NCBI GenBank assembly: GCA_902798865.1
Contig: CADBYQ010000008.1
Span: 1-34,484, forward strand
Length of the DNA: 34,484 bases
DNA from: Pseudoselenomonas ruminantium
Lineage (GTDB): Bacteria > Bacillota > Negativicutes > Selenomonadales > Selenomonadaceae
Direction: 5' to 3'
Program-made: the position numbers and the translations under genes
Notes under the pieces: model-generated
Seen by the model: only the letters and a program-made list of their open reading frames with translations
The model's database searches: none
Told to the model about the DNA's origin: nothing
Shown here: positions 1 to 34,484 of the stretch, in pieces
Position numbering within the stretch: position 1 is the stretch's first letter
Layout of the letters: each line of letters begins with the position of its first letter

Positions 1-1
1 C

Positions 2-1330
2 ATGGATATGCTTCATGGCTCTTTTTGGGATAAGCTGATTATTTTTGCGATTCCACTAGCGCTTACCGGCGTTTTGCAGCAGCTCTTCAATGCGGCTGAT
101 GTGGCCGTCCTGGGGCAGTTCGTGGGCAAGAATGCCATGGCGGCTGTGGGGAATAATATCTCCGTTATCGGCATCTTGGTCAATCTGTTTATGGGATTGT
201 CCTTAGGCTCAAATGTGGTGATTGCCCGTTTTATCGGGGCGAAGAAGCCTGAAAAGGTTGGCACAGCGGTGCAGACGTCCTTTGCCCTGGCGGTGGCGAC
301 AGGCTTTGCCCTGCTGCTCTTTGGTGAACTGATGGCTACGCCGATTATCAACTGGCTGGATGTGCCGGCTGAAGTTGAGGCGATGGCGGAAACGTATCTG
401 CGGGTATATCTTTTGGGGCTGCCCTTTATCGGCATGTATAACTTTGAAGCAGCTATCCTGCGCGCCCGCGGGGATACGCGCACGCCGCTCCTGGCGCTGG
501 CTGTGGCCAGTGTGGTCAATATCGCGCTGGATTTGCTCTTTGTCCTTTGGGGCTGGGGCGTTATGGGCGTGGCACTCGCTACGGTTGTGGCAACTGGCGT
601 CAGTGCCTTTATCCTGTTCTGGTTCCTGACTCATTCGCAGGATATTTTGCGACTGCATTTTGACGGCTTTGCGCTGAACGGGCATTTGCTGCGGGATATT
701 GTCGCCATTGGCCTGCCGGCAGGCATTCAGGGCATGGTCTTTTCGTTCTCCAACATTTTGATTCAGGCGGCGGTGAACAGTTTGGGGCCGGATGCGATGG
801 CGGCTTCGGCGGCGGCTTTTGCCATTGAGGTCAATGTTTACTGCGTGCTCAACGCCTTTGCCCAGGCAACGACAACTTTTGTGAGTCAGAATTACGGTGC
901 GGGCAATCTCCCGCGCTGTTTCCAGATTACCAAGGTGGGCATGGGGCTGGATATTGCCTTTACCGTGATGATGGGCGTTATCGTGATTGGCTTTGCACGG
1001 GAATTCCTGTCCTTGTTCAATGCCGATGAAACGGTAGTGGAACTGGGGATTATCCGCTTTTGGTATATCGTGGCACCGCAGTTTTTGCAGGTGTTTATCG
1101 ACGTGTTGTCCGGTGCTCTGCGTGGCTATGGCTTTTCCCTGCCGCCGGCACTGCTGGCGCTTGTGGGTATCTGCGGCGTGCGCATTACCTGGCTTTATAC
1201 GCTTTTCCCTGCCAGTCCCGACTATGGCACGCTGATGGCCTGCTATCCCGTGAGCTGGCTGATTACGGGGATTTTTATCGGAATTCTTTATCGTTATTGC
1301 CGGGGGCATATTAAGTTGATTCGGGTGTAA
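2..1330 (+). CDS. MATE family efflux transporter (5' end at window edge)
   Basis: Inner-membrane multidrug/toxin exporter of the MATE family, expected to expel cationic compounds by Na+ or H+ antiport. The protein begins MDMLHGSFWDKLIIFAIPLALTGVLQQLFN, whose 'IPLALTGVLQQLFNAADVAVLGQF' stretch is typical of helix 1 in this family. About twelve hydrophobic segments follow in two homologous halves, with the internal repeat start near residue 225 ('IVAIGLPAGIQGMVFSFSN'). At 442 residues it is near full length. The ATG at position 2 may be internal, because related proteins often carry a few more residues before this motif and any ribosome site lies outside the window. It ends about 95 bases before hydG, which has its own likely promoter. 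The substrate cannot be told from sequence. Confidence 0.9.
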   Translation: MDMLHGSFWDKLIIFAIPLALTGVLQQLFNAADVAVLGQFVGKNAMAAVGNNISVIGILVNLFMGLSLGSNVVIARFIGAKKPEKVGTAVQTSFALAVATGFALLLFGELMATPIINWLDVPAEVEAMAETYLRVYLLGLPFIGMYNFEAAILRARGDTRTPLLALAVASVVNIALDLLFVLWGWGVMGVALATVVATGVSAFILFWFLTHSQDILRLHFDGFALNGHLLRDIVAIGLPAGIQGMVFSFSNILIQAAVNSLGPDAMAASAAAFAIEVNVYCVLNAFAQATTTFVSQNYGAGNLPRCFQITKVGMGLDIAFTVMMGVIVIGFAREFLSLFNADETVVELGIIRFWYIVAPQFLQVFIDVLSGALRGYGFSLPPALLALVGICGVRITWLYTLFPASPDYGTLMACYPVSWLITGIFIGILYRYCRGHIKLIRV

Positions 1331-1353
1331 ACAGGATAAAACACGAAAATTAA

Positions 1354-1383
1354 TTATCATGAATATGGGGATTGTGCTATACT
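1354..1383 (+). promoter_or_regulatory. Probable sigma-70 type promoter for hydG
   Basis: A TATACT -10 box (1378-1383) is preceded 18 bases upstream by TTATCA (1354-1359), a 4/6 match to TTGACA. It lies in the short gap between the MATE gene and hydG, putting the start of transcription about 35 bases before the hydG ATG. The -35 is weak, so this is a plausible rather than certain promoter. Confidence 0.45.
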
Positions 1384-1425
1384 AATGGTTAGAGAGCTTT
1401 TGGAAGCGAAAGGAAGATGACCATT

Positions 1426-2874
1426 ATGATAGAATACAATCCCCATTCTTTGCGTGCCGAAGAATTTATCAACGATACAGAAATCCGCGAGACGCTGGCC
1501 TATGCGGAAGCCAACAAGGATAATTTTGCCCTGATTGATGAAATATTGGAAAAAGCCCGGCCGGTCAAGATGGGGACGGGCTATACCTGCAAGGGGCTGA
1601 GCCATCGGGAGGCCTCGGTACTGCTGGCCTGTGAAGACCCGGAACGGGTTGCCCGTATGTACACGATTGCCGAGGAAATCAAGCAGGCGTTTTACGGCAA
1701 CCGCATTGTATTGTTTGCGCCGCTGTATTTATCCAATTACTGTGTAAATGGCTGTGTCTACTGTCCTTATCATGGACAGAACAAACACATTCCCCGCAAG
1801 AAACTCACGCAGGAGGAAGTGCGGGCCGAGGTTATGGCGTTGCAGGATATGGGACATAAACGTCTGGCCATTGAAGCCGGCGAAGACCCCTTCAATAATC
1901 CGTTGGAATATATTTTGGAATGTATTCATACGATTTACAGCATTAAGCATAAAAACGGTGCTATCCGTCGCGTGAATGTGAATATCGCGGCTACCACGGT
2001 GGAAAACTACCGCAAGCTCAAAGAGGCAGGCATTGGCACCTATATTCTCTTTCAGGAAACCTACCATAAGGAAAGCTACGAGCGGCTCCATCCCACGGGG
2101 CCGAAGCACGATTATGCTTACCATACCGAAGCCATGGACAGGGCTATGGAAGGCGGCATAGATGACGTGGGCCTGGGCGTGCTCTTTGGTCTGGAAGGCT
2201 ATAAGTATGAGTTTGCCGGTCTGCTCATGCACGCAGAGCATCTTGAGGCTGTGCATGGAGTCGGCCCGCATACCATTTCCGTACCGCGTGTGAAAAAGGC
2301 CGATGATATCGACCCGGAAGCCTTTGACAACTCCATCAGCGATGAAATCTTCACGAAGATTGCGGCCTGCATTCGTTTGGCTGTACCGTATACCGGCATG
2401 ATTATCTCCACCCGCGAATCCGAGCAGGTGCGGGAGCGTATGCTGCAGGTAGGCATCAGTCAGGTCAGCGGTGCTAGCCGTACCAGCGTGGGCGGCTACA
2501 CGGAAAAGGAACGGCCCACGGATACGGAACAGTTCAATGTGTCCGACCAGCGCACTCTTGATGAAGTAATCAAGTGGCTGATGGAAACGGGCCATATTCC
2601 TTCCTTCTGCACGGCCTGCTATCGGGAAGGGCGTACGGGTGACCGCTTTATGAGTTTGTGCAAGAGCGGACAGATTGTCAACTGCTGTCATCCAAATGCC
2701 CTGATGACCTTAACGGAGTACCTGACGGACTATGCCAGCGAGGAAACCAGGGAACTGGGCTATAAACTCGTGGAGGAAGAACTCAAGAAAATCCCCAAGG
2801 AAAAAGTCCGCCAGATTGCCGCCGAGCATATCGAAGCCATCAAACATTCCGACAAGCGGGATTTCCGCTTTTAA
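1426..2874 (+). CDS. hydG: [FeFe]-hydrogenase H-cluster radical SAM maturase HydG
   Basis: HydG is a cytosolic radical SAM enzyme that cleaves tyrosine to supply the CO and CN ligands of the [FeFe]-hydrogenase H-cluster, through an Fe-containing synthon. The radical SAM cluster motif CX3CX2C is present at C106, C110 and C113 (CVNGCVYC). The auxiliary cluster motif CX2CX22C that distinguishes HydG from ThiH is exact at C395, C398 and C421. Length (482 aa) fits the family. Another ATG lies at 1417, but it abuts the AGGAAG ribosome site (1411-1416). The ATG at 1426 sits at normal spacing and is preferred. hydE and hydF are not in the window, so the gene stands apart from the other maturases. The organism very likely makes or consumes H2 with an [FeFe] enzyme. 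Confidence 0.95.
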   Translation: MIEYNPHSLRAEEFINDTEIRETLAYAEANKDNFALIDEILEKARPVKMGTGYTCKGLSHREASVLLACEDPERVARMYTIAEEIKQAFYGNRIVLFAPLYLSNYCVNGCVYCPYHGQNKHIPRKKLTQEEVRAEVMALQDMGHKRLAIEAGEDPFNNPLEYILECIHTIYSIKHKNGAIRRVNVNIAATTVENYRKLKEAGIGTYILFQETYHKESYERLHPTGPKHDYAYHTEAMDRAMEGGIDDVGLGVLFGLEGYKYEFAGLLMHAEHLEAVHGVGPHTISVPRVKKADDIDPEAFDNSISDEIFTKIAACIRLAVPYTGMIISTRESEQVRERMLQVGISQVSGASRTSVGGYTEKERPTDTEQFNVSDQRTLDEVIKWLMETGHIPSFCTACYREGRTGDRFMSLCKSGQIVNCCHPNALMTLTEYLTDYASEETRELGYKLVEEELKKIPKEKVRQIAAEHIEAIKHSDKRDFRF

Positions 2875-2931
2875 GACTTATGTAACTTGCAGTTTGTGAG
2901 TTAGTGCTTGCTGAAATATTTTTGTTACAGC

Positions 2932-3141
2932 TCAGTTTGGGCGGAGGTGGTAATACTTTTCGCCGTTGCACTGAATGACCCACAAGCAAGGGTAGGCGCT
3001 TTTTTAGCTACCTGCGCCGGGCAAGACCGGCGGCGCGTATGTTCATATCAGTGTTTAGTTTATACCGTTTGTGGGCCAGTCCTCACTTCGTTCGGACGGT
3101 CGTTCCACGGCGAAAAGCATCACCACCTCCGCCCTAAGTGA
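2932..3141 (-). repeat. Hairpin-forming repeat element, copy 1
   Basis: This non-coding element is bounded by 28-base inverted arms (2939-2966 and 3107-3134). 26 of 28 positions pair by Watson-Crick, and the two exceptions (2952/3121, 2955/3118) become G-U wobbles only in minus-strand RNA. A short outer helix (2932-2934 with 3139-3141) adds to it. Inside, on the minus strand, GGCCCACAA pairs with TTGTGGGTC, and a GCGCCG...CGGCGC hairpin is present. A diverged copy in opposite orientation follows at 3235-3443. No coding sequence is supported: the reading frames here are short and pass through the arms. It could be a structured RNA or a palindromic miniature mobile element. Confidence 0.7.
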
Positions 3142-3234
3142 TGTCCGTACAAACCGTCATTTTCGCAGTGATAAGCAGCAAGCACATCGATGTTCTTGTG
3201 ACGGGAGCAACGAGTTCGTGGCAACAGACTAATC

Positions 3235-3443
3235 CGTAACTTGGGGCGAACGGGGAGTGCTTTTTCTGTCAGGAGCGACTGCCTGAACGCAGTGAAGGCC
3301 GGCCCCTGTAGGAAACAGCTAAGTAAATACGTTGAAAGCAGCGCCGTTGGCCTGCCCGGCGCGGGCAACTGGACAGCTATTTTTTCCGAGGGGGTCGTTT
3401 AGCGGGAAACAGGAAAAGTACTCCCCGTTCGCCCCTGACTACG
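3235..3443 (+). repeat. Hairpin-forming repeat element, copy 2 (inverted relative to copy 1)
   Basis: The 27-base arms (3243-3269 and 3409-3435) pair over their full length. There are two G-U wobbles (3259/3419, 3265/3413) when read as plus-strand RNA, and an outer CGTA/TACG helix (3235-3238/3440-3443). Aligned with the minus strand of copy 1, it shares the arm core (GCTTTT...AAAAGTA), GAACG-AGTG-AGG, GGCCC, the GCGCCG...CGGCGC hairpin and the AGCTA next to a T/A run. The 91 bases between the copies (3143-3233) and the stretch 3444-3600 hold nothing I recognise. Together with copy 1 this accounts for most of the gap between hydG and the ROK gene. Confidence 0.7.
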
Positions 3444-3633
3444 TATGAACAGGATACCTTTACCATGAACTAAACTCCCCGACAAACTGCAATTTATCTA
3501 TTTCTGTGGCATGGTTTCAAATTGAGTTGGAATTCATGCCCAATTTTGTAACAATGTATCAGAGTTCTGACAATCTACTGCCTGCCTGGACTGGTTTTTG
3601 ATACAATAAGAATCAAGAAGGAGCGTGACGAAA

Positions 3634-4509
3634 TTGAATTATCTGGCTTATGATGTGGGCGGCAGTAGTGTGAAGTATGCTTTGGTCGATGCAAGTGGAA
3701 ATTTGCAGGAAAAGGGAAGCTTTGCAACGCCGGCAACTTTGGAACAGTTCTATCAGGAAGTGGTGCAGGTACGGCAGCAGCTGAGCGAGGGCAGGGAAAT
3801 CTCTGGGGCTGGTTTCAGCATGCCGGGGGCGGTCAATAATCAGACGGGGATTATCGGCGGCAGCAGCGCCTTGGACTACATCCATGAATTCCCCATCCGG
3901 CAGGCGTTGTCGGAGAGGCTGGGCATGATGGTCACGATTGAAAATGATGCCAACTGTGCGGCTTTGGGCGAAGCATGGACTGGCGCTGGTCGTGTGTATC
4001 GGAACCTGGCGTATTTCGTGATTGGTACGGGCGTTGGTGGCGCTTTGGTGCATGATGGGAAAATAATACATGGCCCACATCAGCATGGCGGTGAATTTGG
4101 CTATATGGTCATGAATGATGACTATGATATCCTGAGTGAAGTGGGCTCTACGGGCGGTCTTTGCCGCCAGTTGGCCAAAATCCGTAACGTGCCGGTGGAT
4201 ACATATGATGGCCGCAAGGTTTTTGCGCTCAAAGAGCAGGGTGATGTCGATGCAGCCCGCTTGATTGATCAGATGTATGAATATCTGGCTAGGGCTGCCT
4301 ATATCATCCAGTATACCTTTGATCCCGAAGCCATTCTCTTTGGCGGTGCCATCAGCTCTCGTCCGGACTTCATCCCGACCATAAATGAGCATTTGCAGAA
4401 AATCCTCATGAGCGTAGGCGTGGCTCATGTAAAGCCAAAGTTGCTGCCCTGTCAGCATGGCAATGATGCCAACCTGCTTGGAGCGGTGGCTAATCTGCGT
4501 GCTTTTTAA
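3634..4509 (+). CDS. ROK family sugar kinase
   Basis: Cytosolic ATP-dependent kinase of the ROK (repressor/ORF/kinase) family, likely phosphorylating a hexose, glucoside or N-acetylhexosamine. The N-terminal phosphate loop is DVGGSSVKYALVD. The sugar-binding/catalytic region ENDANCAALGEA, the second phosphate motif VIGTGVGGALVHDG and HGGEFGYM follow in the usual order. There is no helix-turn-helix domain, so it is a kinase rather than a repressor. The usual ROK zinc-binding cysteine motif (CXCGXXGC) is absent, so specificity is uncertain. The longer GTG start at 3625 lies one base from AGGAG (3619-3623). The TTG at 3634, ten bases away and giving MNYLAYDVGG, is preferred. No partner sugar genes are adjacent. 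Confidence 0.85.
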   Translation: MNYLAYDVGGSSVKYALVDASGNLQEKGSFATPATLEQFYQEVVQVRQQLSEGREISGAGFSMPGAVNNQTGIIGGSSALDYIHEFPIRQALSERLGMMVTIENDANCAALGEAWTGAGRVYRNLAYFVIGTGVGGALVHDGKIIHGPHQHGGEFGYMVMNDDYDILSEVGSTGGLCRQLAKIRNVPVDTYDGRKVFALKEQGDVDAARLIDQMYEYLARAAYIIQYTFDPEAILFGGAISSRPDFIPTINEHLQKILMSVGVAHVKPKLLPCQHGNDANLLGAVANLRAF

Positions 4510-4618
4510 TATTACAAATTATAATTGGGAAAAACTGTAATATCGGCAGGATATTGTTGCTTGGTTCGCGAAATAATGTTTGTTCATATTGTTTACAACT
4601 GCAAGGAGGTTTATACGA

Positions 4619-5134
4619 ATGGATTTTATTGAATTGGCGAAAAAGCGTTATTCCTGCAAGAAGTTCCAGCCGGACAAGGCCGTGGAGCAGGAGAAATTGG
4701 ATAGGATTTTGCTGGCCGGTCAGCTGGCGCCTACCGCTAAGAACAGCCAGCCGCAGCATGTCTATGTACTGAAATCGGAAGCAGCCCTGCAGCTTGTGGA
4801 CGGGCTGACGCCCTGCCGTTATGGTGCGCCGGTGGTGCTGGCTGTGACCTATAACAAAACGCAGTGCTTCAATTATCCTGGCGATAAATACGATTCCGGC
4901 GCGGAAGATGCCGCCATTGTGGCCACGCATATGATGCTGGCGGCCGCAGAGACGGGCTTGGACAGCTGTTGGCTGAATTATTTTGACCCCGATAAGGCAG
5001 CAGAGGCCTTGGAATTGCCTGCAGAGGAAACGCTTGTGATGCTTTTGGATGTGGGCTATGGTGCAGAGGGTGTACGTCCCTTGCCGAATCATGAAAAAAC
5101 AAAACCGATGGAAGAATTGGTGTCCTATCGCTAA
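4619..5134 (+). CDS. Nitroreductase family protein
   Basis: A small (171 aa) FMN-dependent NAD(P)H oxidoreductase of the nitroreductase superfamily, cytosolic and dimeric in known members. The N-terminal FMN contact RYSCKKFQPDKAVEQEKL and the middle ARLAPTAKN-type segment (here GQLAPTAKNSQP) are recognisable, as are AAIVATHMMLAAAETGLDSCWLNYFD and the C-terminal DVGYGAEGVRPLPNHEKTKP. An AAGGAGG site (4603-4609) sits eight to nine bases before the ATG at 4619. Physiological substrate cannot be inferred; family members reduce nitroaromatics, quinones or flavins. The 109 bases upstream contain an 8-bp inverted repeat (ATATTACA 4509-4516 / TGTAATAT 4536-4543) that could be an operator. A strong terminator follows. 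Confidence 0.9.
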   Translation: MDFIELAKKRYSCKKFQPDKAVEQEKLDRILLAGQLAPTAKNSQPQHVYVLKSEAALQLVDGLTPCRYGAPVVLAVTYNKTQCFNYPGDKYDSGAEDAAIVATHMMLAAAETGLDSCWLNYFDPDKAAEALELPAEETLVMLLDVGYGAEGVRPLPNHEKTKPMEELVSYR

Positions 5135-5148
5135 TCTTCATTTGCATG

Positions 5149-5180
5149 GAGCCGCCGGATGACAATCCGGCGGCTCTTTT
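5149..5180 (+). terminator. Intrinsic terminator after the nitroreductase gene
   Basis: A perfect 12-bp stem GAGCCGCCGGAT / ATCCGGCGGCTC with a GACA tetraloop is followed by TTTT. It closes the transcription unit 14 bases past the stop codon. Confidence 0.92.
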
Positions 5181-5311
5181 GCGTGGAAAAACAAAAAAAT
5201 AATCATTGCAACAGTAAAAAAATTCTGTAATTTAGCAGGGGTTTGGGGCGAAATGCCGAAGTAAGTGCAAAAACAGCGGATTTTTTAACTGGAGAAAGAG
5301 GTGGAAAGAAA

Positions 5312-6325
5312 ATGAAGAGATTTTTTGCATGGACGATGGTTTTCAGTATTATGGTCTTTAGTCTGGCGGTATGTACTACGGTATCAGCGGATGCTGTCGA
5401 TTATTCGCAAAAGGCCAGCTGGTGCAGGCTGCCGAATATTATTTCCAAGGATGTTGACACGTTCTACATTTACTCCACATCGTATGTGGAAACCAGCTTC
5501 AAGGAGGGAGCTCCCGATTATGCGTCTCTTGATACGCCGGAGATGGTGGAACGGGCGCAGAGTGAATATGTGGCCCACACCACCGTATTTGAGGACTCTA
5601 CCAATGTGTTTGCCCCGTACTACCGCCAAGCTGGTATGCGCTATGCTGGGGAAGTCGCGGCCAAGACCGGAAACATTGATGCAGCACTTTTAGGGAAGCC
5701 CTATGACGATATTATCGCTGCTCTTGACTACTACTTTGAAAACTACAACGAGGGGCGTCCTTTCATCATCGCCGGACATAGCCAGGGCTCGTCCATGACG
5801 TTGCTCGTATTGAAGAAATACTTCAAGGAGCATCCCGATTACTATAAGCGTATGGTAGCTGCCTACGCCATCGGTTTCTCCGTTACGAAGGATTACCTTG
5901 CAGCTAACCCTCACCTGAAGTTCGCCACCGGTGAGCGGGATACGGGCGTCATCATCAGTTGGAACACGGAGGGCAGGCAGAACGTGGTGGAAAACGCCAA
6001 AAACGCTGTGGTGCTGCCGGGCGCAATCAGTATCAATCCGTTGAACTGGAAGCTCGACGAAACATACGCCCCGGCGAGTAAGAACCTTGGTTCTCTCGTA
6101 GGTGATGAGAAAACCGGTATGGGAAAGATTGGCGACATTGGCGCTGACGCCAAGATCAATCTTGCCCGTGGCGTGATTGTGACGAATGCCAAGGCTGACC
6201 CTGTACCCATGCCGGAATTCTTCGGGCCGGCCAGTTTTCACGACAATGATTACACCTTCTATTACAACAACATCAGGGACAACGTAGCCAAGCGCATTGC
6301 CGCCTATAGGAAAGGCCATAAATGA
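5312..6325 (+). CDS. Secreted DUF3089-type alpha/beta hydrolase
   Basis: A 337-aa exported protein. Residues 1-27 form a Sec signal peptide (MKRFFAWTMVFSIMVFSLAV...) with probable signal peptidase I cleavage near VSADA. The body matches the DUF3089 family of alpha/beta-hydrolase fold proteins. 'NIISKDVDTFYIYSTSYV' opens the fold and GHSQGSSM (about residues 156-163) is the nucleophile elbow with the catalytic serine. It probably hydrolyses an ester or lipid in the periplasm or outside the cell, but no substrate is established. The ATG at 5312 follows an AGAAAGAGG/GGAAAG region. A more upstream frame start at 5243 would add a hydrophilic stretch before the signal peptide and is rejected. It is followed by a decayed amidohydrolase. 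Confidence 0.85.
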   Translation: MKRFFAWTMVFSIMVFSLAVCTTVSADAVDYSQKASWCRLPNIISKDVDTFYIYSTSYVETSFKEGAPDYASLDTPEMVERAQSEYVAHTTVFEDSTNVFAPYYRQAGMRYAGEVAAKTGNIDAALLGKPYDDIIAALDYYFENYNEGRPFIIAGHSQGSSMTLLVLKKYFKEHPDYYKRMVAAYAIGFSVTKDYLAANPHLKFATGERDTGVIISWNTEGRQNVVENAKNAVVLPGAISINPLNWKLDETYAPASKNLGSLVGDEKTGMGKIGDIGADAKINLARGVIVTNAKADPVPMPEFFGPASFHDNDYTFYYNNIRDNVAKRIAAYRKGHK

Positions 6326-6353
6326 GAGCATGGCGATATACAGATAAAATCAC

Positions 6354-6655
6354 AAAAAGCACTCCATGTGGATGAATACGAAGGCGATGAAGGATTTCGG
6401 GATTAACCGGGACGCCGTTGCCAAATGGGGAACAGCCTGCGTGTATGTGAATGCCGCTGGAAACCCCACCGGTATTATCTCGGAAGCGCCGACCATAATA
6501 TTATGGCGATTGCAGGCATGATGTGGGTGGAAAAAGAGCCGTCCATTTACCGGCAGGAAGTAGATAAGGATTTCATGAAAGACGATTTTGCGGAGATCGA
6601 GAAAGCAAAATGTCTCGCGACTTATGTAGATGGTGAACTGGTTTACAAGGCTTGA
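6354..6655 (+). pseudogene. Remnant of a YtcJ-like amidohydrolase
   Basis: Two pieces of a metal-dependent amidohydrolase (amidohydrolase_3/YtcJ family) survive in different frames. The first, from about 6360, reads HSMWMNTKAMKDFGINRD and then NAAGNPTGIISEAPT, matching the family's internal 'HS.W.N.KA...GI...GNP.G' segment, and ends at a stop. The second, in another frame (about 6500-6655), reads EVDKDFMKDDFAEIEKAK and then CLATYVDGELVYKA, which is the characteristic C-terminus of these enzymes. The N-terminal metal site and roughly 300 central residues are missing, so there has been a large deletion plus a frameshift. The open frame from 6425 (76 codons) is only the tail and is not a gene in its own right. 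Confidence 0.75.
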
Positions 6656-6787
6656 TACAGATAGATTAACTATTTTGTAAACATTTCATTTTGTTTTCAG
6701 AGTCAATCATCATATTTTCATGTAACTTTGTTATACTTTGTCTTGTTCAAAGGTTTGCAAGTTTGCAAGACTGGAGGAAACAAGACA

Positions 6788-7477
6788 ATGAATCAGATGA
6801 AGAAGATTAGCAAGAAGATTAGCAGTAATATGATGAACAAAATGCGTTTGCAGCAGGTTAAGGCCTCGTTGACCAAGCTCACTGCTGTGATGGTTGTGAC
6901 CATGACCGTACTGGCGCAGAGCCTGATTGCTGAAGCGCAGGAGGCGGAGCCGGACATAACCAGGGATATGCGCGCGTTAGAGCAAAAAGGTGCGTATCTC
7001 ACCGGCCTAAAACATCGCATCAAGGCTGAGGACAGCCTGATGCAGAAGATTTTGGCCGATGCCGTAAAGGATAATGTGAATCTGGGACAGGCCGCTGATG
7101 GTATCAGCGATGTTCTGCGTTATACCCTGGTCATCAAGGACGAGGACTACAGCCGCCGGGTGCCGCAGGCGATGAAGAAACTCACGGACAGCGGTTATGA
7201 AGTGGTGAAATTTCACAATGCCTGGGGCGGAAAATTTTATCAGGGGATCAACGTCCAGCTGTTAAGCCCCACGGGCGTTAAGACGGAATTGCAGTTCCAT
7301 ACGCCGCAGTCCTATGCAATCAAGCAGGCATCTCATGGTGTATACGAAATCCGCAGAAATCCCGACGCTACACCTGAGGAAGTGGCCGATGCCACGGTTA
7401 AGAGCATTGCTTACAACAAGCAGGTAAAAATGCCTGCAGGGGCTAAGGAGATTGAATATAGTGGTATAAAGGAATAA
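6788..7477 (+). CDS. Exported protein with a RelA/SpoT-like nucleotidyltransferase fold
   Basis: A 229-aa protein with a long basic n-region (residues 1-30), a hydrophobic core (about 31-48) and likely cleavage near AEA-Q51. The mature part resembles the RelA/SpoT synthetase domain. LKHRIKAEDSLMQKI (74-88) matches the ATP-binding R-x-K-x3-S-x3-K pattern (R77, K79, S83, K87). ISDVLRYTLVI (106-116) matches the D-hhG-hR strand. YQGINVQL (151-158) and TELQFHTP (166-173) match the 'Y.S.H' and catalytic 'E-h-Q-h-R/H-T' segments, with E167 as candidate catalytic glutamate. There is no HD hydrolase domain or regulatory region. Related single domains occur in phage head-morphogenesis proteins and in secreted toxins. 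The product could make or transfer pyrophosphate on a nucleotide, or be inactive. ATG 6788 follows CTGGAGGAAAC. No immunity gene is evident beside it. Confidence 0.6.
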   Translation: MNQMKKISKKISSNMMNKMRLQQVKASLTKLTAVMVVTMTVLAQSLIAEAQEAEPDITRDMRALEQKGAYLTGLKHRIKAEDSLMQKILADAVKDNVNLGQAADGISDVLRYTLVIKDEDYSRRVPQAMKKLTDSGYEVVKFHNAWGGKFYQGINVQLLSPTGVKTELQFHTPQSYAIKQASHGVYEIRRNPDATPEEVADATVKSIAYNKQVKMPAGAKEIEYSGIKE

Positions 7478-7485
7478 TGTTGGAT

Positions 7486-7515
7486 AAGGACTGGTGTTGA
7501 GCTGGTCCTTTTTTG
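7486..7515 (+). terminator. Intrinsic terminator after the RelA/SpoT-like gene
   Basis: AAGGACTGG (7486-7494) pairs with CTGGTCCTT (7502-7510), with two G-U pairs and a seven-base loop, and is followed by a run of T. It separates this unit from the downstream defence genes. Confidence 0.75.
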
Positions 7516-7516
7516 T

Positions 7517-7545
7517 TTGGTTATTTTTTGTGTTTGCGATATAAT
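7517..7545 (+). promoter_or_regulatory. Promoter of the restriction-modification gene
   Basis: TTGGTT (7517-7522), a spacer of exactly 17 bases and a perfect TATAAT (7540-7545) lie just after the preceding terminator. This gives a leader of about 28 bases before the ATG at 7580. Confidence 0.7.
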
Positions 7546-7579
7546 TAAGGAAATAGTTTGCGAAGGCGTTGGAGGCACA

Positions 7580-10500
7580 ATGATAACAGTAAAAAATTTT
7601 GCGGCTGTACTAAAATATATGCAGTTTATTGAACGTGATGGTTTTTATGAAAAATATTTTCCGAATTATGATGATTCTCTTAAAGTGGATTTGGAAAAGC
7701 GAAGATTGATATATCCAGAGAAGATAAAAGGGCGAGAACGCAATGCTTATTTTGACGAAGCCCACAAGGAAAATATGGTGGTTTTTGAATGTGTGAACCG
7801 TTTGTTGGAAAAGGGCTATCGTCCAGAGCATATCGAACTGGAAAAGGAATGGCACTTAGGGCATGATGCCAAAGGTGGTCGGGCAGATATTTGTGTAACC
7901 GGGGCTGATGGCAAGATGCTATTTATTATCGAGTGCAAGACCGCTGGCAGGGAGTATGATAATGAACTGCGTCAAACACAGACTGACGGAGGGCAGCTAA
8001 TCTCCTACTGGAAACAGGAAGATGCCTGTCAGTGGCTTTTGCTGTATGCTTCAGACTGGGAAGATAATCGGCTTACCTACCGTACAGACAGTATTTCCTG
8101 TAGCGACGACAGCAATATGCGTATTGCCAAAAAACAGGATAATTCCATAAAGCTTTACGATGATGCACATACTGTAGAGGAACTTTTTGCCGTTTGGGAT
8201 GAAACTTACGAGAAGCGACTGTTTGGTGATGTGGTTTTCCGTGATGATACCGTGGCCTATGAGATAGGTGCCAAGCCATTGCGGAAAAAGGATTTGCGCG
8301 ATTTTAGCGAGAGTGACAAGGTAGTAAACCGTTTTGAGGAAATTCTGCGGCACAACAACGTTTCGGACAAGGAAAATGCCTTTAATCGTCTAGTAGCTCT
8401 CTTTATCTGCAAATTGGTGGATGAAATCCAAAAAGACGAAGATGATGTGGTGGAATTTCAGTACAAGGTGGGGACAGACACTTACGAAAACTTGCAGGAC
8501 AGATTACAGCGTTTGCACCGTGATGGTATGGAAAAATTCATGCGCGAAGAAATGTTCTATGTTGCCGATGACTATGCAGAAAATCTAATCCGGCAATATA
8601 CAGGACAGAAACGAGTCAAGTTGATTGCCGAACTGAAAAAGACGCTGCGTATTTTGAAATTTTATACCAACAATGATTTTGCCTTTAAGGATGTGCACAA
8701 TGAGGAATTGTTCTATCAGAACGGTAAAATTCTGGTGGAAGTGGTGCAGCTCTTTGAAGAATACCGCATTATTGGCTCGCGCGATTTGCAGACATTGGGC
8801 GATTTGTTTGAGCAGCTTTTGAGCAAAGGCTTTAAGCAGAACGAAGGTCAGTTTTTCACCCCTATGCCGATTACCCGTTTTGTTTGGGATAGTCTGCCTT
8901 TAAGGGAAATATTGCGTAAAAATGAGCAGGAATATCCCAAAATCATTGATTACGCCTGCGGTGCCGGACATTTTCTGACCCAAGGATTTGAAGCGGTAAA
9001 TGACCTCGTACAAAAAGATGACCGCGCTTGGGCCGGTGAGAAATTATATGGCGTAGAAAAAGATTATCGTTTGGCCAGAGTGTCCAAGATTTCTCTGTTC
9101 ATGCACGGTGCCGGTAATGGCAATATTGTCTTCGGCGATGGCTTGGAAAATTATATGGATAAAAATATCCGTCCGCATAGTTTCGATATTCTGGTAGCCA
9201 ATCCGCCCTATTCGGTAGCGGCCTTCAAGCCGCATCTGAAATTAAAGGACAATGATTTTACCATTTTGCCGAAGATAAGCAATAACGGCTCGGAGATAGA
9301 AACGCTCTTTGTGGAACGCATTGCCCAGCTGCTAAAGCCCCAGGGGGTAGCAGCGGTGATTCTGCCCATCAGTATTCTGAACAAGGAAAGTGAGAGCTTT
9401 GTCGCTGCGCGTGAATCCCTGCTGCAAAATTTCCGTCTGTGTGCTATTGTGCAGTTGGGGAGCAAAACATTCGGTGCTACCGGGACGAATACGGTGATTT
9501 TGTTCCTGGAAAAGTTTGCAGAACCGCCCAAGAAGGTTGACCTTTGTACAGACACCGTGCAGGCTGTTCTTACGGCACAGAGTTTGGAGGATTGGGAAGA
9601 CAAGGACATTTTGACGGCGTATTTGGAAAAAATACAGGTTGACCGGCAGATTTACGGCGAATTTGTGACGCGTCAGCGGAATTTCAACGCTTGGGCTGAC
9701 GTTCCTTATATAGATGCTTATACCAAAGCATTCTTATCATCGGCAGAATATAGTACCAAGGTTAAGCAAAAGGGCTATCAGGCCAAGAGCGAGGAGGAAA
9801 AGCTGGAATGGTGCAATGTCAGCTTTTATGAATTTGCCATCGCGAAAGAGGCGGAAAAACTCTTGTATTATTCGCTGGCCTATGGACAGACTGCGCTTAT
9901 CGTTACCACTCCGAATGATAATAAGGGGCAGGAAAAATTCTTGGGTTACGGTTGGAGCAACCGTAAAAGACAGGAAGGTATACAAATCAAAAAACAGGGT
10001 GGGCTTTTGTATAATCCGCAGGACAGACAGGCAACGGATACTTTGGCGGCCCTAGTGCGTGCTTCCTTTGGTGAGGAAGTAGAACTGACCGGCGATTTAG
10101 GAGAATACTACCATTATATGCCTGTAACGGATATGCTCGATTTTAGCGGTGTGAATTTTAACAAGGCGATAAAGACCAACAAAGTACGTCATCAGGTGGT
10201 AAAAGAAGGCATGACTGCTTATAGGCTGGATGGCCGGGAATTTTCCGTCAGCATTGGCAACCGTGTGTTGGCGGCAGAGATTGAGGAAGATGGAGAGTAC
10301 CCTGTGTATAGTGCCAATGTCTTTGAGGAATTTGGCCGCATCAACAAGCAAAACTTAACCGATTTCAGTAAGCCTTCGGTTATTTGGGGCATTGATGGAG
10401 ATTGGATGGTCAACTATCTGCCGGAAGATTATCCGTTCTATCCCACTGACCATTGCGGCGTAATCCGGGTGAATACGGATAAGATATTGCCGAAATACTT

Positions 10501-11257
10501 GGCATTGGCTTTGCAGGTTGAGGGCGAATATGAAAGATTCTCGCGCAGTAACCGGGCATCTACGGCAAGGATTAAGAGCCTGACTGTACAAATTCCCAGT
10601 GTGCCTGTGCAGAAAAAAGTGGTGGAGGAAATCGAAGCTATTGATTCACAGGTTACGAAGCTGGCGCAGGAGATAACGCAATATAATGAAGATATAAAAT
10701 CACGGTTTATCGAGATGTTTGGTGACCCGGTGATGAATCCTATGGGATGGGAAGTGCTATCGTGGCAAGATGTATTTGATACTACAACAGGAAAATTAGA
10801 TTCAAATGCAGCTGTTGATGGTGGACAATATCCATTCTTTACCTGTGCGAAAGAACCTTTTACAATAGATACTTTTGCCTTTGATTGTGAAGCTTTGCTT
10901 TTAGCAGGCAACAATGCCGCTGGTATATATGATGTTAAACACTATAAAGGAAAATTCAATGCTTACCAAAGGACATATGTATTACAATTGAAAAATAATG
11001 AATGGAAATACGAGTTCTTCAAACACCAATTAGAAGGGAGATTGGTTTACTTACAGAATCAATCAGTAGGTACAAATACGAAATATTTGACTCTTGGAAT
11101 ATTGAATAGGTTGAAGTTTATTGTTCCCAATATCACGATGCAAGGACAATTCGCCGACTTCGTAGCACAGACCGACAAAACGAAAAATGCTGCTCAATCG
11201 CAGATTTATAAACTGAAACAGGAAAAGGAAGACGCAATCCAAAAATATTTCAAATGA
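7580..11257 (+). CDS. Single-chain restriction-modification enzyme (nuclease-N6 methylase-specificity fusion)
   Basis: A 1,225-aa type IIG / type I-like R-M-S fusion that should methylate adenine in, and cut near, one recognition sequence. The N-terminal PD-(D/E)xK nuclease is visible as RADICV...MLFIIECK (D103, E118, K120) with a downstream GGQLISYW. The methylase has QNEGQFFTP, motif I DYACGAGHFL (about 455-464) and motif IV NPPY (541-544). The C-terminus carries two HsdS-like target recognition domains. The first ends in a coiled-coil spacer with SVPVQKKVVEEIEAIDSQ. The second starts after the signature MFGDPVMNPMGWEV and ends in another helical repeat. The ATG at 7580 sits four bases after GGAGG; the open frame from 7517 begins inside the promoter. 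The second recognition domain (from about 10,760) is visibly richer in A+T than the first 3 kb, which suggests domain exchange. Confidence 0.9.
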   Translation: MITVKNFAAVLKYMQFIERDGFYEKYFPNYDDSLKVDLEKRRLIYPEKIKGRERNAYFDEAHKENMVVFECVNRLLEKGYRPEHIELEKEWHLGHDAKGGRADICVTGADGKMLFIIECKTAGREYDNELRQTQTDGGQLISYWKQEDACQWLLLYASDWEDNRLTYRTDSISCSDDSNMRIAKKQDNSIKLYDDAHTVEELFAVWDETYEKRLFGDVVFRDDTVAYEIGAKPLRKKDLRDFSESDKVVNRFEEILRHNNVSDKENAFNRLVALFICKLVDEIQKDEDDVVEFQYKVGTDTYENLQDRLQRLHRDGMEKFMREEMFYVADDYAENLIRQYTGQKRVKLIAELKKTLRILKFYTNNDFAFKDVHNEELFYQNGKILVEVVQLFEEYRIIGSRDLQTLGDLFEQLLSKGFKQNEGQFFTPMPITRFVWDSLPLREILRKNEQEYPKIIDYACGAGHFLTQGFEAVNDLVQKDDRAWAGEKLYGVEKDYRLARVSKISLFMHGAGNGNIVFGDGLENYMDKNIRPHSFDILVANPPYSVAAFKPHLKLKDNDFTILPKISNNGSEIETLFVERIAQLLKPQGVAAVILPISILNKESESFVAARESLLQNFRLCAIVQLGSKTFGATGTNTVILFLEKFAEPPKKVDLCTDTVQAVLTAQSLEDWEDKDILTAYLEKIQVDRQIYGEFVTRQRNFNAWADVPYIDAYTKAFLSSAEYSTKVKQKGYQAKSEEEKLEWCNVSFYEFAIAKEAEKLLYYSLAYGQTALIVTTPNDNKGQEKFLGYGWSNRKRQEGIQIKKQGGLLYNPQDRQATDTLAALVRASFGEEVELTGDLGEYYHYMPVTDMLDFSGVNFNKAIKTNKVRHQVVKEGMTAYRLDGREFSVSIGNRVLAAEIEEDGEYPVYSANVFEEFGRINKQNLTDFSKPSVIWGIDGDWMVNYLPEDYPFYPTDHCGVIRVNTDKILPKYLALALQVEGEYERFSRSNRASTARIKSLTVQIPSVPVQKKVVEEIEAIDSQVTKLAQEITQYNEDIKSRFIEMFGDPVMNPMGWEVLSWQDVFDTTTGKLDSNAAVDGGQYPFFTCAKEPFTIDTFAFDCEALLLAGNNAAGIYDVKHYKGKFNAYQRTYVLQLKNNEWKYEFFKHQLEGRLVYLQNQSVGTNTKYLTLGILNRLKFIVPNITMQGQFADFVAQTDKTKNAAQSQIYKLKQEKEDAIQKYFK

Positions 11258-11276
11258 AGGGAGAGATTTTAGTTTT

Positions 11277-12347
11277 ATGGAGAAACAGCTTATATTGAGT
11301 GGAATAAATATCCATCATTTTAGGGGCATAAATGAATTGAAAATAAATGATTTATCCCTGGTAAATGTCCTCGCTGGCCCTAACAACTGCGGAAAAACCA
11401 GTGCTTTAGAAGCAATTCGTATTCTAACCAACCCTAGTGATATTGGGCAGTTGATTCGGCTTTCTACCATAAGAGCCAGTGTATCTAAAGAAGCTAAAAA
11501 AAGAAATATTGTTCAATATTTACTAAGTGTTTTTCAAAAAGATACGGAATCAGATGAATCAAGCGCATCGTATCGCATTAAAATCGGAGCCAATATAAAA
11601 AATATAGATTATCTTTATGAAGCTGGTGGTACTGTCGGAAAAATAACGAATACATCAGGCGAACCGCAAACCATGATGGATTTATCTGTAAAGATATCCA
11701 ATTCAGCAGATAAAAAACCAAAATATAAATATGATAAAATTATAAATAATGCAGATACGTTATTCACAGCTGATGAAAATGATTTATATCATGCAATGTA
11801 TGTATTTTCCAGTGTGAATTACTACCGCACTACTGCCCGTGACATAAAAGACTATATCATAGATAATGGGAAGGATGAATTGCTGGATATTCTTAAGTCG
11901 TTTGATGATACCATTCGGGATATTAGTATCATAGATGAGGAGATTTACTTGCATAGTACTTCAAGTGGAACACTCCCGTTGTTCTCATATGGTGCGGGAA
12001 TGCAGAAAGCTCTTTGCCTGGCTGTTGAAATTGCCTATTGTAAGAATGGTATCATACTGGTAGATGAAATAGATAATGCAATACATGTTTCGGCATTTAG
12101 AGATGTATTCTATTGGTTCTTGAACGCTTGCAGGAAATATCATGTACAGGCATTTATTACTACGCACAGTGCAGAAGCGTTAGATGCGATTCTGTCTATT
12201 GTACATAACCATTTCTCTAAAGAGGATTTGTTGCGTGTTATTACTTTGAGAAAAGACAATGTGTCTCAAATTACGAGAAGTAAAATACGTACAGGGGAAG
12301 AAGCATACAGCGACAGAGAAGATTATGAATTGGAGTTGCGGATATGA
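11277..12347 (+). CDS. AAA (OLD/AriA-like) ATPase of a defence pair
   Basis: A 356-aa ATPase of the AAA_15/OLD-like, SMC-related class. Walker A is GPNNCGKTS (residues 35-43), following 'INIHHFRGINELKINDLSLVNVLAG', which is the typical N-terminal strand pair. The signature-like SYGAGMQKALCLAVEIAY, Walker B IILVDEIDNAIH and switch histidine FITTHSAEALDAI follow in order. The gene directly follows the restriction-modification gene (19 bases apart) and overlaps the next gene by four bases (ATGA), indicating translational coupling. An ATPase followed by a TOPRIM-type partner is the architecture of PARIS (AriA-AriB) and related anti-phage pairs, so a role in phage defence is likely. Assignment to a named system is not certain. 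Base composition is markedly A+T rich compared with the housekeeping genes around it. Confidence 0.8.
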   Translation: MEKQLILSGINIHHFRGINELKINDLSLVNVLAGPNNCGKTSALEAIRILTNPSDIGQLIRLSTIRASVSKEAKKRNIVQYLLSVFQKDTESDESSASYRIKIGANIKNIDYLYEAGGTVGKITNTSGEPQTMMDLSVKISNSADKKPKYKYDKIINNADTLFTADENDLYHAMYVFSSVNYYRTTARDIKDYIIDNGKDELLDILKSFDDTIRDISIIDEEIYLHSTSSGTLPLFSYGAGMQKALCLAVEIAYCKNGIILVDEIDNAIHVSAFRDVFYWFLNACRKYHVQAFITTHSAEALDAILSIVHNHFSKEDLLRVITLRKDNVSQITRSKIRTGEEAYSDREDYELELRI

Positions 12348-13030
12348 AATCCATTATATTATGCGAAGGTCAGGATGACCTTTGGTTTATTTCCTATTTT
12401 CTTCATAAAACTGATGGCTGGATAATGGACAATAATAAATCTTTGTGGAAAAATTATAAGATCCCACAAAATAAAGCCAGCCGAAAAGTAGCTTATATGA
12501 AAAAAGATAATAATGGTGTTGCGATATGGAGCGTAGGCGGAAAGGATAGTTTTGCGGAACCTTTGCATATAAATGACGATGAGAATGAAATATTGGCTGG
12601 TATTGCTGAAAGCATAAAAGATGACCTATCACTTAAAAATAAAATCCCCACTACATGCGATATCGAATGCTCAAATGGGGAAATAGCGCATACCCAAATT
12701 ACGCCCGTGATATTTCCGTTTTATGAAGCAGGGGCAATAGAAACACTGTTAATGAATGCCGTTAAAGAACAAAATGAAGGCGGTAGCATAATTTACGAAG
12801 AAGCGCAAAAGTATGTTTCATTTCTCGAAAATAATGACGAAATTACTGTTTATTCTGAAGAATATGGTTTTACCAGAACTAATTTACCAGGAGAAGATGA
12901 ACATAGTTCTTTAAAAAGAGTATTTTATTTGAAGAGTGTATCTGATTTATATAAAAGTATGAATTTCTTTGCACTGATGCTTTCTTTTTTCTCCCCCGGA
13001 ATATCCCGGATGGCGTCGTCGCCGTGCTGA
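12344..13030 (+). CDS. TOPRIM-like partner protein (DUF3226/DUF4435 type), probably C-terminally truncated
   Basis: A 228-codon frame coupled to the ATPase by an ATGA overlap. It opens with MKSIILCEGQDDLWFISYFL, the TOPRIM glutamate motif (E8, with G-x-D-D), and later has IWSVGGKDSF, as in DUF3226/DUF4435 proteins that partner OLD/AriA-like ATPases. The acidic D-x-D strand normally found some 25 residues after GGKD is represented only by NDDENEIL eight residues later, so an internal deletion is possible. The last 19 residues or so (after YKSMNFF) are encoded by sequence antisense to glnK and look like read-through past a breakpoint near 12,965. The real protein may be non-functional. The identification rests on motifs and neighbour order. 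Confidence 0.6.
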   Translation: MKSIILCEGQDDLWFISYFLHKTDGWIMDNNKSLWKNYKIPQNKASRKVAYMKKDNNGVAIWSVGGKDSFAEPLHINDDENEILAGIAESIKDDLSLKNKIPTTCDIECSNGEIAHTQITPVIFPFYEAGAIETLLMNAVKEQNEGGSIIYEEAQKYVSFLENNDEITVYSEEYGFTRTNLPGEDEHSSLKRVFYLKSVSDLYKSMNFFALMLSFFSPGISRMASSPC

Positions 13031-13347
13031 CCGGTGCGGATGCGGACGGCATCCTTCAGTTCGGTGACGAAAATCTTGCCGTCACCGAATTTGCCGGTGC
13101 GCAGGACGCTTTCACAGGTGGCGAGCACCGTGGGCACGGGGATTTCGGAAACCACGGTTTCGACTTTGATTTTGGGCACGAGTTTGACATCGTATTTCTT
13201 GCCGCGGTAGATTTCCTGATGGCCTTTTGACAGGCCGCAGCCGAAGACCTGGCTCACGGTGATGCCCATGACGCCGATGCGGTTGAGGGCGCGCAAAAGT
13301 TCATCGAGTTTGGAGGAACGGGTGATGATTTCGATTTTGGTCAGCAT
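12925..13347 (-). CDS. glnK: PII nitrogen-regulatory protein GlnK
   Basis: A PII signal-transduction protein that senses ATP/ADP and 2-oxoglutarate and plugs the ammonium channel AmtB. The sequence MLTKIEIITRSSKLDELLRALNRIGVMGITVSQVFGCG is a canonical PII N-terminus. The T-loop KGHQEIYRGKKYDVKLVPK keeps the tyrosine (Y52) at the position uridylylated in proteobacteria. GKFGDGKIF is the B-loop and VRIRTG the C-loop. The PII fold normally ends at about 112-115 residues. This frame runs to 140, with an extra tail ending in LLYKSDTLFK that is encoded on DNA shared with the truncated TOPRIM gene. The ATG at 13347 lies eight bases after AAAGGA and a few bases past the amtB stop. It is cotranscribed downstream of amtB, the reverse of the usual glnK-amtB order. 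Confidence 0.92.
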   Translation of the reverse strand: MLTKIEIITRSSKLDELLRALNRIGVMGITVSQVFGCGLSKGHQEIYRGKKYDVKLVPKIKVETVVSEIPVPTVLATCESVLRTGKFGDGKIFVTELKDAVRIRTGQHGDDAIRDIPGEKKESISAKKFILLYKSDTLFK

Positions 13348-13352
13348 GGCAA

Positions 13353-14669
13353 TCATCCTTTCTCAGCCATATTCATCTGCATGACGGTATTGGCCAGCAT
13401 TTCGCTGGAGGTTTCAAAGGAGCCTAAGAGTGGGCTGGAGGTCAGCACTCCACGGGTATAGCCGCGCTCGCCGTGCTCGATGATATCGAGGCCGGTGAGT
13501 TCTTCGGCTTCGTCGGCGCGGGTTTCCATAAAGCTGTGTACCAGCTGATAGAGGACAAAAGAACCGCCGATAGCCAGTGCATAAGCGACGACAATGGAAA
13601 TGAGCTGTGCGGTAAAGAGGTGTGTATCGCCGTAGAACAGGCCGTTAGCTCCGTCAGGATTGACTTCCGTGGTGGCCCAAAGCCCCGTGGCAATCGCGCC
13701 CCAGGTGCCGCCGATGCCATGCACGCCGAATGCGTCAAGGGAATCGTCATAGCCGAGTTTTTCTTTGAGAACGGCTACGGCAAAGTAGCAGATTACGCCG
13801 CCAATCAGGCCGATGAGTACAGCGGGCATGGGGGTTACGAACCCGGCAGCCGGGGTGATGGCCACAAGGCCTGCCACACAGCCGGATACTGCACCCAAAA
13901 TGGTGGGCTTGCCGTTGAACTTCCATTCCACGAGTACCCAGGAAACGGCGGCAGCAGCGGCAGCTGCCTGACTGGTGATAAAGGCATTGGCGGCAAGAGC
14001 GTTAGCGCCAAGAGCACTGCCGGCGTTAAAGCCGAACCAGCCGAACCAAAGAAGCGTTGCCCCAAGAACAGTCATGGGCAGGTTATGCGGCAGCATGGCC
14101 GTGTGCTGATAGCCATGACGCTTGCCGAGCAGCAGACAGATGGTCAGACCAGATACGCCGGAAAGGATATGGATAACGAGCCCGCCGGCAAAGTCGAGGG
14201 CACCGAGTTCGGCGAGGAAACCGCCGCCCCATACCCAATGAGCCATGGGATTGTAGATGAAGATGGCCCACAAGAGGATAAATACCGTAAATGCGGCAAA
14301 TTTCATGCGTTCGGCAAATGCACCCGTGATGAGCGCCGGGGTCAGCGCGGCAAACATGCACTGGAAGGCGACAAACGCCAGTTCAGGGATGGTGCTGCCT
14401 TCCAAAACTTTGAGGCCAATGCCCGTCAGGCCGATTTTGTCGAGATTGCCGATAAAGCCGTTTACATCCGGGCCAAAGGCCATCGTGTAGCCGATAAGGA
14501 TAAATTCAACCGATATAAGAGCCAGCACAAAGAAACTCTGCATAATGGTAGTGAGTACATTCTTGCTCCGCACCATGCCGCCATAGAAGAAGGCCAGGCC
14601 GGGCGTCATGATAAAGACCAAAGCGGCACTAATGAGTACCCATGCGGTATCGCCGGTATCAATCATCAT
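13353..14669 (-). CDS. amtB: Ammonium transporter AmtB
   Basis: A 438-aa inner-membrane ammonium channel with about eleven transmembrane helices. Family signatures are present: DTAWVLISAALVFIMTPGLAFFYGGMVR at the N-terminus, AHWVWGGGFLAELGALDFAGGLVIH in the middle (a conserved pore histidine region), WFGWFGFNAGSALGAN and DAFGVHGIGGTWGAIATGLWA (the second pore histidine region). Three in-frame ATGs cluster at 14675, 14669 and 14666. The AAAGGA site fits 14669 best, six bases away, and the longer frame up to 14744 would start inside a leader hairpin. It is transcribed with glnK from a perfect-consensus promoter through a 167-base structured leader, so nitrogen-dependent control at RNA level is likely. 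Confidence 0.95.
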   Translation of the reverse strand: MMIDTGDTAWVLISAALVFIMTPGLAFFYGGMVRSKNVLTTIMQSFFVLALISVEFILIGYTMAFGPDVNGFIGNLDKIGLTGIGLKVLEGSTIPELAFVAFQCMFAALTPALITGAFAERMKFAAFTVFILLWAIFIYNPMAHWVWGGGFLAELGALDFAGGLVIHILSGVSGLTICLLLGKRHGYQHTAMLPHNLPMTVLGATLLWFGWFGFNAGSALGANALAANAFITSQAAAAAAAVSWVLVEWKFNGKPTILGAVSGCVAGLVAITPAAGFVTPMPAVLIGLIGGVICYFAVAVLKEKLGYDDSLDAFGVHGIGGTWGAIATGLWATTEVNPDGANGLFYGDTHLFTAQLISIVVAYALAIGGSFVLYQLVHSFMETRADEAEELTGLDIIEHGERGYTRGVLTSSPLLGSFETSSEMLANTVMQMNMAEKG

Positions 14670-14695
14670 AATCATTCCTTTCCCTAACAACAAGA

Positions 14696-14836
14696 ATAAG
14701 TCCTGCAAACAGGAAAGGCGCCCATAGCGCAGAATTTCCTGCACTACGGACGCCTTTGTCCAAAACGCTATGAACGCACAAATCCCCCATCACCCGGTAC
14801 CTGGTGATGGGGGACAACGTTGTCCTGTTTGCTTAT
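14696..14836 (-). ncRNA. Structured 5' leader RNA of amtB-glnK (candidate riboswitch-like element)
   Basis: On the minus strand the predicted transcript start (A14836) begins ATAAGCAAACAGGA. ATAAG (14836-14832) pairs with CTTAT (14700-14696), and GCAAACAGGA (14832-14823) pairs with TCCTGTTTGC (14714-14705), leaving an AGGA bulge. This closing helix encloses an 11-bp hairpin (14813-14803 with 14794-14784) and a 19-bp hairpin (14757-14739 with 14732-14714, loop GAAATT). The 19-bp hairpin has all 19 positions paired, three of them G-U wobbles that exist only in minus-strand RNA. It ends about 20 bases before the amtB ribosome site. I do not recognise it as a named riboswitch; it has no terminator-like T run. 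Confidence 0.6.
14812..14825. promoter_or_regulatory. Perfect 14-bp palindrome at the amtB start region
   Basis: GGACAACGTTGTCC is a perfect palindrome lying at about +12 to +25 of the amtB transcript. It has no room for a hairpin loop, so a dimeric repressor operator is a natural reading, though its ends also take part in the leader RNA helices. The regulator is unknown. Confidence 0.5.
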
Positions 14837-14842
14837 GAGATT

Positions 14843-14871
14843 ATTATAGCCATTGGAAATGTCGCTGTCAA
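14843..14871 (-). promoter_or_regulatory. Perfect-consensus promoter of amtB-glnK
   Basis: Read on the minus strand, TTGACA (14871-14866), a 17-base spacer and TATAAT (14848-14843) are identical to the sigma-70/sigma-A consensus. Transcription should start near 14836. The perfect match implies strong constitutive initiation, with control exerted afterwards by an operator or the structured leader. Confidence 0.9.
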
Positions 14872-14929
14872 GACGTTTGATGTGTGTATACAAAATACTA
14901 TTTAACAGGGGCCCTGATTCCTGTCCGCT

Positions 14930-14973
14930 AAAGATTACATAAAGATTAAACAGAAATTAACCAGGGATTAGAA
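14930..14973 (+). promoter_or_regulatory. Four 11-bp direct repeats, likely response-regulator binding sites
   Basis: Four consecutive 11-base units (AAAGATTACAT, AAAGATTAAAC, AGAAATTAACC, AGGGATTAGAA) place ATTA at 14934, 14945, 14956 and 14967, once per helical turn. This spacing is typical of OmpR/PhoB-type winged-helix regulators binding head-to-tail. The array lies 38 bp upstream of the P1 -35 box of the exopolysaccharide operon and about 60 bp upstream of the divergent amtB -35 box. Confidence 0.55.
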
Positions 14974-15011
14974 AGACAGTCTTTTCTGTAAATAAGAGGA
15001 CTTAAAGCCTA

Positions 15012-15040
15012 TTGAAACCACGATTTGATTAATTTATAAT
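15012..15040 (+). promoter_or_regulatory. Promoter P1 upstream of the exopolysaccharide operon
   Basis: TTGAAA (15012-15017), a 17-base spacer and a perfect TATAAT (15035-15040) would give a leader of about 250 bases. It is the promoter nearest to the 11-bp repeat array. The leader contains no convincing gene; a 58-codon frame at 15063-15239 lacks a ribosome site. Confidence 0.65.
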
Positions 15041-15211
15041 ATCAACCTATAAAATATCTTTAATGAAACTTTATCTGATGATGGCGGCAGGAAAAATCAC
15101 ATGGCATAGAGAAATGCCGATATATGGAGCGAAAAACGGTGATTTATGTGTATGGTTCTTCTATTTTTACATAGAAATTGATAAAAAGATAAAATTGAGA
15201 AAATTTACAGT

Positions 15212-15240
15212 TTTACATTGGGGCGAGATAAAACTATAAT
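15212..15240 (+). promoter_or_regulatory. Promoter P2 of the exopolysaccharide operon
   Basis: TTTACA (15212-15217), a 17-base spacer and a perfect TATAAT (15235-15240) put the start near 15247, about 52 bases before the first gene. Two promoters in tandem suggest separate basal and regulated expression. Confidence 0.8.
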
Positions 15241-15298
15241 ATATTACTTATAAGGATATTTGGATATATTTTATCTGTTGGGGAAAGGATTGTAAAAA

Positions 15299-16999
15299 TT
15301 GTTGAATGGTTTTAACGGGAAAAAACGTTCCCCCCTGGATGCATCGGTCAAAAAATGCTTGCTGGGGGCTGTTTTTTTGGGGATTGGGTTATCTGCGTCT
15401 ACGGTTCAGGCTGCTGCGGGTGATACATGGATATACGATTCCATTACACTGCTGGCTAAGGAAGGATATATGGATATGCCGGAAAAGCCGTTGCCCGCAT
15501 ATTCCAAAAAAGAACTTGGCCGGATGGTCGCACAGGCATTATTGGAGTTTGAAAAGAACCGTACAGGCTCACTGGCTGATGAATATGGCCGTATATCACG
15601 TTTATTGGTAGTTGATGAAGTACAGCTGAAACTGGCTGAAGAACAGGAACGGGCAGCTGAATCACGGATTAAAAGCGCACGCAGCAAGGCGGCAAAAGAT
15701 ACCGAAATGTATGTGCGCCGCTCTATGCAAGGAAAAAATCGCTTGGAAGTCATGCAGCCGTTAAAAGAAAAAAGCAATGATTCGCTGAACAGACTGGAGC
15801 AGGCATCCAGAGACTATGCCCAGGCGAAAAGCCGGGTTGAGCAGCGGGCCAGAATGTTGGATTATGTCCGCAAAAGGCAGCAGGATTTACTGGCCGGTCT
15901 GAGTGGTACTGAAAATGGTTCAGCTGTTGCAGCAGGTACTGCCGGAATTTACGGGAACAGCGTTTCAGCCGGCGGGGATTCGACTTCTGTGGTACCCGCT
16001 TCGGTATTGGATACGGTTGGCCGCCTCAGGGCGGAGTTCCTGCCTGAGCTGGATGAGAATGGCAGTCTGGACAGTATGAATGCCCGTCAGCAATTGGAGT
16101 CCAATATGCCTGTGGAAGATGTACCGGATCAGCGATTGAAGGTAGATGCGGAACTTCGTTATGATGTAGGCTATTCCCGCGGGAGTTATGGTGAGGGAAG
16201 CAGACAACGTGTTCGAGCACGGGTATACCCGGATTACAATATAGACAATAACTGGCATGCTATTGGAATGGTGGAATGGGAGAAGGCAATTACCGGGAAA
16301 AAATATAATAAAGATGGCAAGCTGAAGCTGGATCGTTATTATTTGAGCGGAAATATAGGCGCTGTACATACGGATATTGGCGCTTTTGGCAGCATGATGG
16401 CAGAAGGAAATATCTATGACAGTAAATTCATGGGGGTACGTCTGCAGGCCGGTAATGCAGTTAAGTACACTTTGGAATATGGCAAAGCCGCTATTGAGGG
16501 AATGGATAAATCGTATGATGTTACCATCTCCTATCAGGATGCCGCTTATGGTGTCGGCGGCGGATATTATCATTTTCGGGATAGGGCGGGAAACAGCCGC
16601 AATATCTATATGGGAAATTACCATCATAATGTTGGGATATTGGATGCAGGCGTTATGCTTTTGTATGGCCGGGACAAGGGGCGCAGTGGTAAAACAGGTT
16701 ATGTTTTGACTTTGGGTTATACGCCGCAAAACAGCTGGCAGCCGCACACATACAGCAGCTGGCTCAAATACTATTATCAGCCCGGCTCTACATACATCAG
16801 GCATACCATGAATGGCAGGGCTGATGATATGCGCGACAATGGGGGCTTCAAGGGCTGGGGAATTGGCATAAGTTATAATCTGCCTGCAGCCTGGACTTTG
16901 GGGTTGGAATTTTATCGCTTACAGGATCTTGACTGGGGGAGACGCAGCAATACCATTTGGTTTGCCGTGACGAAGTCTTTCCAAAACTATCATGAATAA
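15299..16999 (+). CDS. Outer-membrane beta-barrel protein with SLH-like N-terminus and coiled coil
   Basis: A 566-aa exported protein starting at TTG, nine bases after GGAAAGGA. A signal peptide (cut near VQA-A39) is followed by a degenerate SLH-like segment (about 42-80: DTWIYDSITLLAKEGYMDM...YSKKELGRMVAQALL). Next comes a long charged coiled coil (about 100-195) and a low-complexity linker. From about residue 275, alternating beta strands with aromatic girdles end in WFAVTKSFQNYHE, as in outer-membrane barrels. SLH-coiled coil-barrel architecture is typical of Negativicutes outer-membrane proteins that tie the outer membrane to peptidoglycan. As first gene of the operon it may be the exit channel or anchor for the polysaccharide. 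That role is inferred from position only, and it lacks recognisable similarity to AlgE, PgaA or BcsC. Confidence 0.7.
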   Translation: MLNGFNGKKRSPLDASVKKCLLGAVFLGIGLSASTVQAAAGDTWIYDSITLLAKEGYMDMPEKPLPAYSKKELGRMVAQALLEFEKNRTGSLADEYGRISRLLVVDEVQLKLAEEQERAAESRIKSARSKAAKDTEMYVRRSMQGKNRLEVMQPLKEKSNDSLNRLEQASRDYAQAKSRVEQRARMLDYVRKRQQDLLAGLSGTENGSAVAAGTAGIYGNSVSAGGDSTSVVPASVLDTVGRLRAEFLPELDENGSLDSMNARQQLESNMPVEDVPDQRLKVDAELRYDVGYSRGSYGEGSRQRVRARVYPDYNIDNNWHAIGMVEWEKAITGKKYNKDGKLKLDRYYLSGNIGAVHTDIGAFGSMMAEGNIYDSKFMGVRLQAGNAVKYTLEYGKAAIEGMDKSYDVTISYQDAAYGVGGGYYHFRDRAGNSRNIYMGNYHHNVGILDAGVMLLYGRDKGRSGKTGYVLTLGYTPQNSWQPHTYSSWLKYYYQPGSTYIRHTMNGRADDMRDNGGFKGWGIGISYNLPAAWTLGLEFYRLQDLDWGRRSNTIWFAVTKSFQNYHE

Positions 17000-17054
17000 T
17001 TTTGCCGGTAAAAATGGGGAAGCAACAGCTTGGAAAGGATGACAGTAGCATATC

Positions 17055-18371
17055 ATGGGGGTATTTTGCGAATTAAGCAATAAGAAAACAAAATTGGCCG
17101 TAGTCGGATTGGGGTATGTGGGCTTGCCTTTAGCGGCAGCTTTTGCGGAAAAGTTTTCGGTTATTGGCTTTGATCTTAATACGAAAAAAATCGCTGCGTA
17201 TAAACAGGGACATGATATTACCGCAGAACTGGGTGATGAGGCTTTACAGGCAGCCGGTATCGATTTTACTTCTGACCCGCGGCGATTAACCGAGGCTTCT
17301 TTTATGGTAATCGCGGTGCCGACACCGATAAATGGGGATAAGACACCCAACCTTGACCCGGTTAAGGGGGCTACGGAAACCGTAGCAAAATATATAAAAA
17401 AGGACACGATTGTGGTATATGAATCCACAGTTTATCCCGGTGTTACAGAGGATATCTGTCGGCCGTTGCTGGAAAAAGTTTCCGGCTTAAAAGGCGGATG
17501 TGATTTTAAAATCGGTTATTCGCCGGAACGGATTAATCCGGGAGATAAAAAGCATCGTCTGAAGAGCATTACCAAGATTGTTTCCGGTGAGGATGCCGAA
17601 ACACTTAAGGAAATTGCAGCTGTATATGGAGCGATAATTGATACGATATATGAGGTTTCTTCCATTAAGGTGGCCGAGGCTGCTAAATTGGTAGAAAACA
17701 CGCAGCGGGATATCAATATTGCGTTTATGAATGAATTGGCGATGGTTTTTCATCAGATGGGGATTGATACAGCGGAAGTGACTGCGGCCATGGACACCAA
17801 GTGGAACGCCTTAAAATTTCGGCCCGGACTGGTGGGCGGTCATTGTATAGGGGTAGATCCCTATTATTTCATCTACGAGGCTGAAAATCTTGATCAATAC
17901 TCCCAGCTGATTTCTGCCGGACGGCGCATTAATAATGATATGAGTAAATTTGTAGCCAATGAAATCGTGAAGGTTATGTTAAAGGCAGGTTTGGATGCGC
18001 CTCATGCCCAAATTTACCTGTTGGGGATGACGTTTAAGGAGAATTGTCCGGATACCAGAAATTCCCGTTCCGTGGATGTCTATCATCATTTACAGGAATA
18101 TGGTCTGCAGGTATTTGCCACCGACCCACTGGCCGATAAAGATGATTTTCGGCGGGAATATGGGATTGATTTGATTCCGGAAGAATCGATAAGCAATGCG
18201 GACTGTCTTGTACTTTTGGTGGCACATGATTGTTATGTAAAACAATCGTTGGCGGAGTTGCGTCGTTTTTATCGAAACGGCAATAAACATCCGTTGGTGC
18301 TCATCGATATTAAAAGCATATATGGGCGTGAAGCTGCTGAACAGGCGGGCTATATATATTGGAGCTTATAA
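17055..18371 (+). CDS. Nucleotide-sugar 6-dehydrogenase (UDP-HexNAc type, WbpO/TviB-like)
   Basis: A 438-aa cytosolic NAD+-dependent enzyme that oxidises C6 of a UDP-sugar to the uronate. The Rossmann motif KLAVVGLGYVGLPLAAAFAE, PTPI...NLDPV, ESTVYPGVTED, the GYSPERINPGDKKH signature and the catalytic cysteine motif GGHCIGVDPYYF are all present. The 'SPERINPGDK-H' form is characteristic of enzymes acting on UDP-N-acetylhexosamines (WbpA, WbpO, TviB) more than on UDP-glucose, so a UDP-HexNAc uronate is the likely product. The start is not well marked. ATG 17055 lies 15 bases after AAAGGA, and an in-frame stop at 17046 rules out anything further upstream. It feeds substrate to the glycosyltransferase two genes downstream. 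Confidence 0.9.
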   Translation: MGVFCELSNKKTKLAVVGLGYVGLPLAAAFAEKFSVIGFDLNTKKIAAYKQGHDITAELGDEALQAAGIDFTSDPRRLTEASFMVIAVPTPINGDKTPNLDPVKGATETVAKYIKKDTIVVYESTVYPGVTEDICRPLLEKVSGLKGGCDFKIGYSPERINPGDKKHRLKSITKIVSGEDAETLKEIAAVYGAIIDTIYEVSSIKVAEAAKLVENTQRDINIAFMNELAMVFHQMGIDTAEVTAAMDTKWNALKFRPGLVGGHCIGVDPYYFIYEAENLDQYSQLISAGRRINNDMSKFVANEIVKVMLKAGLDAPHAQIYLLGMTFKENCPDTRNSRSVDVYHHLQEYGLQVFATDPLADKDDFRREYGIDLIPEESISNADCLVLLVAHDCYVKQSLAELRRFYRNGNKHPLVLIDIKSIYGREAAEQAGYIYWSL

Positions 18372-18391
18372 ATGGGAGGGTTATATTCAGC

Positions 18392-19345
18392 GTGAATTTT
18401 AAGAAACTTGGACTCATTGTAGCGCTCTGTTTGGCAACGATAGTAGGGACGCTTATTCTGATTCGGGATCATGTCATTGAAAAAACAGAATTTATTCCCG
18501 ATATAACGGATTTGACGCATAATTATCTGGCAGAGGAGGAAATCCGCGAAGCCACGGAAAAAAGACAGGCGGCGGATATAAAACCTGCTGAAGTGATTAC
18601 TACCCTGCAGGATGGAACACCGTATGTGGCGCTGGTATTTGATGGTATGCCGGACAGGCCTTTGGCGTCGCGGCTGTTGGATGTCCTGGCAAAACATAAA
18701 GCGGATGCCGTTTTCTTTGTTGAAGGAGAGAATGTGGCTGATGAACCGGAAACCATGAAACTGATTCGCAGTGCAGGACAGGAAGTGGGCAATTATACTT
18801 ATGTTGGCCTGGCTGCCATGGAAAAACGTCCTGTTGAGGAACAGCTGCGGGAGTTATGCCGTACGCAAAAGGCTGTTACCATGCATGATCCGCTGAAGCC
18901 AACATTATTCAGGGCTCCGCGGACAATTTACAGTGATGATTTGTTAAAGAGTGTTCGTGCGGCAGGCCTGGAATATGCGGTTAAGGAAAACGTGCGTTTT
19001 CAGCCCGGAAATATTCATAATCAGGTGGAAGCAGACAACTATGCTGCGTCCATCCTGAACGGCAGTATTATTGCCATACCGGTAAATCATCCGGTAGAAC
19101 AAAAGGCAGATGATCGTGTGGTGCGGGAAGAAAAACCGGCTGTGGATATGAAGCCAACTGTAAGGGATGATAACTCAGCGGCAGTTCCGCCTGCTGCTGA
19201 CCTGGCCACGGAACTGGATTTGCTGCTTACAGCATTTGACGCAAAAGGTGTGCAGGTTGTATTTGTGAATCAGTTCCGCAAAATACATTATATTCCGGCC
19301 AACCTGCCGTTATTCAATAAGGCTGAGCAAGGAGGCGCTAAATGA
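18392..19345 (+). CDS. Membrane-anchored NodB-like (polysaccharide deacetylase) pseudoenzyme
   Basis: A 317-aa protein with an N-terminal membrane anchor (residues 6-25) and a periplasmic domain of the CE4/NodB fold (about 78-260). The fold is clear: YVALVFDGMPDRPLASRLLDVLAKHKADAVFFVEGENV...LIRSAGQEVGNYTY, then TLFRAPRTIYSDD. The catalytic residues are gone. The TFDDG motif reads VFDGM, and the metal-binding H-T-x-x-H reads Y-T-Y-V-G (residues 135-139). It therefore probably binds glycan or a partner rather than deacetylating. GTG 18392 follows GGGAGGG by 11 bases; an earlier TTG at 18359 overlaps the previous gene and has no ribosome site. Its stop overlaps the next ATG (ATGA). Confidence 0.75.
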   Translation: MNFKKLGLIVALCLATIVGTLILIRDHVIEKTEFIPDITDLTHNYLAEEEIREATEKRQAADIKPAEVITTLQDGTPYVALVFDGMPDRPLASRLLDVLAKHKADAVFFVEGENVADEPETMKLIRSAGQEVGNYTYVGLAAMEKRPVEEQLRELCRTQKAVTMHDPLKPTLFRAPRTIYSDDLLKSVRAAGLEYAVKENVRFQPGNIHNQVEADNYAASILNGSIIAIPVNHPVEQKADDRVVREEKPAVDMKPTVRDDNSAAVPPAADLATELDLLLTAFDAKGVQVVFVNQFRKIHYIPANLPLFNKAEQGGAK

Positions 19346-21243
19346 TAACCGTAAAGGACAATCCCGTGAAAAATACGAATACCGATGCAGAACCACAGGA
19401 TGTTCTTCTGGAGGAAAAGCCTGATCGCCGTCTGCTGTCCTATGTTCCGGATGATAATGGTTTGCGAAATAATCATGATCGTCGTGGAGCTTTTAAGGAA
19501 GATGAACATGGGATAGTTGATTATGTGCTGTATCAGCAGGAGGATAAACGGGGACAGCGATATCTGGTCGACTACGAAGTCACTGTGGAATTGGCCCATC
19601 AGACAGGGAGAAGGGAACTGGTGGGGAAAGCGGTGGATATCAGCACAACAGGTATGCTTTTGAAATTGCCCCATGAGGAAACGGAAAACATTCATAAGGC
19701 TGACCAGGTCAGGCTGACTTTTGTCATTACGCCGGGCTCTATGCCTGAAGGCTATGAGATGAAAATCAAAAAATTAAGGGCACGCTGTATACGTCTGGTA
19801 AAAAAAGAAGACGGGACGATACTTTGCGGCCTGGAATTTATTGATACCCTGGCGCAGTATGCTGCACATAAACGGCAAAATTATCTGTTGGGAGCATCTG
19901 CTTTTTGTCTGGGCATTATCACTTTGGTAATCATTATGATGCGGGCGGAATCCGTAGTATATTTTCGCTTTAATCGCTGGTTGTATTTGTACAGTATTAT
20001 TGCAGCGACATTTCTTTTATCCCGCTATTTTTTTGCGGTGTTTTACAGGCCGGTACCGATTGATCCGAAGTATACGCCCGGGGTTACGGTGATTATTCCT
20101 TGCTTTAATGAAGAAAACTGGATTAAGCGGACGATTCATAGCTGTATTAATCAGGATTATCCGGCGGATAATCTGGAAGTCATTGTTGTAGATGACCACT
20201 CCAATGATAATTCGGTGGAGCGCATAAAGGAAGCTATTGCTGAAATCAAAGCAGCAGATACGGAAAATGGCAGTTATCATACGGATACGCGTATCCGCTA
20301 TATTGTTCAGCCCGTTAACAAAGGAAAACGGGAGGCTATGGCTTTGGGGGCTGCGGAAGCAAAGCATGAACTTTTGGTGTTTGTGGATTCGGACAGTTTT
20401 CTTGATCCGTTTGCGGTACGCAATATCGTTCAGCCGTTCAAGGATAAGGAAATGGGCGGCGTTTCCGGCCGTACGGATGTAGCCAATACCTATACCAATG
20501 CGCTTACCCGCATGCAGTCTGTGCGTTATTATATTGCCTTCCGGATTATGAAAGCGGCAGAAAGTTATTTTGATGCGGTTACCTGTCTGTCCGGACCACT
20601 TTCCTGTTATCGCCGGGATTTGGTACTGAAGTATGCGGATGCCTGGCTCAACCAAAAGTTTTTGGGACAAAAAGCAACCTTTGGTGATGACCGCAGTATG
20701 ACTAACTTTATTTTGCGGCATAACCGTACAGCTTATCAGGATTCAGCCGTTTGTGCTACAATCGTGCCCAACAGTTATACGGTTTTTTTGAAACAGCAGA
20801 TGCGTTGGAAGCGCTCCTGGTTGCGGGAATCCCTGATTGCAGCCAGATATATTTGGAAGAAGGAACCCTTTATGTCCCTGAGTTTTTATATGGGACTGAT
20901 GGTACCGATTGCTGCGCCGATTATCGTATTGTATAACCTGATTTATGTACCGGTGATGCATCGGGTTTTCCCGGTTACGTTTGTAGCAGGTATGATTCTT
21001 ATGGCCCTGTTGATGAGTATGGCACAGCTTTTCCTGCGCCGCAGCAGCACCTGGCTTTTTGGTATGTGGTTCTGTTTGTACTATGAAGCTGTACTTTTGT
21101 GGCAGATGCCTGTGGCCTGGTTCACTTTTTGGAAATCTACCTGGGGTACACGTCTGACTCCGGCAGATTTGGCCGAGATGGAAAAAGAACGGCTCAAAAA
21201 GGAACGGAAGGAGGAAAAGAAAAAGCATGCATCCAAAAAATAA
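19342..21243 (+). CDS. PilZ-GT2 fusion: processive polysaccharide synthase
   Basis: A 633-aa membrane synthase predicted to polymerise and translocate the exopolysaccharide. A PilZ-like c-di-GMP domain occupies about residues 65-175, with KRGQR at 69-73 and DISTTG at 99-104. Two transmembrane helices follow (about 181-204 and 212-235). A family 2 glycosyltransferase (about 245-500) has VDDHSND (D284/D285), VDSDS (DxD at 349-351), CLSGPLSCYR, GDD (448-450) and QQMRW (485-489), the full processive set seen in hyaluronan, alginate and cellulose synthases. Three more membrane segments and a lysine-rich tail end the protein. PilZ lies N-terminal, unlike BcsA (C-terminal) or alginate (separate Alg44). 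The first arginine motif is RxxR or KxxxR rather than a clean RxxxR, so c-di-GMP binding needs testing. Confidence 0.85.
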   Translation: MITVKDNPVKNTNTDAEPQDVLLEEKPDRRLLSYVPDDNGLRNNHDRRGAFKEDEHGIVDYVLYQQEDKRGQRYLVDYEVTVELAHQTGRRELVGKAVDISTTGMLLKLPHEETENIHKADQVRLTFVITPGSMPEGYEMKIKKLRARCIRLVKKEDGTILCGLEFIDTLAQYAAHKRQNYLLGASAFCLGIITLVIIMMRAESVVYFRFNRWLYLYSIIAATFLLSRYFFAVFYRPVPIDPKYTPGVTVIIPCFNEENWIKRTIHSCINQDYPADNLEVIVVDDHSNDNSVERIKEAIAEIKAADTENGSYHTDTRIRYIVQPVNKGKREAMALGAAEAKHELLVFVDSDSFLDPFAVRNIVQPFKDKEMGGVSGRTDVANTYTNALTRMQSVRYYIAFRIMKAAESYFDAVTCLSGPLSCYRRDLVLKYADAWLNQKFLGQKATFGDDRSMTNFILRHNRTAYQDSAVCATIVPNSYTVFLKQQMRWKRSWLRESLIAARYIWKKEPFMSLSFYMGLMVPIAAPIIVLYNLIYVPVMHRVFPVTFVAGMILMALLMSMAQLFLRRSSTWLFGMWFCLYYEAVLLWQMPVAWFTFWKSTWGTRLTPADLAEMEKERLKKERKEEKKKHASKK

Positions 21244-23134
21244 TATCGATGAACGGGTTCTTGCACTACAGGACAGCGGTTTCACGCAACGCAAAAATCG
21301 CAGGAAAAAATTGCGGGTTGTTGTGGAATTGGTGGTTTTGGCTATTATGGCCTTTGGTATATGCACGCTTTTTTTCACCTTGAGAACCTATCAGCCTTAT
21401 GATCATGCAGCTGTTGCTGCCGGTGATCAGGATACCGGATTTGTCGCACTGTCCTATTTCGGTGTGGATCATATTGGTGATACCTCTACACTGATTGGGC
21501 AAAAACAATTGCATAAGCATTTACAGGAGTTAAAGCGGCAGGGATTTGTAACCATAACGCAGCAGGATATAAAAGATTATTATCAGCTGAATAAACCCTT
21601 GCCGCCGAAATCCCTGTATCTTATGTTTGAAGATGGGCGACGGGATACGGCTATCTTTGCGCAGCCGGTTCTTGAGGATTTGAACTTCAAGGCCACGATG
21701 ATGAGTTACGGAGAAAATATTGAGTCCCTGGATTTGAAATTTTTGAACCCGTCAGAGTTGGAGGAATTGGAGAAGTCCTCATTTTGGGAACCGGGAACCA
21801 ATGGTTATCGGTTGGAATATATCAATGTTTTTGACCGCTATAATAATTATATTGGTGAGATTGATCCTTTGCGCTATGCCATGATTTCGCCCTATTTGGA
21901 GCGGCGCTATAATCATTATCTTATGGATTATATTCGCGATAAGGATGGTGTGCCCAAGGAGAGTTACGATCATATGCGGCGTCGTATCAGCTATGATTAC
22001 GAACGCTTACGGGATATTTATATGGAGCATTTTGGCAAAGTGCCCGGCGTTTATGTTCATATGCATGCCAACACCGGTAAATTTGCCAACAATAATGCCG
22101 TCAGTGCAGTAAATGAAAAATGGATACGTGAGTTATTTACAATGGCCTTTAATCGGGAAGGTTATTGTTTCAATCAGCGAAACAGCAGTATATATGATTT
22201 GACCCGTATGCAGCCACAGCCGTATTGGCCTATCAATCACTTACTGATGCGCATAAAATATGACATCAATACACCGATAGAGTTTGTCACAGGTGACAGT
22301 TCCCGTAGCGATAACTGGAATTTGTTATCCGGTGCGGCAGAACTGGAAAATGAAACGTATACACTGACCACCTTACCGGAAGGTGAAGCCTTGGCCGAGG
22401 TGCGGGAAAGCAGTAATTTGCCGGATGTAAAAATATCGACCAATTTATTGGGCAATTCCTTTGGTGCACAGCAGATTTTTTTGCGTAGCGACAGCAACAG
22501 GCAAAATTATCTTTGCGTAGAATTGATTAACAATGAGTTATTGGTATTGGAGAAAACGAATTACGGACGCAGAGAATTATATCGGGAAGAAATACCGGTT
22601 ATTCTGGGCGAGAAAATACCTTCTGTCGAAGAAAATAAACGGGAGGCAGAAACGCAGGAAAATCTCGCCTTTGCCCGTTATGCGACATCGGCAGAACAGG
22701 CAGAGGAATATTATGGCAGGGCGAAAAAAAGAGAAGCTATGCCGGCAGCTGCTGTTGAAGATGGGGCAGAGGCCTATAAGCATGTGCAAAGTTTCCATCG
22801 CCGCAGCGTTCATAAGTTGGAGATTGACTTAAAGGGAAGCCGCTTGTCCTTGAAACTGGATGATAAAAATATACCGCAGGATATTACCGTAGCGGAAAAT
22901 GGTCAGGGCGGTGTTTTGCTAGGGGCTTCCTGGCAGGGCGAGGCATGGAGTCAGCGAAATCTTGCTGATGATGTCTATGATGCGGTTTTTGAAAAGTTTA
23001 CCATTACGACCAATACAGGAAAAGATGAGGAAAAAGTACTGTTTACGACAGAACTTTCCGGCTGGGATAAGTTTGTATTCCAGGCAAAGGAAACCTGGGA
23101 AAGTATTCTTTGCTGGTTCTTGCGCAATGGGTAA
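21227..23134 (+). CDS. Membrane-anchored NodB-like protein with C-terminal beta-sandwich
   Basis: A 635-aa protein, basic N-terminus then one transmembrane helix (about 31-52), the rest periplasmic. Residues 70-330 resemble the PgaB/PelA-type deacetylase fold: GFVALSYFGVDH, LKRQGFVTITQQDI, LPPKSLYLMFEDGRRD, FKATMMSYGENI. The metal motif is FEDG (E135, D136) instead of FDDG. The usual H-x3-H segment is replaced by FWEPGTNGYRLEYINV, so activity is doubtful. From about 355 to 620 a jelly-roll or LamG/DUF1080-like domain is likely, interrupted by a charged insert (about 465-530). ATG 21227 overlaps the synthase gene by 17 bases, indicating tight co-expression. A role in modifying or guiding the polymer as it leaves the synthase is inferred. 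Confidence 0.65.
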   Translation: MHPKNNIDERVLALQDSGFTQRKNRRKKLRVVVELVVLAIMAFGICTLFFTLRTYQPYDHAAVAAGDQDTGFVALSYFGVDHIGDTSTLIGQKQLHKHLQELKRQGFVTITQQDIKDYYQLNKPLPPKSLYLMFEDGRRDTAIFAQPVLEDLNFKATMMSYGENIESLDLKFLNPSELEELEKSSFWEPGTNGYRLEYINVFDRYNNYIGEIDPLRYAMISPYLERRYNHYLMDYIRDKDGVPKESYDHMRRRISYDYERLRDIYMEHFGKVPGVYVHMHANTGKFANNNAVSAVNEKWIRELFTMAFNREGYCFNQRNSSIYDLTRMQPQPYWPINHLLMRIKYDINTPIEFVTGDSSRSDNWNLLSGAAELENETYTLTTLPEGEALAEVRESSNLPDVKISTNLLGNSFGAQQIFLRSDSNRQNYLCVELINNELLVLEKTNYGRRELYREEIPVILGEKIPSVEENKREAETQENLAFARYATSAEQAEEYYGRAKKREAMPAAAVEDGAEAYKHVQSFHRRSVHKLEIDLKGSRLSLKLDDKNIPQDITVAENGQGGVLLGASWQGEAWSQRNLADDVYDAVFEKFTITTNTGKDEEKVLFTTELSGWDKFVFQAKETWESILCWFLRNG

Positions 23135-23152
23135 ATAAAGGGAGTGGTTGAG

Positions 23153-24190
23153 ATGAAGCGATATCTTTCTTTAGTCGCATGGGGGCTGTCGGTGTTTTTC
23201 TTAACAGGCTGCGCTCAAGGAGCTGTATTGCAAAGCGGCAGTCATGCTCCGGTGGAGTTATCCTCATGGGTCGCATCATGGGACAAGGATAAGGGCCTTA
23301 CCGAGTACCATCAGTTCAAAAATCATTTATCCAGTATTGGCTGTTTTATGGCTTATTACGATAGCGAAGATAAGTTGTTCATACCAGCAGAAACTAAGGA
23401 AATCGCGGACTTTGTCCGCAAGGAAGGGCATAAGCAGCGCTATCTTACGATAACCAATGACTGGCAGGACAAAAAAGGACGGCAAAATCCCAAGGATAGG
23501 GATTTACTCAAAAGGCTGTTCATCAATGATGAACGCAAAGAGGAATGTGTTCAGGAAATGTTGGCTGCAGCCAAAGAGCTCGAATGTACCGGCATAGAAT
23601 TGGACTACGAAGCCTTTTTTAAGGATAAGGAACTCTTGCAGGATTATTTGTCGTTTACCTATAAATTGTCCAGGGCCTGTATAAAAGAAAACTTGGATTT
23701 GCGTATTGTCTTGGAACCGGGTATGCCTATGGACGCGGGCCTTTGTAAAGGGCCTGAGTATGTGGTCATGTTTTACAATCTTCATGGCAAGCATAGCGGG
23801 CCGGGAGCTAAGGCGGATGCAGCGTTTATTCAAAAGACTATTGAGAAAATGGCGGCTATTCCCGGACGGAAAAGTGCAGCCTTTGCTACTGGCGGCTGTT
23901 TGTGGGAAGATTATGGTCTTTTGGGACTTAAGAAAGGCCCTGTTCGTTTTGTCGATGAAGATGAGGCAGCTGCTTTGGTGCAAAAGCATAGTCTCACGCC
24001 TGAACGCGATGCCGAAAGTGCTGCGCTGCATTGTCAATATGAGGAAAATGGGCATCATTATGAGTTATGGTATGCTGACAGCGAAACCATAAATGCCTGG
24101 ATAAAACTTGCTGCCGACAATGGTATTGAACGAATCAGTTTGTGGCGCCTGGGAGGCAATACCGACATCAAGGCGGTTAAAAACCGGTAA
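23153..24190 (+). CDS. GH18-like glycosidase lipoprotein
   Basis: A 345-aa lipoprotein: the signal MKRYLSLVAWGLSVFFLTGC has a standard lipobox (LTGC, lipidated C20). The mature domain is a TIM barrel similar to GH18/YaaH-type hydrolases. It starts with SSWVASWDKDKGLTEY, and GIELDYEAF (147-155) corresponds to the DxxDxDxE catalytic strand. D151 and E153 are kept, the first two acidic positions altered. LRIVLEPG, YVVMFYNLHG and ERISLWRLGG are later barrel strands. It could cut or trim a HexNAc-containing polymer, the role of the glycosidase domains in PgaB and PelA. The ATG at 23153 is eight bases after AAGGGAG; the upstream GTG at 23144 overlaps the ribosome site. Confidence 0.75.
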   Translation: MKRYLSLVAWGLSVFFLTGCAQGAVLQSGSHAPVELSSWVASWDKDKGLTEYHQFKNHLSSIGCFMAYYDSEDKLFIPAETKEIADFVRKEGHKQRYLTITNDWQDKKGRQNPKDRDLLKRLFINDERKEECVQEMLAAAKELECTGIELDYEAFFKDKELLQDYLSFTYKLSRACIKENLDLRIVLEPGMPMDAGLCKGPEYVVMFYNLHGKHSGPGAKADAAFIQKTIEKMAAIPGRKSAAFATGGCLWEDYGLLGLKKGPVRFVDEDEAAALVQKHSLTPERDAESAALHCQYEENGHHYELWYADSETINAWIKLAADNGIERISLWRLGGNTDIKAVKNR

Positions 24191-24212
24191 GGAATGAAAG
24201 GAATCTGACGAT

Positions 24213-25943
24213 ATGATGGGATTGCAAAAGTTGAGCAGTTACCTGCGTAAGGGGGCAGCAGCCGTTTTTTTCAGCATGGCACTGCTTGCTTATCCAACGT
24301 ACTGTGCAGCGACGGATTTTGAACAGTTAAGGCTGCAAAATGCGGGGAATTTAGCGGAGGCAAAGCGTTATTTGCCCACTACCGAAAAAGCCGTTATCCT
24401 GACTTTTGGCGGTCTGTCCAAGAAGGCGCCGCTGCAAAATATCCTGAGCTATATGGCTCAGGAACATTTGCGGGGAACGTTCTTTGTAACGGAGCGGGAA
24501 TTACAGCGCAATGGTGATAATCTGCAGCTGATAAAAGCTTATGGTCAGGACTTTGCTATGGGATTAACGCCGACCAAAACGGGTACCTTTGCTGATTATT
24601 GTGCGCAAATCCAAAGACTCGATAAAGCGTTGCAGGAACGCTATGGTACAAAGAGCAAATTTGTCCGCATTATGACCAGCGGCGGGGACAGAGCGGCTAT
24701 GGAAGAAGCCATTTCCGCTATGGGCTGTACCTTGGTCGGGCAGGGGCTGAATGTCGTTCAGTCCAAGCATAAAAATGCGCAAACTCCGCAGGAGGTGATG
24801 CCGCAGATTTTTGGCAAATGGACGACCTCGCTGAATATGGGCGAAATCGTCTACATGCGCACGGATTTTTATACCAATGATGTTCTGGCTGCGGAAATGC
24901 TTAAAGAAATCAAGCAGAAGAAAATAGATAATATTGGCTATAAAACGGATGATAAGGGAGAGCCGAAGAAGTGTAATGATTCGGTCTACCATACGGCATC
25001 TCTGGCAGATGTGGCTGGAAACAGCGATTTTCATTACAGCTATCCGGTCAACAAAGATGATTTGCCGATAGAAATGCAGCCGGAATATGGCAATAATTGG
25101 GTGACCGATGAAAATTTCTCCAGCGCTTTTTACAGCCGTTATATCGGGGCACCGGAAGTCAGTGCCAACGATAGAATGTTGGGCTTTTCCCGGGAGGAGA
25201 TGACCCGTGCGGATAAGACGGGATTGGTTAAAACAGCCCCGCCGAAAACGGTGTTTCTGACTTTTGATGACTGGGGCAATGATGATTCCATCAATAAGAT
25301 ATTGTATGTATTGCGCAAACACAATGTTCATGGGACATTTTTTATCATCACGCGCAATATGCTGAATAACCCGAACTTGTTGCGCGCTATTGCTATGGAC
25401 GGCAATGAAATCGGCAGCCATACCAATAATCATGTTGCCATGACGGTGCAGGATAAGCGCGGCCGGCAGATACCCGTGGAATCGGAAGAAGAATACCGTG
25501 AAGATGTGACGTCTTCCTATCCCAAATTGCTTTCGGTGGTGGGGGATATGCGCCTGGCTAATGGACGTCCGGCGCTTACCAGACTGCTTCGTCCGCCGAC
25601 GCTGGCCGTCAGCCGCATGGGTGTAAAGACGATACTCAATGCAGGCTTTACCTATATTGTCAATGGTTCAGGCAGTACGGAAGATTATGGGGCGGTTTCC
25701 ATGCAGTCCTTGGTGGGGATTATGAATCATATCGTACATGATGAAAAGGGCAATGTTCGTCAAGGGGCAATTCTCATCATGCACATGAGCTCCACAGCCC
25801 AGCGTACGCCGGAGGCATTGGATATCCTCCTCACAGCCAATGACAAGCTGCCGGCAGGCCATCCCGGCAAATTTCAGGTCGGTCTGTTAGGCGATTACCT
25901 GATTGATGGTTATGACCAGCGGCAGCCCTTGAAAAAAGAATAA
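24213..25943 (+). CDS. Secreted polysaccharide deacetylase with two NodB domains
   Basis: A 576-aa exported protein: signal peptide (1-33, cut near YCA-A). The first NodB-like domain (about 58-230) has lost its metal site, with TFDDG replaced by TFGGL (64-68). The second (about 345-570) is intact, with TFDDWG (350-355), SHTNNH (402-407), RPPTLAVS (460-467) and LIMHMS (521-526), matching motifs 1, 2, 3 and 5 of CE4 deacetylases. It should remove N- or O-acetyl groups from the polysaccharide or from peptidoglycan. AAAGGA is ten bases before ATG 24213. It closes the seven-gene operon. It is the only NodB domain of the four in the operon with a complete active site. No clear terminator follows; the next promoter starts 15 bases downstream. 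Confidence 0.88.
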   Translation: MMGLQKLSSYLRKGAAAVFFSMALLAYPTYCAATDFEQLRLQNAGNLAEAKRYLPTTEKAVILTFGGLSKKAPLQNILSYMAQEHLRGTFFVTERELQRNGDNLQLIKAYGQDFAMGLTPTKTGTFADYCAQIQRLDKALQERYGTKSKFVRIMTSGGDRAAMEEAISAMGCTLVGQGLNVVQSKHKNAQTPQEVMPQIFGKWTTSLNMGEIVYMRTDFYTNDVLAAEMLKEIKQKKIDNIGYKTDDKGEPKKCNDSVYHTASLADVAGNSDFHYSYPVNKDDLPIEMQPEYGNNWVTDENFSSAFYSRYIGAPEVSANDRMLGFSREEMTRADKTGLVKTAPPKTVFLTFDDWGNDDSINKILYVLRKHNVHGTFFIITRNMLNNPNLLRAIAMDGNEIGSHTNNHVAMTVQDKRGRQIPVESEEEYREDVTSSYPKLLSVVGDMRLANGRPALTRLLRPPTLAVSRMGVKTILNAGFTYIVNGSGSTEDYGAVSMQSLVGIMNHIVHDEKGNVRQGAILIMHMSSTAQRTPEALDILLTANDKLPAGHPGKFQVGLLGDYLIDGYDQRQPLKKE

Positions 25944-25957
25944 AATGCTATAAGTCA

Positions 25958-25987
25958 CAGACAAGCGCAAGCAAAATCGTATATAAT
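25958..25987 (+). promoter_or_regulatory. Promoter of the molybdenum-cofactor operon
   Basis: CAGACA (25958-25963), an 18-base spacer and a perfect TATAAT (25982-25987) lie just upstream of the riboswitch. Transcription should start near 25994. Confidence 0.6.
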
Positions 25988-26007
25988 ATTTATAACGAGC
26001 AAACGCA

Positions 26008-26111
26008 TAACTCCGAGCAAAAATATCTAAGGTTTATGATTATTCGTGGCTATGATATTGCGCCGGGGCTCTGCTGGAAACGGCAGAACCTTCCATGTTG
26101 AAAAGGGGTAT
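26008..26111 (+). promoter_or_regulatory. Moco (molybdenum/tungsten cofactor) riboswitch
   Basis: The leader matches the Moco RNA pattern as I remember it from E. coli moaA. An ACTC-x-x-AGC block (from 26010) is followed by ATCTAAGG and a GAT..TTGCGCCGGGGC stretch. Then comes a hairpin CTCTGC...GCAGA closed by GGGG...ACCTTCC. ATAACTCC at the 5' side pairs with GGGGTAT (26105-26111) as the closing stem. It precedes two MoeA-type genes and an intrinsic terminator, fitting cofactor-responsive attenuation. The call rests on motif memory and context; a covariance search was not run. Confidence 0.75.
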
Positions 26112-26140
26112 CTATTTTGATTGTGGCCGGTCATTAGGTG

Positions 26141-26178
26141 AAGACTATCCTTTTCGCATGGAGGGGATAGTCTTTTTG
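26141..26178 (+). terminator. Riboswitch-controlled intrinsic terminator
   Basis: AAGACTATCC (26141-26150) pairs perfectly with GGATAGTCTT (26165-26174) and runs into TTT-G. It stands 20 bases before the first gene, after its own promoter, so it acts as an attenuator rather than an end-of-operon terminator. Confidence 0.88.
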
Positions 26179-26197
26179 TATTAAGGGAGAGTTACCA

Positions 26198-27229
26198 ATG
26201 AAGGAAATGCGCACTGAAGATGCAGTGGGGCAGATTCTCTGCCATGATTTGACGCAGATTATAAGGGGCGTGACCAAGGATGCCCGCTTCCGTAAAGGTC
26301 ATGTGATTCAGGCGGAAGATATTCCTGTGCTCTTGTCTATGGGCAAGGACCATATTTATGTCTGGGAAAATGATGAGTCCATGCTCCATGAAAATGAGGC
26401 AGCAGAAATCCTGCGGCAGCTTTGTCAGAATGAATACATGACGGCTTCTGAACCCAAGGAAGGGAAAATTGAACTGACGGCGGCCGTCGACGGTGTTTTT
26501 CAGGTGGATGAGAGCCGTTTTGATGCGGTAACTGAGCTGGATGATGTGACCATTGCCACCCTGCCGCAGAATATGCCGGTCAAGGCTGGTCAGAAGCTGG
26601 CCGGCATGCGGGTTATTCCTTTGGTCATAGCGAAGGAAAAAATGGAGCAGGTGAAGAAAAAAGCAGGAGATAAGCCGCTTTTACGCCTGCGTCCTTATCG
26701 GCAAAATCTCAAGGTCGGTGTGGTGACAACAGGCAATGAGGTGTTTTGGGGGCGTATTGAAGATACCTTTACGCCGGTTATTGAAAGCAAGTTAAACGCC
26801 TTTGGCCTGACCATCAATGAGCACCGCCTGTCCGATGATGCCATAGAGCACACGCAAAAACATATTGAAGAACTGATAGAATTGGGCATGGATATGGTCA
26901 TTTGCACCGGGGGCATGAGCGTTGACCCGGATGATCGGACACCGGCGGCTATTCGGGCAGCGGGGGCGCAGATTGTCACCTATGGAGCGCCGACCCTGCC
27001 CGGGGCAATGTTCCTGCTTGGCTATGTGGCAAAAGGTGATAAGGGAATTCCCGTTATGGGCCTGCCCGGCTGTGTGATGTATGCAGGGCGTACGATATTT
27101 GACCTGATTCTGCCCCGCGTAATTACAGGGGAAAAACTGACGCGCAAGGAAATTCGCCATTTTGGCATTGGCGGGCTTTGCATGAACTGCAAGGTTTGTC
27201 ATTATCCGGCTTGTGGATTCCAGCACTGA
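26198..27229 (+). CDS. MoeA/MogA-like molybdopterin-binding protein with C-terminal cysteine cluster
   Basis: A 343-aa cytosolic protein of the molybdopterin-binding (MoCF) superfamily, involved in molybdenum cofactor handling. The N-terminal part (about 1-165) resembles MoeA domains: VGQILCHDLTQI...KGHVIQAEDIPVLLSMGKDHIYV. The MoCF domain begins at KVGVVTTGNEVFWGRIEDTF and contains CTGGMSVDPDDRTP and LPGAMFLLGY. MGLPGCVMY follows, where MoeA has GNP. The C-terminus carries C328-x2-C331-x2-C334-x4-C339 (LCMNCKVCHYPACGF), a possible metal or Fe-S site found in this subfamily. ATG 26198 is seven bases after AAGGGAGA. It sits under the Moco riboswitch and is followed 13 bases later by moeA. Confidence 0.88.
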   Translation: MKEMRTEDAVGQILCHDLTQIIRGVTKDARFRKGHVIQAEDIPVLLSMGKDHIYVWENDESMLHENEAAEILRQLCQNEYMTASEPKEGKIELTAAVDGVFQVDESRFDAVTELDDVTIATLPQNMPVKAGQKLAGMRVIPLVIAKEKMEQVKKKAGDKPLLRLRPYRQNLKVGVVTTGNEVFWGRIEDTFTPVIESKLNAFGLTINEHRLSDDAIEHTQKHIEELIELGMDMVICTGGMSVDPDDRTPAAIRAAGAQIVTYGAPTLPGAMFLLGYVAKGDKGIPVMGLPGCVMYAGRTIFDLILPRVITGEKLTRKEIRHFGIGGLCMNCKVCHYPACGFQH

Positions 27230-27242
27230 GGAGGGAAGACGT

Positions 27243-28454
27243 ATGCAAAATTTATCTTTGGAAAAGACGGTAGACTTTTTGCAGGCACATTGTCAGCGGG
27301 TAACGGCGGTGGAGGAAGTACCCTTGCTTTCGGCTTTAGGACGAATTCTGGCTGAAGATTATGTGGCTGCTTTTGATAATCCGCCTTTTGACCGTTCACC
27401 TTTGGATGGCTATACCTTTGCGGCAGAGGAAACGGCCGGGCATGATGCGGCTAATCCGGCCCAGTTTAAGATTATCGGTGAGGAATGTGCGGGCGGTTTC
27501 TTTGCTGAAGAAGTGCCAAAGGGCTGCGCCCTGCGCATTATGACGGGCGGCGCCATTCCACAGGGCTGCAACTGTGTCGTGCGGCAGGAAGATGTGGCTG
27601 TGGATGGCGATACCATTAGGGTGCCTTTTGGCATTGAACCGTATACGAATTTTTGCTTTGCCGGTGAGGATATTCAAAAGGGGACTAAACTGGCGAAAAA
27701 AGGCACGAAACTTACGGCTGCGCATATCGGCGTGTTGGCAAGTATGGGCTTTGCTGCGGTCAAGGTTTTGGGTAATGTGCGCATTGCCATTGCCAGCACG
27801 GGAGATGAATTGGTTTCGCCTGGACAGCCGCTTTTGCCCGGCAAGATATACAACAGCAATCTTTATCTTTTAGCCAGTCGTCTGCAGGAATTGGGCTTTG
27901 CGCCGGAGATTGTGGGGACGCTGCCTGATGATGCAGAGGAGGCTGCCAGGATTATACAAGGTTATCGTGACCGGGTAGATGTGTTCCTGACCACGGGCGG
28001 CGTGTCTGTAGGGAAGAAGGATATCATGCATGGCGTGGTGGAAAAAGTCGGTCAGCGCCTGTTCTGGCAGGTCGCGATGAAGCCGGGGGCTCCGGTACTG
28101 GCCTACACGATGGGGGAAACCTTGGGGCTTGCCCTGTCTGGTAATCCCTTTGCCGCTTGTGCAACCTTTGAACTTATCGCTGTGCCGGTGCTGGCGCATA
28201 TCAGCGGCAATGATAAGATTTTGCCCCAGCGTGCGCAGGCTGTGCTGACGGATGCTTTTCCCAAGGAAAGCCGGGGCCGGCGTTTTATTCGCGGTTACTA
28301 TGAAAACGGCAAGGTGCGACTGCCGGAGCAGCATTCATCGGGGAGCCTTTTCTCGATGGTGGGCTGCAATGCCTTTGTGGATATTCCGGCAGGTACAGGA
28401 AAACTGGCGAAGGAAACCGAAGTGGATATCGTGCGCCTGTACCGCGTGAAGTGA
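27243..28454 (+). CDS. moeA: Molybdopterin molybdenumtransferase MoeA
   Basis: A 403-aa enzyme that inserts molybdate into adenylylated molybdopterin to give the active cofactor. Domains run in standard MoeA order. The N-terminal part has ALGRILAEDYVAAFDNPPFDRSPLDGYTF (the conserved PPFD-S-DG motif). The beta domain has GGAIPQGCNCVVRQED. The MoCF domain starts at RIAIASTGDEL with TTGGVSVGKKDIMHGV and MKPGAPVLAYT...LSGNPFA. Domain IV ends in VRLYRVK. ATG 27243 follows GGAGGG; the open frame from 27213 overlaps the preceding gene and is not preferred. Both genes should be repressed together when cofactor is plentiful. Confidence 0.94.
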   Translation: MQNLSLEKTVDFLQAHCQRVTAVEEVPLLSALGRILAEDYVAAFDNPPFDRSPLDGYTFAAEETAGHDAANPAQFKIIGEECAGGFFAEEVPKGCALRIMTGGAIPQGCNCVVRQEDVAVDGDTIRVPFGIEPYTNFCFAGEDIQKGTKLAKKGTKLTAAHIGVLASMGFAAVKVLGNVRIAIASTGDELVSPGQPLLPGKIYNSNLYLLASRLQELGFAPEIVGTLPDDAEEAARIIQGYRDRVDVFLTTGGVSVGKKDIMHGVVEKVGQRLFWQVAMKPGAPVLAYTMGETLGLALSGNPFAACATFELIAVPVLAHISGNDKILPQRAQAVLTDAFPKESRGRRFIRGYYENGKVRLPEQHSSGSLFSMVGCNAFVDIPAGTGKLAKETEVDIVRLYRVK

Positions 28455-28510
28455 ATATATGCGGTAGTATGTTTAGTAGCTGATATAAGGAATTGTTATT
28501 AGGATGGAAT

Positions 28511-28614
28511 CAGGTTATCCACAGATATCTTGTAGATAACCTTGTGGATTCTGTGGATAACCTGTGTCAAAATAAGCAAGTTATCCACAATAATCCACAG
28601 TTTTCTGTGTACAA
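28511..28614. other. DnaA-box cluster in a convergent intergenic region
   Basis: Three perfect TTATCCACA boxes occur within 75 bp: 28515-28523 (+), 28552-28560 (-) and 28581-28589 (+). Near matches lie at 28531-28539 (TTATCTACA, -), 28591-28599 (TAATCCACA, +) and 28606-28614 (TTGTACACA, -). Two boxes form a perfect 14-bp inverted repeat, CAGGTTATCCACAG (28511-28524) against 28551-28564. Flanking genes converge on this site, so it is not a promoter region. It could titrate or load DnaA. Confidence 0.8.
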
Positions 28615-28627
28615 AGTGTATAACGTA

Positions 28628-28677
28628 AAAAAATCGCTTTTCCTGTTCGTGATACAAACAGAGGAAAAGCGATTTTT
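28628..28677. terminator. Bidirectional intrinsic terminator
   Basis: AAAAATCGCTTTTCCT on the left pairs with AGGAAAAGCGATTTTT on the right, flanked by A and T runs, so it can end transcription of moeA (+) and of nhaC (-). It lies three bases beyond the nhaC stop. Confidence 0.85.
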
Positions 28678-28679
28678 GA

Positions 28680-30002
28680 TTAGTGAGCCTGTCTGCCGGT
28701 CAGCATGATGGACAGCAGAACGGCACAGGCTAAAAAGAAGGGGTAGAACAGGCAGGGGATAATGCTCAGGCTGGTGATGCCGGCAAGTGCTGAGGCGATG
28801 AGAAGTTGCGCGCCGTAAGGGATGATACCCTGGGCGATGCACGAGAAGGTGTCCAAAAGTGAGGCGCTGTCCCTTGGCTCGATGCCGTATTCTTCGCTGA
28901 TGGTTTTGGCGATGGGGCCGGCAACGACGATGGCAACGGTGTTGTTGGCCGTGGCAATATCCATGAGGATGGTCATCAGGCCGATGCCCAAACGGCCGCC
29001 GCGGGCGCCTTTGAAATAACGGCGGACGAAGTTCAGCAGGGCTTCAAAGCCGCCGCCGTCCCGCATAATGGCACTGATGGAGGCTGCGAGAATCGTGACA
29101 ATCATGGTTTCAAACATGCCGTTTGTTCCCGCGCCCATGGCGGAGAAGGCTGTGGATAATGTCGTGGTGCCGGCAGCGATACCGAAGGCGAAAAACAATA
29201 TAATGCCTGTTCCGAGCACGCAGAATACATTGATGCCGATAAGGGCCATGATTAAGACGATGAAGTAAGGCAGCGCCAACAGCAGAGAATAATCAAAGGT
29301 GCCCAAATCAACTGCTGCGGATTGGAAGGCCAAGACAAAGAGCAGGGCCAGGGTCGCCAGGGCCGCAGGCAGGGCGATTTTGAGGTTGGCATAGAATTTA
29401 TCCTGCATGCGCGTTCCCTGCGTGCGGGTGGCGGCGATGGTGGTGTCGGAGATAAAGGAAAGGTTATCGCCGAACATGGCGCCGCCGACCACAGTACCAA
29501 CCGTAAGCGGCAGGCTGAAGCCGGCGCTGGCGGCAACCGAAGCGGCAATCGGCACCAGTACGGTAATGGTGCCGACACTGGTGCCCATGGACATGGAAAT
29601 CAGGCAGGCAATCAGGAAAAGTCCGGGGATAGCAAAGGTGCCGGGCACGAAATTCAGGAGCAGGTGGGCGGTGCTCTCAACGCCGCCCGCTGCCTTGGCA
29701 ATGCCGCCAAAAGCACCGGCCATCAGGAAGATGAACAGCATAATGGTGATGTTCACATCACCGATGTTTTTGGCACAAAGCTCAATATTGCCGATAAAAT
29801 CGCGTTTGCGGTTCTGAAAGAAGGCGACAATCAGCGCCAGCCCGAAGGCTACGACTACCGACATGACATAGAAGCCCATCTGTCCCTCTATGGGGGCGAT
29901 GTATTCATACCAGATGCCTGCTCCCAGATACAATACCAGGAAGACGAGAATGGGCAGCAGGGCCGCCGCACGCGCCTTGGGGGGGTTATCATATTGTTTC
30001 AC
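28680..30002 (-). CDS. nhaC: NhaC family Na+/H+ antiporter
   Basis: A 440-aa inner-membrane transporter of the NhaC/ion-transporter superfamily with about ten to twelve membrane segments. Recognisable stretches are GAGIWYEYIAPIEGQMGFYVMSVVVAFGLAL, FLMAGAFGGIAKAAGG, SMSMGTSVGTITVLVPIA, VVGGAMFGDNLSFISDTTIAATRTQGTRM (the conserved GD-LSPISDTT-type core) and DIATANNTVAIVVAGPIAK. Substrate may be Na+/H+ or malate/lactate-coupled exchange, as known in this family. It starts at GTG 30002, nine bases after AAAGGA. That site overlaps the end of the heptosyltransferase gene only six bases upstream, so the two are cotranscribed. Confidence 0.88.
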   Translation of the reverse strand: MKQYDNPPKARAAALLPILVFLVLYLGAGIWYEYIAPIEGQMGFYVMSVVVAFGLALIVAFFQNRKRDFIGNIELCAKNIGDVNITIMLFIFLMAGAFGGIAKAAGGVESTAHLLLNFVPGTFAIPGLFLIACLISMSMGTSVGTITVLVPIAASVAASAGFSLPLTVGTVVGGAMFGDNLSFISDTTIAATRTQGTRMQDKFYANLKIALPAALATLALLFVLAFQSAAVDLGTFDYSLLLALPYFIVLIMALIGINVFCVLGTGIILFFAFGIAAGTTTLSTAFSAMGAGTNGMFETMIVTILAASISAIMRDGGGFEALLNFVRRYFKGARGGRLGIGLMTILMDIATANNTVAIVVAGPIAKTISEEYGIEPRDSASLLDTFSCIAQGIIPYGAQLLIASALAGITSLSIIPCLFYPFFLACAVLLSIMLTGRQAH

Positions 30003-30008
30003 GAAAAA

Positions 30009-31070
30009 TCATCCTTTATCCAAAATATCCTTTAATTTGACGGCAACCATTTCCGGTGTGATGGCCTTCATGCAGGCGTTGGTCTTATACTGACATTTCG
30101 TTTTGAGACAGCGTCTGCAGTCGTGCGGACTGATGACGAATTCGTGTCCTGTTGTCAGCGGGCCGTAAACATCCGGCTGGGTGGGCCCCCAGAGAGATAA
30201 TGTCCTGCAACCGATGGCATCGGCGATATGGAGAGGGCCAGTGTCACAGGAGAGCAGCAGGTCAGCCGTTTTTAAGAGGGCGGCCAGTTCCAAAAGACTC
30301 GTCTGCCCGGCAATGGACAGGCCGGGGCGGTTCATCATGACTTGTGCTTCTTTTATAAATACCTCATCGCCGGGAGAGCCGCAGAAGACGACCTGCACAT
30401 GGGGCGGCAGGCTGCTTAGGGCCTTGCCGAAGTTTTCGGGTTCCCAGTTTTTGTCCGGCCAGGTGGTGCGAATCGTGACCATTAATATCGGCTGCTGCTG
30501 GTCAATGCCATGTGCCTGCCAAAAGTCTTGGGCAAAGCCCTGCAGGCTTTCGGGCAGATTCAGCGTCAGTCCCGGTTTGAAGGTGGTCAGGTCAAAGCCT
30601 AACGGCATAAGAGCGCTCAAATAGCGGTGTACCTTGTGGGAACTTTCGATATTCGGGGCCATTTCGCTCATAAAGAGGGGATTGCCTTCGTGGCGTTCGT
30701 GAATGCCGATACGGCGCTTGGCAGCGGAGAGCCGTGCCAAAATTCCGGTCAGAAATAACCCCTGAATATCCAGCACCAAATCAAAGTGCCGCGCCTTTAG
30801 GAGAGCGCGGGCTTTTTTTAGTTCGCGGAAAGCTGCGGGCAGGTTAAAGCTGGCAAAGGCTTTGTCCAGCGGGCGTCTGTCCCAGACGAGAACTTCGTCA
30901 ATATGAGGATTTTCTGCCAGCAGTTTATCAGCTGGCGGACTGACCAGCCAGGTGATGTGACAGTCCGGCTGAAGGTTTTTCAATTCCCGTGCCACAGGGG
31001 TGGCATGGAGTACATCCCCAATGGCAGAGAGCCGCAGAATAAGGATTTTTTGCGGAAGTTTATTTTCCAT
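30009..31070 (-). CDS. Glycosyltransferase family 9 (ADP-heptose:LPS heptosyltransferase-like)
   Basis: A 353-aa cytosolic/peripheral enzyme expected to add heptose to the lipopolysaccharide inner core. KILILRLSAIGDVLHATPVARELKNLQPDCHITWLVSP is the signature N-terminus of WaaC/WaaF proteins. LVLDIQGLFLTGILARLS and LLLSCDTGPLHIADAIGCRTLSLWGPTQPDVYGP are further family motifs, the second lying in the ADP-heptose site. A C-terminal cysteine run (HDCRRCLKTKCQYKTNACM) is common in the Firmicute/anaerobe branch. The ATG at 31070 is chosen over an in-frame TTG at 31103, which has no ribosome site. Presence of this gene supports a diderm, LPS-bearing host. Confidence 0.88.
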   Translation of the reverse strand: MENKLPQKILILRLSAIGDVLHATPVARELKNLQPDCHITWLVSPPADKLLAENPHIDEVLVWDRRPLDKAFASFNLPAAFRELKKARALLKARHFDLVLDIQGLFLTGILARLSAAKRRIGIHERHEGNPLFMSEMAPNIESSHKVHRYLSALMPLGFDLTTFKPGLTLNLPESLQGFAQDFWQAHGIDQQQPILMVTIRTTWPDKNWEPENFGKALSSLPPHVQVVFCGSPGDEVFIKEAQVMMNRPGLSIAGQTSLLELAALLKTADLLLSCDTGPLHIADAIGCRTLSLWGPTQPDVYGPLTTGHEFVISPHDCRRCLKTKCQYKTNACMKAITPEMVAVKLKDILDKG

Positions 31071-31075
31071 AAATC

Positions 31076-31104
31076 TTGGTTTTGCCTTTCGTTCATAGTA
31101 CAAT
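31076..31104 (+). promoter_or_regulatory. Probable promoter of the SNF2 helicase gene
   Basis: TTGGTT (31076-31081), a 17-base spacer and TACAAT (31099-31104) lie in the short divergent gap, giving a leader of about 40 bases. I see no good promoter for the divergent heptosyltransferase gene in the same gap. Confidence 0.5.
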
Positions 31105-31149
31105 AAAATGATAGGTTTATATTAGCATAGTAACGGGAGATTGTCCAAA

Positions 31150-34100
31150 ATGTTAAAGGATATTACGATAAAATCGCTGGCCAGCGATACGGTGTATAAG
31201 CGGGGGCGCAATTATTACCGGGCAGGTGAAGTGGAAGACCTTACGCCCTTGAATGAAGCGCAGACGCGATGGAGTGCCGTGGTCATGGGAACGGAACCGT
31301 ATGAAGTAGAAGTGCGGCTCGACAAAAGCGGCAACAATGTGGAGGGCTATAGCTGTGACTGCCCGGCAGCAGCGCAGTATTTGGGGGCCTGCAAGCATGT
31401 GGTGGCAACGCTTATGGCTATTCAGGATGAGCAAGAACTCAATAAGTCTTCCGGTGATAATGTGAAAAAAAGTTTTGCCCGGTTGGGCGTAACGACCGCC
31501 CGCGACCTGCTGGAACATACGCAAAGGAAAAAAGAGCAGGAACAAAGCCTGGCCAGTCAGCGTATGTTTTCTTTTTTCCAGGAAGCGGCGCAGGCAGACA
31601 AGGCAGCGTACAACATTGGCGCGGCGCAGTTCGGTCATTTGGAGCCGCGCCTGTTCATTGATGAATACTATGGCAGTTACAAAAGGTGGCTGGAATTCCG
31701 TTTTGGCTTAGATAAACTCTATGTGGTGAAAAATGCCGGTTCCTTTGTCGAGGCCATGGAAAACGGCAAGGATTGGCAGCTGGGCACGAGGAATGTGGTA
31801 AACCTTGCCCAGGTGCATTGGGGCGATGAACGGTCGGCCCAAATCTATGCGCTGCTGAAAAAATACTTCCGTGCCGAGCAGGGCATGTTTGCGGCCGGTT
31901 CGACCAATCGTTACTATTATATGAGCTACCATTCCTATCTCTTTGATCAAAAGCAGTTTCGCCTGTCCGAAGATGCCTTTGCCGAGTTTTTGGAAGTTAT
32001 GGGCGACAGCTCCTTTGAACTGCGCCTGAATGGAGCGGAAATGGAAACGGTGCGGATGGTGCCGGGCAATCCGCATATCGAACTGGAACTTCGGGAAAAT
32101 AAGGGTGGCGGGGAATTGGTGGTGCAGGAAACCGATATGGTTCCTTTGGATGACAATTGCCGTTTCATCTATCAGGAGGGGCGGATTTTCCAGACGGAGA
32201 AAAAATTTGCCCAAGGATTAAAACCCCTGCTGCGCACCTTTGAGGCGGCAGACTCGGTAAAAATCCGTCCGCAGGATATGGCGGCATTCTTCGGCAAGGT
32301 TCTGCCGCAGATGGAAAAAGCGGCAGAGGTGAAAATCGCACCGAAATTTATGGAAGAATATGTGGTGCATCCCCTGTCGGCAGAACTCTATATCGATTAC
32401 GAAGGGGACGGCATTGCGGTGCGACCCAAGTTCGCCTATGGGGATGCGGTATTCAATCCGCTCGTAGAAGCCGAGCCGCCCCTGCGGGATGGTCGCAAGT
32501 TGGTGCGGGACGAGAATAAAGAGCAGGAAATCATCATGCGGCTGATGCATTATGGTTTTGGCAAAAAGCGTGACCAGCTGGTACAGCGGGATGAAGAACG
32601 CAGCTACGAATTTTTGACCGAGGAATTGCCGAACCTGCCCGATTGGGTGGATGTGTTCTACTCCGATGCCTTTGCCAACCGCCCGGTGCGCTCCATGCCC
32701 AAGGTGACGGCAGGGGTCAGTGTCAACGATTCGAACCTGCTTGAAGTCAGTTTCAATGCCAAGGATTTGGACTTCAATGAACTCATGGAAATCCTCGATT
32801 CCTATCGGCAGAAGCGGCGCTATCACCGCTTGAAGGATAAGACGTTTATCACGCTCGGCGATCAACAGATGCAGGCCATTGCCGATTTCGTGGACAATAC
32901 GGGGATTGCTAAAGCCAAGGCCGATGGCATGAAGGTGGAACTGCCCATGAACCAGGCCATGTACTTGGACGAATTGGCGCGGGAGGACGAGGCCCTGCGG
33001 TTAGAGCGCAGCCGGGCGTTCCGTGCCCTTGTGCGGGATATCCGCCATCCGGAGGAAAGCGCGGCAGAAGTGCCGGAGAGCCTTAAAGGCGTACTGCGTG
33101 ACTATCAGGTGACGGGCTTTAACTGGTTGTCTAATCTCTCCGCCTATCATTTGGGCGGGATTCTGGCAGACGATATGGGGTTGGGCAAAACTTTGCAGGT
33201 CATTGCATTCCTGCTTTCCAAGCAGAATTATCAGGAGCCGCCATCGCTCGTTATCGCGCCAACTTCGTTGATGTACAACTGGCTGGAGGAGATAAGCCGC
33301 TTTGCGCCGGAGTTAAAAGCTGCTGCTGTAGCGGGCACGAAGGCCGAGCGGGAAACGATTCTGGCGGAGGCTGATGCCAGCTATGATGTGTTGATTACGA
33401 CCTATAATATGTTAAAGCGCGATATCGCCATGTATGAAAAACGGCGCTTCCGCTATGCGTTCCTCGATGAAGCGCAGCATATCAAAAATCCCACCACGCA
33501 GAATGCGCGGGCGGTGAAAAAACTCAAGACCAGCGGTTATTTCGCCCTGACGGGGACGCCGATTGAAAATACGCTGACGGAACTCTGGTCGATTTTTGAC
33601 TTTTTGATGCCAGGTTATCTGCTTTCCCATAAAAAATTCAAAGACCGCTATGAAACGCCCATCGTGCGGGAACAGGACGAGCGCAGCCTCAAAGACCTCA
33701 AGCGCCATGTGATGCCCTTCATCCTGCGGCGCATGAAAAAGGACGTGCTTACGGAACTGCCCGACAAGGTGGAGCGCAAGCTGGTCAGCGAAATGACGCC
33801 CAAGCAGGAAAAAGTCTATCAGGGCTGGTTCCTCAAGAGCCAAAAGGAATTTGCCCAACAGATGGCGGCAGGAGACGACAGCCGTATCAAGATACTGGCC
33901 ATCCTCACGCGCCTGCGGCAGATTGCCTGCGACCCGGCGATGTTTCTCGAAGGGTATACCGGCGGTTCGGGCAAGCTCGACCAGCTAGAGGAAGTGGTCA
34001 GCGATGCTGTGGAAGGCGGCCATCGCATCCTGATTTTCTCCCAGTTCACCACCATGCTTTCCCATATTGGCGAACGGCTCAAACAGCAGGGCATTGCCTA

Positions 34101-34476
34101 TTATTACTTGGATGGCTCCACGCCGTCCTTGGAACGCATTCGCTTGGTCAAGGCCTTTAACGAGGGCGCAACACCGGTATTTTTGATTTCGCTGAAGGCG
34201 GGCGGCACAGGGTTAAATCTCACGGGCGCGGATATGGTTATCCACTTCGACCCATGGTGGAACCCCGCCGTGGAAGACCAGGCTACCGACCGTGCCTATC
34301 GCTTGGGGCAGAAAAATAACGTGCAGGTAATCAGGCTGTTGGCCAAAGGCACGGTCGAGGAAAAAATCTACGAACTGCAACAGAAGAAAAAATCATTGAT
34401 AGACCAAATGATACAGCCGGGCGAAAACTTCCTGTCCAAACTTACGGATGAAGAGATTCGGGAGCTGTTTCATTAA
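31150..34476 (+). CDS. SWIM zinc-finger SNF2 family helicase
   Basis: A 1,108-aa cytosolic ATP-dependent DNA translocase of the Snf2/Rad54-like (RapA-distant) class. A SWIM zinc finger lies near the N-terminus (C69-x-C71, C81-x-H83: CDCPAAAQYLGACKH). A long middle region matches the bacterial SNF2-associated domain. The motor has ILADDMGLGKTLQVIAFL (Walker A, about 672-690), VIAPTSLMYNW, FLDEAQHIKN (a DEAQ form of the DEAH box), LTGTPIENTL, ILIFSQFTTML, LISLKAGGTGLNLTGADMVIHFDPWWNPAVEDQATDRAYRLGQ (motifs V and VI). ATG 31150 is ten bases after GGGAG; a TTG at 31141 is too close to it. Bacterial members are implicated in transcription or repair, but the exact function is not established. The gene is complete and ends eight bases before the window edge. 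Confidence 0.93.
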   Translation: MLKDITIKSLASDTVYKRGRNYYRAGEVEDLTPLNEAQTRWSAVVMGTEPYEVEVRLDKSGNNVEGYSCDCPAAAQYLGACKHVVATLMAIQDEQELNKSSGDNVKKSFARLGVTTARDLLEHTQRKKEQEQSLASQRMFSFFQEAAQADKAAYNIGAAQFGHLEPRLFIDEYYGSYKRWLEFRFGLDKLYVVKNAGSFVEAMENGKDWQLGTRNVVNLAQVHWGDERSAQIYALLKKYFRAEQGMFAAGSTNRYYYMSYHSYLFDQKQFRLSEDAFAEFLEVMGDSSFELRLNGAEMETVRMVPGNPHIELELRENKGGGELVVQETDMVPLDDNCRFIYQEGRIFQTEKKFAQGLKPLLRTFEAADSVKIRPQDMAAFFGKVLPQMEKAAEVKIAPKFMEEYVVHPLSAELYIDYEGDGIAVRPKFAYGDAVFNPLVEAEPPLRDGRKLVRDENKEQEIIMRLMHYGFGKKRDQLVQRDEERSYEFLTEELPNLPDWVDVFYSDAFANRPVRSMPKVTAGVSVNDSNLLEVSFNAKDLDFNELMEILDSYRQKRRYHRLKDKTFITLGDQQMQAIADFVDNTGIAKAKADGMKVELPMNQAMYLDELAREDEALRLERSRAFRALVRDIRHPEESAAEVPESLKGVLRDYQVTGFNWLSNLSAYHLGGILADDMGLGKTLQVIAFLLSKQNYQEPPSLVIAPTSLMYNWLEEISRFAPELKAAAVAGTKAERETILAEADASYDVLITTYNMLKRDIAMYEKRRFRYAFLDEAQHIKNPTTQNARAVKKLKTSGYFALTGTPIENTLTELWSIFDFLMPGYLLSHKKFKDRYETPIVREQDERSLKDLKRHVMPFILRRMKKDVLTELPDKVERKLVSEMTPKQEKVYQGWFLKSQKEFAQQMAAGDDSRIKILAILTRLRQIACDPAMFLEGYTGGSGKLDQLEEVVSDAVEGGHRILIFSQFTTMLSHIGERLKQQGIAYYYLDGSTPSLERIRLVKAFNEGATPVFLISLKAGGTGLNLTGADMVIHFDPWWNPAVEDQATDRAYRLGQKNNVQVIRLLAKGTVEEKIYELQQKKKSLIDQMIQPGENFLSKLTDEEIRELFH

Positions 34477-34484
34477 TTGCCGGA

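What the first reader, a model, noticed from the sequence alone, without database searches (positions are those of the whole stretch)
2932..3443. Two inverted copies of a ~210-bp element with long closing helices and consistent wobble polarity
Each copy has 27-28 bp inverted arms, a conserved internal helix and a GCGCCG/CGGCGC hairpin. The internal helix differs between copies by paired changes (GGCCCAC with GTGGGTC against GGCCCC with GGGGGTC). All four arm mismatches become G-U in the same element strand in both copies although the copies are inverted, which fits a functional RNA rather than only a DNA palindrome. It matches no RNA family I know.
Basis: seen in the sequence. Interest (0 to 1): 0.75.

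Follow-up and report, generated by a model that had tools for sequence, protein, structure and literature searches.

The report
Invertible paired-palindrome repeat of Selenomonas
The two hairpin copies are the two halves of one roughly 610-bp repeated DNA element, found only in rumen Selenomonas bacteria, that sits in about twenty places in this genome, often beside transcription terminators, faces opposite ways at the same place in related species, and is kept similar within each genome; nothing found here makes it a clear RNA gene.

Summary
Two inverted, diverged palindromes lie at 2932-3141 (A) and 3232-3446 (B), with paired changes. They are not two separate elements. They are the halves of one 612-bp unit (2884-3495) bounded by inverted ends AAATTGCAGTTTG...CAAACTGCAATTT.

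The unit occurs at about 20 places in this genome and in 15 other genomes of the same genus (Selenomonas), but in none of 39 genomes outside it. A second family with unrelated sequence has the same ends and the same two-palindrome plan.

58% of copies lie beside a terminator-like hairpin. Sites are old and shared between species. At 9 of 17 sites matched on both flanks, the element faces opposite ways in different species, with the outermost end bases staying with the flank. That points to inversion in place. Copies often resemble others in their own genome more than the copy at the same site elsewhere (concerted evolution).

Covariation is real. The wobble polarity behind the RNA reading rests on three fixed columns; rare variants show none (13 G-U against 15 A-C). 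No Rfam match or internal promoter was found. The complete element-rich genome lacks Y1, IS110 and IS630-type transposases.

Best reading: a non-autonomous palindromic DNA repeat, inverted in place and homogenised by recombination. The agent is unknown.

The parts
2884..3495 (+). whole repeated element (612 bp): end - palindrome A (+) - spacer - palindrome B (-) - end
   Evidence: alignment of complete copies; flanks unrelated outside these bounds
2884..2913 (+). left terminal inverted repeat, AACTTGCAGTTTGTGAGTTAGTGCTTGCTG; near-palindromic core AAAYTGCARTTT
   Evidence: the word AAATTGCAGTTTG occurs 16-28 times in each of three F1-bearing genomes tested, the reversed control word 0 times
3466..3495 (-). 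right terminal inverted repeat
2932..3141 (+). palindrome A; arms about 2932-2966 and 3107-3141
2977..3077 (+). internal helix of A (GACCCAC.. 2977-2986 with ..GTGGGCC 3069-3077)
   Evidence: helix 3; pair AU in 25, GC in 15 of 41 sequences
3014..3036 (+). GCGCCG/CGGCGC apical hairpin of A
   Evidence: helix 5, nearly invariant
3142..3231 (.). conserved spacer between the palindromes, with CAAGCACATCGATGTTCTTG
   Evidence: conserved in all clades
3232..3446 (-). palindrome B, diverged inverted copy of A; arms 3232-3269 and 3409-3446
1417..2874 (+). flanking gene, hydG ([FeFe] hydrogenase maturase); ends 9 bp before the element
   Evidence: TIGR03955, E 4.8e-278
3625..4509 (+). flanking gene, ROK-family sugar kinase
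   Evidence: best model below its cut-off, NF042998 E 4.6e-47

Best explanation
It is one copy of a non-autonomous, interspersed palindromic DNA element of ruminal Selenomonas, comparable to MITE, ERIC or BIME repeats, about 600 bp long. It spread by insertion at A/T-rich sites, preferentially beside intrinsic terminators. Its copies now persist at old positions. Two processes act on them. One is inversion in place by recombination between the two inverted ends. The other is homogenisation among copies of one genome, by gene conversion or by replacement of one copy's interior with another's. Shown: repetition, bounds, ends, genus restriction, shared sites, orientation differences, clustering of copies by genome in several lineages, paired changes. 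Inferred: original transposition, crossover within the ends, that the palindromes act as DNA hairpins or protein sites, and that break repair using another copy as template could explain both flipping and homogenisation. The enzyme is unknown.
For: About 20 places in this genome for each of A and B; 11 contigs hold both in the same arrangement and the other strong hits lie near contig ends. 15 of 21 other genomes of the genus have it, 0 of 39 outside. The ends bound an unrelated family F2 with the same plan in three further genomes. Unrelated flanks outside the ends, and two genomes with a near-empty site. Terminator-like hairpins in 47 of 149 flank windows against 16 of 741 windows further out; 43 of 74 copies have one on a side. 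9 of 17 two-sided orthologous sites flipped. Non-consensus outer end bases shared at orthologous sites on 7 of 36 informative sides against 0.9% for random pairs, including four flips. At orthologous sites elements are often less alike than their flanks and no closer than to copies elsewhere; the tree groups copies by genome in G005 and G017 and mostly in G003 and G014.
Against: No autonomous partner with these ends was found. No clean target-site duplication: TA on both sides in 23 of 69 copies, and the only near-empty sites keep end-like bases. Recurrent insertion into the same preferred base pair could mimic in-place inversion in part. Most genomes are drafts, some from metagenomes, so single orientation calls may be mixed or misassembled. 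Control windows for terminators are mostly coding, which exaggerates the enrichment.
Confidence: 0.6

Rival explanations
1. A structured non-coding RNA gene (or a pair of divergently transcribed RNAs) carried on a repeat; selection on the RNA keeps the helices.
For: Covariation beyond controls; the outward strand of each palindrome folds better in 64 of 73 copies for both A and B, and in the F2 family with the same geometry; conserved G-U columns.
Against: Polarity rests on three fixed arm columns and is absent among rare variants; A is reversed in G001/G013 and B in many G014 copies; no promoter above chance; no Rfam family; location beside terminators.
Confidence: 0.15
2. An inverton system: the ends are sites of a dedicated site-specific recombinase, so that the copies act as a set of switches near gene ends.
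For: Flips at 9 of 17 sites; near-palindromic 12-bp core at each end; outer half stays with the flank; invertons are defined as regions flanked by 10-40 nt inverted repeats, and Mitsuokella multacida, a relative, had 181 detected invertons, the most of any strain in that study (PMC11892184).
Against: No recombinase linked to the copies; no promoter in the element; sequence homogenisation is not explained by simple inversion; read-level switching could not be tested.
Confidence: 0.15
3. Recurrent independent insertion of a MITE into the same preferred targets in each lineage, so shared sites and flips are separate insertions.
For: Copies group by genome in several lineages; preference for terminator-adjacent A/T-rich sites.
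Against: Shared rare variants in the outer end at orthologous sites, also in flipped pairs; flanks share little beyond T/A; empty sites are rare in joined-flank searches; no resident transposase of three usual kinds in the complete genome G011.
Confidence: 0.1

Closest known systems
ERIC / intergenic repeat units and YPAL of enterobacteria
   Same: intergenic, strongly palindromic, no coding capacity, terminal TA dinucleotides, many copies, no known transposase (PMC2759123)
   Different: about 600 bp instead of 127-168 bp, two separate inverted palindromes, flips at shared sites, target duplication not established here
REPIN / BIME with RAYT
   Same: two inverted palindromic units moving as one; intragenomic population kept over long times (PMC3116915, PMC8049555)
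   Different: units of about 200 bp instead of 20-40 bp; Y1/RAYT transposase absent from element-rich genomes, including the complete G011
MITEs of DNA transposons
   Same: terminal inverted repeats, no gene, dispersed copies
   Different: no autonomous relative with the same ends found; IS630-type transposase absent from all 22 genomes
Invertons
   Same: inverted repeats of about 30 bp flanking an interval found in both orientations (PMC11892184)
   Different: orientation differences shown only between species, no promoter, no linked invertase

Membership tests
REPIN/BIME | short REP palindromes in inverted pairs | tested here: inconclusive
   inverted pair present, but each unit is about 200 bp
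REPIN/BIME | RAYT (Y1) transposase in the genome | tested here: not met
   no Y1 match in G001, G002, G006, G011, G012, G017, which carry the element
MITE | terminal inverted repeats, no coding gene, many dispersed copies | tested here: met
MITE | target-site duplication | tested here: inconclusive
   TA on both sides in 23 of 69 copies; the near-empty site does not settle it
MITE | autonomous element with the same ends | tested here: not met
   pattern searches found F1 and F2 copies, probable chance matches in genes, and one IS110 inserted inside a copy; not every end word was inspected
ERIC/IRU | sequence homology | not tested
   no direct comparison made; element found only in Selenomonas in named scans
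Inverton | both orientations of the interval between inverted repeats | tested here: met
   between species only, 9 of 17 sites
Inverton | switching within a clonal population by an invertase | not testable with these tools
   needs reads
Structured ncRNA | match to an Rfam family | tested here: not met
   only a sub-threshold CRISPR repeat hit, 15.6 bits against 39
Structured ncRNA | covariation of base pairs | tested here: met
   not specific to RNA
Structured ncRNA | expression | not testable with these tools
   no RNA-seq

The most novel reading that the evidence does not exclude
The common ends are sites of a still unknown recombination system of Selenomonas that both flips and overwrites dozens of cargo units (two unrelated families, F1 and F2, with the same two-palindrome plan) across the genome, possibly with divergent structured RNAs read outward from each unit as its guides or products.
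Probability: 0.15. Interest if true: 0.85.

Novelty: new variant of a known kind. Interest (0 to 1): 0.52.

Why it matters
If right, this is a bacterial repeat population in which positions are inherited while contents and orientation are rewritten, without the usual transposases (Y1, IS110, IS630) in the complete genome. Two unrelated cargoes sharing ends and architecture suggest that the ends and the paired-palindrome plan, not the sequence, are what is kept. It gives a natural case for asking what inverts and homogenises dispersed palindromes, and it warns that covariation and G-U polarity in repeated palindromes are not enough to call an RNA.

Tried and rejected
Rfam at curated and permissive thresholds: no family. 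REPIN/RAYT and IS200/IS605: Y1 transposase absent from element-rich genomes. IS630/mariner, suggested by flanking TA: no DDE_3 match in 22 genomes. IS110: found inside one copy (L195) but absent from G011, G004, G014 and others. Autonomous partner: single end words without a partner lay mostly in ordinary genes, probably chance. Viral and phage collections: no match. Plasmids: only pSR1, which looks like a chromosomal fragment. Whole-composite RNAalifold: little covariation because the composite alignment was poor, replaced by separate A and B alignments. Literature searches found no description of this repeat; subscription papers are not covered.

Full report
CHECK OF THE OBSERVATION. The window holds two palindromes, A (2932-3141) and B (3232-3446), in inverted orientation. 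Aligned in the same sense they are about 77% alike. Both fold much better than shuffled sequence on both strands (z -4.9 to -8.8).

WHAT THE UNIT REALLY IS. Searching the window's own genome (a draft of 2.6 Mb in 300 contigs) finds A at about 20 places and B at about 18. Eleven contigs hold both in the arrangement A(+)...B(-). The remaining strong hits lie within about 100 bp of contig ends, as expected of a repeat that breaks an assembly. Aligning complete copies shows one unit with sharp bounds, 2884-3495 in the window, and unrelated sequence outside. The ends are inverted repeats: AAATTGCAGTTTG on the left and its complement on the right, with similarity running on for about 30 bp.

DISTRIBUTION. 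The unit is in 15 of 21 other genomes of the genus at length, plus one marginal hit in G019 that I do not count, and in none of 39 genomes outside it. Identity runs from 94% to about 65%, yet length and order are kept. A named scan for the end sequence returned only Selenomonas: S. ruminantium, S. ruminis and Selenomonas sp. AE3005. The viral collection and the phage records gave nothing. The word AAATTGCAGTTTG occurs 16, 25 and 28 times in three element-bearing genomes; the same word read backwards does not occur.

A SECOND FAMILY WITH THE SAME ENDS. Genome G010 has the end word 10 times but no DNA match to our unit. There the ends bound a different family (F2, 569-708 bp) of unrelated sequence but the same plan: end, palindrome, spacer, inverted palindrome, end. 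F2 also occurs in G018 and G021. The ends and the paired-palindrome layout are therefore the shared property.

WHERE IT SITS. In our window it lies between hydG and a ROK-family kinase gene. Of 74 copies, 43 have a terminator-like hairpin within 75 bp on at least one side. Per flank window this is 47 of 149, against 16 of 741 windows 200-875 bp away and 3 of 447 shuffled windows. The distant windows are mostly coding, so the true enrichment is smaller.

SHARED SITES, FLIPS AND HOMOGENISATION. Comparing flanks between genomes gave 17 sites matched on both sides (sites counted from its pair list). At 9 the element faces opposite ways in different species. The window's own copy is one of them: G009 carries it inverted between flanks that are 94% and 99% identical. 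Its outer end variant AACTTG stays with the left flank in both orientations, and G006 shows the same. Over all orthologous sides with a non-consensus outer half, 7 of 36 are identical, against 0.9% for random pairs; four of the seven are in flipped pairs. This fits a crossover inside the ends. Element sequences at orthologous sites (74-96% identical) are usually no closer than those at unrelated sites; the tree groups all sampled copies of G005 and of G017 by genome, and most of those of G003 and G014. In the core clade (G000, G006, G007, G009, G011, G012, G020) copies of different genomes are mixed. G004_L159 and G014_L164 are 99% alike at different sites, which suggests exchange between lineages. 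Two pairs (L118/L128, L117/L127) look plainly vertical.

INSERTION. A near-empty site exists: G012 carries the element after GCGAAT, whereas G009 and G000 read GCGAATAAATT(G/A)CAAAGTGCG. This could be the target or a scar. TA flanks both ends in 23 of 69 copies. No target duplication is established.

RNA OR DNA. On 41 distinct A sequences, 98.4% of cells pair, 9 pairs show changes on both sides, and no shuffle reached the observed score. So the helices are kept. The polarity argument fails, though. On the strand where the window's copies show G-U, the arm excess sits mainly in columns 17-185 and 20-182 of A and 19-179 of B. The A columns are Watson-Crick in the G001 clade. Among arm changes present in at most three copies the count is 13 G-U and 15 A-C (counted from its table). 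Against this, the outward-pointing strand folds better in 64 of 73 copies of A and of B, and F2 shows the same geometry. These are only two independent families, so this is weak evidence, and I leave the RNA rival open. No promoter exceeds the chance number.

WHO MOVES IT. The complete genome G011 has 30 matches and no Y1, IS110 or IS630-type transposase. Y1 is also missing from G001, G002, G006, G012 and G017. In G005 one copy is split by an IS110/IS1111-like gene inserted in the apical hairpin of B. That is an insertion into the repeat, not its source. Other transposase and recombinase families were not tested.

HOW IT PROBABLY WORKS. The simplest account that covers flips, homogenisation and fixed positions is recombination between copies or between the two ends. 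A break within the palindromes, repaired from another copy through the short ends, could land in either orientation and overwrite the interior. This is inference. A dedicated recombinase acting at the near-palindromic ends is the main alternative. A study of gut bacteria reported 181 invertons in Mitsuokella multacida, the most of any strain it examined (PMC11892184); that it belongs to the same family as Selenomonas is from my own knowledge.

CAVEATS. Most genomes are drafts and several come from metagenomes. G011 is a single contig, and flips involving it (G011_L117, L115, L121, L274) are the safest. Site and copy sampling was limited by the caps.

Noticed in passing
window 25999-26124 (+): Molybdenum cofactor riboswitch (RF01055, 57.4 bits), followed by an ORF at 26198 with a molybdenum cofactor synthesis domain.
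   Followed up: partly
L195:1712-3201: IS110/IS1111-like insertion (398-aa gene) with subterminal inverted repeats, inserted in the apical hairpin of palindrome B of one element copy.
   Followed up: partly
many loci (query parts 367-478 and 300-408): A separate, very abundant repeat of about 100 bp that looks like a palindromic terminator (for example AAGCCCGGTG...GACAAGCTTGTCTAAGCAGAGG...CACCGGGC), often adjacent to the element.
   Followed up: no
L399 (NC_002139.1, pSR1): This 4692-bp 'plasmid' record is 100% identical over 954 bp to the chromosomal flank of an element copy in G014 (L167) and ends inside an element; it is probably a chromosomal fragment.
   Followed up: partly
L181 and L187 element copies; centre of F2 in L197-L202: A REP-like piece (CCTCATCCGAGCGCTTCGCGCCCACCTTCCCC...GGGGAAGGC) is embedded in element copies of different families.
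   Followed up: no
G004_L159 and G014_L164: Two copies at non-orthologous sites in different species are 99.2% identical, suggesting recent exchange between lineages.
   Followed up: no
L064 (G000 C156 copy): A copy with a duplicated central segment containing a second CATCGATGTTCTTGTTACG module, 738 bp in all.
   Followed up: no

Follow-up and report, generated by a model that had tools for sequence, protein, structure and literature searches.

In streptococcal hasAB, a hyaluronan synthase (HAS) is paired with a nucleotide-sugar dehydrogenase. The same pairing is found in a seven-gene operon of Pseudoselenomonas ruminantium that lies in the window, the whole 34,484-nucleotide stretch of DNA analyzed here. 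The synthase of this operon shares with class I HAS (PDB 7sp6 and 8smm) a GT2 core, the motifs GKRE, DxD, RYxxAF, GDDR, and QxxRW, and the WGT(R) loop. It differs in carrying an N-terminal PilZ domain, in having only approximately 30% identity, and in belonging to a bacterial operon that also encodes NodB and GH18 proteins and a HexNAc-type dehydrogenase. The matching class of HAS has been reported from vertebrates and large DNA viruses (PMC12987647).

Other parts of the operon recall other described systems. Like the PNAG operons pgaABCD and icaADBC, it encodes a PgaB-like protein and joins deacetylase to glycoside-hydrolase-like function, and its copy in Sporomusa has a TPR-barrel architecture. 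Unlike in those operons, the synthase carries PilZ and falls far short of the PgaC cutoff, the PgaB-like domain is without metal ligands and accompanied by a CBM66-like domain, and there are a separate GH18-like protein and a dehydrogenase (UGDH). With the alginate proteins Alg8, Alg44, and AlgE the operon shares an N-terminal PilZ domain tied to an inner-membrane GT2 complex and the expectation of an acidic polymer, but here PilZ is fused to the GT2 itself, an Alg44 membrane-fusion part is absent, and the barrel is of the OmpM type, with AlgE only at rank 49 among its matches. The clostridial cellulose synthase Ccs and Romboutsia RiGT2 are likewise c-di-GMP-type PilZ-GT2 fusions in Firmicutes, but they have a C-terminal PilZ and a BcsA-type GT2 and are without the NodB/GH18/UGDH set. 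Gram-positive Pel (pelDEADAFG) shares the deacetylase/hydrolase and c-di-GMP theme in Firmicutes, but none of the seven proteins is a homolog of PelF, PelG, or PelD. Finally, the barrel protein matches Veillonella OmpM in profile and fold, including an SLH-like domain, a coiled coil, and a 16-strand barrel; unlike OmpM, it is encoded with exopolysaccharide genes, and in relatives the barrel is joined to a TPR superhelix (Sporomusa) or lacks SLH (Pelosinus).

Organization and recurrence of the operon

An open reading frame (ORF) check found seven co-directional, tightly packed plus-strand ORFs at positions 15299 to 25943, with intergenic spacings of +55, -13, -4, -17, +9, and +22 bp in operon order (Table 1). 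The coordinates, spacings, and domains all agree with the first-pass annotation, which had described seven co-directional genes with small gaps or overlaps. Pfam or NCBIfam domains were found in UGDH, PDA1, PilZ-GT2, PDA2, and, weakly, the PgaB-like protein, and neither collection gave a match to the barrel protein or the GH18-like protein.

Table 1. Features of the operon and its upstream region, with predicted functions and the basis of each assignment
Feature	Position	Strand	Basis
Candidate sigma-70 promoter, TTTACA-17-TATAAT	15212..15240	+	consensus scan, 11/12 matches
OMB, OmpM-type outer-membrane protein	15299..16999	+	profile match, structure model, fold match
OMB, signal peptide		+
OMB, SLH-like domain	~15425-15556	+
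OMB, coiled coil	~15572-15901	+
OMB, 16-strand barrel	~16136-16984	+
UGDH, UDP-N-acetylhexosamine-type 6-dehydrogenase, TviB-like	17055..18371	+	Pfam UDPG_MGDP_dh domains
PDA1, membrane-anchored NodB-fold protein, predicted inactive	18359..19345	+	Polysacc_deac_1, E 5e-21
PilZ-GT2 synthase	19342..21243	+	Pfam; PDB best matches; motif comparison
PilZ-GT2, N-terminal PilZ	19552-19848	+
PilZ-GT2, hyaluronan-synthase-like GT2 core	~20077-21159	+
PgaB-like anchored protein	21227..23134	+	weak Polysacc_deac_1; structure model
PgaB-like, transmembrane helix		+
PgaB-like, pseudo-NodB	~21434-22267	+
PgaB-like, CBM66-like beta-sandwich	~22316-23050	+
GH18-like lipoprotein, predicted active hydrolase	23144..24190	+	profile matches; lipobox LTGC
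PDA2, two NodB domains	24213..25943	+	motif comparison, complete sequences
PDA2, N-terminal NodB, predicted dead	~24375-24902	+	motifs not kept
PDA2, C-terminal NodB, predicted active CE4-type deacetylase	~25233-25832	+	motifs kept

A neighborhood search in Negativicutes for the PilZ-GT2 fusion with the barrel and GH18 genes found the gene set conserved and linked. Because the set recurs in divergent genomes of this class and its genes co-occur in most of 75 further loci, the association is not due to chance. By synteny, Negativicutes, Clostridia, and Paenibacillus share a core that is composed of PilZ-GT2, the PgaB-like membrane protein, the GH18-like protein, and a protein with several NodB domains, and that often includes a UDP-HexNAc-type dehydrogenase. 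The operon forms a genuine conserved unit with a wider spread than was first supposed. It had been described as a diderm-Firmicute system; the barrel is diderm specific, but the core also sits in monoderm Clostridia and Paenibacillus, and the operon is therefore not a diderm-Firmicute invention. Synteny and a search of openly available papers, which found no account of the operon, support the view of a conserved and apparently undescribed exopolysaccharide synthesis and secretion operon, although absence from openly available papers is weak evidence.

The PilZ-GT2 synthase and c-di-GMP

The top PDB matches of the PilZ-GT2 protein are hyaluronan synthases. It keeps nearly all of the HAS catalytic, channel, and gating-loop residues, whose roles have been described (PMC11750622, PMC12987647) and some of which are missing from NodC and PgaC: K329, D349/D351, R395, Y396, F400, C415, D450/R451, Q485/R488/W489/S492, R495, and the WGTR gating loop. 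The HAS feature set of DxD, GDDR, QxxRW, and a WGT gating loop with channel residues is thus present, and in the motif comparison R395 and WGTR were the HAS-specific forms rather than the NodC equivalents. Scores against other profiles were 179 bits for NodC, 110.5 bits for the PgaC/IcaA-type TIGR03937 (cutoff, 422.3), and 56.5 bits for the BcsA-type TIGR03030 (cutoff, 699.1), from which the N-terminal rather than C-terminal PilZ also sets the protein apart. Identities as a PgaB-type, BcsA-type, or Alg8-type synthase were ruled out by scores and motifs. A GT2 tree of HAS, NodC, and PgaC, which had very long branches and left out streptococcal HasA, placed NodC and HAS together and left PgaC unplaced. 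Parts of the operon had been likened to Pel, PNAG, and alginate machines; for the synthase, the PDB matches and motifs point instead to an HAS-like enzyme.

Control by c-di-GMP had also been proposed. In the PilZ domain, the (D/N)xSxxG motif is present in 80 of 80 sequences, as DxSxxG, and Arg-rich DRR..DRR..GxR motifs are almost invariant across the same number. A strict RxxxR is absent from this domain, which has (K/x)xGxR instead, plus separate DRR motifs. GGDEF genes account for 12 of the 136 ORFs adjoining operon loci, an enrichment over an assumed background of 0.6 to 1.2% of genes. In Acidaminococcus, EAL-GGDEF proteins are encoded 30 and 71 bp upstream of the operon, and the P. ruminantium genome itself has 15 GGDEF domains. 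The DxSxxG motif and the GGDEF/EAL neighbors in relatives make c-di-GMP control of the synthase plausible, but the case is weaker than originally stated because the classical RxxxR is missing. Alternatively, PilZ could be a structural or assembly module and the GT2 not be controlled by c-di-GMP. Such a role would fit the missing RxxxR and has a precedent in RiGT2, a PilZ-GT2 protein with both motifs that failed to bind c-di-GMP (PMC10374906), but it sits poorly with the near invariance of the DxSxxG and Arg-rich motifs and with the enrichment of GGDEF/EAL genes nearby, and we consider it rather doubtful.

Modifying enzymes and the predicted polymer

UGDH scored 425 bits against NCBIfam TviB, which is below the equivalog cutoff of 592, yet TviB is its best subgroup (TuaD, 113 bits). 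Its top PDB matches are HexNAc-uronate dehydrogenases, in support of its initial assignment as a UDP-HexNAc-type dehydrogenase. Within the class, UGDH with at least 52% identity was present in 19 of 19 synthase-positive genomes, versus 3 of 41 synthase-negative ones. It was also present in each of the nine Lachnospiraceae-type genomes that have no linked copy (family background, 26 of 150), and in some Clostridium genomes it is unlinked or only ~37% identical. Unlinked copies lie in other polysaccharide clusters; the unlinked and divergent copies weigh against the machine proposed below. A search of Clostridia loci without UGDH for a substitute gene found no common extra family, and their flanks are unrelated.

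The three NodB-fold proteins that had been annotated are indeed three proteins, but they contain four NodB domains. Only the C-terminal domain of PDA2 has the CE4 (NodB) features TFDD, HxxxH metal triad, RxP, and LxH, kept in complete sequences as TFDD, SH(T/S)xxxH, RPP, and MHM. Because one of four domains keeps the metal-binding motifs, three NodB-fold proteins do not amount to three deacetylases; the other three domains appear to be conserved pseudo-deacetylases. In PDA1, the metal Asp and the His pair are substituted in nearly all compared rows. The PgaB-like protein lacks the metal site of the PgaB deacetylase (DD, HxxxxH): FEDG is kept and the metal His pair is replaced by G(T/S)NGYR (75 sequences). 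Its structure model (pLDDT 88.7) matched the PgaB N-terminal domain (3vus; TM 0.79) and, through a beta-sandwich at residues ~360 to 610, CBM66 (4b1m; TM 0.76), both target normalized. The proposed GH18-like lipoprotein was borne out by its lipobox and by profile matches to SleL/YaaH/YdhD-type GH18 structures. Residues D154, E156, M209, Y211, and N212 are invariant in 71 sequences, and the DxxDxDxE-type motif with the catalytic Glu is present as GIELDYE.

An unlikely explanation of this set is a divergent PNAG/chitosan machine, in which neutral poly-GlcNAc would be made and then deacetylated while UGDH, habitually linked, would serve another pathway. The PgaB-like protein and the NodB domains would suit such a machine, but the metal His pair is gone from the PgaB-like domain. 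The NodC profile score is consistent with it as well, whereas R395 and WGTR are not NodC-type and the PgaC score (110 versus a cutoff of 422) is low. Many Clostridia have no UGDH at the locus, but the gene is linked in almost all Negativicutes, in nine of the Clostridia rows, and in Paenibacillus.

The outer-membrane barrel and the proposed machine

Profile searches matched OMB to the barrel of Veillonella OmpM1 (E 3e-16) and to SLH (E 2e-5). Its structure model (pLDDT 81.5) has 16 strands, and the closest fold is OmpM1 (8byt; TM 0.80, target normalized). The SLH domain, coiled-coil stalk, and 16-strand barrel of OmpM are all present, with an SLH part that is degenerate and is missing from some relatives. 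OMB is a dedicated paralog, scoring 696 bits versus at most 44 for the other OmpM-type proteins of the genome. A barrel gene is found in 43 of 43 Negativicutes-type rows with enough flank and in 0 of 25 context-known rows of the fully supported Clostridia clade, and it is also missing from the Paenibacillus copies. These patterns suggest that the barrel is a diderm-specific part of the system, through which the polymer may be secreted. The window protein is not a TPR-plus-barrel exporter like PgaA, having a coiled coil where TPR would be expected. The earlier statement that there is no TPR scaffold or PgaA, BcsC, or AlgE homolog is true of this copy but does not extend to the family: in Sporomusa relatives, as in PgaA and BcsC, the barrel is joined to a TPR scaffold. 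For barrels outside Sporomusa, the only neighboring TPR match is a weak one on the opposite strand in locus L053.

It is improbable, in our judgment, that the barrel is a co-transcribed OmpM-family porin or cell-wall tether and that the polymer exits elsewhere. OmpM1, its nearest match in sequence and fold, is a general porin/tether, and by fold comparison the barrel resembles such proteins more than known exopolysaccharide exporters; still, it is a constant operon member in Negativicutes and is missing from monoderm relatives. Similarly, the window protein has the SLH-like domain and coiled coil, but both are gone from versions of 339 to 366 amino acids and are replaced by TPR repeats in Sporomusa. 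A sporulation or cell-wall system acting on peptidoglycan, with PdaA/PdaB-like deacetylases and a YaaH-like GH18, is very unlikely, since the matches that suggest it (PDA2 to the PdaB profile, 103 bits; the GH18-like protein to SleL/YaaH) are below NCBIfam cutoffs or of general fold, the operon links to an HAS-like polymerase and UGDH, and it is present in Selenomonas, Mitsuokella, and Megasphaera, genera that are not known to form spores.

We lean toward a synthase-dependent exopolysaccharide machine whose product is an acidic, partly deacetylated polymer that contains HexNAcA and may alternate as hyaluronan does. The gene set, its synteny, the Negativicutes-only barrel, and the conservation and loss of motifs are read from sequence; from these we infer the polymer chemistry, the order of steps, barrel secretion, and c-di-GMP control. 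UGDH would convert UDP-N-acetylhexosamine, probably UDP-GlcNAc, to the uronate, which the inner-membrane PilZ-GT2 would polymerize, probably with UDP-GlcNAc, passing the chain through its own channel to periplasmic proteins. Binding and guiding the chain would fall to the anchored pseudo-NodB/CBM66-like protein together with the dead NodB domains. The sole active NodB domain, at the C terminus of PDA2, would take off some of the N-acetyl groups, and trimming or clearing of polymer would be left to the GH18-like lipoprotein. In two-membrane members the polymer would leave via the dedicated OmpM-type barrel, and one-membrane members would do without it. Binding of c-di-GMP to PilZ probably gates synthesis.

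A more specific proposal, which we advance tentatively as a possibility, is that the operon represents a widespread, undescribed bacterial class of PilZ-gated HAS-like enzymes making alternating GlcNAc/N-acetylhexosaminuronate ("amino-hyaluronan"), for which three conserved pseudo-deacetylase domains would act as chain-holding lectins and an OmpM tether-porin would have been co-opted for export in Firmicutes with two membranes. If it works as proposed, the operon would define a new lineage of synthase-dependent systems for exopolysaccharide among Firmicutes of the rumen, the gut, and the environment, and the first noted here to join PilZ to a hyaluronan-synthase-like enzyme. The common core in one- and two-membrane relatives offers a natural experiment on the way in which export of a polymer is adjusted when an outer membrane is present, and the operon bears on the question of outer-membrane loss or retention in Firmicutes. 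Its conserved dead deacetylase domains are a testable case of pseudoenzymes as polymer handlers.

The candidate promoter identified by the consensus scan, which by itself is no proof of function, lies 58 bp 5' of the first start codon of the operon. An Rfam search found no c-di-GMP riboswitch 5' of the operon; its sole match was a Moco riboswitch located 3' of the operon.

Gene order and distribution of the operon

The seven-gene operon is a real, conserved, synthase-dependent exopolysaccharide system that is apparently undescribed. Most distinctive are its synthase, in which a PilZ domain accompanies a hyaluronan synthase (HAS)-like enzyme, its conserved pseudo-deacetylase domains, and its diderm-only outer-membrane component. 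The first-pass coordinates of the open reading frames (ORFs) proved exact, with all seven on the plus strand and separated by overlaps or gaps of 55 bp or less. Pfam and NCBIfam recognized the dehydrogenase (UGDH), the NodB-fold proteins (PDA1 and PDA2), and the PilZ-GT2 synthase, and neither database matched proteins 1 and 6. An amtB-glnB pair on the minus strand borders the operon upstream, and a molybdenum/tungsten cofactor (Moco) riboswitch followed by molybdopterin genes borders it downstream.

Features of the window in and around the operon
Feature	Coordinates	Strand	Detail
Possible defence island adjoining operon	7517-13030		1246-aa single-chain type I-like restriction enzyme (HSDR_N-like, N6 methylase, and specificity domains), then AAA ATPase and OLD-like TOPRIM protein
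Perfect sigma-70 consensus	14843-14871	-	TTGACA-17-TATAAT, pointing at amtB
Candidate promoter (promoter-like site)	15212-15240		11/12 match
Operon	15299-25943	+	Seven ORFs
Moco riboswitch	25999-26124		57 bits
Likely terminator of Moco riboswitch	26140-26175		
Two molybdopterin biosynthesis genes	26198-28454		3' of Moco riboswitch

In Negativicutes, the operon genes are found together across distances up to family level. The order is barrel (OMB)-UGDH-PDA1-GT2-PgaB-like-GH18-PDA2 in Selenomonadaceae and OMB-UGDH-[fused PDA1-PDA2, ~880 aa]-GT2-PgaB-like-GH18 in Sporomusaceae. Synthase relatives were also sought in named genomes, and the best 80 of 318 were taken. Among these 80 were many Clostridia (Clostridium, Lachnospiraceae, Anaerocolumna, Acetobacterium, and Tissierella) that share a core of [fused PDA]-GT2-PgaB-like-GH18. 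Some of them also have UGDH; OMB is absent from every Clostridia locus examined. A Paenibacillus cellulositrophicus plasmid carries PDA-UGDH-GT2-PgaB-like-GH18. Because the same set recurs in Negativicutes and its core in Clostridia and Paenibacillus, gene order is conserved in relatives, and the reading in the first-pass annotation survives its own check on this point. In a GT2 tree, Clostridia formed one fully supported clade with OMB in 0 of 25 rows of known context; each of the 43 Negativicutes-type rows with sufficient flank contained OMB.

The window synthase is 99% identical to that of the metagenome-assembled genome (MAG) RUG13114 and 87% identical to that of S. ruminantium ATCC 12561, indicating that the window genome (300 contigs totalling 2.6 Mb, 84% complete) is Selenomonas ruminantium-like. 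A clear orthologue occurs in 19 of 60 genomes of the class (own genome counted), scattered over many genera, as well as in 8/398 Bacillota genomes drawn evenly and 3/150 genomes of one Lachnospiraceae family. The system is thus widespread but patchy.

Some loci of relatives showed peculiarities. The barrel gene and PDA2 are each duplicated 3' of the operon at L063:15703-19650. In another relative, the barrel gene is preceded at a distance of 67 bp by a galE-like epimerase gene (L062:3426-4397), which could indicate a galacto-configured sugar in that species. Two contigs labelled Acholeplasmataceae (L108 and L127, the latter with the barrel) carry Negativicutes-like versions, which probably reflects mislabelling or mixed bins. 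The PgaB-like gene of L055 and PDA1 of L057 seem to contain frame breaks, for which sequencing errors in the MAGs could be responsible.

The synthase and its PilZ domain

The closest solved structures to PilZ-GT2 are HASs. With residue roles from PMC11750622 and PMC12987647, HAS K177 maps to K329 of the window synthase, DxD to D349/D351, XlHAS1 R287 to R395, Y288 to Y396, F292 to F400, R296 to K404, C307 to C415, D342/R343 to D450/R451, R381/W382/S385 to R488/W489/S492, and CvHAS R348 to R495; positions 601-604 hold the WGTR of the gating loop. RYxxAF, WLxQxFLGxxATFGDDRxxTN, and WGTR are common to HAS and the window synthase, whereas the controls NodC and PgaC lack them. Since overall identity to HAS (~30%) is about equal to that to NodC, and a GT2 tree with HAS, NodC, and PgaC did not separate the relations of the synthase, we call this enzyme HAS-like, judging from its sequence, and do not term it a HAS.

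In the PilZ domain, DxSxxG is present in 80/80 sequences, and DRR (28-30), DRR (46-48; Asp in 77), and R73 show almost no variation; a strict RxxxR was not found by motif comparison of these 80. GGDEF genes account for 12 of the 136 ORFs adjoining the operon, well above an assumed background of 0.6-1.2% of genes, and EAL-GGDEF proteins are encoded 30 and 71 bp upstream of it in Acidaminococcus. Fifteen GGDEF domains are encoded in the window's genome. A PilZ-GT2 from Romboutsia that carries both motifs failed to bind c-di-GMP (PMC10374906), so control of the window synthase by c-di-GMP is treated here as a possibility. In relatives, GGDEF or GGDEF-EAL genes adjoin the operon at L088:1375-4470, L111:1915-5019, L057:3784-4710, L064:15958-18009, and L093:4523-6274.

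Putative polymer-modifying proteins and precursor supply

Family comparison revealed that in nearly all rows of PDA1 the metal Asp is replaced by FDG(L/M) or FEG, and that NYT-like residues occupy the site of the His pair. The N-terminal domain of PDA2 carries TF(G/R)G and lacks the His pair, and its C-terminal domain retains TFDDW, SH(T/S)xxxH, RPP, and MHM in complete sequences. The PgaB-like protein, whose model combines a membrane helix with a PgaB-type NodB fold (3vus, TM 0.79) and a CBM66-like sandwich (TM 0.76), retains E135-D136 and has G(T/S)NGYR at the position of the PgaB His pair. With H280, N282, and H338 invariant in 75 sequences, it could have a rearranged site with different chemistry. 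In the GH18-like protein, D154, E156, M209, Y211, and N212 occur in 71/71 sequences. PgaB unites a deacetylase fold and a hydrolase fold in one protein, whereas here its functions are divided, since the PgaB-like (NodB fold) and GH18-like proteins are encoded by adjacent genes.

The operon dehydrogenase falls in the UDP-HexNAc group, and the polymer likely contains uronic acid. UGDH at ≥52% identity was found in 19/19 synthase-positive versus 3/41 negative genomes of the class, counted singly with kinship ignored, largely because UGDH is linked to the synthase. In Clostridia with UGDH unlinked, a homologue lies elsewhere in the genome in 14/14 (11 at ≥53%), compared with 26/150 family members in Lachnospiraceae; the unlinked copies lie within other polysaccharide clusters.

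The outer-membrane barrel

A profile of 36 barrel proteins matched Veillonella OmpM1 in both barrel (E 3e-16) and SLH domain (E 2e-5). The predicted model of OMB comprises an SLH-like domain, a coiled coil, and 16 strands; its best fold match is OmpM1 (target-normalised TM 0.80), with AlgE at rank 49. Some relatives (339-366 aa) have lost the SLH domain and coiled coil. In four Sporomusa species (L072, L079, L082, and L085), ~600 residues of TPR repeats are fused N-terminally to the OmpM-type barrel, the same layout as in PgaA and BcsC. This fusion and the occurrence of OMB only with an outer membrane make it likely that OMB exports the polymer. Within its own genome, OMB scored 696 bits versus ≤44 for other OmpM-type proteins, identifying it as a dedicated paralogue. 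A row of other OmpM-type outer-membrane protein genes, distinct from OMB, lies on contig C125 (6707-10828) of the same genome.
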